From: Nymphaea colorata
Taxonomy: Eukaryota; Streptophyta; Magnoliopsida; Nymphaeales; Nymphaeaceae
Direction of reading: 5' to 3'
DNA length: 64,000 nt
Assembly (NCBI RefSeq): GCF_008831285.2
Contig: NC_045139.1
Location: 3,356,704 to 3,420,703, forward strand
Part shown: positions 1-64,000 of the stretch, in pieces
How positions within the stretch are numbered: position 1 is the first letter of the stretch
Layout: the number at the start of each line of letters is the position of its first letter
Position numbers and translations under genes: made by a program
The notes under the pieces: generated by a model
Databases searched by the model: none
What the model saw: the letters and a program-made list of their open reading frames with translations, nothing else
What the model was told of the DNA's origin: nothing

Positions 1-483
1 TACCTTCAATGAGATGGACACACTTTGTTTGAGTCATTCCCAAAGATGGGACCTTTAACTAACAACATTTTTGTCCTCATCCTTTTGCATGTGCTCTCTC
101 ACCTCTCTTCCTCTCTCTCTCTTGTTCTTGTATTTAAGAGACTTGTTTCTAAATTTTGTTATGCATTCTCATTTTATTGGTGCTCTCTCTCTTACATACA
201 AAATCATGAGAGGAGCATTTTGGTCTTCAAAAAAATCGCATTTCATTTTTAAAAAAGGTCAATTCCATTATTTTCGGCCGCGAACATGCCGACAGTCGAA
301 CATATAACGTGCTCCCCACAAATACATATATCAAACAAATATAAAAAGGGAGGTAAGCTTAAAGATCAAGAGGTCCTATTAAAACTTCCAAAGGTTCTTC
401 CACATAGAAACACAACCCAGAGTAAAAGGCAACAATGCCTGCCAAAATTTAAGTTTTCTGGCAGTCGATGGCTGTGAGGAAGT
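1..483. other. Intergenic, 3' flank of AOC
   Basis: No gene recognised. The sequence is low-complexity CT-rich near 95-125. On the minus strand an AATAAA-like hexamer (173-178) lies about 300 bases past the AOC stop and could serve its polyadenylation; this is inference only. Confidence 0.4.
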
Positions 484-2704
484 TCAGTTAGTGTAGTTGG
501 GGATGGTGGCTTGGGGCTCGAGGGCCTTGGCCGCAGGGAGAGGCTCCACGGAGGGCGAGGGAGGCACCGGCTTCCCCAGGAGCACCGCCGGCAGCTTGGG
601 GATGCCTTCAAGGTAGAAGGTGTAGAAGAGCTTGAAGGGGAAGACGATCTGCTGCAGCTTCACTTGGCCATGGACTCCCTTGAATATCCCTGATCCTCCT
701 GTAATTGCTAGGTACGTGTCTTCGTATGTGAGGTACGCTCCCTGCACAAAATTCACCGAGTATGATCCATGGCAACAGCCGAATGCTGTAAGAAATTGGT
801 TCTTGGCTCTAATCGACAGGGCAGCAGATACGCTAATGGCCCAATAGATGATAATTTCGAATACACAAATTATATACAAATTTTCCTATAGTTAAAAGCT
901 GACATATACCCTTGAAAATGATGCAAATTTATTTTCTTATATGTTTATATATAATGGCCCTGCTATCCGCCTATTAGGATTCAGGTTTATTTGTTTTATC
1001 TTATGCCTTTATAACAAAAAAAAAGTTGAAAATATTTTAAAATGTATATATTTATTTGGTAAAATGGAAATATATATATATATAAATGCATTATATACCA
1101 TTAGTGCTGGAAAGGAAAAATGTGTGCCATATAATAATTATTAAAGCTTCTAAAGTGGCTTTATGAATGTTGCAGTGACCCACTGCCTGTCCATTAAAGT
1201 GCCAATGCTGGACCAAAAGTCGGATGTGACGATGATTGTGCTGATCTCAGCTCAGATAGTGATGGGTACGGGGCCGGCTCGGCCGGTTCAGACAAACCGA
1301 GTCGTTAAGCCGAGTCAGATGCTGGACCAGATGAAGCCAAAGCATGGAACTCACTTGAACAGAGATGTGGCCGTAGTCTCCGAAATAGAAGCTGTAGATG
1401 GCCTCGTACCGGTCCCCGTTCTTTTCCGGAACGTGCTGTATCAGTATGCAGAGTCCCGCTGTGATTCCGAGACGCTTCTCTAGGTTGCCGTGGTAAAGCT
1501 GAAGAGCCAATAATCGAAGACAAATCGGCTAAATAACAAGCACCACTTTCGCAAGAGGTGAACCAGGAAAGGAAACAGCCGAACTCTACACTTTTGATCT
1601 ACGCAAATTGAACTCATAAAAGCAAAATCATCACTTGGTTCCTGTTCACTGATTAATATGATTTAATGGATTTTTTTGAACCATTTGAATCTTATGATGG
1701 ATTAAGGCAACTTGCAGACCTGCTGACATTACAGAAGAAATTATTATGGTCAAGAATTTACTGTAAGAACAGATGCATTGTTCATTCTAGCATCTAACAA
1801 TTAAGCAGATCTATCCATCAACAATTTAGAGAGAGACAGAGATGACAACAAGCCTTGTTGCTGAAGGGCACTAGATCACCGAGCGAGTTGACGCTTTTCT
1901 GACTGAGGCGAAGGTAGGCAGGGCTGCCTCTGTCTCTCTCATTCATCTCATACACATAGAGCTCTTGAACTCCAGGGACTGGAAAAACATGATAAATCAA
2001 TCACACAAGGATGATCGTCATGTTGACGATTGCATGATATCAGATGCCATGATATGTTAATAAAAAACATATAAATCCTTCACAAGGAGACTATTTAAAA
2101 AACAAAAATTAAAATAATAACTATGGATGGGCAGGACTGTGACAAAAAAATTGAAAAAATATCTGGAAGCCACCAGGCAAAACAGATCTAAACAATAGCA
2201 TACAGAGAGGATAATGCCCATTTTCAATTGAGTCACCAAAAAGACAAATAATGTTGATGATGATAGAGATACATGGAAGTAAAAGAAAGGGGGAACTCTA
2301 GAAACCATCAAGAACAGAAGATGATAAACATGGTGGTAGTGATCTCATGTTTTCAGAACATGTGTTCATCTGATGAACCGCATCTAAACCACAACCGCCA
2401 CCAGGAAGACGGAATTACGGATGATCTGTTTAACAAAGAAGACGAAGGTGGGTGTGGAGGTTTCAGTCGGATGTTGCATACCTGGTTTCATGGAGGCATT
2501 GATCTCCGTCTGAAACGAGCGGGAAGAAGAAGGGGCAGGGCAACGGATGACACTTGATCTGAGTTGCTTACCCAAGAAACTGGGTCGACTGAGGTTGCAT
2601 TTGAACCCGACAGATGAAGCGCAGAGTGAAGGCGACGTAGCTGCTGCTCCTGATTTTCCGGCCTTTACCAGCAGAGATGAAGCCCTCGATGAGATTGAAG
2701 CCAT
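484..2704 (-). CDS. AOC: Allene oxide cyclase (jasmonate biosynthesis), complete, 4 exons
   Basis: Cyclises unstable 12,13-epoxyoctadecatrienoic acid to cis-(+)-OPDA, the plastid step that sets jasmonate stereochemistry. Exons on the minus strand: 2704-2482, 1978-1854, 1498-1355 and 741-484. They join to 750 nt, 249 residues plus a TGA stop, the usual AOC length. Exon 1 is a Ser/Arg/Ala-rich leader (starts [10 protein letters not shown]) typical of a chloroplast transit peptide. Exon 2 carries [14 protein letters not shown] and [10 protein letters not shown]. Exon 3 carries [20 protein letters not shown] and [14 protein letters not shown]. Exon 4 carries [18 protein letters not shown] and ends ATIPNYTN. 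Introns 1 and 3 are GT-AG. Intron 2 needs a GC donor (AAG|GCTTGT) to keep frame. The start is the first ATG, downstream of a CT-rich leader (2705-2770). No lesion is visible. The identification is firm because all family blocks are present in order. Confidence 0.96.
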
Positions 2705-5189
2705 TCTCTCTCTGTCTCTCTGTTTTTTCTCTTCTTCTTCCTTTTCTGCTGCTTCTTCCTACCTCTTCAGCCTTCAGTATCGGCCAGTCTTCGCAGAGGC
2801 TGCAAATAAATCCATACAGGAATTTCTGTTTTAGTCCCCTACTTTCTGGAAAAATCTATCTAAAGGCTTCAGTTTTTAGTGAAAAATATATATATATGAA
2901 ATGAAGCGAGGTCCTCGTACGGAGGAGCTCACGTTGCGATTAGTGGACGTGGGTCCCACCTGCACGTCGTCGTCAAACGGTCAAAGGATGAAGGTGACCC
3001 ATACGCCCACGTTACGTACGATCATTAAAACCTGATTTTGGGTTTGGTTTTATTAAATTAACAATATATATTTTTAATATAAAATAATATATATATATAA
3101 TTAATTATAATAAAATATTATATATATATATAAATTAATAAAATAAATATTAAAAATTTTATTAAGTCCACTGAGCATATCGAACCCAATTGGGTCAACC
3201 GAATAAAGTATGATAGTATAGATATTTTGTTTGTGTCCGATTAATGTATCTAAAAGTTTTAATTATATTCATGCAACATTAGTTTTAGATTTTATTATTC
3301 TTTAATCTGTCATCAAATTTAGGTACATTTATAAAACACCTATAAAGTGTCTCAAATGACACCTTAAAAGATGGTAGGATGGGTGGGGATTTGGACCTTC
3401 AAATGTATGGTGGGTTTTCCCAGCTTATTCCGAATATTATTCCTTTCTACAAATGCATTTTTAAAAAATAAAACAATTTAATTAAAAAAACAATGTTCGC
3501 TGCCGGGCAGCTAAGTTGGGATGGAAGAACTGCTGCGTTCTGGATGGGCGAGAGGTGCAAGCACCGCGTGGTGTTCAGCGATCTCGTACTAAACCAAATT
3601 GGACTTTCAAAATTATGAGTCAAACCTATTAGATGCCTGCATGCAATTGCGGTCAATCGCATTAGTGCTTTTGACTTTCGTCTTTGAATCTCGCAGAGCT
3701 TTGGCGTGACCATTGAGTAATCAAAGCACACTCACTTTGCTTTGGCTTAGCTTATCCAGTGAATGGCATTAGAGAAAAGCACACTCGCTTCCCTTTGCAT
3801 GCCCTTCGGGTATAGCATTCGCACCTAAGAAAGGAGGCTTTTTTTTTGGCGTGGAAACTACGCTTCTACAATGAAAGCGGCCGCCACCCACCAACTTATA
3901 GGGACCTTCAGCAATTTGAAGTTGCGAGTACTTTGAAGTTGCGACTACTTATTACTTTTAATAAAAGCGTCGATTCTTTGAAGTTTTTCTTGTTTATAAG
4001 CCTCGCAACCGCTAAATAAGAGCTCAGTTTGATGAAAACATTGAAGGTTAAAAGGCTAAATGATGTTATATGAAATTTTGACTGCAACGTTTAATCGCTT
4101 GTATCGGTTCAACAAAAGTGGTTTTTAGTTAATAGATTTTGCCTTGAGGACTAGCTCGAAACAAAATAAATGAATTTGTGCGAATGTATTTATCGCTACA
4201 GATCAAGCAGGGCAGATTTTTCTGCGTCATTAATTTTACTTTTTCAAAGCAATAGGTTCCGTCCGGACCCGGTCGATAGGGACGTCCAGGAATGGGATCC
4301 AGATCTGATATAACTATCGTACCATATTTGGCTTCTAGCCACATTGTTCCTTAATTTGATTCTCAAGCTGATCCCGATTTGAATATGAAAAGTAGGATAT
4401 CAGAATTCAGAATTTTTACATTAATAGGACACCGGTATCCGTAGTAATCAGATATTTCATTATATTCGATTAAAAGAGAAAAACATATGCTATACTTGCA
4501 TCTCATTAGGACACATAACTCTAATTCAAATTTAACATCAATATATATATAAAGAATTCAAATTTGCCGGCTTTGAATGTTGTTGAATTGATTTTTTTTT
4601 TTTTTTCAAATCTGTGGTTGACCATCACATGGGTGCATTAGCAACAGTTTTTATTGGATCATGTTTTTAAGCAACAGTTTTATTGGACCATGATTTTTTA
4701 ACTCATTTAGAAATGTGTTTTGGTATTTTCAGCAGCTTTTTTAGAAGACAATCGGTTTCATTCCAAAAAATTTACTTCAAACTCAGCTCAGCTGACAGAT
4801 GTAAACGAACTTCAGTAATATAATCAAGAAGGGATTGCTGAAATGAATTCTGGTGTACATGACCTGATTACTTACATAACAAGAACTAGATAACACAGAG
4901 ATAAGACAATTTGATACAAGTAGATCACAAGACTTCTAAGGAATAGAAGATCAGTGACTGAATCCGTAGTCAAGTAGTTGTGATCAGGTTACTAGATGAT
5001 TGATGATTGGTTCTGCAGCACAATTATCGCAGAGTGATTCAAGTAATTGAATCATTCTTATTTTTGCTGTCAGCATTAGTTGATTCCGCAGGATGCCACA
5101 ATTTGCTTGACGTTGGCATCATCTGTAGTCCCCTGTATTCACAATTACTGTCATCATCTGTTTTCGGAATGAAGCTGCCAATCTAGCTT
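2705..5189. other. Intergenic, AOC promoter side
   Basis: AOC transcription reads away from here. The stretch next to 2705 is a pyrimidine-rich leader on the AOC strand. From 3050 on the DNA is AT-rich with TA runs (3060-3150). A short GC-richer patch at 3490-3600 has no convincing reading frame. I see no gene, RNA or element I can name. Confidence 0.5.
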
Positions 5190-6565
5190 ATCTTAAAACT
5201 TTCATTTTCTTTTCACTTCTTCCCCCCGTTTGAGGCATTAAATTTTGCTCGTTTGTTTTTTCTGCAACAGATTGGGAAAAGCTGTACCTCTGCAATAGAT
5301 AAAACAAGGATGCGAGAATTCGTATGTGAAGCAGAAGCAGGGGAAGGCACTGTTAGAAATAATGATAAATGGGAGGAAGCCATGTGAAACCGAAAGAGAA
5401 GCAGACAACAGAAGGCAAACTTTGAAAAGGAAAAGCAGGTTCCTGCTATTCAAGATCTGCAGCAGTGTGTTCTTTCTTAAGTAATTTTTCAGTTCTTTGA
5501 ACAGTGCTTAGCCAGATGATTTATAAGAGATTGATTTCATGCGTAGCTGTTGTCACCATGTGACTGAAAAGTCACCAACAAACTACTGTTTCGAAGATGC
5601 TGGAAGCCTATTCGTTGCTTTATTTTCTACCCTCCACAAAGAGACAAAAGATCGTACCCAAAAAAGAAACAGGAAGAAAAAGCAGTGGAGAAAGGAAGGA
5701 AAGCTTCCTGCCACTTTCTTTTTTATAATGAATTGGTACAAAAACTCAGTCTGTCTTTAATGTGCAATAAGTTTTTACAAGAAATTCTAATTATCTCATC
5801 CTTTTCGTACGTCCATGACCATTTTTTTAAATCGATGAGAACAAAAATATATGGTGATAAGGTCCTTTGTTCTTTTATTTAGATTTTAATAAAAAAATTT
5901 AGTGTAAGGGTAAAGAACTTTTACAACCAACAGGACTGATAAGGAATCAAACGCTGCATGTCATAAATCACTGGCGTGAACAAAAAAGTTCCGTCATTGT
6001 CTGGTTAAAAATTTAAGAATTCGGCAGATTTAATGGTAAAAAAGAATACTTTTGTTCTTGTACATAAACTTTAAACTGACCTTCACATACTCGTCAAACA
6101 CACTCTTAAAGCAGCATTTGACGACATCAAATATTTCTTTCATCTTATAAGAGTATTTCATGCTGCAGGGGAGATGAATTTTTTCTGAGAAAAAGTGGGA
6201 GCTCAAAGCTTCTTGAACTAAATTCTGAAAATGCAACATGACATATTATGAAACAGAAAAAAAATTATTTCTTGAAATTTTGCAGTGCATAGTTTTAATA
6301 TTCCTGCAGTGTATATCTTCAAGTGTGGAAGTTCAAATTTCTTCAAAAAATGCAGTTAAAAAGATCCACCATTATCAAACCGTAACATAATTCATCATAG
6401 TAAATTATAGACACTTCACAAAAAAAGAGTAACATGAATTGGAATAATTAAAAGAAATGATTAAACAATAAAAAGTAGATAGTGGAAACTGTTTTGGAAT
6501 AAAAACTGCTGATGAATGAGTACATCCATTGTTTCGCTGAGTTGCGAGACCTTCGATTGAGGAAG
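5190..6565 (+). repeat. Copy of the TNL 5'-flanking block
   Basis: This noncoding stretch recurs in the window in diverged form: after TNL1 (about 21320-21440), before TNL1 (about 13150-13697), after Copia-3 (about 48770-49300) and at about 53230-53850. Shared phrases include the lead-in to the TIR start (ATCCATTGTT, near 6525 and 13640) and the string around 5690-5750 that recurs near 13150 and 49070. It leads directly into a TIR exon start at 6566, so it is the promoter and 5' leader of a TNL unit. Confidence 0.6.
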
Positions 6566-6610
6566 ATGGAATTGCACAGTAACAAGGCAGGGCCTTCTGT
6601 GTCGCCCCTG
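6566..6610 (+). pseudogene. First 15 codons of a TIR exon, cut by Copia-1
   Basis: ATG at 6566 opens MELHSNKAGPSVSPL, which matches the start of TNL1 at 13698 (MKSQSNKAGPSMSPL) and the spacing of TNL2. The frame stops abruptly at 6610, where the 5' LTR of Copia-1 begins. The remainder of the exon resumes at 11481 after the target duplication CCCTG. It was therefore the 5' end of a TNL gene whose first exon was split by a retrotransposon. Confidence 0.85.
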
Positions 6611-6847
6611 TGTAGGATGACTAGTAGGATGGCTACCGAATCAGTTTGGATTTTGAAGATAAAATCTTATTTATTAGTCAAGATATTGTTTCCAAATTTT
6701 GTTGTAACAAAGAAACCGTTGTAACTCCATATCCCTAAATTCTTGCTACCGTGTATATTAGGATAAAATGTTGACAATAGCAATACAGAGAAGTTACGAT
6801 TCTTCCAATTGAGTCTTTTGTTCTTCTTCCTTACTGTTATTTTCTCA
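6611..6847 (+). repeat. 5' LTR of Copia-1
   Basis: 237 bp from TGTAGGATGACTAG to TATTTTCTCA. Differs from the 3' copy at three visible sites (ctagTagg/ctagCagg, aaaCcg/aaaTcg, tttG/tttC). Confidence 0.96.
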
Positions 6848-6859
6848 TGGTATCAGAGC
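6848..6859 (+). other. Primer binding site, initiator tRNA-Met, Copia-1
   Basis: TGGTATCAGAGC begins immediately after the LTR CA. This 12-mer complements the 3' end of plant initiator tRNA-Met and is the standard copia minus-strand primer site. Confidence 0.95.
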
Positions 6860-6956
6860 ACCCGTGTGGGTAAGAGAGTTGGTTTTCTACTCTCTTGTTT
6901 CTCAGTTTTGTGCCCTGTTTCTCATTCTGCTGTGCCCTGTTTTTTGTCCTGCTTTC

Positions 6957-7730
6957 ATGGCTACCGTGTCGGGTGTTCACAATAATGGTGATGATCAAAT
7001 TGAAGCCAACGCGTCACCTTTTCTCCTGCATCACTCGGATAATCCTGGTGCTATTCTTGTGACCAGCCCTTTAGTCGGTGACAACTATGCAACATGGCAG
7101 AGGGCCATGAAGATGGCTTTAAGTGCAAAGAACAAATTTGGGTTCATTGATGGTTCCATTCCCAAACCCTCGTTAAACAGTCCAGACTACAAAGCTTGGA
7201 TCCGCTGCAATGATTTGGTGCATTCATGGCTTCTCAACTCACTTTCAAAGGAAATCGCTAACAGCGTTATCTATGCCAATGAGGCTCGTGAGGTATGGAA
7301 TGACCTACAAGATCGTTTTTCTCAAGGTAATGCTTCCCGTATTTATCAATTGAAGAAGATGGTTTCTGATCTACGACAAGAGCAATATTCCTTACCAAAT
7401 TATTTTACTCGTCTAAAGACTTTATGGGATGAAATTGCTTCATATTCTACTATTCCTACATGCTCTTGTGGTGCTTTTAAAGAGTTTAGTTCTTGTCAAG
7501 ATCGTGAGAAAGTGTATCAATTTTTGATGGGACTCAATGAATCGTATGGCAACATTAGAAGCCAGATTCTTGCCATAGATCCATTACCCAATATTAACAA
7601 GGTTTACTCCCTTGTGCTACAAGAGGAAACTCGGCGACTACTAGTTCCGCAGCTCTTAAGTTCTGAAAATACTGCTTTAGCAGTAAATTCGTTACCTTCT
7701 TATACCAAAAACTTTCAGCCAAGAGGATAG
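6957..7730 (+). CDS. Copia-1 Gag
   Basis: Capsid-type Gag of the element. The frame is open from 6864, but the Met at 6957 (MATVSGVHNNGDD) is the natural start because the 31 upstream residues are hydrophobic leader-like and unlike Gag. Recognisable blocks: SPFLLHHSDNPGAILVTSPL near the start, GDNYATWQRAMKMALSAKNK, then the Gag core (WNDLQDRFSQGNASRIYQLK, LPNYFTRLKTLWDEI). The frame ends in TAG at 7728-7730 just ahead of the zinc knuckle, which lies in the same reading frame downstream. The stop could be a disabling mutation or a leaky stop. Confidence 0.9.
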   Translation: MATVSGVHNNGDDQIEANASPFLLHHSDNPGAILVTSPLVGDNYATWQRAMKMALSAKNKFGFIDGSIPKPSLNSPDYKAWIRCNDLVHSWLLNSLSKEIANSVIYANEAREVWNDLQDRFSQGNASRIYQLKKMVSDLRQEQYSLPNYFTRLKTLWDEIASYSTIPTCSCGAFKEFSSCQDREKVYQFLMGLNESYGNIRSQILAIDPLPNINKVYSLVLQEETRRLLVPQLLSSENTALAVNSLPSYTKNFQPRG

Positions 7731-7736
7731 CAATAC

Positions 7737-10700
7737 ATGAAGAACAGGCCACGTCCAAAATGTGACCACTGTGGTCAACTTGGGCATATCCAAGCACGCT
7801 GCTATGCATTACATGGCTACCCGCCTAACCATCTAAAATCTAAAGCTTCATCTGAAATGGGTAAAGGCGGACACACTCAACATGGATCCTCGGCAAATGT
7901 CACTACTGCTGCTACAGTTCTCTCTCAGCTGACTGAAGATCAACTCAGTAAATTAACGGCATGGCTTAGTGCTGATGACAAACCTGCTACCGCAAACGTC
8001 GCAGGTAAGCATATACTCAATTCCTCCCATCATTTACCATGGATTATTGATACCGGAGCCTCAGACCATATTACTCCCCAACTTCACTTGATGACCAATG
8101 TCATTCCTCTACCCAAAGTTCGCCTTATTAATCTTCCAAATGGCCAACAACTTTCAGCTACTCATACAGGAACCATAGAACTCCAACCGAACCTCATACT
8201 TATAGATGTACTTTACATACCAGAATTTAGATACAATCTATTGTCAATCCCTAAACTCACAAAAACCACTGACTATGCTGCTGTTTTTCTCTCATCTTGT
8301 TGTCTCTTTCAGGACCGTTTGTCGAAGAGGCTGATTGGAGTGGGTAGCTTATGCGGCGGACTGTATCATCTACGATTACCGGCCAGTTCTCATGCTCTTT
8401 CTGTTTCTTCCCTTAATAAATCTCATGTTTGGCATATGAGACTTGGACACCCGTCGTTTGACAAAACTCAATCTTTGAATTCTGATGTTCTTATTTCCAA
8501 GCATGAATTTCTATGTGATGCTTGTCATAAAGCTAAGTTCTCTCGCTTGCCCTTTTCTCATAGTAGTAGTAGAGCAACTTTTCCATTTGCATTACTTCAC
8601 TGCGATATTTGGGGAGGATATGCCACACCCTCACATACTGGAGCGCACTACTTCCTCACTATAGTTGATGATTTCTCTCGTGCAACTTGGGTCTTCTTAA
8701 TGCGTTTTAAGTCTGAAACTTTTTCTTGTTTCACTCGGTTCCATGCTATGGTAGAAAACCAATTTCATACCAAAATTAAATGTTTTCGAAGTGACAATGG
8801 TTCAGAATTTCTTGCAAATAATATGCAAGAATTTCTTTATATGCATGGGATCGAACACCAAACTTCATGTGTTGCGACACCGCAACAAAATGGAAGAGTT
8901 GAAAGAAAACATCGTCACTTACTTGAAGTCGCCCGAGCGCTTCGTTTTCATGCACACTTACCTATTAAGTTTTGGGGCGAATGTATTTTAACAGCCACCT
9001 TCTTGATTAATCGTCTCCCATCCCCTATTTTGAATAATAAATCTCCTTTTGAACTCTTGTTTCATAAAACACCCATCTATGAAGATTTGCGTGTATTTGG
9101 ATGTCTATGTTATGCTCGAAATATGAGTGTACACCGAGATAAATTTACCACACGTGCATATAGATGCATTTTTGTAGGTTATCCTTCAAATAAAAAAGGA
9201 TATAAAGTCTATAATCTTGACTCCAAAGAAATTTTTATAAGTCGTGATGTGGTATTTTATGAAGACCGGTTCCCATTCCAATTTCAAAATGATGATGGTT
9301 TGAACTCACCTGTGCTGCCAACACCACAAGAAGACTATATGAGTGAAGAAAGTGACTCTCCAATTGTAAGTGCGCCTGAGCCAGCTCCACCAATGTCACC
9401 ATCCATTTCACCTACTCATCTCGTGTCTACTGAACCAGTCAACCATCCTAATTCTTCCATTTCATCCCAATCTGAACCCACCATACGAAAATCAAGCCGC
9501 CCAAGACACCCACCTTCATATCTCAATCAGTATGTGTGCTCAAACGTAATGGTATCAGATTCGCCGCCTAAGGATCCTCACTCCATGACGCCATCTTCAG
9601 GTACACGGTATCCCATTCAGAATTATCTTTACCATTCTAAGTTTTCTCCACAACACTTTGCATTTTTAACCTCTATTTTGAGTGATGCTGAACCTACCTC
9701 GTATGCGGAAGCGGTGCAACATCAACACTGGCGCCAAGCTATGGCTGATGAGATCCATGCTCTCCAACAAAATACCACCTGGTCCCTTACTACCCTACCT
9801 CCAAACAAAATTCCAATTGGTTGTCGTTGGGTATATAAAGTCAAACGGAGGTCTGATGGTACCATCGAACGCTACAAAGCCCGACTTGTAGCAAAAGGGT
9901 ATACACAAATTGAGGGTATTGATTTTCATGAGACTTTTGCTCCAGTCGCGAAGCTTACTACCATGAGGACTTTACTTGCGGTTGCTGCAACTCGCCAATG
10001 GTCCCTATATCAAATGGACGTTAGTAATGCATTCATACATGGGGAGCTGCACGAAGAAGTTTATATGACCATTCCTCCAGGTCTTCTTCGTGAGGGGGAG
10101 TATTCCAGTACGACTGTTTGTCGCCTCCATAAGTCCTTGTACGGACTTAAACAATCACCACGTAACTGGTTTCACAAGCTCATGACTGCCCTTAAGGATG
10201 CTCATTTTATTCAATCCAATGCAGATTACACATTATTCACTCGACACTCTGGAAATCAGTTTATTGCTATCCTAGTGTATGTGGATGATCTTATTATTAC
10301 AGGAAATGATGAGCAAGGTATTTCTTCAATCAAGACCTTACACTCCATATTCCATATAAAAGATCTAGGAAATCTCAAGTATTTCCTAGGAATTGAGGTT
10401 GCTCGAGTGCCATCCGGGATATTTTTAAATCAAAGAAAGTATGCATTGGAGATTCTTTCTGACGCTGGTCTATTAGGAGCAAAACCAGCCGATTTTCCTA
10501 TGGATCAAAAACTGAAACTAACTCCAGAAGAAGGTGAACCGACTAAAGATCCAGCTATGTATCGAAGGTTAGTAGGGCGCTTGATCTATTTGACCATTAC
10601 TCGTCCAGAAATAACATATTCAGTTCATACGTTAAGTCAATTCATGCAATCACCACGACTTCCACATTATGAAGCAGCTCTTCGTATACTAAGATACTTA

Positions 10701-11231
10701 AAATCATCTCCTGGAAAAGGTATCTTTCTATCATCATCTAGTGAAATGCAGTTAAGAGCATATTGTGATTCTGATTGGGCGAGTTGTCCTTCAAGTCGGA
10801 AATCAGTAAGTGGTTTTGTGGTTTTTCTCGATAAAAGTCCAATCTCATGGAAGTCAAAGAAGCAAACTACTGTAGCCAGATCATCCGCAGAAGCGGAATA
10901 TCGAGCGATGGCTACTGCTGCATGCGAAATTGTGTGGTTGAAGGCACTATTAAAGGATTTAGATGTACATAATCACAAACCAATAAGTCTATATTGTGAC
11001 AATCAAGCAGCCTTGTATATCTCCAAAAATCCAGTTTTTCATGAACGAACAAAACATATAGAACTGGATTGTCACTTTGTTCGAGAGAAGGTTCAACAAA
11101 AAGTAATTCAACCTCAGCATGTATCCACGTCATTGCAGCTGGCTGATATTTTCATAAAACCATTGGGTAGAGATATGTTCCAAAGCTTGAAGGCCAAGTT
11201 GGGTGTCACAGATCTACACACTCCAACTTGA
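7737..11231 (+). CDS. Copia-1 Pol polyprotein (zinc knuckle, PR, IN, RT, RNase H)
   Basis: 1164 residues without interruption, in the same frame as Gag. Residues 10-23 form the CX2CX4HX4C nucleocapsid knuckle (CDHCGQLGHIQARC). Next come the aspartic protease motif IIDTGASDH (about 104), the pre-integrase HMRLGHPSF, and the integrase core with HCDIWG, RSDNGSEF and QNGRVERKHR (D,D,E). Then the copia reverse transcriptase block KARLVAKGYTQIEGIDFHET and YVDDLIITG (about 848), and RNase H with YCDSDWA, SSAEAEYRAM and YCDNQAALYISKNP. Expression needs passage of the TAG at 7728 or internal initiation at Met 7737. Confidence 0.95.
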   Translation: MKNRPRPKCDHCGQLGHIQARCYALHGYPPNHLKSKASSEMGKGGHTQHGSSANVTTAATVLSQLTEDQLSKLTAWLSADDKPATANVAGKHILNSSHHLPWIIDTGASDHITPQLHLMTNVIPLPKVRLINLPNGQQLSATHTGTIELQPNLILIDVLYIPEFRYNLLSIPKLTKTTDYAAVFLSSCCLFQDRLSKRLIGVGSLCGGLYHLRLPASSHALSVSSLNKSHVWHMRLGHPSFDKTQSLNSDVLISKHEFLCDACHKAKFSRLPFSHSSSRATFPFALLHCDIWGGYATPSHTGAHYFLTIVDDFSRATWVFLMRFKSETFSCFTRFHAMVENQFHTKIKCFRSDNGSEFLANNMQEFLYMHGIEHQTSCVATPQQNGRVERKHRHLLEVARALRFHAHLPIKFWGECILTATFLINRLPSPILNNKSPFELLFHKTPIYEDLRVFGCLCYARNMSVHRDKFTTRAYRCIFVGYPSNKKGYKVYNLDSKEIFISRDVVFYEDRFPFQFQNDDGLNSPVLPTPQEDYMSEESDSPIVSAPEPAPPMSPSISPTHLVSTEPVNHPNSSISSQSEPTIRKSSRPRHPPSYLNQYVCSNVMVSDSPPKDPHSMTPSSGTRYPIQNYLYHSKFSPQHFAFLTSILSDAEPTSYAEAVQHQHWRQAMADEIHALQQNTTWSLTTLPPNKIPIGCRWVYKVKRRSDGTIERYKARLVAKGYTQIEGIDFHETFAPVAKLTTMRTLLAVAATRQWSLYQMDVSNAFIHGELHEEVYMTIPPGLLREGEYSSTTVCRLHKSLYGLKQSPRNWFHKLMTALKDAHFIQSNADYTLFTRHSGNQFIAILVYVDDLIITGNDEQGISSIKTLHSIFHIKDLGNLKYFLGIEVARVPSGIFLNQRKYALEILSDAGLLGAKPADFPMDQKLKLTPEEGEPTKDPAMYRRLVGRLIYLTITRPEITYSVHTLSQFMQSPRLPHYEAALRILRYLKSSPGKGIFLSSSSEMQLRAYCDSDWASCPSSRKSVSGFVVFLDKSPISWKSKKQTTVARSSAEAEYRAMATAACEIVWLKALLKDLDVHNHKPISLYCDNQAALYISKNPVFHERTKHIELDCHFVREKVQQKVIQPQHVSTSLQLADIFIKPLGRDMFQSLKAKLGVTDLHTPT

Positions 11232-11238
11232 GGGGGAG

Positions 11239-11475
11239 TGTAGGATGACTAGCAGGATGGCTACCGAATCAGTTTGGATTTTGAAGATAAAATCTTATTT
11301 ATTAGTCAAGATATTGTTTCCAAATTTTGTTGTAACAAAGAAATCGTTGTAACTCCATATCCCTAAATTCTTGCTACCGTGTATATTAGGATAAAATGTT
11401 GACAATAGCAATACAGAGAAGTTACGATTCTTCCAATTGAGTCTTTTCTTCTTCTTCCTTACTGTTATTTTCTCA
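11239..11475 (+). repeat. 3' LTR of Copia-1
   Basis: 237 bp, preceded by the purine tract GAGGGGGAG (11230-11238). It ends TTTTCTCA and is followed by the target duplication CCCTG. Confidence 0.96.
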
Positions 11476-12555
11476 CCCTGTCCAGGAGCTATGGCCGCAT
11501 TGAGTGCGATGTGTTCTTGAGCTTTCCAGGAGATGACACCCGCCATGATGTCGCCGGCTTGCTCCGTGATATGCTCTATCTACAGGGCATACAAGCGTTC
11601 TTTGATGAGGAAGATTTGCACAAGGGAGAGAGGATTGAGAAGATACTGTAGGCCATCACCAGGTCCAAGATCTTAGTTCCCATTTCTCCCAGCGCTACCA
11701 GCAATCCAACTGCTGTATGAGAGAAGTTGCCAAGATGGTGGAATATTGTCATCATGGTGGGCAGGAGAAGCTCATTATTTCTGTCCTCTTTGTCGTCGAT
11801 CCGAAAGACGTAAGGTTTCAGGAGAAGCTCATTATTTCTGTCTTCTTTGTCGTCGATCCGAAAGACGAAAGGTTTCAGAGCGGCAGTGAGATAGGTTGGA
11901 GGAATTTTTGGCTTTCATATCAAGAATGGGTGTTTCATGCTTCTCTCTTGGTTTGCTGTTTCATGCTTCTCTCACTTTCTCAATTTTCATCATTATAATA
12001 CCCAGTTTCCTTTTCTTGTATACAAATGTCAAAAGAGGATTATTATGAAACTACAAACATGGTCACAAATAAGTCTTAAAGTTTTAAAAGATGTTTTTCT
12101 CCAATATAATACGGTGAGTTTGAAAAAAAAAAGGAGAAAAATATGATAAATTTTTTAAAATTTAAAAAAATTAAAAATAAGAGAAAAATAAATAAGTAAA
12201 AAAATAGTAACACAAATTTGCAACAAATAAAAAATAAAACTGAAAAAAAAACAGTTTGACATTAAAAGAAACTGAAAAAACTAAAAAAAAAAACACGAAA
12301 AATGCGTTAAAAACTAATTAAAAAGGCGTTTTTTTTGTTTTTAACTTTTTTTTTTCAAAAAAATGCGTTTTTTTAGTTTTAAACGGCTAGTTAATTTATC
12401 GCATTTTTTTCCACGTTTATTTCCAAAAAAATACATTTGTTGTAACTATACTACAGAACTAGGGACCCATAGATTCATCTGATTAGACAGCTTACAAGTT
12501 GCTCTTGTTCATCATTCTTCGTTTTGAAAAAATGGTAAGGTATCCGCGGCTCATT
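11476..12555 (+). pseudogene. Remainder of the split TIR exon, degenerate
   Basis: After the target duplication the TIR reading frame resumes (YGRIECDVFLSF, then DDTRHDVAGLLRDMLYLQG, FFDEEDLHKGERIEKIL) and matches TNL1 closely. Lesions: an in-frame TAG at 11649-11651; a 1-nt loss near 11684 that destroys the region of the catalytic Glu motif (WCLREV in TNL1); a 57-bp in-frame tandem duplication (11764-11877); and loss of about 80 bp of the TIR end. The final codons (GFHIKNG) and the following intron up to about 12555 still align to TNL1. No NB-ARC exon follows before TNL1 begins. Dead gene fragment. Confidence 0.88.
11764..11877 (+). repeat. 57-bp tandem duplication inside the TIR pseudogene
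   Basis: Two adjacent copies (11764-11820, 11821-11877) starting GGAGAAGCTCATTATTTCTG, with about two differences. The unit is 19 codons, so it repeats the strand that reads LIIPIFFDVNPADVR in TNL1. Confidence 0.93.
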
Positions 12556-13697
12556 TCTATTGACTATGTTTAGTTTTAAATTTGGTCGTTAGTTTTAGCT
12601 TATTGTAAACCCTGAAAAATTTTTGGATGTACATATCAATTTTAACTCCTAACAGATCCATCCTTGGAATCTGAATTTGCATCAAATTTCCAATCCACCG
12701 AATTATTTGTAAAATATCAGATCTTATGCTAGGTAGATTAGAATTTGATATTCGAAAATGAAGACAAATTTTTTGGCCAATTACATAAAACGTGCGGACC
12801 AATTAAGTTGAATTTGATAAAGTCCAATATGAACTGCTTACTTCGAGATCCAAATCGTAGAAGCCAACGCGTCTTTAATCCAACGCGCCCTCCATGCCGA
12901 CGGGCATCATCAATGACCAAACTAATTGACTCCAGCTATGTGTGGAGTTCGGACTCAGATGATTGAGATCCAGATGCTTAGATTCAGATATTATGTTAAT
13001 CATGATCAAATACTTACTTGAATCTGAATCTGAATCTGTATCCGATCGAATATGTATTTTCTTAAAACCAAATCAGATCCTAGATTCTTTTCGATATCCG
13101 AATGATTCTGGATCTGTCGATTATTATATCTAAAGCTGATCCATTCACATCCATACCTGCCACTTTTCTCTTTTGATAATGAATTGACATAAACCTTTAT
13201 TCTTTCTTTAATGCAGAATAAGATTTTACAAGAAATTGTAACTATCACGTCCAGAACCATTTTTTAATCGATGACAACCAAAACGTATAGCCTTTGCCTT
13301 TAGATTTTTAAAAAATTTTCTAGTGAAAGTGTAAACACACTCTTACAGACAAGATGTGTGATAAGGAATCAAACGCAGCATAACATAAAGCAATGGCGTT
13401 TGATGTGCGGAAAACATGAAGATAAAAAGTTGCTTTACTGCGTGTTTAAGTTGTTTTCGGGGAAAAATTGAAGATCTTTGTGAGGGCAAAAAAATGAAGA
13501 AGAACTCCGCAGAGCTAATGGTAAAAAAGTTCATATTGTTTTTGTATATATATATATATATATAATGGCAGCGGCTTTGGAATAAAAAATTGCGCCGGTA
13601 AGAGGGAAGTTCCCGCCCTCGTTTTCTGATAAATGCCTCCATCCATTGTTGTTGCATCTAGAACTGGCTGATCTGCGTTGACCTTCTATTTGGGCAT
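12556..13697. other. Spacer between TIR pseudogene and TNL1
   Basis: AT-rich, no gene up to about 13150. From about 13150 to 13697 it is the TNL 5'-flank block shared with 5690-6565 and 49070-49300, and so holds the presumed TNL1 promoter and leader. A short TA repeat sits at 13546-13564. Confidence 0.55.
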
Positions 13698-16600
13698 ATG
13701 AAGTCGCAGAGCAACAAGGCAGGGCCTTCGATGTCGCCCCTGTCCAGGAGCCATGGACGCTTTGACTACGATGTATTCTTGAGCTTTCGAGGAGAAGACA
13801 CCCGCCATAATTTCGCCGGCTTGCTCCGTGATATGCTTTATCTACAGGGCATACACGCCTTTTTTGATGAGGAAGATTTGCACAAGGGACAGAGGATTGA
13901 GGAGATATTGGAGGCGATAAGCAGGTCCAAGGTATTGGTTCCCATCTTCTCGCAGCGCTACGCTGAATCTAAGTGGTGTTTAAGAGAAGTTGCCAAAATG
14001 GTGGAATCTTGTCATCATGGTGGGCAAGAGAGCCTCATCATTCCTATCTTCTTTGATGTGAATCCGGCCGACGTGCGACATCAGAGTGGCCCATTTGAAT
14101 CTGCCTTCCAGAAGCACGAGACGAAAAGCTGGAGGAATATCTTCGGCGAGGTCGATGAATGGAAGAACGCACTGCTATACGTTGGAGGAATTTCTGGCTT
14201 TCATCTTAAGAATGGGTGTTTCATGCTTCTCCCACCTTTTCTACTTCCATCATTCTAATACTCAAATATTCTTTTCCTGTATCTGTATGCAAATGTTAAT
14301 GAGGACTATTAGGAAGTTAAAGAACTAGGAACCCATACATTCATCCGATTAGACAGCTTACAAGATGCTGTTATTTATCATTTTTCGTTTTCTGATAACC
14401 GTGGCTCACAGAGATCGGCATAAGAGGTGGAGGAAGGGTGGTATAGTTTATGGATACCGCTACTACCACTTATCTTCTGGTTAGCCAAATGTTGGTGGCG
14501 GTCTCTGTTATCCCAATGTATATTTCTCCAAAGTGAGGAACAGAAGAAGGAACTTACAATCTTGAATCAATGTTTAATTTCTACCCATTCCCTGCCGTTT
14601 AATATCCCTTTTCAGTCTTAACAGGATATGCGTGATCTTTTCTCTTTGCTATCCATCAGCCGGAATATGGATTTTCTATGTTCTCTCAATTTCTCAAAGT
14701 TGTGCTTAGGCACGTGGTTGATTAAGAGTATTGTGATTCCGAATCAAATCCGCTGGGAGATGGTCTCCTCCACCTTTTATTGCCAGAGAATGAAAGATAA
14801 GATTGTTATCCACCTCATGAAGTTGTCTCTAATTGAGATTAAGGTTACTATGTTTTGCAGAAACCAAAGGGAGCTTATCAAGTCAATTGTTGCAGAGATT
14901 CAGAAGGTTTTACCAGCTGACAGGCTCCTTGATGAAGGGGAATACATTGTTGGTCTTGAGCACCGTGTGAAAGAGATGATGAAGCGCTTGGACTTTGAAG
15001 CAAAAGATGTCCGGATCATTGGAGTCCATGGTATTGGCGGTATAGGGAAGACAACCCTTGCAAAGGCGGTGTATAACAGAAGCCATCGCTTCTTTGAAGC
15101 TAGTAGCTTCATCGAAAATGTAAGGGAAGAATCGAAATCCAAAGGTCTCGTCCAGCTGCAGAAACATCTCATTCAAGATATTTCAAAAGGCAAACACAGA
15201 AAAAGGATAAGTAACATAAGTCAAGGGACCCAAATGATTATGCAAATGGTTGGTAGTAAGAGTATTCTTCTTGTTCTTGATGATGTCAATGAACAAGAGC
15301 AGCTCGATGCATTGGCTCGCAAGATAAGCTGGTTCCATTCAGGAAGCAGAATCATCATCACTACAAGGCAAGTGAAGATCCTCAAGCTCGCAGGATTGCC
15401 GGCCGAAGCTGTTTATATGGTTGAGGAATTGCGTGAGGAAGAATCGCTTCAGCTATTCAACTATCACGCATGTGGAGACGAACAGCCCAAACAGGAATAC
15501 ACCAAAATTATCCAAGGAAGTCGTATCAATTAGCAATGGGCTACCATTAATTCTCCGAGTATTCGGATCACTTTTTAAAACAGCAGAAACACCAGAAGAG
15601 TGGAACAAATTGCTGGAAGACTTAAGACTTCGTCAAGATAGCAAAGTTCATGAAAAATTAAGAATATGTTATGACAGTATGAATGACAATGAGAAGCTAA
15701 TCTTTTTGGATATTGCATGCCTTCTTGTCAGGAAAAATGTGGAGGATGCGATATATATGTGGGAAGATCATAACGTTTCACCTAATCTAGCTATAAGGAG
15801 CTTGCAAAATAGGTCCCTTGTTAGGATTAACAAGGGAAAGTTTGAAATGCATGACCAAATAAGAGACATGGGAAGGGAAATCGTTCTAAGGGAAAGTCTC
15901 TTTCTTCCCAGAAATCGCAGCAGGCTGTGGCGTGAAAGAGACATAGTGGACTCTCTAAGGAACTCTCAGGTAAGACCTGGTCCGGTCCTTTTCTCTTACC
16001 TTAAGGTAATCTTTGTCGTTCTTTGTATATATATATATATATATATTAGTTGTCCGCAAATCGTCTTGAATCAGTCTTTCAAAGAAAATCAGTGCTAAAC
16101 TTTAAGAGTGCCATGTGTTAGCTTTGAACTTTCGAAAAGTATGTTTTATGATTTTAATTAACATTCATATATTTTTAATTTATTTTAAATAGCAATTAGT
16201 TAGTATTTTTTGCCATTGGATGACTGATTAAAAGCCCATTTTTACAACATTGGTAAAAGCTTAAAACGAATTTATATGATTTCAGAGCAAACTTTTGTCT
16301 TTAAAGGACAACGATTTTCCGACAAGCAAATTCGTTTTTGGAACGTTAGTTGTTTTGTCATTTTCAAAGTAGCAGAGATGTAAGTTGTGACGTTGGTTTC
16401 TAAATTGTCATTTCTGTAATGCTATGAGAGACTATAATTTTTGTTTATCAATTCCTATATATATGTATATATGCAGCTACAAGACCCTCTTCGACTTTGT
16501 TGGAAATCATGTAAAAAAATTATAATCACTAAAACAATGAAAACATTGGTGCTTCAACCTGTATCAAATAGATGAGAATTGATACTACTTTGCAAGAATT

Positions 16601-19600
16601 GATGGACAATACCAATATAGACAAAATCGGTCCATAGCATGACAGTAGCCAGCGCCACAGGACTGAGGATCTCTCGAAAAACAAAAGAAAGTTGAGCCTT
16701 GACTTCTCGTTACTCGAATTTAGGACCAAACCAGTCTCTATGTGGGCATTGGTTCCCAACTTGAGAAGATCTTCTAGGATGGTCATATCTATCCAATAGT
16801 GGTAAACTGTTTCCCTACAAATCCCCACTTTAAGGCAATTATCATTAAGGTCGGCAAAAGCGGAAGCAATGTTATGGGTTTCATTGGATGGTATGGATGC
16901 AATCTGCAAACAGAACTTTCCTTTGTAGGATGAATGACAAAGTACACATCGTTCTGCTGTTTTATAGTCCAAGGTTTGATTGCAGGCACTCCAAGTCATA
17001 CTGTCTTCTGGCTGTTTTTAGGTGAAAGTTTCTCTGCTCTCACTTGAGTAGATTTTCCTAACTGAAAACTTATCTAGGTTTCTGCAAGTCTATTCTGTCC
17101 ACAGTCACCAAGATGTAGGTTCATATATGGCAATGCTGTTGAACAAATTATTAATGGAGTGTAAAGTTCGCAAACCAATCTAATTATGTGTTTTCAGGGA
17201 AGCATGACTGAAGGGATCATTCTCAACTTACGTGAGGGAAGCGACACAAGATTAAGCACCGAAGCCTTTTTATTGATATCCGAACTCAGAATACTCCTTA
17301 TCAACTCTGCCATCTTTGGTAATTGTGACTTTAGGCATTTTCCTGCAAGCCTGAAATGGTTAGAATGGAAAGGATGCCCCTTGGAAACATTTCCACTTGA
17401 AAGCAAGTTTAAAAGCGTTGTGGTCCTTAACCTGTCCCGGAGTTTTATCAGCCAATTGTGGAATTGAACAGCATCATGCTCAAAATCTACCAAAGAGGTT
17501 TGCAATTGATACAATGTCTAGTATTCTATTGCAACGTTACTGATGCAGAATGTTGTTTATTGACTTAATATGCACCATTTTGACAGTTGTATGAAGGACT
17601 AAAAGTCCTTGATCTCTCCTGCTGTGATTGTCTCAATTGCACTCCCAATTTTGCAGTGGCGCCAAACTTAAAGAAGCTGATACTTGACGAATGCAGCAAC
17701 TTGAAAGAAGTCGATGATTCAATTGGGTTTCTGAAAAAATTGGTGTTTCTTAGCATGAGGGAGTGTGTTTCCTTGGAGAAATTACCCAACAAAATATATG
17801 AGTTGAGTTCTCTTGCAGTTTTCAATCTCGAAGGATGCCACAAGCTTGTTGCTTTTCCACAATTTCTGGCAGGATCGGATTCCACGGGAGACTTGCATGG
17901 TGTGATGAACAATCAACCCACTTCTAGGCAACTGACAAATTTCATGAGAGGTCTTTCCAATCTCGAGGAGCTCATCTTGAGAGACTGTGAAAGCCTTGAA
18001 TTTCTACCTCGCCTTCATGAGTTTCATTCTTTAAGAAGCCTGCACATAGATGGTTGCCAGGGCCTTAACCGCATCAGGAAATATTTGTTTGAGGTAAAAT
18101 CTCTCTCTCTCTCTGAGAATACAAACATTTCCTTGACGGGGTCATTTTTTTTTTCCTGTTGACATTTCAGAATGTGGCAGTTAGAGAGTGGGATGAACTC
18201 AGTGTTTCTGGAAGTGAAACGCAGTCTTCGAAGCAAGAATTTTCTTTCATGGTTCCGATCGGATCTATTAATGATCCCTTACTTTTGCAGCAGCTACAGT
18301 GCCATGGTTATGGTGATCCATGCGAAGAAGGGACCATGACATTACATGTTCGTTATGAGGATATAGCAAATAATTGGTTGACCTTAGATACTATATTTGA
18401 AGCTCGCTGTGACTATTCCATTTATGAGGACAATGCGTATGGCTATTGCTACACAATCTGTTTTGGTAGGAACGATCAGATAAATGAGGCCCCAAGGGGA
18501 GAAACCGTAATTATGAAGGTTACAACTGTGAACAATTGTAAGCTGACAAAAGTTGATATCAAACTTCAAAAAAGTAGCAGGTTTAGTGGTGAGAACATGA
18601 TGAAGCCATACATCAGCATATCTAGAAGGGAAGCTTTTATGAGTCCACCGACTTCAGTAAATCCATCATCATCAAGGAAATTTGAGTTTGAATTCTCTAC
18701 ATTCTTCAGTGCCTATCAAGCGGATAAACTCGAAGTCATTGAATATTCAGCAACGCTTGATGCTCGTATCACTCAAATGATGTGGCGACTGCATGCCCAA
18801 TGTGGAGAACAAATGTTCCACTTTGGGTGGACTATTGAGGAACTCATCATCCTTACCTTGATCTTTGGTGATACCGAAGTTTCATGGTATGAGCAATGGC
18901 ATGAAACGATGTTGCCACGACAAGCAAGGGATAGAGTTTGTCATACGGTACCTGCTCTTGTGAAAACAGCAATTTATGACAAAATGAAAGTTCTCGATAT
19001 CTCTCATTGTAGGTTTCTTGTTAGGACACCTGATTTTGCACGAACCCCAAATTTGGAAAAGTTGATTCTTGACCATTGTGGATCCTTACTTGAAATCGGT
19101 GAATCCATTGGACAACTGAAGAAGCTTATCCTACTTAACATCACTCGATGTGCAAAACTGCTTGCGCTACCTTGCGCTATTTTGCAACTGAATTCCCTTC
19201 GAGTACTCAGCCTTGAACGTTGTTCAGCAATCAAGTTCCTACCGGAAACTTGTTCTCGTATATGGAAGAGTCACATGATGCATGTAGGTTTGGAGGCGCT
19301 ACAAGAGCTCGTACTTGATTATTGCACTTTAAGAGGAATGCCATACTATGTTGGAGGACTTCAGTGCCTGCGTCGCCTATCCTTGAGAGGTTGCTATTCA
19401 CTTGCATCTCTACCACTTTCTATTGGAAGTTTAGTGGTACTAGAGGAGCTGAATGTGGCAGAGTGCTCAAAGCTCTTCAGTATCCCTGGCTTGGAGAAAT
19501 TGAGATCACTAAAAGTCGTGCATATGAACGGCTGCGATCATCTCGATCTCGAACAGATTCATAGGCAGTTGAAGGTATCCTTTTCTTCTTTTCCATTCAA

Positions 19601-19640
19601 TTATGATTATTTCCTGTTTTTTTGTGATTTGTCACTCTTA

Positions 19641-19923
19641 GGGCTTGTTTAGATGGAGGGTGAGGGAGAGAAAGGAATGAAAAGAAAGTCCTTTTCTGTA
19701 TTTGGATGATTAATTAATAAAGAGAAAAAGGAAATGAGAGTTAATAACTGTATTTGGGTGCAAAGGAAATGAAAGAAAAAATAGTTTTTTAATGTAATTC
19801 TAATCCCTCTTAAAATGGAGGGATTGGTAGTTCTTTTTTTCTCTTTTCCCTCCTCATTCCCTTTCCTTCTTTTTTTTCTTCCATCCATTTCTTTTCCTCT
19901 CTTTCCTTCATCCAAACATAAGG
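19641..19923. mobile_element. 283-bp MITE (Tourist/PIF-Harbinger-like) in TNL1 intron
   Basis: Imperfect terminal inverted repeats, GGGCTTGTTTAGATGGAGG at the left and the complement of CCTTATGTTTGGATGAAGG at the right. Flanked by TTA on both sides (19638-19640, 19924-19926), the usual target duplication of this group. Interior is purine-rich then pyrimidine-rich and noncoding. A partial second copy of the right end follows (CATCCAAACATA near 19940). Confidence 0.72.
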
Positions 19924-20411
19924 TTACCCTCTATTTCCCTTCATCCAAACATATAGAGCAGGTTATATCATGCTTCCTGGCATCATCCGTCCCCGTGGTT
20001 TCTCCTCTTTCATTTGCCCTATAAAATACATTTTTATTTCTCTCTTTGTTACATACTCTTGGTCCAACGTTTTAGCTGTAGTCAAGGCTTTTGGCCAATC
20101 TTTTATTAGAAATCACAGCTTTTTCTCTCCTTTTTATGGTACTTTGCAACTTTTCTGCCTCCATTTTTCTTGTGCAGGTCTTTCAGGATCTCGAGGCATT
20201 TAGCATTTCCATTGCAACTTGGAACGTCATCAACACATCTTTTCTCTCTCCGATAGACTTGGGCAAGAGCAGCAGGATATCTTTTCCCTTTCCGAGAGGA
20301 GGGCGCGTGGGCAGGGAGCCCCTGTATGTTGAACAAATCAATGTCGCAATTGGAGGAACACTGGGTTATGGAAGAATCAATCTTGAGATCAAAACTACAG
20401 AAGAAAATGTT

Positions 20412-20623
20412 CTACATGTTGATGCCCTGCCTTTATCAAAACTACATGTTGATGCCCTGCCTTTATCAAAACGTTCAAGCAGAGATGTATCAAAATTTGA
20501 AGCCGAGCAATTATCAGCGAAGACTCAGGCCCCTTGTAGACAAACCTTTTTACAAACGTTCAAGCAGAGGTGTATCAAAATTTGAACCCGAGCAATTATC
20601 CGCGAAGACCCAGGCCCTTGTAG
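20412..20623 (+). repeat. Two tandem duplications inside the TNL1 terminal exon
   Basis: A perfect 30-bp duplication (20412-20441, 20442-20471; 10 codons, LHVDALPLSK) is followed by an 84/85-bp duplication (from 20472 and from 20557, CGTTCAAGCAGAG...). The first 85-bp copy has one extra C, which shifts frame. Neither repeat is in TNL2. Confidence 0.92.
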
Positions 20624-20892
20624 CCCCAGTTAACGCCCCAGTTAACTGTTACAGAGCCTGGTTTAGGATGGATGATGAGGTAAATGAGCGCCTAAGGGTG
20701 GAGGCAGCAGCAAGTACTGATGATGCCACTAGCGTTGGAGTGCTGCACGTATCTTGCACAGAACCATCGTTCTGGCTGCAACGAGGTGATATATGGTTTC
20801 GCCAACGTCTCACACCAAAATTCAGGGGGTTGCGATCACCAGAGGATGATGGCACAGCGAGCAAAAAGCTAAAAATTGAAGGCTCTCCTTAA

Positions 20893-23273
20893 TTTGTGCA
20901 CCGCAGGTGACTATTGCCTACATTAGTTGCCTTGTTATCCAATGGACGAAATTTCACCCTCATGCATGTGTCTCGTCTTCTCTTCTGCCAATTTTGATAA
21001 TACCAAAAAGTTCACGATCGGTACAAATCATGAGCTTTTCTGAGAAAAATGAGAATTATTATGAGTACTAAAGAGGTTGTATGTGCATGCTGTAACATAT
21101 GCATGAGCTAGTATTATTCGTTCCCTTTTTGTAACGCATTGCACAATCTTATTTATTTATTTCTGTTTATTTTGACTGACGATCTGAGATCTAGATCAAT
21201 ACCTTTCTTACGGTAAAATCTAGGTTCTCCAGGACCTTAGTTGAAGAAGCATTCATTTTGAAACCTAGTATTATGTCTGAAATTGTTAATAAGGTGTCAA
21301 TCTAGCGTATACATCTTAAATGAAATTTTTCATTTTCCTTTTCACTCTTTTCCCCCCTTTCAAGCGTTGAATTCTGCTGATTTGTTTTTCCGAGAAGTTG
21401 TACTTGAAGCAGAATGGCTCAACCGTTAGAAATCTATAAAGTGGGCATATACATATGTCGATTGTCGTTTATTTGTGTAGATAAATCCAACTAAAGGTGG
21501 TCTAATAAGTCTGAGTCTCTATTATCTTATTTAGTATGGATCATATGAGCAGAAACCCGAGAATATTCATATTCGGTTCATCATGGGCAAAACTGTCATT
21601 TGACTCTTATAAATAGTATTGTGGTCTCCAAAGCACAAGGATTGAGAAAAATTCATTATATGATCTCCTCTGTCTAGCGGTGGGCATCAGGGCGGCCGGC
21701 CCGGCCAGGTAAAACTGGGTCCAGGTCAGCTCGACCGGCCCAAAACTCTGGCCTGGGCCCGACCCAATACCTGAAACTCGGGCTTGGGCCGACCCGACCC
21801 TCCATGAGTCATCAGAACATGGTGCCCCTCAGGTTTCCTATGTACGCCCTGTTTAACTTTTAGAAGCTGATACATCCACCAACTTGCCAAATCCTGATTA
21901 AATTTTTGTATTGCTACTTAGAGAGGGAACTCCCTCAGCAAGCGGGTCAGAATCCTGCTGCTAATCGTAGGTGAATTCATATTCAAAATCTAACATGAAC
22001 ATGTTCCTAATTCCTAATCCCATCTAGAAAATTATACTAAGGTAACTTTATACAGGTTGCTTCACTATGGCATTATTTTTAATGAAAAGCTTAGTCTCAA
22101 TGTATCTCTGTTTTGGAATTCGTTTGTATCTTAAATCATCCATTAAAATTACTTTTCTCGGTGAAATGACATAACCACCTCTTAAATCAGGAAAAAAAGG
22201 AAGTTTACGACAACATGCAAGTAGTCTCCAACGTTGGGAAAAACTTATGCTAATTTGTGGTAATTAATTTGCCGTAAGAGGCTAGGAATTTGAAGGGAAT
22301 GAAGGTGAAATCTCTCGGATCAAGTCCCAACATCGTCGTTGTGTTGCTTGAGCTTTCCCCTCTCTTGTCCTCTTAAAACTTGTGCTTGGAGCTCACCATC
22401 AATTTGGAAACAATGGAAGTATGTACAATTCTATTTTCAGATGACAGAAAATGTGTAAGTGAAGTGCTAACTGTAATTAAAACAACAAAAAAACGAATGT
22501 GTCATGAAGTCACAAATTTCAGATGGATTTGACGATGACAGTAGGGAGGGAATGAGGAATGAATATGTCAGTTCACCATGAGCCGGGGATCGATTAACTT
22601 AAGGAAAACCTATTTTAGAGATTAAGCCTCATAGTTTTGTCACGCTAACAAATATTTGGCGACTTTGTCAAAGAAGAAGAAATGAATGCAAATTAATGAG
22701 CACCTGCCCCACCCACATGGCCTGTCTCTCTAGTTGGGTGAGTAGTTGATGAGTCTCAATGGGTCAATAATGGATGAATCTCAAAACCTTATCTTGAATC
22801 TCAAAAGCTCCTCCGCGAGATCCACGGAGAGTAATGTTTGTCTCATTTTCAGATGGAAATAGTAAAGGAATCCATGATTGTCATCGTCATCTTTGGCACC
22901 TATCATTCTTTGGTAGTTGGAACGCTATGTAAGTATTTCATTAATCTACCCTCAAATATTATGGTAGATTGGTAAGACATTGAAACTATGTGTCCATGAT
23001 TTTTTTTTTTTATGTTCTTGATTAATTTTGCATGCTATTCGTTTAATTATTTAAAATCCTTTCAAAATATTTTTAGTGGATTCACAATTGGCTCAATTGT
23101 ATCTGCAGCGAATGATGAGCCACTTACTGAATCTTCAGCCCTTTTGATTCAGTTTAGCAACCGATTTTTGCAGTGTTGGTTTAAATAAAGTGTCGTAAGA
23201 TGAAAAAATAAATGTTCTGAGTTTGTAAAATTTCTCTCTAAGCATTAATTATATGAATATTTAATCGCTGGAA

Positions 23274-23309
<36 letters not shown>

Positions 23310-23755
23310 CCTTTTTTTCATTGGCAATTTGTGGAAGTGAAGATGGTGGACTTGAAAATGAATCGTGGAGCAAATTATAATGAAGCCCCGGGACCTCAAA
23401 GACGTATAAAAAAAGAAAAAAATCATGCCCATGCTGCCACCAAGGACCAAAGAAACAAGTGAATATATATATATATATGAAGTTGAAATAAAGAACTTAA
23501 TTCAGATCTTGGGTCTGACCTAAAATACTTATAAGTTTGATAGTGAATCATGAATCTTATAGAAGAGCGATCAAAAACCCAAAATCAAGTTGTTTCCGCT
23601 TTCAGAGTAAAGAAAATCAAGTTGATATGATGGCGGACTTGCTCCGGCACGTAGACTAAAAATTCATCCCGATCCAACCATTAGCTAGCTTTCAGATTCA
23701 ACATTCATCTTGATCCTGCATCCGGAGACAACAAGAAGTCGACACGATGGTGGAC
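20893..23755. other. Intergenic between TNL1 and Copia-2
   Basis: First about 200 bases are TNL1 3' flank, with wording shared with TNL2's 3' flank near 62890. About 21320-21440 repeats the TNL 5'-flank block seen at 5190-5350, then breaks off. A GC-rich low-complexity patch (21680-21805, GGCCGGCCCGGCC-like) resembles one at 55910-56060. TA repeats lie near 23276-23304 and 23464-23478. No gene seen. Confidence 0.5.
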
Positions 23756-23760
23756 CCCTA

Positions 23761-24448
23761 TGTTGGGTCGGGTCCAGCCTCAAAAGAGGACCCGACCCGG
23801 CCCGTCACTTAAGTGACGGGCGGGTGAAGGAGAAGGCACCCGATGGTGCCCCTCCCTCTCACGACGCCTCACACATCTCTCTCTCTCGTTTTTCATTTGG
23901 GGAAAAAGAAGAGGGTTTCCTCTTGTGGCTGCTCACATCAAGAGGAGAGGAAGAAGAGAAAGGCAAGGAGGAGAAGAAGGAGAAATCGCAGCAAGGTGCG
24001 TGGGTCGATTGGCACGCCAAGAAGAAAGAGGAAAGACAAAGAAGAAAGAGAAAATGAAGGGAGTCTTCATTGGGTGATTTCTTTCTTGAATCTTTGGGGC
24101 TCTTTCTTTCATTCGTATAAGAGATTGTTATTGCTCTCTTGAGTTCACTGTTTTTCTTAAAACAGTAGGGATATTGTTGCTCGTGTATTTGGCTCCTTTT
24201 CTTGATATATAGAAAGTCTCTCTTGCCCGTGGTTTTTTACCCCATTATTGGGGGTTTTTCCACGTAAATTGGTGTCTCCTTTTTCTTGCATCTCTAGCAT
24301 ATATTTTGATATATATTGCTGCAACATTGGTGTTGGAATCTCGATCTTATGCACGCTGCCCTGTAATTCCGTTTTTCAGCAGTTTTGTGGTGGTTTGCCC
24401 TATTTTATTGTTGTTGAAGCATTCTTGTTGGGGGACACGACTATAACA
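23761..24448 (+). repeat. 5' LTR of Copia-2
   Basis: 688 bp, TGTTGGGTCGGGTCC to ACTATAACA. Starts with two inverted repeats: an 11-bp stem (23765-23775 with 23788-23798) and a perfect 20-bp palindrome (23801-23820). Short open frames inside the LTR are not genes. Confidence 0.96.
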
Positions 24449-24451
24449 AAG

Positions 24452-24469
24452 TGGTATCAGAGCCAGGTT
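24452..24469 (+). other. Primer binding site of Copia-2
   Basis: TGGTATCAGAGCCAGGTT, three bases after the LTR, complements 18 bases of the 3' end of plant initiator tRNA-Met (acceptor plus T-arm), longer than the usual 12. Confidence 0.93.
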
Positions 24470-24540
24470 AGCACCAGGTTAGCACCAGGTTAGCACCAGG
24501 TTAGCACCAGGTTAGCACCAAGTTAGCGCCAGGTTAGCGC
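24464..24540 (+). repeat. Seven-copy 11-bp minisatellite overlapping the primer site
   Basis: Unit CAGGTTAGCAC in tandem (five exact, then CAAGTTAGCGC and CAGGTTAGCGC). It begins within the 3' part of the primer binding site and runs toward the Gag start at 24571. Confidence 0.95.
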
Positions 24541-24570
24541 CAGCGTGGTTGTGAGCATTCTTATTAAAGG

Positions 24571-27500
24571 ATGGAGTCGACCCCTACTAGAATGGTCTCT
24601 TTAAATGGAAACAATTGGACTATATGGAAAGCGAAAATGGAAGATTTGCTGTATTGTAAAGACCTGTATGCACCAATTGAGAACCAAAAGCCAGCGAATA
24701 TGACAGATGAAAAATGGAAGTTATTGGACAGGAAAACCATTGGCACCATCAGACAATGGTTAGATGACTGTGTTTTTCATTTGGTATCCGCAGAGACGAG
24801 CGCTAAGTCGTTATGGCAGAAGTTGCATGATCTTTACGAGAGGAAAAGAGCTGGGAACAAGGCTTTCTTGATTAGGCAATTGGTAAATCTGAAACTTAGA
24901 GAGGGAAAACCAGTGTCAGAGCATTTGAATGAAGTACAAAGCATAATCAATCAGTTGTCAGCCATGAAAATGATATTAGATGATGAGTTACAGGCACTCT
25001 TGTTGCTCAGTTCTCTTCCCGACAGTTGGGAGACTTTAGTTGTTTCTTTGAGCAACTCCGCTCCAGATGGTGTGCTTACGATGAAGCATGTAACCAGCAG
25101 CATTCTAAATGAAGAAACAAGGAGAAAGTCTCTTGGTACTGGTAGCTCGCAAGTGCTAGTGATGGGAGACAGGGGCAGACAGAAGAACCGTAACAAATGG
25201 CAAGACAGATCAAAATCCAGGTCCAAATCAAGACCAAAGATGACAGGTAAATGCTTTCACTGTGGTATTCCAGGGCACAAGAAGATTGATTGCAGAAAAT
25301 GGAAAGAAGAAAAAGAGCAGAAAAAGAAGATTCAAGAGAATGTGAAGCCAAAAGAGTACACTGCAGTTGCTTCAGATGATGAGGTAGTGTTATTTTTATC
25401 TGAAGAAAATGATTGTCTTACAGTTCAGAATGGTGATTCTACATGGATTTTAGATACAGGGGCATCATATCATGCCACACCATGTAGAGAGTTATTCTTA
25501 TCCTACAGAGCAGGTGATTTTGGAGTAGTTCACATGGGCAACAGTGACACTTCGAAGATTGTTGGGATAGGAGATGTTTGCATTCAGACGAGCACAGGAT
25601 GCAAGTTGACTTTGAGAGATGTGAGACATGTTCCAGACTTGAGAATGAATTTAATTTCTGCAGGAAGACTAAGTGAAGATGGATATTGTACTTCGTTTAG
25701 TCAGACAGGTTGGAAACTTACCAAGGGGGCACTAGTGTTGGCTAGAGGTGACAGATTTGGCTCTTTGTATGGGATGAAGTCTCGAATCAGTAGTGTGGAT
25801 GTCAATGCAGTTACTGGTGGTACTTCGTCAGATTTGTGGCATAAGAGGTTAGGTCACATGAGTCAAAGAGGAATCGACTTGCTCACCAAGAAGAATTTGT
25901 TACCAAAGGCAGATGGTGCACAGATATCTCCATGTGATCATTGTTTGGTTGGTAAGTTGCATCGAGTTTCTTTTCAGAAAAAGCGCTCTTCAAAAACTAA
26001 ACATGTTTTAGATTTAGTTTATTCAGATGTATGTGGACCTATAAATGTGACATCTAAAGGTGGAGCATCCTATTTTGTTACATTTATTGATGATGCATCT
26101 AGGAAGGTGTGGGCCTTTACAATGAAAAGCAAAAGTGAAGTAAGTAGCATCTTCATGACTTTTCATGCAGCGGTTGAGCGCGAGACTGGTAAGAAGATGA
26201 AGAGACTGCGTACAGACAATGGTGGTGAGTATATAGCATCTTCTTTACGAGATTATTGTTTAAAGCATGATATTAGACATGAAAAGACAGTTCCTTATAC
26301 TCCACAGCATAATGGAGTTGCAGAAAGGATGAATAGAACAATAATCGAGAGAGTTAGAAGTTTGTTATCTAGCTCTAAGTTGTCTAAGTATTTTTGGGCA
26401 GAGGCAATGCGTACTGCAGTTTATTTAATAAACAGGTCTCCTTCAGTGCCTCTAGATGGAGACATTCCACAGAGAGTTTGGTCAGATGAAGAGGTTAAGT
26501 ATGATCACCTCAGAGTTTTTGGTTGCAAAGCTTTTATGCATGTACCTAAAGAACATAGGACCAAACTAGATGATAAAGCTATTCCTCTGATATTTCTTGG
26601 TTATGCAGATGATGAATTTGGTTACAGGTTATGGGATCCAAAGAATGACAAAATCTACAGGAGTCGTGATGTTGTCTTCAGAGAGGATCAGACTATTGAA
26701 GATGTCATGGGAGACACGAAGTCAGGTGTGAATGCTAGTGGTGTTCATGAGCCAACCTATGCAGAACCTGAAGAACTTTCATCTGAGCATGGTGAGACTG
26801 ATGAAGATGTAGAGGAAGAAGAAAGAGAGACAGATGAGCAGTATACAGATGGCAGCCCTATAGAGACTCAAACTGATTATGAGCATGAGTTGGAGGGGGA
26901 GCTTCCTTCGCATTCAGAGCCAATTGAGGAGCAATTGGGTAGAGGTAAAAGAACACGTATACCATCTACTAGATATTCTACTGATGAATATATTATGTTT
27001 ACAGATAGTGGAGAGCCAGAATGCTATGCAGAGGTGCTAGATGATGTGCATAAAGATGAATGGATTAAAGCTATGAAGGATGAGATGAATTCTTTATACA
27101 AGAATCACACTTTTGATTTGGTAGAGCTACCAAAAGGTAAGAAAGTGTTGCAGAACAAGTGGGTCTACAAGCTTAAAAATGAAGGTCAAGGCAAGTTGAG
27201 ATACAAAGCTCGGTTAGTGGTGAAAGGTTTCAAGCAGGAAAGAGGTATTGATTTTGATGAAATTTTTTCTCCTGTTGTTAAAATGTCATCTATCAGGGTA
27301 ATACTTGGTTTGGTGGCTTGTCTAGACTTGGAGTTGGAGCAGTTAGATGTAAAAACTGCTTTTCTTCATGGAGATCTAGAGGAAGAAATCTACATGACAC
27401 AACCAGAAGGTTTTGTGGTTGCCAGGAAGAAACACATGGTTTGTAAGTTGAAGAAAAGCTTGTATGGACTTAAACAAGCACCTAGACAGTGGTACAAGAA

Positions 27501-28581
27501 ATTTGATGCATTTATGATAAATCAAAAGTATCGCAGGTCAGCTGTAGATCATTGTGTCTACATCAGAGAGTTCTCATCAGGTAGCTTCATTATCTTATTG
27601 TTATATGTAGATGACATGCTTATTGTTGGACAGGATTGTCAATTGATTAGCCAATTGAAGATCGATATGGGCAAGTTCTTTGATATGAAAGACTTGGGGC
27701 CATCACAACAATTGTTAGGCATGAGGATTGCTCGTGATAGGAAGACCAAGAGGTTGTGGTTATCACAAGAGAAATACATTGAGAAGGTGCTTAACAAGTT
27801 CAACATGAAAGATGCCAAAACTGTAAGTACACCTTTAGCAGCACATTTTAAATTGGGAAATGAACAATGTCCTTTTTCAGTAGATGAGAAAGAAAGAATG
27901 GAGAATGTTCCATATGCCTCCGCAGTAGGGAGTCTCATGTATGCTATGGTTTGCACACGCCCAGACTTGGCTTATGCAGTTGGTGTAGTTAGCAGGTTCT
28001 TGTCAAATCCAGGCAAGGAGCATTGGGCAGCAGTGAAGTGGATCCTAAGGTATCTGAAAAGTACTTGTACTTACTGTTTATGTTTTGGTGAATCTAATCC
28101 AGAGATACAAGGATTTGTTGATGCAGACATGGCAGGTGACTTGAACTCTAGGAAGTCTCTTTCTGGTTATGTTTTTACTTTTGCAGGGGGAGCTGTATCA
28201 TGGCAGTCCAGGTTGCAAAAGTGTGTTGCTCTTTCCACTACAGAGGCAGAATATATTGCAGCAACTGAAGCTTGTAAAGAGTTGTTGTGGATGAAGAGTT
28301 TTCTTCATGACATAGGCCTTAGTCAGAAGACCTATGTGTTGCATTGTGATAGTCAAAGCGCTATACATTTGGCGAAGAATTCAGCGTTCCACTCAAGGAC
28401 CAAGCACATTGATGTTAGATATCATTGGATTCGTGATGTGCTTGAGCAGAAATTGATTCAGTTAGAGAAGATACAGACAGAAAAGAATCCTGCAGATATG
28501 ATGACGAAGTCTCTACCTAGAGAGAAGCATGACATGTGTAGAGACTTAGTTGGGATGACTGCCTTTAAGGCAGTGTATTAA
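24571..28581 (+). CDS. Copia-2 Gag-Pol polyprotein, 1336 aa, intact
   Basis: All retrotransposon activities in one frame. Gag spans about 1-215 (starts MESTPTRMVSL; LWQKLHDLYERKRAGNKAFL). The zinc knuckle is CFHCGIPGHKKIDC (about 227-240). Protease ILDTGASYH lies near 292. Pre-integrase reads HKRLGHMSQ. Integrase carries YSDVCGP, RTDNGGEY and HNGVAERMNR (D,D,E). Reverse transcriptase has KARLVVKGFKQERGIDFDE and YVDDMLIVG (about 1012). RNase H has DADMAGD, STTEAEYIA, HCDSQSAIHLAKN and RTKHIDVRYHWIR, and the protein ends near MTKSLPREKHDM. Start ATG is the first after the primer site and minisatellite. No stop or frameshift, and catalytic residues are present. Confidence 0.97.
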   Translation: MESTPTRMVSLNGNNWTIWKAKMEDLLYCKDLYAPIENQKPANMTDEKWKLLDRKTIGTIRQWLDDCVFHLVSAETSAKSLWQKLHDLYERKRAGNKAFLIRQLVNLKLREGKPVSEHLNEVQSIINQLSAMKMILDDELQALLLLSSLPDSWETLVVSLSNSAPDGVLTMKHVTSSILNEETRRKSLGTGSSQVLVMGDRGRQKNRNKWQDRSKSRSKSRPKMTGKCFHCGIPGHKKIDCRKWKEEKEQKKKIQENVKPKEYTAVASDDEVVLFLSEENDCLTVQNGDSTWILDTGASYHATPCRELFLSYRAGDFGVVHMGNSDTSKIVGIGDVCIQTSTGCKLTLRDVRHVPDLRMNLISAGRLSEDGYCTSFSQTGWKLTKGALVLARGDRFGSLYGMKSRISSVDVNAVTGGTSSDLWHKRLGHMSQRGIDLLTKKNLLPKADGAQISPCDHCLVGKLHRVSFQKKRSSKTKHVLDLVYSDVCGPINVTSKGGASYFVTFIDDASRKVWAFTMKSKSEVSSIFMTFHAAVERETGKKMKRLRTDNGGEYIASSLRDYCLKHDIRHEKTVPYTPQHNGVAERMNRTIIERVRSLLSSSKLSKYFWAEAMRTAVYLINRSPSVPLDGDIPQRVWSDEEVKYDHLRVFGCKAFMHVPKEHRTKLDDKAIPLIFLGYADDEFGYRLWDPKNDKIYRSRDVVFREDQTIEDVMGDTKSGVNASGVHEPTYAEPEELSSEHGETDEDVEEEERETDEQYTDGSPIETQTDYEHELEGELPSHSEPIEEQLGRGKRTRIPSTRYSTDEYIMFTDSGEPECYAEVLDDVHKDEWIKAMKDEMNSLYKNHTFDLVELPKGKKVLQNKWVYKLKNEGQGKLRYKARLVVKGFKQERGIDFDEIFSPVVKMSSIRVILGLVACLDLELEQLDVKTAFLHGDLEEEIYMTQPEGFVVARKKHMVCKLKKSLYGLKQAPRQWYKKFDAFMINQKYRRSAVDHCVYIREFSSGSFIILLLYVDDMLIVGQDCQLISQLKIDMGKFFDMKDLGPSQQLLGMRIARDRKTKRLWLSQEKYIEKVLNKFNMKDAKTVSTPLAAHFKLGNEQCPFSVDEKERMENVPYASAVGSLMYAMVCTRPDLAYAVGVVSRFLSNPGKEHWAAVKWILRYLKSTCTYCLCFGESNPEIQGFVDADMAGDLNSRKSLSGYVFTFAGGAVSWQSRLQKCVALSTTEAEYIAATEACKELLWMKSFLHDIGLSQKTYVLHCDSQSAIHLAKNSAFHSRTKHIDVRYHWIRDVLEQKLIQLEKIQTEKNPADMMTKSLPREKHDMCRDLVGMTAFKAVY

Positions 28582-28621
28582 TTTTTGTTCATTTTGCAGG
28601 TATGATCCCTCTCTTGAGGCT

Positions 28622-28633
28622 GGAGGGGGAGTT
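28622..28633 (+). other. Polypurine tract of Copia-2
   Basis: GGAGGGGGAGTT directly precedes the 3' LTR TG and is the plus-strand primer site of copia elements. Confidence 0.85.
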
Positions 28634-29321
28634 TGTTGGGTCGGGTCCAGCCTCAAAAGAGGACCCGACCCGGCCCGTCACTTAAGTGACGGGCGGGTGA
28701 AGGAGAAGGCACCCGATGGTGCCCCTCCCTCTCACGACGCCTCACACATCTCTCTCTCTCGTTTTTCATTTGGGGAAAAAGAAGAGGGTTTCCTCTTGTG
28801 GCTGCTCACATCAAGAGGAGAGGAAGAAGAGAAAGGCAAGGAGGAGAAGAAGGAGAAATCGCAGCAAGGTGCGTGGGTCGATTGGCACGCCAAGAAGAAA
28901 GAGGAAAGACAAAGAAGAAAGAGAAAATGAAGGGAGTCTTCATTGGGTGATTTCTTTCTTGAATCTTTGGGGCTCTTTCTTTCATTCGTATAAGAGATTG
29001 TTATTGCTCTCTTGAGTTCACTGTTTTTCTTAAAACAGTAGGGATATTGTTGCTCGTGTATTTGGCTCCTTTTCTTGATATATAGAAAGTCTCTCTTGCC
29101 CGTGGTTTTTTACCCCATTATTGGGGGTTTTTCCACGTAAATTGGTGTCTCCTTTTTCTTGCATCTCTAGCATATATTTTGATATATATTGCTGCAACAT
29201 TGGTGTTGGAATCTCGATCTTATGCACGCTGCCCTGTAATTCCGTTTTTCAGCAGTTTTGTGGTGGTTTGCCCTATTTTATTGTTGTTGAAGCATTCTTG
29301 TTGGGGGACACGACTATAACA
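28634..29321 (+). repeat. 3' LTR of Copia-2
   Basis: 688 bp, by eye identical to 23761-24448, including the palindrome (28674-28693). Followed by target duplication CCCTA. Confidence 0.96.
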
Positions 29322-29326
29322 CCCTA

Positions 29327-30050
29327 AACACTAAATAATTAAGATGAATGTTGATTATTTCCTAGAACAGTCAGATCAGACCGTATTAGTTAATTAGAAA
29401 AATTTACTGTTGCATTTTTTTTTAATTTATGTTCCCTTTCTTCAACATCGATAAATCCATCTTTAAAATTTCAGACCTGTTAGCTTTAGTTAGAAAAGCA
29501 ATTCTTGATTACAGAATGATTTTGAATTTTAAAAGCGGTACAGATGTTTCTGAAAACTAGGCCATGTGAAAAGATACGATTCTATTCCACAAGACCAACT
29601 GCATGAATGTGGTCACCGCATCAACACTGTTAAAACCAGATATTCAGCCTGAATCTGCCCTCTACCGTTTCCCATGTGATGATGGATCTGAACCCAGGGG
29701 GCATTTTTTTTTTTTTTTGCTTTCTGATTTTTTACATAATAATTGTATTTGTTTAATTTTGATCCACTTAAAAAAAAATATTGGTCCCAATTTGGTTTAG
29801 CTGATTTTCTGATTCCTTTTGCTACACTGATTCGATATACAAGCCAATGTTAACAATACTGTGTCCATACTGAAAAACCTAGAAATCAGTAATGAAAACC
29901 ATCATGTTTCTTCAATATACTAACCGGACCTTATGAGAAGTTAAGAGATGATATGTTCCAACCTGTTCCAACCTTTCGGGTTTATAAGTTCCTATCTACC
30001 CGATGAAAACAGGAATACCTTATTGAATGTGGTTGTTTTTTGGTGTGCAG
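29327..30050. other. Flank between Copia-2 and orphan TNL exon
   Basis: AT-rich, no coding signal; ends in a good acceptor (TTTTTTGGTGTGCAG) for the exon at 30051. It is probably residual TNL intron sequence. Confidence 0.45.
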
Positions 30051-30495
30051 GAGGCAGCATTCCATGTTCTGGAGGCATTCAGCATTTGCAAGGAATTTCA
30101 GGAAAACGTCGTCAACACAGTATCTCTTCCCTTTCCAAGAGGGGGGCGCATGGGCAGGGAGCCCCTGTATGTTGAAAAAATCATTGCCAGTGGAGACCAG
30201 CCTGAGTTCGTCCCTTCTCGTCTCCTTGAGATCAAAGTCTCAAAAGATAGTGTGCTATATGTTGATGCTGTTGATGTAGGCCCCTACAAAAATTCATACA
30301 CAGCAAGTTTTAAGAAGGAAGATGAGATCAATGAGCACCTAAGGGTGAAGGCGGCGAGTACCGATGAATCCAATGGGGTAGAAATGCTGTACGTATCAAG
30401 CTCACTACCTTTTCTCGCTGTGACGAGTGGATGCATGGTTTCGTCAATCTCTCACGCCAGAACCAGACGATGACCTTGCCACTTCAATGATGTGA
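30051..30495 (+). pseudogene. Orphan TNL terminal exon (post-LRR domain)
   Basis: Opens EAAFHVLEAFSICKEF after a splice acceptor and continues SLPFPRGGRMGREPLYVEKI, matching the last exons of TNL1 (20178) and TNL2 (62364). The block KKEDEINEHLRVKA aligns with TNL2's GKGDEINRRLRVEA. No LRR, NB or TIR exon accompanies it. Near 30400-30435 about two bases are missing relative to TNL1, so one frame ends at 30473. The ancestral frame resumes at WFRQSLTPEPDDD (TGG 30436) and ends at TGA 30493-30495. Remnant of a deleted or rearranged TNL. Confidence 0.85.
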
Positions 30496-33339
30496 ATGGA
30501 TTAATCTCGCCCTCTCATGCATGCCTGGTCGTCTGTAAGAAAGTAGTCCTTCAATCAACCTTCTGCTTGGAACACATGAGCAAATCTATGTTACACTATT
30601 TGAACAATGGGATCATGTTATTATCTCCCTTTGACAGACGGTGCCTTGATGATGGTGCACTGACAAAAAGAGAAGAGTGGACCTAATTGTATTTCACATT
30701 GCTATGATAAAACAATTGATGTCAGGAGTAATATACTTACTATATGTGATATCTGAGCACCACTCTTGCAGTTCAGAAGATCAATTTTATCGTTCTTCGC
30801 GATTTATAAAATGGGTTGAGAATAAGTGAGGTCCAGGATTTCATCGTTACTGAATAAATTTGAAGCACAATTTTAACTAGTGAGGCAGTAGGATTAACAA
30901 GTTGAGATATGATTGGGAGGTGAATATCCAGAGAATAATTCTATTGGCATAACTTAGTATGTTCTAGCTACCGATATTGGTTTACCTATAAAATAAGAAG
31001 GAATATCATTTTATGCTTTCAAAGCTGCAAATCAAGTTTGTCTACTATCATGTGAAGGAGTAGAGATCACGTCATGACTAGCTTCCGTTTCTTAAGATCC
31101 TCATCTGGTTGTTGGTGTGTTTTCATTAGAACATTAGCAACTTTGGTATGGCTTGATGCGTGTTCCTAAGCAGCTGGGTGACTTGAACTAGCGGTGCCTG
31201 AATTGCATCTGAGCGCATCATTTTAGCATTTGAAGCATATTGCTAGTTCGAATTTTCTTTGGTGGGTGAGTTCTAAGATCTTTTTAAGTGTTGGATGACA
31301 TGGCAGCAGAAAAGTGGTGATCTTCACAATGAAAGACATTTATTTAAAACAAATTTCGGAGAAGAGAGGGCATGGAAAAGGCCGAAGCCCTTTCTCCTTT
31401 CCCCTTGTTCCTGAAGCTTTGAACTAACCTGGGTGGGATGCAATACGCTCGTCAACTAGAGTCTTCCCTGCCCAAGTACAGTCTCAACTGATGTCTTCTG
31501 CCTGAATTAGAGGAGAACCACACAGTTACATAAGTAGTCGTGTCAGCAGATGGCTCACACAAAAGGGTGACGAAAACAGAACCACAAAATTTTTACGGGA
31601 GAAAAGAGAGAACAGAACATGCGCCTCTGCTGCGATCTTCCCTGTATTCCCTGTGAACCTAACCTGTTAACCCGCCGGCTGCTTGCATCGCCCTTTTAGG
31701 TGTCTGAAGTAAAAGCCATGATTAGGAGACATCCGTGCGATCTTCTCATGAAGTTTTAGCTCAATACAAAACATTGACCCTTTTTACTTTAAGGCCGTGT
31801 TTGAATACATGGTATCAAAATGCCAGACATTTAGACATTTAGTACCAGAGCAAACCTGCAAGCCAGTCAAGTAGGACCAACTGATCCCTACTCTGCCATC
31901 TCCATGACAGGAAGTGTTCCTGTTATGCTCTTCACACAGCTTGCTTCAGGTTCAGCATGAAGGGAAGGATGTTTCGCTGTTTTCAGGTGGAACTTATTCC
32001 ACCTACCACAGGGCTCCGGTAGCTCTCTCATCGTATATTCCATAATTTACCCTTTACTGGTTAACAGTTAACATGATTATGAGAGTGTAGTTTGGACATG
32101 GACAAGATCCATGAACATCCAATAAAGTTTAAGTGCACCACGAGGAGTATGGTGTGAAGGCGTCAGTGGTTTGGATTTTTTTTCCAACTAGTGACCCGAA
32201 TCTCTATCTTTAGCTATCACTAGGGTTGTCCACCTGGAGATATAATCTAACGTCTGACTCATATGCAGATTTGACTTGTTGTATTTCATAAGAAAATCCA
32301 GATATGATTCGAAAAACTGGATGCAGATCTGTTATCGTATTTCATACCCAATTTCGGTGGACACCTGAATCAGATTACATGGAAAATTTGGAAAATGTTT
32401 AGTATTTGTATACCTAAATCTGAATCCGAACTCTGATACTAATAAACAATACCAGATTACTCAATTATGCAGATGTTACATCCCATCCAAATCTAATCAG
32501 TTAGCTTCCAATGATTCTATTTCTTTCTATTAGAAATTTTCTATTTTTATTATAAAAAATAAAAGACATTTGAATGCCGCAAAATCAGCCACGGTTCATT
32601 GCCATGCAGACAGGCGAGTGGCCCCCACCATTTGAGAGATAAAAGGACTAAGTTTTTCAATAGGGACCATTTGATGGATTAAAACATTGAATTGAAAAAA
32701 AAATTCTAAAAATAAGTTTCCTGAAATAAATGAATGGAAAAAATCTTTTAATTCTCATTTTGATGTGTGTGTGATGACTTAAAAATAAATTTCCAAGAAA
32801 ATTATTTTTTAGTTGGATAATAAAAATCATATTTCCATATTTACAGTTTTATATGCATTGTGATGTCTAGTGCAAATTCCCCACTCATTGTAAATTATCA
32901 CATATCTTAAAAGTATCTTCTGATTGTGTGTCTCTATGTATATTATTATTTAAAATGGACTGTCACATCCACAATATCCTAAAATATCATCAAATGTCAT
33001 CTTTTATGGATATAATTATCTTCCAAAATCTCACATTTTCCCAAAAATAATATAACAATAGAGGCAATACTTTCTCTTTGGCGTAATATAATTTTATTGA
33101 AAAATACATCCTAAAAAAGAAAGACATCTTCACTCCTAAGTGCAGTGAAAGAGATCGCATGGATATATAAAGGCTGGAGTAATAACTTTGACCAATCTAA
33201 GGAATATATATATAGAGAGAGATACCTCATACCGTTTTTTGTACTTTCTCTTCTTCTTCTTTTATATGAATGTTCATTCTGTGTCTTCAAAACTCATTCA
33301 TTATCAACTGTCTATCTTTCATCTTGTTTTTTCCCTTTA
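30496..33339. other. Gene-poor intergenic region
   Basis: No convincing gene. 31340-31770 is GC-richer and reads like untranslated or exon-remnant sequence on the minus strand, with no long frame. Its last part (31735-31790) resembles 63595-63650. AT-rich thereafter. Confidence 0.4.
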
Positions 33340-33562
33340 GGTTGCGTTTGATCCGATGTTGCATTAAAAGACATATTTTAAGAGATCTTCAGTTTAAACA
33401 AATTGAGGATCTTAATAGCATGAATTTAAAATTCATGCTACATGTTAAAAACCATGACTTTAAGATCGGATTTGTGTGGAGATGTCCAATCTTCATGGTT
33501 TTGAGATATTAGAGTTTTCATATCACCATGGATCTCAGATCTACGGTGAACCAAACACAACC
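33340..33562. mobile_element. 223-bp MITE, copy 1
   Basis: Ends GGTTGCGTTTGATC and the complement of GGTTGTGTTTGGTTC. Flanked by TTA (33337-33339, 33563-33565). The interior hairpin-like AGCATGAATTTAAAATTCATGCT also occurs in changed form in copy 2 at 34106. Noncoding. Confidence 0.75.
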
Positions 33563-34105
33563 TTATACTTTCAATTCTACACTTATGGTCTCAAGAATGC
33601 ACTCACTATGCTTTAGTCTTGTTTTTTTTTTTTTCATTGGTTTTGGGTTTGCACTTATTATGTTAAGAATGGAGTTGCATTGCTAGTGCACCTTTTCTTC
33701 TTTACAAGTTCCATTCCGTGAACCTATGTCTTTCCCTCTATGTGGGCGGCCTTAAATTTACAGGATGGTGTTTCCTTGGCAAACCAATAAAGTAAAATTA
33801 AAGCAGCCCAAGAGGTTCAATCTTGTGTACTGCCATATTGTTTCTTTTTCCTTTTGTATCCATTGATGAAGATGGAGATGTGTAGTCTTTACATACAATT
33901 GTCCTCAAAGTAGGGGCTGAAGCAGGTGTGGGCTACGTGTGGTCTAACCATGATTATATATGCCATTTTCAAAAGCATCTCCTTTGCCCTTCAACTCATT
34001 TACACTCCAAAAGTCGACCGATGCGCCGTAAAATAAAATTTCAATGGGTCTTTGACCCAAGTTGAATGAAGGAGAAACCTCAAATCCTCGGATCTCATAC
34101 ATTCA

Positions 34106-34332
34106 ATTTGCGTTTGATAGCCATAGTTCTTAGATCTGATGTTGCATAAAAAGGTGTGTTTTGGGAGATTTCAATTTAATCAAATAGTGAATCACAGTAG
34201 CATGGATTTAAGATCCATGCTACATGTTAAAAACCATGGATTTAAGGTATGACGGAAGGAGGTCCGATCTTAAATCTATGGATTTGAGATTCTAACCATG
34301 GACCTGAGATTCAATGTGGAACAAACACAACC
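34106..34332. mobile_element. 227-bp MITE, diverged copy 2
   Basis: Same family as 33340-33562: shared GATGTTGCAT, central palindrome near 34200-34220 (AGCATGGATTTAAGATCCATGCT), CATGTTAAAAACCATG, and end AACAAACACAACC. Flanked by TCA on both sides. Inserted about 540 bp from copy 1 in the same orientation. Confidence 0.68.
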
Positions 34333-34335
34333 TCA

Positions 34336-36486
34336 TTTATAATAGATCACATTTAAGATATGATGTAAGCAGGCACTGCTAACTTTTTGAACTCCTAATC
34401 ATCACAAAGTTCAGACTCGGAACTATGCCTAGCCAAGTGGATGGAACTCTTGTTGGTTTTGCTTTTGATTTGGAAATGAAAGAGAAAAACCTCGTTGTTC
34501 ATTAGGTAATGCTCATTACCAGCGAAATTTGACAGAAAAAAGTTCTCGTCCAATTAAGCATCAATATAGTTCACATTCTTCGGATATACTATATAACAAT
34601 AATCATTGTACATATTATATGGCACAGTTGCATTAAGTTAATATGTTGTTGCTCCATGTGCTCGTGCGTGTTTCTGATACATTAAAATGCCAAACAGAAC
34701 AATGCATGATAATTAAATTTTTACATCCAGAGAGATGCAAAACAAAGGCAGGAACACAAAAGAAAGAAACTGCAAGTAAAAATGTATCGTGTTTGTTTTT
34801 AATAATAAAAGGGGAACATTGCTTTCGTCATTATAAAATTATTATATGAAATCTTTAGAGTTGATAAAAAAGTTTAGGTGTATGGAGTTGTTCACCAAGT
34901 AGGGCTACGCATGAGTTACATCTGATAGGAGGGTTTTGTATTTTTTTATTATTTAAAAACAATATTTAAGTAAGAAAATGACTACCAAAAAGCAAGGAAC
35001 AAGACTTCCTTTAGTTGCCTAACTTTAGCCAAATTCATACCTTATTTCGTAATCCTGTGGATCCCTGGATAATTTTGGACCATAAGATTTACTGTGGAGG
35101 ACCTTTTATCTGCATCGTCTTAAAGTTAATACGTCCCTCTTCCTCTCCCGCTCGTTCAAAAACCAGCGGCTCGAAGGAGCTTGGGCCTTTCAATCGAACT
35201 TTTACCTATTCATATCTCTAATAAAAATATCAAATATTTAAAATTGATTTTAAAATTACTGATCCAAGGCAGAAAAGGTCTTCTTTTCTCTTCTCTAATT
35301 GAGGCAATCAAGATCCTTGCTTGCAGTGACATCGACTCGAATGGGGTCCGTCCGATGGTTGCAAGAATGGAATGGAAGGATCAGTTTGAGGAGTCGAAAT
35401 GAAGAGCAGGGAAGGGAATGATGTTTAATTTTGGATCCACTGATGTGTGGCATTTGGCGAGAATATTTGCATACTAAGAAGTTGGAAAGTGGAGAACCAA
35501 AGGGGCTCAGGCTCTTAGGATGGATGCAGTGGAACAGACTTACATAATTTGTTTTATTCTCCAAGTCCAAGTAATTTAATTCATTAATAGTATTGTGCTT
35601 TTCTCCATATGATCGGACTTCGTGAATTCAAAACCAAACCCAATTCTTTTAATTGTTAATCATATCTCAACTTGAAGAAGTCATTGTCATAAATGCTTTA
35701 TGTTTGATCATGGTGGAAACTGTGTGCCTGTACTTGGAAAGGCAACACCGGCTGACTATGTAGGGCCCTTTTAAAAATAGAACGCAAAGGTCGAAATAAA
35801 ATAAAACAAAGCACCCCCGATAACTTTTGGAATTTCAAGAGTCTTCATATATACTTGGAAGAAGGAAAAAAACTATCAATTCAATTTTTTTTTTTTTGAA
35901 ATATTCTCCATCATCGACTTTCATGGTGGCAGGTAAAGATGCTCCACAGCCCAGTCCTGTCCAGAGCCAAAAAAATTTCATGAACAGATTCAAGTTAAAG
36001 TTTCTAAATTTTGACACAGGTCGAAATATCATTTTTAAAATTTTTTATATAAAACAAGTAAAATTTTTTAAATTTACATGTAACTTTTTTTTTTTAATTT
36101 GAGGTGGGGCTAGAGCCCATGCCGCCCCCTCTTGGCTCCACCCCTGGTGTTGTACAAATTTCATCGCATGAGAATCCTAATAGGAATTATTTAGTAGTAC
36201 AAGGGGCAGAATTTGTCAACATTCTACAAGATCCAACTGGTCAATTGGCAGGGGTGGAGACACGTGTGGGCACCCACAAAAATTCTTATTTTCATATTGA
36301 TACGAAATGTTTGCTTTTCTCAACATATAGACTTTTTACATACAGTTTGGACAACCTTCCGAAACATGGAAATAGAGTGACCTCCTAGCAACTTGAAAAC
36401 TAGATTGGATTGGATCTTGGATGAGTTAACCTAAGTTGAGCTAGGGTTAGGCTAATCTCAGTGAGACGAATGCCATAAGTTCGGTC
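34336..36486. other. Intergenic, no gene seen
   Basis: AT-rich with scattered short frames. 35925-36160 has a shape often seen in dispersed plant repeats (a GAGGTGGGGCTAGAGCCC patch near 36102), but I cannot identify the family. Confidence 0.4.
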
Positions 36487-37592
36487 GAGGCTCAAGCAGG
36501 TTACGCTAAAATGGGGGTAAAACTTGACTAAATAGGAGAGAGAATGATCCTCAAGCAAGTCCAAAACCTCATAGGATTGAAACTCTGAAGCTATAGTTCA
36601 GGAGTCATAAATTTTCACTCAAAATTCTTATCTGCAGTCTGAATCATACCAAATGCAGACTCTTTACAGTGCATTCAACCTACCTTTATGACTCTTGAAC
36701 TATAGCTTCAGAGTTTCAATCCTATGAGGTTTTGGACTTGCTTGAGGATCACTCTCTCTCCTATTTAGTCAAGTTTTACCCCCATTTTAGCTTAACCTGC
36801 TTAAGCCTCAACAGGAAAGAGATTCTTGCTTCTAAGTAATATCGGTACTAACTAGAACTGAACCTTTGTTTTGAGATCCAAGAATGGATGTGGAACGCTT
36901 TCCTTCGCTAATCCCATACACATCAAGGTTTTCAGATTTAACAATTGTAAATTTATTGCAATTTTAAGTATATGTCCATTACCCTAGGGGATACATACAT
37001 CAATTATGAGATGGAAACAAACTTAAGGCCTTCAAGTTAACGCAAATATGTGGATTAATCCAATATTATCCTAGATTTCGTAAAGCTAGTATATCAATGA
37101 TAATTAAACATCGGAGCCACCATCTGACTATAATTTTTAGTGTGTTTGAAATTCGATAAATAGGGTTTAGTTTGGATTCCAACCAGCATTTAAAATTGAA
37201 TCTGGTTCAAATCCGACCAGTTTGTTTAAACATTTCAAGTTTGTTGCTTGATCATGGTTTCCTTTATCTCATAATTGATGTATGTATCCCCTAGGGTAAT
37301 GGACATATACTTAAAATTGCAATAAATTTACAATTGTTAAATCTGAAAACCTTGATGTGTACGGGATTAGCGAAGGAAAGCGTTCCACATCCATTCTTGG
37401 ATCTCAAAACAAAGGTTCGGTTCTAGTTAGTACCAATATTACTTAGAAGCAAGAATCTCTTTCCTGTTGAGGCTCAAGCAGGTTAAGCTAAAATGGGGGT
37501 AAAACTTGACTAAATAGGAGAGAGAGTGATCCTCAAACAAGTCCAAAACCTCATAGGATTGAAACTCTGAAGCTATAGTTCAAGAGTCATAG
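36487..37592. repeat. Large foldback repeat with a third partial arm
   Basis: 36687 to about 37018 is the near-perfect reverse complement of about 37258-37591, giving arms of about 330 bp and a loop of about 240 bp. The outer 105-125 bp of the arm also occurs at 36487-36610 in the same orientation as the right arm. Noncoding. A transcript through it would form a long hairpin. Confidence 0.9.
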
Positions 37593-37663
37593 AGGTACTA
37601 ACTAAGATTTAACTTGGACTAAAATGCTGCTCGACCGCTCAACCGCTCTGTCTCAATGGTCTG

Positions 37664-37679
37664 TTGACCAAAATTGACC
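37664..37679 (+). promoter_or_regulatory. Tandem W-box cores upstream of the MYB gene
   Basis: TTGACC occurs at 37664-37669 and 37674-37679, ten bases apart, about 130 bases before the MYB start codon. TTGAC(C/T) is the core bound by WRKY factors. Function is inference. Confidence 0.45.
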
Positions 37680-37803
37680 ATGTTGCATGTCCTGCACTTT
37701 CATGCAGTAACGTGACCTCTCTCTCTTCTCTCTGTAACTTCTATAAGTTCAATATCAAGTTCTAAGGAAGATACGACTGAGGAGTCGATTGAGGTCGTCA
37801 AGG

Positions 37804-38438
37804 ATGGATGAGGCAAGTGGTGGCGCTTTTGAGGCAAAGGGTCGGCCCCGCGTTCACTGGAGGCCAGGAGAGGATGAAAGGCTCCGGCAGCTCGTGGAGC
37901 AATACGGCCCTCAGAACTGGAATGTCATCGCAGAGAAACTCCAAGGTCGCTCAGGTACATGCGAGCTGTTCTCTCTCTTGCAAAAGTTCTTGCAGAAGTT
38001 GGTATTCTTCATCTTCTTTTCTTTGTAGGTAAGAGTTGCAGGTTCAGGTGGATGAATCACCTTGACCCTACGCTTAACAGGAAGCCGGAGGAGGAAGAAA
38101 GCCTTCTTAATGCCGGCCTCTTTGGGAAGAGAAGGTCTCACAACTTCATCAGCAGCAGCAATGGGGACGTCACCATGAGCAACTTCCTAACCAAGCCTTC
38201 CACAGACGAAGAAGGTGCTGATACTTCAGGCCTCTGCAAGGAGATCACCGGAACATCCATGGGGAGCTTTCTCACTTTGGGTACTGAGGATTGCAGACAT
38301 GGAGTGACAACCATGAATGAACAGAGTAGCTATGGGGAGAGTTCTGCTGGTCCGCAGAAGTTCAGTGAGGAACCAGAGGATTCCTGCATAATGCATAAGA
38401 ATGTTGGATTCATAGACTTTCTAGGTGTTGGGACTTAA
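37804..38438 (+). CDS. MYB protein with one intact repeat (subgroup-21-like, R3 mostly lost)
   Basis: Nuclear DNA-binding family. Exons 37804-37954 and 38029-38438 (74-bp GT-AG intron, phase 1) give 186 residues. Exon 1 plus the start of exon 2 form a complete MYB repeat with its three regularly spaced Trp (HWRPGEDERL, NWNVIAEKLQGRSG, KSCRFRWMNHLDP), matching R2 of the MYB52/54/105/117 group. The intron position (after GRSG) is that of R2R3-MYBs. The second repeat should follow LNRKP, but only EEEESLL then NAGLFGKRR remains, so roughly 35-40 residues including its Trp are missing while frame is kept. The C-terminus FIDFLGVG is typical of this subgroup. The start is Met 37804. Could be a truncated competitor-type MYB or a decaying copy. 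Confidence 0.85.
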
Positions 38439-38807
38439 TTTTGCTTCTTTCCAAGAGTTGTAGTTCTTCTCTTTTTGAAGCAATGCCAAGTCCTTGTAGT
38501 TCTTGAACTGCTAGTGCTAAATAATTTTACTAATGGTAATAATTATTCCTGCATGATTGTTATGTGATCTCAAGTCATACTCCCTCCTGCCTCCTCCATA
38601 TTTGCATGCATATTAGCTAGGGTGACGGAATTCGATTGGGTAGGCTTCACTCGTAAATTTTGTTCCAACTGGGAAATTAGTATATAAAGAAAGAAGTTGA
38701 TGCAACCTTAAAAAGCTAGCTAGCTGCATACGAATAAAAACAAAAACATCACTATCCTTCCAACTTACATAAACAATAACGTATATATACACATATATAT
38801 GGTCTGA
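38439..38807. other. MYB 3' flank
   Basis: Probable 3' untranslated region, then AT-rich spacer. No gene seen. Confidence 0.4.
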
Positions 38808-39290
38808 CATTCTTGCCAAGACATTATTCTCATCTTGCTACGGGTTGTAATCCCTAATGAAGAATATAGCTCCATGAGCAAAGGCTACTGTCGTGATTAA
38901 CCCTGAGATGTATTGGTGATGACTATATAAAACAGCTGGAGTAGTAAAGTCTCATGCTACAAATGAATAAGCAAGTAGTAACTCCTAAAGAGGCTACAGC
39001 AAGACCTAATTGAAAATTAATCTAATCTTTATGCCCGTGCCCCAATCAACCTCCAAGAGGAAAATGCGCCTTTATCAGATCCTTCATACTATGGCCAATC
39101 TGAAGTTAGTTCTATACATATGACCAACAACGAGCAAAATGAATGCAATGGCAAAATGATGATGGGCAATATAAGTCAGCCATAAACTTTGAGTTTGTGG
39201 ATGGAAGAAAGGGCGTATTAACATGACTATGACACCATATTCCGTGTGGGAACAGACTACAAATCCATGTCGAGGACCCAACGAATGAAA
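38808..39290 (-). pseudogene. psaB: Nuclear insert of plastid psaB (NUPT), decayed
   Basis: On the minus strand one frame reads [10 protein letters not shown], then [14 protein letters not shown] and GHMYRTNF. After that come nucleotide blocks for the psaB region around residues 270-390 of photosystem I P700 apoprotein A2 (FQLGLAVASLGV, then FAHGAIFFI-like and NVLARM). Stops, substitutions and at least two internal deletions break it, so it is a nonfunctional plastid DNA transfer. The left part (39215-39290) aligns less clearly. Confidence 0.85.
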
Positions 39291-40417
39291 TGAAAAGATC
39301 GGCAGCGTGTTGAAACCGTAGTTGATAAACCCGTAAATCGGGGCACGGATCGGTAGCCAATCGGGTCACTTATTGACTCGTCTGAGTTAAGTCTTTTATT
39401 TTATTTTGGCGGTTTTCAAAAGAAGAAAAATTTGGAGTCTTCAGTCTTTTAAACATTTACTAGAAACGAAATTTTAACAACTTTCTTTTGTCGTTTAGAA
39501 AGTATTTGTACAAAAATAAGTTGTTACTGACACATCATTACATGCTATCACAATGTACTTTTTTAAAAGCTCTCTTGATTTCTCATTACATGCTATCATA
39601 ATGTACTCTTTTTTTTTAAAGCACTCTTTTCTCAAGAGGGAGAGACGAAGGGAGGATGGACTTTTACCGTCGTTGACTGTCCGTGCTAGGTCTTTTTATT
39701 TTGACGGGTTTTAAATAAGGAAATTTTGAAAAATCAGGCTTTACTAAAACTAAAATTTTTAAAACTTCCTTTTGGTTTTCAAAGTATATGTAAGAAAATT
39801 TCTTGTTAACACATCACTAGATTTACCACAAATAAAAATCAGTGAATGGAATGAGAAATCGAAAAAAAATGCAAAAAAAGCAAATTCTTTCTTATTTTTT
39901 TTAGACGGTATTTTTTTAAAAAGTTTTAGACGGCTAATTTATTTATCATGTTTTCTCGCATTTTTTTCAAAAAACAAAAAGCGTCTTTTGTGAGTATGAG
40001 ATATTCAACACAGCAAAGTTCATGAACAATTAAAAATATGTTGTGATAGTTGGAATATGATCATGAAAAGTTAATCTTCTGGTAAGCTTGTGCCAATTCC
40101 ACAACCAAAAGGCTTTCTTGCGGAAAACAATTTTTGGAGCAGAAATGCCTCAAAGGGTATCGTGAGGATGGGGATTCAAGGCAAAGGAAGCCAAGTCCTT
40201 GCATGCAGCATGAAATGAATTCTGATCGCAGACAAAGTCTTTTCGAATGCTTTTGCAGATGAAAACCTTGATACATATTGGGTTTCACATGTCAGTGGAT
40301 GCACTATTTTTTGAATCAGGTAACGTAAGTACTTTTTATTATATAATATTATTCGATGTGGAACATCTCTACGTGGTCAAACTCTAAAAGAAGCTCCATA
40401 ATGAATTCTATATGCAT

Positions 40418-40458
<41 letters not shown>

Positions 40459-40521
40459 GGCTTGTTTAATTACTCAGAGTCATGCATATAATGCGTCCAG
40501 AGAAAGATAACGATGGGGCTT
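39291..40521. other. Intergenic, no gene seen
   Basis: AT-rich. Two short related segments (39535-39560 and 39585-39605, CATTACATGCTATCA) form a local direct repeat. A TA run at 40420-40454. Confidence 0.4.
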
Positions 40522-40524
40522 TTA

Positions 40525-41458
40525 GGGCCCGTTTGATTGTCGGGTGAAATTTAACGTGGTAAATTTATCATGATAAATTTTTCTGAAAAAATTTACAGGA
40601 TGAAATTTCTCCTTCTTCCAATCTGAGGCTCTGTTTGATGCACAAGAAAAATTTAACGTGTTAAATTTAACCCTGTTTGATACACATAAAGAATTTAACA
40701 TGGTAAATTTAACCCTGTTTGATGCAAAAGAAGAATTTAACGTGGTAGATGTTTTTTTTCTTCTCGTCCCAAATGATTTTACTGCAACCACTAGTGAAGA
40801 TTCTTAATCCATAAATTAGGATTACCAAGGAAAAATACAAGCAATACAATTGATTTTTTCATCCCTCCATTACGCATTATAGCAAAAAATAAAATTGAAA
40901 TAACAAGATAAAGTCAAGGTATAAGAGATGGCTACAGAAATCAATCAGCAGAAGCACCAAGAAAAACGAAGGAATTCAAAACTATGATGAATGAGAAAAA
41001 TTAAAAACAAAGAGGAATGCCCTAATCGGTGGTTCAGACGTTTGCCCTGCCGCGAGAGAGAGAGGAATTTACCTCGCAGAAAAGGCTGCAGAACGGTGGT
41101 GACGGCATCAGCAAGAGGGAGAAAGCGAATGCATCGACAAGAGCAAAAGAGAAAGGGAGAAAGCGAACCGGCGGAGGAGCGGAGTGGCGATGGCGGAGTG
41201 GCGACGGTGAGAGGGGAGGTGCGACGGTGAGAAGGCACAAGGCCGAGCGAAGAAGAAGTTGTGGAGGTGAGGAGGTTTGGAGAGAAATGAGGTAAAACGA
41301 AGCATTGTCGAGCGGGTGAAAGTTCACCCGCTCCCTTTTTCATTAAACGGGTGAAATTTCACCCTGTTTGATGCTTGTTTAGTGGAGCGGGTGAAATTTC
41401 ACCCGCTCGTACATTTTTCACCTCTTCCGAGTGATTTACCCCGGCAATCAAACGGGGC
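40525..41458. mobile_element. 934-bp non-autonomous PIF/Harbinger-like element
   Basis: Terminal inverted repeats GGGCCCGTTTGATTGTCGGG (left) and the complement of GCCCCGTTTGATTGCCGGGG (right), with TTA target duplication (40522-40524, 41459-41461). Left subterminal region has three tandem units of about 50 bp (CTGTTTGAT...AATTTAACGTGG, 40630-40748). Right subterminal region has repeated GCGGGTGAAATTTCACCCGC palindromes (41310-41412). The GC-rich middle (41030-41290) has open frames on both strands but no recognisable transposase. Confidence 0.85.
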
Positions 41459-42050
41459 TTAAAGATATAAAAATATTAGAGAGAGAGGGAGAGGGAGAGA
41501 GAGAAAATTTTCTTCTTGTCACGTAAAGAACAATCCCTCTCTGCATAGCGAAGGAATTGGATCCGAGACACCAGTTTTCCTCTCATGTCAAAAGCCAGCC
41601 TTGTCTTTTACCATCTCATCTCCATTTGGGTGTCTCACCTGGTTGGTGGGGGCCGAGATCCAGACTTGTGGGTCCAGACCCGTTTCATCATCAAAAGTGG
41701 TGTTCATTGCTTGTAAAGCTTGCGTAGCTTTCTCTAGTTTATCAATTGACCTCAAAAGTGTAGAATGGCGTCACTGCCGACTTGTCTTCTAATTCATCTT
41801 TTTCTTTTTTTTCCTTGTCGATGGAAAATCGATTGTTGTGGACAATCGCATTGCTTGATTTGCATCTTCTGATCTTCACTAGTTTTGACCATTTAATTAA
41901 TTGCATATGCACTATTTTTTGAAGCACGGTCTTTTTTCACGATGGAAACTACATATGAACATGTAATTGGAAATAATTTCATGGACTTAATTAATTCCCG
42001 CTATTAATACCCGAAAAAATAAAAGCCTGTCAGGTTTTGCTTGTGATCAG

Positions 42051-42163
<113 letters not shown>

Positions 42164-43562
42164 TACCCCAGACAGGCGCCTACCTAGTTTCGACGAAAGA
42201 CCAAAAGAGAAAAAAACAAACATCATGCACTCGCGTGGAATGTACAACTAATTAAGAAAGCTTAATATATTTTTATGGGGAAATACTTGGTAAGATGGAG
42301 TTTCCAAAGTACTTATTTGAAACGGCAGGGGCAGAACTACCTACTATAAAAGAGTTTACCTGAGAGTTATTTTCTCTTTTCTTTTCCACTCATGTGCCAG
42401 ATTAGAGCATTTACAAGTAGTTTTGACTTGTATAAATATGACATATAAGCAGCCTTTTGTTTTTTCAATTGCTTCAAAGACACAGGCCTCAAAATGCATT
42501 AGAATTACTTACATGGAAAAGTAATGGCCCCGCAGTGTAATTCTGTGTATGAATATATAAAGGAAAACAGAACTGGATCTTAGGCCAAAGTGATCTGCTT
42601 CAACTACCCATCGAAAACATCAAATAATTTTTATTTATTTATTTATTAACAACTGAAATCCTCGTGGAAGACATTTTTGAAGTGTTTACCGTGTACCGAC
42701 CATTTTCTCTATGTTGTGTGACTTGTGTCTATAATTAACCAACCAATTTCTTGCTAAATTGTTCGGTGTATTTAAAAGTGGGGCTAGACCCATAAATTTA
42801 GGCAGTTGAAGTTGTAACTTATGAATGGGGACAAAATGGTCATTTAACATATGCATAGAAGGATCTTTGACAAGTCCAAAGGGCTCCCTGTTTTCCTCCG
42901 ATTTTTTACATCAAATAGGAACTTTTACCAAAATGATTTCGATTCTTTAAATGCATATGTGTTATTTGAGCAAATTTAAAGTTATGGGAATAGAGAAATC
43001 ATAATATTATGTTGAAAAGATTGAAACATACTTATCCAGTACAAGTAGTAACAAATCGAATCAACAACCAAAATATAATAAATGTCAAATGCTAAGCTTA
43101 CGGTCCACTTGCTTATGCTCATTAAACAATAACCATTATTCTCCTGACTGTACCGTAACCATATTACATCATACATTTCATGTAAAAGCAATTTGTTTCA
43201 AACATATCGGTTTATATTTTAAATTTTTTATTGAGTTTGGGACTGAGTTAATAAATTGTAATTAAAATTTCCACTTTTTATCTTGAAAACTTATTTCCAC
43301 ATTTAACCTACTCAACTTGACGTTGCTAGGATTCAAATATTCTACGATCTGAAATTTATCCATAGAGAATATGAAGACACATTTTCAACATAAATTTTCA
43401 GAAATAGTGTGTACGCGCAGCTTGACTTGACCATGGTTGATGTTTTAGAACCAACCAATCCTAACTTTGTCTGTTCTACTGGTTATTAGACTTCTTAGGC
43501 CCCAACACAGGAATCGCCCTTCCCCTTTGACAACATATGATAAGCTACATTATCTGAGTTTA

Positions 43563-43564
<2 letters not shown>

Positions 43565-43606
<42 letters not shown>
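43565..43606. repeat. (TA)n microsatellite
   Basis: About 21 TA dinucleotides without interruption. Confidence 0.95.
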
Positions 43607-43607
<1 letters not shown>

Positions 43608-43920
43608 CCACTTCCGGGCTCGGGACCTTGGTTTGGCGGATCCCAACCCGCCCCCTAACAGTTTCGGTTTCTAACCTAAAAAAGAATAAGAACCAGAACA
43701 ATCATCTCATTAATGGCCTCCCTTTATAATTAATATAATTACTGTTGGTTGGTTTTAGTCGTGGACTGCCTACACAGCCCGGAGGCATGAGAAATTAGGA
43801 AGGGTGGGGGGAGGAGCCATCGGGTGTTTTTGAGGTGACGTTGTTAACCTTGTGTTCGCTCAAAGTGTGACTATTCACATGCCAAAGACAAGACTAAATC
43901 CATTGGCTGAACCATGAATC

Positions 43921-44274
43921 TGTTAGCTAATGTGAACGTGTGAGCAATATGTGGAAGTGGAGAGAAATGTTAGTTAATGTGAACGTGTGAGCAATATGTG
44001 GAAGTGGAGATCGTGTAAACATGTGGTGTTTTTTTTAGTTTCTTTTCTTTAGCCATAAAAATAGGAATTAGTGGTTATGTGTCCACAAAATGAGGCTGCT
44101 TTTTGGCAAGTGGCATTAGTGGGTAGTTTTTTCTTTTGTTCTATAAATACTAGTTCCATGCGTGTAATCCAAGGAGTGAGAAAAAGAATGAAAGTGTTGA
44201 GGTCTTTTCAAGTTTTATTTTAACGTGCCCTTTTGTAGTGTTGTTTGGTGTGGGAGTTAGAAAGACTTCCTTCA
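43921..44274 (+). repeat. 5' LTR of Copia-3
   Basis: 354 bp, TGTTAGCTAATGTGAACG to ACTTCCTTCA. Its first 47 bp are tandemly duplicated (second copy from 43968). Confidence 0.95.
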
Positions 44275-44278
44275 ATCT

Positions 44279-44290
44279 TGGTATCAGAGC
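44279..44290 (+). other. Primer binding site of Copia-3
   Basis: TGGTATCAGAGC, four bases after the LTR; initiator tRNA-Met primer. Confidence 0.93.
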
Positions 44291-44388
44291 GCCAGGTTGC
44301 GTGGGCATCTCAAGTATCTTGGAGCATTGCAGAAGCAAGGAACTCCAAATCGCGTGCTATTGGTAAGAGTTATTTTTTGAAAGCTGGT

Positions 44389-47300
44389 ATGGCTAATTCA
44401 AATACTCTCAATTTATCCCAATCCTTAGTGCCTATTTTTAATGGTGAGAACTATGAGTTTTGGAGTATCAAAATGAAGACTTACTTCATTTCACAAGATC
44501 TTTGGGAGTTAGTTGAAAATGGTTATGCAGAAACTGAAGTATCAAAGGCAGCAGGAAAGTCAATAGAGAAAATTGATGTTAAGGAATTTCAGAAGAAAGA
44601 TGCAAAGACACTCTCAATATTGCAGCAGGCTGTATCAGAGACTGTCTTCCCAACTATTGCTGGTGCAGAGAAGTCAAGTGAAGCGTGGCTATTCCTCAAA
44701 CAAAAATTTCATGGAGATAAGAAGATTACTACAGTTAAGCTCTAAATCTCAAGGAGAGAGTTTGAAACATTTTGCATGAAAACTGGTGAGTCCGTTCAAA
44801 ATTATTTTTTTAGACTCTCTACTATTGTAAATCAAATGAAGAGTTTCGGTGAAGCCATAACCGAGCAAAAGGTGTTAAGAAGTCTTCCTTCTAAATTTGA
44901 TCATGTTGTCACTGCAATAGAAGAACCCAAAGATTTGTCTATTTATTCTATTGATGAACTAATGGGGTCTCTTTTAGCACATGAGCAACATATGAACAGG
45001 TCAACAGAAAAAGGAATAGAGCAAGTTTTCCAAACAAAGATAGAGTTTTCAAAAGAGAAGAATGGAAGCTATGATCAAAGAAATGAAGGAAGGAGTCAAG
45101 GATGAGGAGGCTATAGAGGAGTCACTCATGGTTATGGTAGAGGATGTGGAAGATTTCATGGAAATTTCCATAAAACCCATGACACAACAGGAAAAGGTAA
45201 TCAAAATCAGTACTTTAGAAGAAAACAATGTAACTTTTGCAAGAAGTTTGGTCATATAGAAGCTAAATGTTTTGAAAAGGCAAAACAACAAGCTAGTTTT
45301 GTAGAAGAAAATGAGAATTTATTTCTTACAACTATGGATGCTAACAATTGCAAGAGTGAAGTTTGGTTTGTAGATAGCGGCTGCGGTAATCATATGACTG
45401 GTAACAAGAGTTTTTTCAAAGACATTGATGAGACTATACAGTTGGATGTGTGGCTTGGAGACAATAATAGAATAAGTGTGAAGGGCAAAGGATCTGCTAT
45501 CATCAAATCAGAAACAGGTATGGAAAAATTTATTAATGATGTGTATTACGTTCCCGGGTTGGCTCAAAATTTGCTTAGTGTTGGACAGTTGGTTCAAAAA
45601 GGGTACACACTTTTATTTGAAAATGATGCTTGTGAAATTAAAAATAAAAGTGGTGTAGTTCTTGCAAAAGTAAATATGGTTCGAAATAAAATGTTTTCTC
45701 TTGAGACAAATGCTTTTATGACAAAAATTGATGATTCCAAGCTATGGCACGTGAGATATGGACATCTTCATTTTAATGGATTGAAGCTCTTACATAAAAA
45801 AGGTATGGTATATGGATTACCATCTATTGATTGTCATGATGATGTACGTGAAGGGTGTATTTATGGTAAACAACATAAATTACCATTTCAAGTTGGAAAA
45901 TCATGGAGAGCTAAAATACCGCTTCAATTAGTTCATGCTGACATATGCGGTCCAATGAAAACTTCTTCATTAAATGGTAGCAAGTATTTTTTGCTATTTA
46001 CTGATGATTACACTAGAATGAGTTGGGTATATTTTCTCAGTCACAAATCTGATGCAATGGATAAATTTAAAGAGTTTAAAGTGTTTGCAGAAAAAGAAAG
46101 TGGAAATGTAATAAATATACTACGTACGGATATTGGGGGAGAATTTTTGTCTGACGAATTTGGTTTATTTTGTAAAAATCATGGCATTCGTAGACAGTTT
46201 ACAGTAAGGAAGACCCCACAACAAAATGGTGTAGCCGAAAGGAAAAATCGGACAGTGGTGGAAATGACACGCAGCATGTTAAATGAAAAACAATTACCAA
46301 GTGAATTTTGGGCTGAAGCAATCCATACGGCAGTATATCTTCTCAACATTTCTCCAACAAAGGCAGTCAGAAACAAAACTCCATTCGAAGCATGGTGGAA
46401 TCGCAAACCAAATGTAAGTATGTTAAAAGTCTTTGGATGTGTTGCATATGCATTAATTGATCCTAGTGAAAGAAGCAAGTTGGATAAGAAGAGTGAAAAA
46501 TGCATTTTCATTGGTTATAGTAGTGAAACTAAGGATTATCGTCTTTATAATTCTATCACTAAGAAGATGATTATAAGAAGAGACATTATATTTGATGAAA
46601 AAGCTTGCTGGGATTGGGTTAAGAATGAAACCATGAAACTCCAAGTTGACGGGGAAGAAGTGAATCCAAGTCATATTGACGAAGAACCAAAGGAGAAAGA
46701 TGAAGCCTTGAAGGAGACGATCAATGAAGGTATTGAATCCATTTCTGAAGAAACTCCTCCAAGAAATGTACGATCCTTAAATGACATTTATAAGTGTGCA
46801 TTCGCTTTTGCTGTTATAGAACCTTCAACTTTTGATGAAGCATGTGTAGACAAAAATTGGATGAATGCTATGAAAGAGGAAATACAAACCATAGAAAAGA
46901 ATGACACACACATGGGAGCTCTCTAAGTTGCCGTCGGGGAAGGAACCAATTGGAGTAAAATGAGTCTATAAGGTGAAGTATGATGCTAAAGGTAACGTGA
47001 AAAAATATAAAGCAAGGCTGGTTGCTAGAGGTTTTGTGCAAGTATATGGAATTGATTTTACTGAGACGTTTTCACCTGTTGCAAGATTTGAGACAGTAAG
47101 AATGGTTCTTTTTATTGCTGCTCAATTTAAATGGAAAGTTTTTCAGTTTGATGTCAAGTCTGCTTTCCTAAATGGCTATTTGAATGAAGAAGTGTATGTT
47201 GATCAACCACCTGGATTTAAAATTAAAGGAAAAGAAGACAATGTTTATAAACTTAAAAAGGCATTATACGGACTTAAACAAGCTCCTCGTGCTTGGTATA

Positions 47301-48354
47301 GTCGTCTTGGTAAATTTCTTCATCAAAATGGCTTTCAAAGAAGTGATAGTGAGCCAACTCTTTATGTCAAAGTGAGTGAAAATCATTTACTTATTGTAAG
47401 TGTTTATGTGGATGACATTATCTATACTGGCACTTCTTCTAGCCTTATTGCAGAATTTAAAAATTGTATGATGAGGGAGTTTGAAATGTCTGATTTGGGA
47501 TTGTTGCATTACTTTCTTGGTGTTCAAGTAGTACAAAGTGATGAAGGAATCTTTATATCGCAAAGAAAATATGCATTAGATACTCTGAAAAAGTTTAAAA
47601 TGATGAATTGTAATGGTTGTGCAACTCCCATGAACACCAACGAAAAGCTGAATGCAGATGATGGAATGGCAAAAGTAAATGAAAAATATTTCAGAAGCAT
47701 GGTCGGTGCATTGATGTACTTGACACATACCAGACCTGACATTGTGTTTTCAGTGAGTTTGATATCAAGGTTCATGCAAGATCCTTCAGTGCAACATCTT
47801 AGTGCAGCAAAAAGAATTCTTCGTTACATTCAATCTACACTCAACTATGGAATTTTTTATAAACCTGTGACTAACTTTGGTTTACCTGGATATACTGATA
47901 GTGATTGGGCAGGTTCTGTTGATGATCGGAAAAGTACAAGTGGTTTTGTATTTGGATTTGGTTCAAGTGCTGTGTCGTGGTGCTCAAAGAAACAAAGTTC
48001 AACAGCCTTATCATTTTCGGAAGCTGAGTATATTGCTACTACTGCTGCTGCATGTCAAGCGATATGGATGAGACATATTTTAGAAGATCTTCAATTGAAG
48101 CAAGAGAATCCAACTCAGTTATACTGTGATAACAAATCTACTATTTCCATGGCAAAAAATCCATCATTTCACGGAAGGACTAAACATATAGAGTTACGTT
48201 ATCACTTTATTAGAGACGTGATTGAGAAAGAAGAAATTGAGTTGAAGCAATGTTTCACAAAGAGCAAGTTGCGGATGGTTTTACAAAAGCACTACCACCA
48301 TCAAAGTTTTTCAATTTTCGAGAAGCGATTGGAGTACAAGATTTTTCACATTAA
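44389..48354 (+). pseudogene. Copia-3 gag-pol, multiply interrupted
   Basis: Starts MANSNTLNLSQSLVPIFNGE. Blocks in order: Gag (LWELVENGY, QKFHGDKK), zinc knuckle CNFCKKFGHIEAKC, protease FVDSGCGNHMTG, pre-integrase HVRYGHLHF, integrase HADICGP / RTDIGGEF / QNGVAERKNR, RT KARLVARGFVQVYGIDFTE and YVDDIIYTG, RNase H DSDWAG, SEAEYIA, YCDNKSTISMAKNP. Defects: TAA at 44743 in Gag, TGA at 45103 before the knuckle, a 4-bp CACA gain near 46904, TGA near 46961 where a Trp is expected, and a frameshift near 48265 before the VADGFTKALPPSKF end. Cannot supply its own polyprotein. Confidence 0.92.
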
Positions 48355-48364
48355 GGGGAAGAAA

Positions 48365-48718
48365 TGTTAGCTAATGTGAATGTGTGAGCAATATGTGGAA
48401 GTGGAGAGAAATGTTAGTTAATGTGAACGTGTGAGCAATATGTGGAAGTGGAGATCGTGTAAACATGTGGTGTTTTTTTTAGTTTCTTTTCTTTAGCCAT
48501 AAAAATAGGAATTAGTGGTTATGTGTCCACAAAATGGAGCTGCTTTTTGGCAAGTGGCATTAGTGGGTAGTTTTTTCTTTTGTTCTATAAATACTAGTTC
48601 CATGCGTGTAATCCAAGGAGTGAGAAAAAGAATGAAAGTGTTGAGGTCTTTTCAAGTTTTATTTTAACGTGCCCTTTTGTAGTGTTGTTTGGTGTGGGAG
48701 TTAGAAAGACTTCCTTCA
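48365..48718 (+). repeat. 3' LTR of Copia-3
   Basis: 354 bp, preceded by the purine tract. Same internal 47-bp duplication as the 5' copy. Followed by GAATC. Confidence 0.95.
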
Positions 48719-48723
48719 GAATC

Positions 48724-50389
48724 ACGCAAATATTGACTAGATCCAAAGCCGAAGCCTCACATGGCTACTTCGAAGTTCGAACTCGTCATTTATGTTGAAA
48801 AGGAAAGGCAGGTTGCTGGAGATCAAGATCCGCGGAAGTATGTTCTATCTGAATAATTTTTCATTTCTTGAACGAGAGACAAAACCTGCAACCTTGATGA
48901 TGCAGAAGAGACTGACTTGAAGCGTTCTGTTGCCACCAAGTCAATCGAAAGTCACCAATAACGTCTCTTTCGAAGATAACTCCATTACTTTCCATCCGTC
49001 ACGAAGATATAATAATCGTACAAACAAGAACAAACAGCAAAGAAGAGTGGAGAAACTGAAGGAAACCCTCCTGCCACTTTCCTTTTCCAGTCAATTGACA
49101 TAAAAAAATGACTCTTTTTTCATTGCACAGTAAGATTTTTCAAGAAATTGTAATTATCCCATCCTTTTATCAATGTCCATAAAACCATTTTTTAATAATT
49201 GACAACCAAAAAATATGGTGAGAAACTTTAAAACTTTGTTCTTTTTCATGAATTTTCTTTATAAAATTTTTGCGTAACGACACTCTTAGAAAGCACTGGA
49301 AGGGCTTTTGGGATTGCGCTGGCAGTGTATAGAGGAACATATTGTTTGGGAAGTTGGAAATGGGAAGTCAATAAAGTTATGGGTGGATAGATGGAGAGGA
49401 GATTCTCGTGCTTGGGCTTGAAGGTGCACAGTAAGGTCAGATAGTTAGCAGGCTGAACTTGAGCTTGGCTGAACCTAGAGAATGCATCCCATCTGCCTTG
49501 TGAAGAAGCTGAAGCTTGCAAGCAGTTCAGTTTAATGAGCAGCCAGATCAATTTTTTTTCTGCATCTATATTTATGGCCAAATGAAGGAAAACTGATGCA
49601 TTTATAGCATCGAAATGCTCGTTGGTGGAATCGATTAAACTTATTATGTTTCTTCATTTAATTTGGTCACAATGTTTACAATGAGTGCATGGAAGATGGC
49701 GGAAACCACATGAAAAATTATTTAAAAAATGTCCTTTTGTATCTTTTTACTTTTTTCAATTTCTTCTTTTATTCTTACAAAAAGTTATTTTTCTTATTTA
49801 AAAGAAGTCATTTTCATGATTGACCGTATTGGTGCAAGAAATTTTGTGCATCAGCATACCTAACCAGCTTTAGTAAAATAAAAGCACAACATGCCCTAAC
49901 AAGCCACGTTATATTTACCTGGGCAAAACGTCGGAACGTGATAACTTTTAACCGGAATGACCCTAAAAACTGGGTAAAATTCTTTTGTATACTTGATGGG
50001 GGAAGGATTTAACCTGCATTCAAACGCACTTAAGAGAACTAGAACTTGATCGAATAAAATTAGGTGCTGAAGCTGGTTTTTTTTTTTTAACCATCAAATG
50101 TTGAGTGTGTGTTTTGAGGTTCAAATCTTTTGCAGTGTGTAACTTTTATTTTGCAGTGTATGACCTTAAGAATGGAAAATTAACATCGTTTTGCAGTGTT
50201 TCAACTTTACCCTTTATCAAACTTTAACAGGATTTTGTGTTTGGTAAATTATAAGATGATTGGCTAAGAACTAAGAAGTGTAACATGAAGCACTATAGGG
50301 TATTCCAGCCTATCAAGTGGCACTTTTTTGATTCACCAGTGTCACTCCAACGGAATTTACAGAGCCTCTCGATTAAATTGATGGATTGC
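48724..50389. other. TNL 5'-flank copy followed by unassigned sequence
   Basis: About 48770-49300 aligns with the TNL 5' flank at 5390-5960 (shared CAGGTT...GAT...AAGATC and the CCTGCCACTTTC stretch). No TIR exon follows. Coding homology resumes only at about 50390 with NB-ARC. Confidence 0.5.
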
Positions 50390-50959
50390 TTTTACATCCT
50401 GAAGGCCTCATTCGGGATGTTTCAAAAGACAAGCATAAAAAAAGAGATAAATTACTTAAGGGGAGCCCAAATGATTGTACAAATGGTTGGTATTAAGACT
50501 GTTTTCTTCTTCTTGATGATGTCGACGAACAAGAGCAGCTCGATGCATCGGCTCTCGGCGTAAGCTGGTTCCATTTAGGAAGTAGAATCATCATCAATAC
50601 AAGGCAACGGGAGATCCTCATCTTTGCAAGATTGCAGGGTGAAGCTTTTATACATCTTGAGAAATTGAACGAGGAAGAACCGTTTCAGCTATTCAACAGT
50701 CATGCATTTGGAGAAGATGAAACCGAAGAAGAATATGTCGAATTATCCAAGGAAGTGGTACCATCTAGAAGTGGGGCTACCAGTAGTTCTGAGAGTAATC
50801 GGATCACTTTTTAGAACAGCAAAACCCCCAAAAGAGTGGAACAAATTGCTGAAAGAGTTGAGATTTTATCAACATAGCAAAGTTCATGAAAAATTAAAAA
50901 TATCTTATGGCAGTCTGAATGATCGTGAGAAGCTGATCTTCTCATATCTTGCATGCCTT

Positions 50960-52089
50960 TGTAAAGGCGTACGCCTCCATCCATGGCACGCTCGGTGTTT
51001 GAGGCACACGCTTCAAGGATGGAGTTTATTTAGTTTTTTTAATTTAAAAAACTAAAAATTTAATAAAATTAGTCAAGCTGGCTTCACACTTAGGCCTAGT
51101 TAAACTCCGTTTATTTCCTAAGTTCTCTTTTCTCAATCACAAATCATTGGCAGCCATCGCTACACGCCTGTGAAATTGGACGGGCATGCGCGAGCTGCTG
51201 CCTAAGTTTGATCTGCTGCGAGGACTCTTACCCCAGGCAGTGACGTCATTTTCCTTCTCCGAGACCGACGATAGATTCTTGGTGCTGCTCGAGCAGCCTT
51301 GCTACGTGCAGTTGGAGTACCTTGTCTACTATGATGTGAACATCACCGGCACCCTTCGCTATGGCAGCATCACCGAACTTAAGGTCATACAGGTGAGGAA
51401 GTTCTTCATTTGGTTGGACATCGATGAGATCAGGGCCGACTTGCCGCCCTTTGATTGCATCTACTTTTAGGTAGGGATCGTCACCAAGCGGCTTGACGTC
51501 GCCAGCCCTTTTACCTTACAAAATCATGACCGTGAACTTGAACTTATTTTCTTCATGCGTGTCATCCATGGGCTTATTTTCTTCATTACGTGTTCATCTA
51601 TTGTCCGGACTATTCTATGGATGGTGGTCCTCCTCCTATCCTTGCCATGTGCTGCAAGTATTGTGTTAGCTTATTGTATGTTTTGGGATTTGTTTTCTTG
51701 CTTTGTCACTTGCATCTTTCACTTATTGTATTTGCTTTCAATTTTTTTACATGCATTATTGTGTGCTGTTTTTTGTGCTTCATGGTAGAGTCGTAGACAG
51801 CTATGTTCAATATTTACGGAATAGAATATTTATTACATTGTTTTGTTTTATATTAATAAATATAGAAACATAAAAAATTTACATTACCACAAATTATCTT
51901 TTTCATTGTATTGTTTTTTATTGATATGCTTAGTATTGTAGTCATTTTTTTTAGTTTTGTTGTTATTTTTATAAATATTATATAATTCACAAATTTGTCC
52001 GTGAAGCTTACGCTTCAATTAGTGTCTCTCCTCTTCTTGCCTCATGAAAAGCTCAACACCTTGCCTTGCTTTACCGCCTTTTACAACAT
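50960..52089. mobile_element. 1.1-kb insertion in the TNL fragment, imperfect inverted ends
   Basis: Interrupts NB-ARC homology. TGCCTT lies on both sides (50954-50959 and 52090-52095). The left end TTTGTAAAGGCGTACG and the complement of the right end (TGTTGTAAAAGGCGGTAAA) are imperfect inverted repeats. Interior contains a DUF538 gene fragment and AT-rich DNA but no transposase. Exact ends and class are uncertain (a DNA transposon with a captured gene fragment is the simplest reading). Confidence 0.55.
51186..51527 (+). pseudogene. DUF538 protein gene fragment
   Basis: Frame reads ELLPKFDLLRGLLPQAVTS, then LEQPCYVQLEYLVYYDVNIT, GTLRYGSITELKVIQVRKFF and IRADLPPFDCIYF, the hallmark order of plant DUF538 proteins (small, function poorly known). 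A TAG at 51468-51470 replaces the expected Gln after IYF. The downstream codons VGIVTKRLDVASPF continue the family pattern, so it is a nonsense-disrupted partial copy without the usual N-terminal part. GC content is clearly above the surrounding DNA. Confidence 0.88.
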
Positions 52090-52270
52090 TGCCTTCACCT
52101 AATCCAGTTATAAGGGGCTTGCGAAATAGGTCATGTTATTAAGATAAACGAGGGACAGCTGAAATGCATTACCAAATAAGACACATGGGAAAGGAAGTCG
52201 TTCTCAATCAAGACCTAATACATCAGCTGTAAACTGCAGCAGATCATATCAGGGTTTGGAGAATATGTGG

Positions 52271-54505
52271 TGAATGGTGAGTATTAACCATGTCCTCAGT
52301 TCGAGACTCCGGATAGATTCGATCAATGCTTCCCTCCGAAGCTCGAAGGGAACAATGGTTCAATCCCAATCTCTGAGGGCACAGGGAATTTGTCGGTGTC
52401 GTTAATATCAGTCCGCATCAGCTCTTATCCCCAACTACACGCCACACGAGCCCTTCTCGTCTTGTAACTTTAACAGTGCAAGTGGGTCTTACCTTGTTTG
52501 GAACCTTAGACATCTAACTCGATCCACAGGATGTTAATGGATTGGCTTCATATTACATATCTGGCCAGAATACATAAAACATTTGGATATAGAAAAATTT
52601 CATATTTAATTAAGATATCAGATTGGATTTGAACTTAAGAAAGGAGATCTGATTAGATTCAGATTCAAATTATGTATCAAATAAAATTCTGATGAGATTC
52701 AAAATTGGATCCAGGTTAATTTTAAATAAATATTATCTATCCAACATCTATTCAAAGTCAGACTACATTTGAGTTGTGAATTTAAAAATCAGATTTAGAT
52801 ATGGCATTCATATTTGAATCTCTAATTCAAATCCAAATATATGAACGTTCAATAAGTCATACATAATAAATGGTACATCTAATTCAAATTCAATCCATTG
52901 ACATCTCTACTCAACTTAAGCATGCCTGAGATTGTAATTCAAATAGTTGGAGGCATGATAGATTTAGATTCAAGTGATCCAGATCTTGTTTTTCCCCGAA
53001 GACTCTAGACTTCGAACCATTCCTTCTTGGATTAAGTAATGGCAGCAGCATATGCCCTTCAAGTTAAGTGTCATGCAACATCACTTAAGACATAGAAGCA
53101 TAATGTTTATACGAATCAAACTAGAGACCCGTGTTTTTAGCATAATGTTTATACGAATCAAACTAGGGACCCGTGTTTTTAACATGGCCTTAGGTATCTT
53201 GAAACCCAAGAATCATTTATTTATTATGTCTTTCCTTTTATTTATGTCCATAACCATTTTAAATTTTCCTCGATGAGAATCAAAGCATCTTCGGATGGTG
53301 GAACGTCAAAAGCTATCGTTTTCTTTATAAAATTTTTTTAAGTGCAAGGGGACAATAAATATAATCTGATAGGCTGGTGAGAAACCAAAGCGTGTCTTCA
53401 CAATGTATGACGTAGTCTAGAGCGCGTTTGAAAACAAGAAGAAGAATTTCTGTTACGTGGTAAAAAAATTTCCCGGGAAAAAAATGAAGGTTTTTATTAG
53501 GATAATTTTTTTTTTTAAAAAAAAGGAAACTCTACTGATTGGATTCTAAAAAAGATAAAATCCTTATGTTTTGCCATAAACTTTTCAACCAAAGCACGCC
53601 TCGAAAACTTTGCCCTTCTCGTCCAACGTTTTCTTTAAGGGGGCAATCAAATATTTCTTTCAATTCATAAAAATATTTCATGTTTCACGAGAGGCAAATT
53701 TTTTCTATTCCATGCAAGGTTAAACTTTTCTTTAAGACTAAAGTGAGAGCTCAAGGTGGTTTGAACTTTGAATTCTGAGAAGGCTACATGGCGCATTGGG
53801 AAACCAAACAAGAATTTCTTTTAAGACTCTTGTAGTTTGTATTTAAATTTGCAGTTTATAGAACTTTAAGCTTGGAAGCAGAATTTTTTTGGAAAAATAC
53901 ATTTAAAAGAATGGTCTTACCCAATGCTATTTTAGTCGGAAAGTCCTTCCGTATCTCTTTGCTTTGACCATCATTTTTTATTACTTTTTTATTATTTTAG
54001 TCTTGTTCATAATTGTTTCTTATTTTTTATTTCTTTGATTAGGTGAGAGAAGTATTCCTTCCCCTGCAACTGGATGACGGCCTTCCTCCCCACTTCAACG
54101 CCACCGTCGGGTGGTGTAACATGGAGGATGGTGGAGATTTCTCTACGCGTCACCTTTGACCTATCCTTCCTCCGGCCCTTCAAGTAAGTTCCGCGAAGGG
54201 ACGGGTGCTGCTGTCCCACGGTTGGCTTCTTTTATTCGTGCAATAATGCATGATATATATATATATATGTGAAAAATGAGACGGCCCGAGTGGACAGTTT
54301 CATGATGCCAACCTGTTCAGAGGGACCCTTAGTTGAAGACCAACTCTAAGAAAAAAAAATGTGGGACGATAAAAGTAGCAATGGGAAGCTGTCAAGGAAT
54401 AAAAAACGACTCATAAACAAAAGTTGTGTTCTTGGGACTGTTGCTGATTAATGACTCGAAGTCTCGAACCACCTTTGATGCGTTTGGGCATATTCAATTG
54501 CAAGG
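52271..54505. other. Intergenic with two further TNL flank copies
   Basis: No gene to about 53230. 53230-53850 resembles the TNL 5' flank at 5800-6240. 54040-54230 is a GC-rich island with no identified product. 54420-54505 aligns with the bases just before the TNL2 start (56435-56506: GGGACTGTTGCT.ATTAATGACT), so another TNL unit once began here. Confidence 0.5.
53099..53182. repeat. 42-bp tandem duplication
   Basis: Two copies of CATAATGTTTATACGAATCA... (53099-53140, 53141-53182) with one or two differences. Confidence 0.93.
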
Positions 54506-54852
54506 TGTTGGACAGTTGGTCCTGTCGGTTTATCTCGTAACTGCAATGAACCCCGCTTTTAGTTAGGAGTCTCCACCGATTTCTCACACGTTATAGCCGA
54601 TGACTGGGCATCGAGAAAACCTCCTATGTTAGGAGCTATTCTCTGACTTGGGTTGATGAAGCAACACCATAACCAAAGTTGGCGCTTCACCAAAAAAACC
54701 CAGAAATGACTATCTCACAGCTTCTCTCTTCTTCTTCTCTGTTTTCTATTGCAGCCTCTTGACGCATATACAGGAGACGCCCTTGATAAGCTTGCTGAAG
54801 AGATGCAGACATTGTTCCACTCCATCTAAAACTCCATCATTGGTATCAGAGC
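54506..54852 (+). repeat. Probable 5' LTR plus primer site of a truncated copia element
   Basis: TNL2-like pre-start homology breaks at 54505 and the next base opens TGTTGGACAG. 334 bp later the sequence reads CCATCA, T, then TGGTATCAGAGC (54841-54852), the initiator tRNA-Met primer site used by the other three elements here. No matching 3' LTR or pol is seen downstream. A truncated insertion is the best reading. Confidence 0.55.
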
Positions 54853-56506
54853 AAGGTTTATAGAATTCAGTAAGTCCATTCCGACTTTTGGTGCTAATGT
54901 CTTTACGCATATAATATATGAAGTTAAAGCATGCTAGATGAAAATTAGACATGAATGCATGTAGCATGCTAGTTCTAAGTTTCTAACTGATTTGAGACTC
55001 CTCTGATTTGATATATCATGTTTTGCCCTGCTTTTCTGTATCCTGAGTCTAAGAGAAATAGAGATAGAGAGTAAAGTCGAGATCTAGATCTAAGCATGCA
55101 TATCTGTCAAGCTTTATGGAACAAGATTTCGAAAGAAAATAATACTCGGCAATATAAATAGAAACCAAAAGCCTCATCGGGGGTCCAGCCAGAAGTGCAC
55201 ACGCTCACGAGAGAGGGCAGAAGATACCTTGGACAGTTTTTTTTCGGACCCACTGACGAAATGTAGGGTTTGCCTTTGCCTTTTTTCCGACAGACTCTAC
55301 AATAGCCTGAGCGTCAGAAACCCAAGTCGGTTGGGTCCTCTGAGAACGGAGGAGGAACCCTCGTCGTTTCTCTCCTCTGTCGCAGCTGAAGATTTCAGTC
55401 GCGGCTCCTTTTCTAGTGACGACCTGAGACCCTACTCCAAGGGTTTGAGAGCTCCTATAACATCTAGCTTATTTTTTATTCTCTCATCGTGTCATGGATA
55501 GAGGGTTTTACAGGCGTTGGCACTCGCCTGCCAAAGTCTTTGTTATTCTCCTGGCAGCGAACCAACTGTTGCAGCAGAGAGGCACTCTCTGCTTCTCTTT
55601 CTTGTGACTGTAGAAGAGATCTACGGACATCCTTCGCACAGTAGCAGAAGAGCAGCTCGCGCCGGCCGTCTCCCTTGAGACATGCGGGTTGCAGAGGCAG
55701 CCGAGAAGAGGAAGTCAGACAGCGAAACCCTCGCAGAGAAGTTTCACGATGAACAGAGAGAAGCTCTCGAGAAGAGAGAGAAAATGGGTGAAAATGAGAA
55801 ACTTTCGGGTTCGGGTCGAATTTGTACTCAAAATTTAGAAATTATTCAATTAGTCCACCTCTTTCGTCATATTTTGAAAAAGGCTGTCGGACTTTTAAAA
55901 ATTTATTGCCAGGCCTGGACATTGGGCTGGTCGGACCAACCCGTTTACAATTTTGAATAGGGCCAGCCCGCTTATTAACGGGGCGGGTACCGGGCCTACT
56001 CAACCTCGCCCACTACCCAACCCGGCCGGTTTTTTAAATGCCAAGGGGCAGGGCGGGGTCGGGTTTTCCGTTCTCAAAATGACATATAAGCTGTTCATTT
56101 ATGTGAAAACCTATCACTTTTCAACGTAATCTGTTTTGTTACAGTTTTAACAATCCAATCAAGAAAAGATGACGCTCTCTCTACATTGTACCTACAAACA
56201 ACTAAGTATTAAATATTAGTTGGTGGTTTGGCCTCAACAATTTAACTTTTTGCCCTTAAGCAGCTTGTGAAACAAATAGAAAGAAAAAAAGAGCTTATAG
56301 CAATTGCAAATCTCTCAATGTGATGCTGCTCAAATTCAAGATATGCAGCATGTTCCTGCCAATATAGCAAAAGCATTGTGTTCTACGGCAACCGCATAAA
56401 CACACACAAACATGTAAAGAAAATAACAAGTTATGTTCCTTGGGGACTGTTGCTCATTAATGACTCCACCCACCATTGATGCATCTGGGCAGATTCGATT
56501 GGAGGG
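54853..56506. other. Remnant leader sequence and TNL2 5' flank
   Basis: 55150-55800 is GC-richer and may be internal noncoding sequence of the truncated LTR element at 54506. Short frames on it show no family motif. 55910-56060 is a GGCCGGCC-rich patch like 21680-21805. 56390-56506 is the TNL2 leader. Confidence 0.4.
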
Positions 56507-59500
56507 ATGGCACTGCAGAGCAACATGGCAGGGCCTTCCAGATCGACCTTGTCTAGCAACCATGGTGGCTTTGAGTACGATGTGTTCTTGAGCTTTCGAG
56601 GAGAAGACACCCGCCATACTTTCACTGGATTGTTCCATTATATCCTCGTGCTACATGGCATACATGCCTACTTTGATGAGGAAGATTTGCACAAGGGAGA
56701 AAGAATTGAAGAGATATTGGTGGCCATAACCAGGTCCAAGATCTTAGTCCCTATCTTCTCCAAGCGCTATTCCGAATCGCATTGGTGCCTAAAAGAAGTT
56801 GCCAAGATGGTGGAATGTCAAAAGGATGGTAGGCAAGAAAAGTTCATCATTCCTGTCTTCTTTGACGTCGATCCAAAAGACGTAAGGTGTCAGAGTGGCC
56901 CATTTGAAGCTGCCTTTCATAGGCACCAGACGGAAAGGAGGGACAACTTGAGCGAGGTTGATGGATGGAAGCACGCACTGACATATGTTGGAGGAATTTC
57001 CGGCTTTGATCTAAAGAGCTACAATGGGTACTTCACGCCCCTCTCACCTTTTCAGTGTTGATGGTCCTAATTCCTAATGCCCAATTTTTCTTTTGTCCTG
57101 TGCATGACTTGAAGAGGACTGTTAGAAAATTAGAACTAGGGACCATCAATTCATCCCATTAGACTGCCTCAAATCAATTGCAACTCTGCCAAATGCAAAT
57201 ATTCTGACAGCCATGGACACTAATAGTTAAAAGCAGGTATGAAATTGGACACGAAGAACATGGTGAAGTTGTTTTATTCATGTAGGAACCTTGTTTCTGG
57301 AACGACTACCACACGTAAATTCACCCTTCAAGAAGGATGGGTGTGTTACCAGGAAAACACAGAAAATTTTATAAATGCTACTACTGCCGCTTTTCTCTGC
57401 TTGGCCAAATTTTGATCACAGTCCTTGTTAACCCAACCACTCTGTGTCTCCAAATTAAGTTACGCATAAAAATGGAACTTTAGAACCTTCATAATTAGGC
57501 AGAGAAGGTGGAACTTTATAATCTTTCGCATATAACAGGAAAATGCATGATCCTTTCTCTTTTCTATCTTTCGCTGAAATATGTTTTCTTCTCTCAAGTT
57601 TAATGTTGTCCTGAGGCCTGTAGCCTTCGATTGAGCCTTTGATTCACCTCTTGGATTTTTCTCTCGAACGGGAATCAAGTCACTTTCTTTTAATCTCCTT
57701 TTGTAGAGATCAAAGGGAGCTTGTCAATTCAATCACCGCTGACATGCAGAATATTTTAGCAACCAAGATGCCCCTTTACGAAAAAGAATACCTTGTTGGT
57801 CTTGAGACCCGTGTAGAAAAGATGCTGAAGTGTCTGGACTTTCAATCGAAGCACGCCCGGATCGTTGGAATCCATGGCATTGGCGGTGTGGGGAAAACAA
57901 CACTTGCCAGGGCCATCTATAACAGAAATCGTCGCTTGTTTGGAGCTAGTAGCTTCATTGAAAATGTAAGGAAAGAATCGAACTCAGGACTCATCCATCT
58001 TCAAAAGCAGCTCATTCAAGATATGTGCGAAGGCAAAGATAAAGTGGAGATAAATACCCCAAGTCAAGCGACCAAAAAGATTAAGCACATCGTTGGTTTG
58101 AAGACTGTTCTTCTTGTTTTTGATGATGTCGACGACAAAAAACAGCTAGAGGCATTGGCTGGCGACATAAGCTGGTTCGGTCCAGGAAGTAGAATTATCA
58201 TCACCACAAGGCAAGTAGGGGTCCTGCAATTGGCAGGATTGCAGGAGGAAGCGATTTATATGCTTGAAGCATTGGATGAAGAAGAATCGCTTCAGCTATT
58301 CAACCATCATGCATTTGGGGATCGAGAACCCGGAGAGGAATACATCAAATTATCTAAGTCAGTCCTATCCATTAGCAGTGGGATACCATTAATTCTCGAA
58401 GTATTCGGTTCGCTTTTCAGGACAGAAAAATCTCCGGAAGAATGGAACGAATTGCTGAAAGAATTGAGACTTCGTCAACATAGCGAAGTTCATGAAAAAT
58501 TAAGGATATGTTATGATCGTTTGAATGATAATGAGAAGATAATCTTCTTAGATATTGCATGCCTTCTTATCAGAAAAAGTTCAGAAGATGCCATCTATGT
58601 GTGGGAAGATCAAAAGCTTTCACCTCATTTAGTTATAAAGAATTTGCAGAACAAGTCTCTTATTAAGATTAAGAATGGTAAGTTTGAAATGCATGACCAA
58701 ATAAGAGACATGGGAAGGGAAATCGTTCTCAAGGAAAGCCCCCCTCATACTGGAAGCTACAGCAGGTTATGGTGTGAAGAAGACGTAATCGAAGCTTTAA
58801 CCAAGTCTCAGGTATGACCTTGCGGAGGGCTTGTTATAGACCTTCTGGCTCCTCCTACGCGAATGTTATATATACCTGGTTTCGCTTTAATGGATTTTCT
58901 TCGTTGAAAACTTGTCTATATTTTAGTAGGTTCATTTTATCCACATACAATCCAACAAGTTGCAGGTTGAAATGTGGCTAGTTTTGATCAAATGGTTGGA
59001 GGCTAAATATCTTGAACCAACCCAATTGGTTATGTGTTTTCAGGGCAACAAGGTAATTAATCGAGGCATCCTTCTCAACTTAAATGAGGAAAGCAAGGTG
59101 AAATTAAGCATTGAAGCCTTTGAATTGATGTCCGAACTGAGATTACTCCTCATCAACTTTGCCATCTTCAATCACTCTGACTTTGGACATTTTCCTGCAA
59201 GTCTAAAATGGTTAGAATGGAAAAATTGCCCCTTAGAAGCACTTCCACTTGAAATAAAGTTCAAAAACCTTGTGGTCCTTAATCTTTCTCGGAGTTTTAT
59301 CGGCAAACTGTGGAGTGAAACAGAAACGGGGTCAAGCTCAAGATCCACAAAAGAGGTTTACGATTGATTCAATATATGTATAGTAGTTGGCATTCTAATA
59401 GAATGTTTTTCATTTAGAGTGTTGCTCATTGACTAATGTGCATGTATAAGCCATTTTTGCAGTTGTTTGATGGACTCAAAGTTATTGACCTCTCCTGCTG

Positions 59501-62500
59501 TGGTTGTCTCGAAGCCACTCCCAATTTTGCTATGGCACCAAATCTGGAGAAGCTTATACTTGATGAGTGTAGCAAGTTGAAAGAAGTTGATGATTCCATT
59601 GGGTCTCTAAAAAAGTTGGTTTTTCTTAGCATGAGGGAGTGTGTGTCTTTGGAGGAACTACCCAACGAAATATATGGGTTGAGTTCTCTGATAGACTTCA
59701 ACCTTGAAGGATGCAGCAATCTTGTCGCTTTTCCACAATTTTCAGCAACAAATTCCACTACTGGCTTTTCGAAACTCAAGCAGCTCATCTTGCGAGATTG
59801 CCAGAGCCTTAAAGTTCTACCTGACCTTCATAAGTTCCAGTCTTTAAGAAGCTTGCACATAGATGGCTGCCAACTCCTTGACCACAAAAGGGAACATTTA
59901 TTTAAGGTTCTCTCTTTCTCTCTCTGTGTGTGTGTGTGTGTGTGCGTGTGCAAATCTACTCGTTTCCTTGATGGGGTTTTCAGTTTTTACATTTCTGTTG
60001 GTAATTCAGGATGTGAAATTTAGAGAATGGGATGAACTAAGCATTTTTGGGAGTCGAAGACCGTCTTATGAGCAAGAATTTTGTTTCCTGCTTCCGGTTG
60101 GGTCTATGAATGATCCCCTACTTTTACAGCAGTTAAAGTGCCATGGTTATGGTGATATATGTGAGAATGAAGTCATAAAGTTACATGTTCATTATGAAGA
60201 TATCACAAATTGGAGGTTCATCTTAGAGACTATGCGTGAAGTTCACTGTGACAATTCAATGTATAAGGATGATGTGTATGATGATTGCTATGCGATCAAT
60301 TTTGATTGGAACGACAAGATAAATGAGGCCCCAAGGGGTAATACCATAATTCTGAAGGTAAGAACTGCCAACAATTCTAAGCTAACAAGAGTTGATGTCA
60401 AATTTCAAAAAAGAAGCAAGTTTAGTGGTGTGAACATGAAGCCATTTGTCAGCATATCTAGAAGGGATGTTCAAATTGAACTCTTCATATTTGTCGCTCT
60501 CCATCAAGTAGATAAATTTGATGCCATTGAATATTCAATGAAGATTGAAAAACACATAGATGACATGTTAACGCAACTGCGCGTAGAACAAATTCTGTTT
60601 TTTGATTGGACTATTGAGGAAGTTATTATTCTTACCTTGATTTTTTGTGATACTGATGCTTCATGGTATGAGCAACGGCATGGAACACGGTTGCCACAAC
60701 AAGAAACTGCAAAGGTAAGTCATATAGTAGCTATTCCTGTAAATCAAAGTTTTTCTGACGCATGTATAATTGTAAGCGTTCAATCTTCTTTTGCAGGTTT
60801 TTGACAAAATAAAAATTCTCAATCTCTCTTATTGTAAGTTTCTTGTGAAGACACCTGATTTGGCTCGGATCCCAAATTTGGAGGAGTTGATTCTTGACCA
60901 ATGTGAATACTTACTTGAAATTGGTGAATCCATTGGACAACTGAAAAATCTCATCTTATTGAGAATGGTTGGATGTGCAAGTCTATGTGCTCTCCCTTGT
61001 GGAATTTTGCAACTGAATTCCCTTCAACTACTTAACCTTGAAGGTTGTTCCAAAATCAGGATCTTACCTAAAGCAGGCATGATGGATGTAAGGTTGGAGA
61101 GTCTTCAACGGCTTATACTTGATCATTGCACTTCATTAAGAGAAATACCAGATTATGTTGGAGGGCTCAAGTGCCTACATTGCCTATCCTTGAAAGGTTG
61201 TTCCTCACTTAAAGAAATGCCTCGCTCCATTGGAAGTTTGGTGGTCTTAGAGGAGCTCATACTTGATCATTGCACTTCATTAATGGAAATGCCAGATGAT
61301 TTTGGAGGACTGCTCAAGTGCCTACGTCGCCTATCCTTGGAAGGTTGTTTCTCACTTGAACGACTACCTAGCTCCATTGGAAGTTTGGTGGTCTTAGAGG
61401 AGCTCATACTTGATCATTGCACTTTATTAAGGGAAATGCCAGATGATTTCGAAGGACTCAAGTGCCTACGTCGCCTATCTTTGCAAGATTGTTTCTCACT
61501 TCCATTCCTACCTGGTTCCATTGGAAGGTCTGTAACAACACTACCAGATGAGCTAGACTACTTAGAGTGCCTAATTAACCCTTGGCAATTGAAGTCTGTG
61601 TCCGATCTTTCAAACTCAACAGCGTTGGAGGAGCTGAATGTAGGAAACTGCCGGAATCTCGCCACAATCCCTGGCTTGCAGAATTTGAGATCACTAAAAC
61701 TCCTATACATGAACGGCTGTTGGGATCTTGATGTCCATAAGATTTGGTCCCAGTTGAAGGTATTCTTTGCTTCTCTATTATATTGGTTGTTACTGATCCA
61801 TTAGTTGGCGAGATCAGGGTACAACCCATCTGTGTTGCTTAGCATGTTGGGCCACACATTTGATTTGCCACAGACTATAATGTACTAACGGGCAATACAT
61901 TACCGCACTGGTGAAGCGCCCTTTGTGGTTGGCTGATACAAGAAAATGATGAAATGGGGTGGCCACCTGATGTGTGTTCTATGACCTAAGTCTAGGGAAC
62001 ATCAGGAAGGTCCATGAGCCTGTGTTGGCATACTCGTTCCTGTATCGTTCGGGTACTTAAGTGGGTATTTGGACACACTTGGGTATTTTTATATTGAAAC
62101 TGCTTAATTTTATAGATTAAAACTGCTTAATTTTATTTAATGTATTCTTTTTCTGACTCAGTTTTTATTATGTTGTTTAGAGTTATTGTTCAATGTCCAT
62201 TAATATGTAAAATTTTTATTTATATCACTTGTTTATTTTAATGTTGCTCTTTTTTTTTTGCATATATATATATATATATATTCTTTTGCAATCTGATTTT
62301 TTTCACATAAAAAATTCATATTTCAGATTTTCATTGAATGTACTCATATTATTGATTACGCAGGAAGCAGCCTTTGATGATCTCCAGGCATTTAGCATCG
62401 GTTCGGCAGCAAGCAGATCGGACGGGGACTGTGTGGATCCAATATCTCTTCCGTTTCCGAGGGGAGGGTGCATGAGGAACGAGCACCTGCAACTTGAAAA

Positions 62501-62837
62501 AATGGACGTTTTTGTTTGGAAAAATTTAGAGTCTGAAACAATGTATCTTGGGGACAGAGTCCAAGAAGACGATAGCGTGCTAAATGTTGGTGTAGCTGTA
62601 GGGTCATGTCTCTTTCCAGCTGCTCGGCCCCAGATGGCCCTACGATTAAGGGCCTCACAGTTAAGGGAGGACTCTCAAGGCCGTTATCGTAAGCGCTCGT
62701 ACACAGTCAGGTTCGGGAAGGGCGATGAGATAAATAGGCGCTTGAGGGTGGAGGCAACAAGTGTCCCAATCCTACACATATCTTGCCAAGACCGAACGGT
62801 CCTTGTGATGGAAGCTGCAGTATGGATTCACACTTGA
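56507..62837 (+). CDS. TNL2: intact TIR-NB-ARC-LRR immune receptor with two non-LRR post-LRR-type domains, 7 exons
   Basis: Predicted intracellular pathogen receptor. Exons 56507-57027, 57707-58811, 59044-59355, 59463-59906, 60010-60714, 60797-61759 and 62364-62837 join to 1507 codons plus TGA with no lesion. All introns are GT-AG. TIR spans 23-165: YDVFLSFRGEDTRH and HWCLKE with the NADase Glu at about 97. NB-ARC spans about 200-505: GIGGVGKTT (231-239), LLVFDDVDD (309-317), GSRIIITTR (334-342), GIPL in place of GLPL (399-402), MHD (502-504). LRR block a is 543-794. A non-LRR domain (DVKFREWDELSIFGS...) is 795-1029. LRR block b is 1030-1350. The C-terminal domain (EAAFDDLQAFSIGS, SLPFPRGG, RFGKGDEINRRLRVEA) is 1351-1507. 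TNL1 has the same layout. A GT repeat lies in intron 4. Confidence 0.93.
61112..61543 (+). repeat. Three tandem 144-147-bp LRR units in TNL2 exon 6
   Basis: Units at 61112-61255, 61256-61402 and 61403 to about 61543, each two LRRs (LILDHCTSLREIPDYVGG..., ...SIGSLVVLEE). Units 2 and 3 share long identical nucleotide runs. TNL1 has a single such unit. Confidence 0.9.
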
Positions 62838-63119
62838 ATCTGTTGTATCCTTTAAATATTTACTCTCTTTTTTTTAATGACACCGAGTAGAAGCGCCTGC
62901 CAGTTTTGATGGCACCAAAAGTTCCATAATGTTACTAGTTCCTTTCCATCACCATCATATACATCTTATTTTTTCTCTTATTTGATTGATGACCTGAAAT
63001 CAAGAATATCCTTACGACATTACAACTTAGGTTCCACCAGCTGATGCCTCTAGACTCCTAGGTTGCATTTTTTATAGACTTTGTTCTGAGTTCAGAGACC
63101 GATTTTTAGAAACCGTTCA

Positions 63120-63331
63120 TACACAGCCACGTTGTGGAAGGATCGTTTATACGCACCATGTTTGGGAAGGACAGTTATTGGCGTTCACACACAGGCAGGT
63201 TTGGGAAGGACGATGAGATAAATAAGCGCTTGAGGGGAGAGGCAACAAGTGCCACTGTGTTCGGCTTACACATATCTTGCCATGACCCAACGTTCTGGAT
63301 GGTGCAAGCAAACATATCTTTTCGCACTTGA
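63120..63331 (+). pseudogene. Partial duplicate of the TNL terminal exon
   Basis: Reads GRFGKDDEINKRLRGEAT and then LHISCHDPTFWMVQANISF, ending in TGA. It repeats the last third of TNL2 exon 7 (GKGDEINRRLRVEAT, LHISCQD) about 400 bp downstream. No acceptor or upstream domain accompanies it. Its PTFW resembles the TNL1 version (PSFW) better than TNL2's own. Confidence 0.8.
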
Positions 63332-63841
63332 ACTTGTTCCTTGTATTATTTAAATATTACCATTTTTTTTTAATGACACTGTGTTCGGCTTATCTGCAAT
63401 TTTTTCTCTGAAAAATAACATGCTTACTTCTGTTGGGAAATGTTGGATGAGCATCTAAGAAATTAGCGCTCCTATTGTCACAGCCTTCAAATCCAAAGTC
63501 CAGATAAAAGAGAAGTGAGTCAAGCTGCCTCATTTGCTGCAGATCTTGATGTAAGGCCACCTTGGTACCTTGCCCAGCCTTTTTTTTTGGGGAGGATTGG
63601 TCATCAAGTTTTAGTTTAATACAAACCATTGGTTCCTTTCCCCATATCAGAAAAACACATGTAAGTGTTAAAATTGCCTGATATAATGCATTGCCCTTTC
63701 CTAATTTGGAATAATTAAAAAAGCAAACGCCATTAGAACTCCGATTCAACCCAATATTTTGGGTGAGTCCCAAGGGCTGGATGATGCTTATGGGTCAAAA
63801 GAGAAAACAGGGATCTGAGAATCGCGGAAGCAGGGGAAGCC
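63332..63841. other. Spacer before the next TNL fragment
   Basis: TNL 3'-flank-like sequence; 63595-63650 resembles 31735-31790. No gene seen. Confidence 0.4.
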
Positions 63842-64000
63842 GGTGCATACGCAAATATTTATTTGAGGTATTCTCTCTCTCTCTCGCACACATGCGTGCA
63901 TGCCTATGCCACATGCTTAGTTGATGTGGTATTTTTGTTTTACATTTTTCTGTTGGCAATTCAGAATGTGGCGTTTAGAGAATGGGATGAACTCAACTTC
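63842..64000 (+). pseudogene. Start of a further TNL copy, begins within exon 4, runs off the window
   Basis: 63842-63868 reads RCIRKYLFE, the last codons of LRR exon 4 as in TNL1 (RIRKYLFE), followed by a GT donor and a CT-rich intron. After TGGCAATTCAG, 63965-64000 reads NVAFREWDELNF, the start of the exon 5 internal domain. No TIR or NB-ARC precedes it, so the copy is 5'-truncated. Whether it continues intact cannot be seen. Confidence 0.82.

Follow-up and report, generated by a model that had tools for sequence, protein, structure and literature searches.

TNL receptors such as ROQ1 and RPP1 (solved structures 7jlu and 7crc) carry one C-JID each, and PMC8813719, in its account of these two, describes the LRR and the C-JID as jointly holding the effector, after which oligomerisation brings the TIRs into an NADase. 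A gene of the water lily Nymphaea colorata, TNL2, raises the question of whether one such receptor can carry two domains of this kind with an LRR block between them. We analyzed the 64,000-nucleotide stretch of DNA that contains it (the window) and selected parts of the genome assembly (407.8 Mb, 783 contigs). Our main reading, to which we assign a probability of about 0.6, is that TNL2 is a TIR-NB-LRR immune receptor with an extended sensor half, in which a first LRR block (LRRa) is followed by a C-JID-like domain (JID1), an extension of ~90 residues, a second LRR block (LRRb) and a related terminal domain (JID2).

The TNL2 model, read from the genomic sequence, has seven predicted exons encoding 1507 residues without a stop; its six introns are all GT/AG, and the last five (introns 2–6) are in phase 0 (Table 1). 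The whole protein matched the Pfam models for TIR, NB-ARC and WHD_ROQ1 and several LRR models, so that TIR, NB-ARC and LRR, which define a TNL, occur in this order in one gene. The receptor core is thus retained, including the ROQ1-type winged helix, and the NLL-LRRa portion can be aligned to Roq1 and RPP1. Exon 5 (60010–60714, residues 795–1029) is not leucine-rich and is followed by an LRR exon and a terminal non-LRR exon of 157 residues, with exactly the boundaries that the initial annotation had given. A Pfam scan of exons 5 and 7 alone returned no match. The intron between LRRa and JID1 (59907–60009) contains a CT/GT microsatellite. Downstream of TNL2, a JID2 relic and the start of a JID1-like exon are perhaps what is left of a dead copy between TNL2 and the next copy, E.

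Table 1 Features of the TNL2 locus and of the related X genes (window coordinates unless a contig is named)
Feature	Position	Strand	Evidence
TNL1 TIR	13698..14213	+	tblastn 69% to TNL2
TNL1 NB exon, two frames	14862..15969	+	tblastn
TNL1 NLL with internal stop	17204..17497	+	
TNL1 LRRa	17587..18093	+	tblastn
TNL1 JID1 + LRRb, one uninterrupted frame, without TNL2's intron	18171..19575	+	open frame 18117–19652
TNL1 JID2, two frames	20181..20892	+	open frames, tblastn
Solo JID2 exon, rest of gene absent	30051..30473	+	tblastn
TNL2 exon 1, TIR domain	56507..57027	+	ATG to GT donor, open; Pfam TIR 2.5e-35
TNL2 exon 2, NB-ARC + winged-helix domain	57707..58811	+	Pfam NB-ARC 2.1e-32, WHD_ROQ1 2e-15
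TNL2 exon 3, NB-LRR linker (NLL)	59044..59355	+	with LRRa, aligns to Roq1 and RPP1 chains
TNL2 exon 4, first LRR block (LRRa)	59463..59906	+	open frame; LRRa tree group
TNL2 exon 5, first part, JID1, predicted all-beta domain between LRR blocks	60010..60456	+	AF2; profile match to JID2
TNL2 exon 5, second part, 86-residue extension ahead of LRRb	60457..60714	+	alignable in seven copies
TNL2 exon 6, second LRR block (LRRb)	60797..61759	+	open frame; LRRb tree group
TNL2 exon 7, JID2, predicted terminal all-beta domain + stop codon	62364..62837	+	residues 1351–1507
JID2 relic downstream of TNL2	63182..63316	+	tblastn 58%
Further JID1-like exon start, cut by window end	63965..64000	+	by eye; absent from the 17 places listed in the genome search
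X1	C2:3696409-3702552		JID and second TIR in one shared frame
X2	C2:3707818-3717585		JID and second TIR in one shared frame
X3	C2:3725529-3739630		JID and second TIR in one shared frame

A tblastn search of selected genome parts with the seven TNL2 exons revealed seven copies in the order TIR-NB-NLL-LRRa-JID1-LRRb-JID2 at 3.327–3.476 Mb of C2, the contig that holds the window, with copies A and B on the strand opposite to the rest; degraded copies were found on C7 and C13, and all such counts are lower bounds. Three of the seven (B, TNL2 and F) are intact at every exon, with neither a stop nor a frame break. The other four are damaged: in A, JID2 is interrupted close to its end; in E, the TIR has a frame break and JID2 is interrupted by an in-frame repeat; in G, the NB has a stop; and in TNL1, both NB and JID2 are frame-broken and the NLL contains a stop. 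The initial annotation had assigned TNL1 the same order as TNL2, and this order was borne out, but in a gene whose NB exon and JID2 each lie in two frames.

The window holds further debris. The solo JID2 exon has an AG acceptor and no LRR or NB match ahead of it; over 121 residues it shares 93% identity with JID2 in copy A, at a distance of 60 kb. Further NB and TIR exon pieces of the TNL2 family were found by tblastn at 50383–52274 and 11475–11905. Long frames of Ty1-copia type (gag, integrase and reverse-transcriptase-like, by eye) lie at 6813–11231, 24568–28581 and 44239–48370; the second is flanked by near-identical, LTR-like frames (23689–24236 and 28559–29109) and lies between the TNL1 JID2 and the solo JID2 exon.

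How did the second LRR-JID unit arise? Instead of duplication of an LRR-JID exon pair, its source could be fusion with a neighboring TNL that later lost its TIR and NB; the exon 5 extension would then be a worn TIR remnant. In favor of this, X2 and X3, 0.29–0.32 Mb from TNL2, read TIR-NB-NLL-LRR-JID-TIR-NB-LRR, and X1 follows this order from NLL onward, its ~14 kb upstream having yielded no match to a first TIR or NB; in these genes the JID and the second TIR form a single reading frame. MAFFT placed the extension onto the second TIR of the X genes, and the summed alignment score between the two gave z 4.3, a value reached by 0 of 200 shuffles. However, the two alignments behind this score that we inspected were in a register different from the MAFFT placement, and the same comparison with N-terminal TIRs gave z 0.7, with 44 of 200 shuffles as high. 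Profile comparison by hhalign of the extension with three TIR profiles scored 15.2, 13.3 and 18.7, against 15.6, 19.3 and 18.6 for the best shuffles, and AF2 predicted no confident fold there (pLDDT <50 over exon 5 residues 140–235). Profiles, semi-global alignment and AF2 thus left the relation of the extension to a TIR unsupported. The idea that LRRb derives from the latter part of a TNL-TNL fusion was likewise rejected, as the tree does not place LRRb with the second LRRs of the X genes, whose branch is long. Fusion is, in our judgment, a possible but doubtful account of the added half.

A JID behind the second LRR of the X genes was also sought, and the best hits of the JID2 and JID1 profiles (E 1.3 and 0.42, respectively) were unconvincing. 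The second TIR of these genes has Ser in place of TNL2's Glu in the W-C-L-x-E stretch, a Glu that we take to be catalytic; judged by this substitution, it may be an inactive, integrated TIR. As to the extension, it aligns throughout the seven copies, which have in common a W-x-[IV]-[ED]-E-x-I-I block, and it may cap LRRb.

The initial annotation had proposed that JID1 and JID2 are related. In an hhalign comparison, 13 JID1-type rows matched 8 JID2 rows colinearly over 123 columns (probability 89%, E 2.2e-6). With cluster sequences only (the first 149–150 residues of seven JID1s against seven JID2s), the score was 37.9 over 104 columns, compared with 18.8 for the best of 30 column shuffles and 10.1 for the reversed profile; with the X and C11 rows added, just 41 columns at the end aligned, scoring 39.6 against at most 15.8 for controls. 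The similarity between JID1 and JID2 thus exceeds chance. The landmarks by which the resemblance had been noticed (F-x-(W)DEL/DDL, S-I-x-GS, LLPVGS versus SLPFPRGG, and ILKVRTAN versus LRVEATS) all fall within the hhalign alignments. Comparability of exon 5 with exon 7 extends over the first ~139 residues of exon 5, but the last ~90 differ. That JID1 and JID2 are unrelated jelly rolls with a superficial likeness would fit with the commonness of this fold, with the structural matches that both share (seipin 6ds5, Cry4Ba 1w99 and CBM 7zvo) and with the long branch between them in the tree; we nevertheless hold it to be quite improbable, given a colinear profile match far above shuffles and reversal and the same phase and same position behind an LRR exon.

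Two trees bear on the order of events. In the LRR tree, the seven LRRa blocks form one group (87/92) and the seven LRRb blocks another (100/100), LRRa being nearest, weakly (82/77), to the LRRs of three C11 TNLs, genes in which an LRR is followed by a JID1-like exon. In the JID tree, a split with 100/100 support separates JID2 from JID1, the C11 JIDs and the X-gene JIDs; JID1 as a single group received only 41/69, and the JID2 of copy G (J2_G) is a long branch. A search with a C11 JID hit 16 places: the seven cluster JID1s, the three X genes, C11 itself in four rows and a pair of broken copies (C11 and C1). The JID tree and this search indicate that JID1 is, by its sequence, a kind of post-LRR domain common to other TNLs of the genome. 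LRRa-JID1 is probably the older unit, and LRRb-JID2 was probably appended at the end before the cluster expanded, as opposed to an insertion of JID1 between LRRs.

We then considered whether exons 5–7 belong to one gene. The JID1 acceptor is AG in all seven copies, and the JID2 acceptor in 8 of 8, including the solo exon; in TNL1 it precedes the aligned start by three bases. Behind JID1, six of seven copies have a GT donor (in B one codon later), the seventh, TNL1, being intronless between JID1 and LRRb; in the other six, the LRRb acceptor is AG. The LRRb donor is GT in six of seven, the alignment of A stopping before the donor. At the LRRa acceptor, E has no AG at the aligned place, and that of G is three bases upstream. 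Median pairwise dN/dS, computed with damaged copies included but without G for LRRb, E for TIR and TNL1 for JID2, was 0.32 for TIR, 0.33 for LRRa, 0.48 for JID1, 0.52 for LRRb and 0.60 for JID2, where one pair gave no value and some were near or above 1 (maximum 1.06). Within the JID1 exon, the first part had a median of 0.41 and the extension 0.60 (21 pairs). An alternative in which the TNL ends at exon 5, and exons 6 and 7 form a gene of their own or are unspliced debris, is hardly credible: although the exon joins are read from genomic sequence and a solo JID2 exon and relics exist, the order is identical in all seven copies, the phase-0 sites are conserved, the median dN/dS values are below 1, tblastn matched neither a TIR nor an NB between the JID1 and LRRb of the cluster copies, and the TNL1 JID1-LRRb frame runs uninterrupted.

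Are these domains C-JIDs? Their placement is that of a C-JID, ~150 residues directly behind a TNL LRR block, exon 5 after LRRa and exon 7 after LRRb. AF2 models of middling confidence (mean pLDDT 56.9 and 65.8, built on 13 and 8 sequences) predict for both the beta-sandwich of eight or nine strands that characterizes C-JIDs: JID1 has nine strands, folded over about residues 6–139 of exon 5 (mean pLDDT of 10-residue blocks 60–85 over residues 11–140), and JID2 has eight, with moderate confidence. The structural matches of both are jelly rolls and sandwiches, and Foldseek gave no match at E ≤0.001 for either model; the 50 listed for JID1 comprise seipin, toxin domains, CBMs and capsids, and RPP1 and ROQ1 are absent from these 50, a listing that does not exclude them. 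A PDB sequence search with exon 5, exon 7 and their profiles gave nothing meaningful and no ROQ1 or RPP1 chain.

Pfam C-JID (PF20160) matched none of the 13 JID1-type and none of the 8 JID2 rows, scanned singly at E up to 10. Three JID1-type rows (X1–X3) matched Pfam TIR because their JID exon continues into the TIR, six further entries in the match table were single weak matches (E 0.029–0.093), and the JID2 rows matched no Pfam model. A genome-wide search with the Pfam C-JID yielded no candidate, although such a search cannot show absence. The C-JID signature, as outlined in PMC8813719, comprises P-x-[YEW]-F, a Cys with hydrophobics, a His and Cys-Gly. By eye, in TNL2 exons 5 and 7 and both alignments, neither P-x-[YEW]-F nor Cys-Gly is present; Cys44 of JID1 is invariant, but polar residues follow it. 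The proposal of a post-LRR module duplicated together with LRRs to give TIR-NB-LRR-JID-LRR-JID is partly supported: the layout and the homology of the two domains speak for it, but the Pfam C-JID match and the signature motifs were not found.

Related layouts have been published. Prunus Ma has five post-LRR (PL) domains, and 12 peach TNLs are reported to have two or more (PMC4851768, PMC6141779). By these accounts, exon duplication gave several post-LRR domains, each in an exon of its own, and a microsatellite lies in the LRR-PL intron, both points of resemblance to TNL2; the five PL domains of Ma, however, are consecutive and have recognizable PL motifs, whereas in TNL2 LRRb intervenes. Grape GSVIVT01037222001 is described as LRR-PL-LRR-PL-LRR-PL (PMC4851768), an alternation in one predicted protein like that in TNL2, but it comes from a eudicot, has three units and no TIR-NB in the reported chain, and is one predicted peptide, not a cluster of seven copies. 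TNTNL and TNLTNL fusion genes, as reported, double TNL parts including TIR and NB, unlike TNL2 with its one TIR and one NB. The initial annotation knew of no receptor with the TNL2 layout; similar ones are on record, none in these accounts identical, and in water lily the layout is new as far as a search of the open literature shows. Cryptic C-JIDs are not a new idea, because PMC9806590 describes a Pfam-negative, C-JID-like post-LRR sandwich in its TNL #1 group, which includes a magnoliid but is missing from Nymphaeales. The main text of a Euryale survey, which reports integrated domains in nine TNLs (seven IDs C-terminal), contains neither "C-JID" nor "PL domain". According to PMC12787737, C-JID integration was found in eudicots only, and the main text of that paper lacks the word Nymphaea.

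By analogy with ROQ1 and RPP1, an LRR and the jelly roll behind it would grip a pathogen effector, four receptors would assemble, and the TIR NADase would be switched on. Either unit of TNL2 might bind effector in this way, and we infer that the second would add a binding surface on the same chain, much as PMC8813719, where it discusses Ma, speculates for its five domains. Two serial sensor units could hold one effector over a larger surface or offer two distinct sites; the extension would then serve as a hinge or as an LRR cap.

If both units bind, a single receptor could sense two effectors or one effector from two sides, and because each unit occupies exons of its own, the idea is testable by exon deletion. 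We see even odds for a broader proposition, namely that the TNLs of this ANA-grade water lily carry C-JID homologs beyond the reach of Pfam, that the jelly roll predates the eudicots, against the 2025 survey, and that it was repeated together with LRRs to form a two-site sensor that the whole cluster retains, with a cluster-specific extension joining the units. If these are true C-JIDs in Nymphaeales, sequence-model surveys have undercounted post-LRR domains, and the age of the module would shift from the eudicots to early flowering plants.
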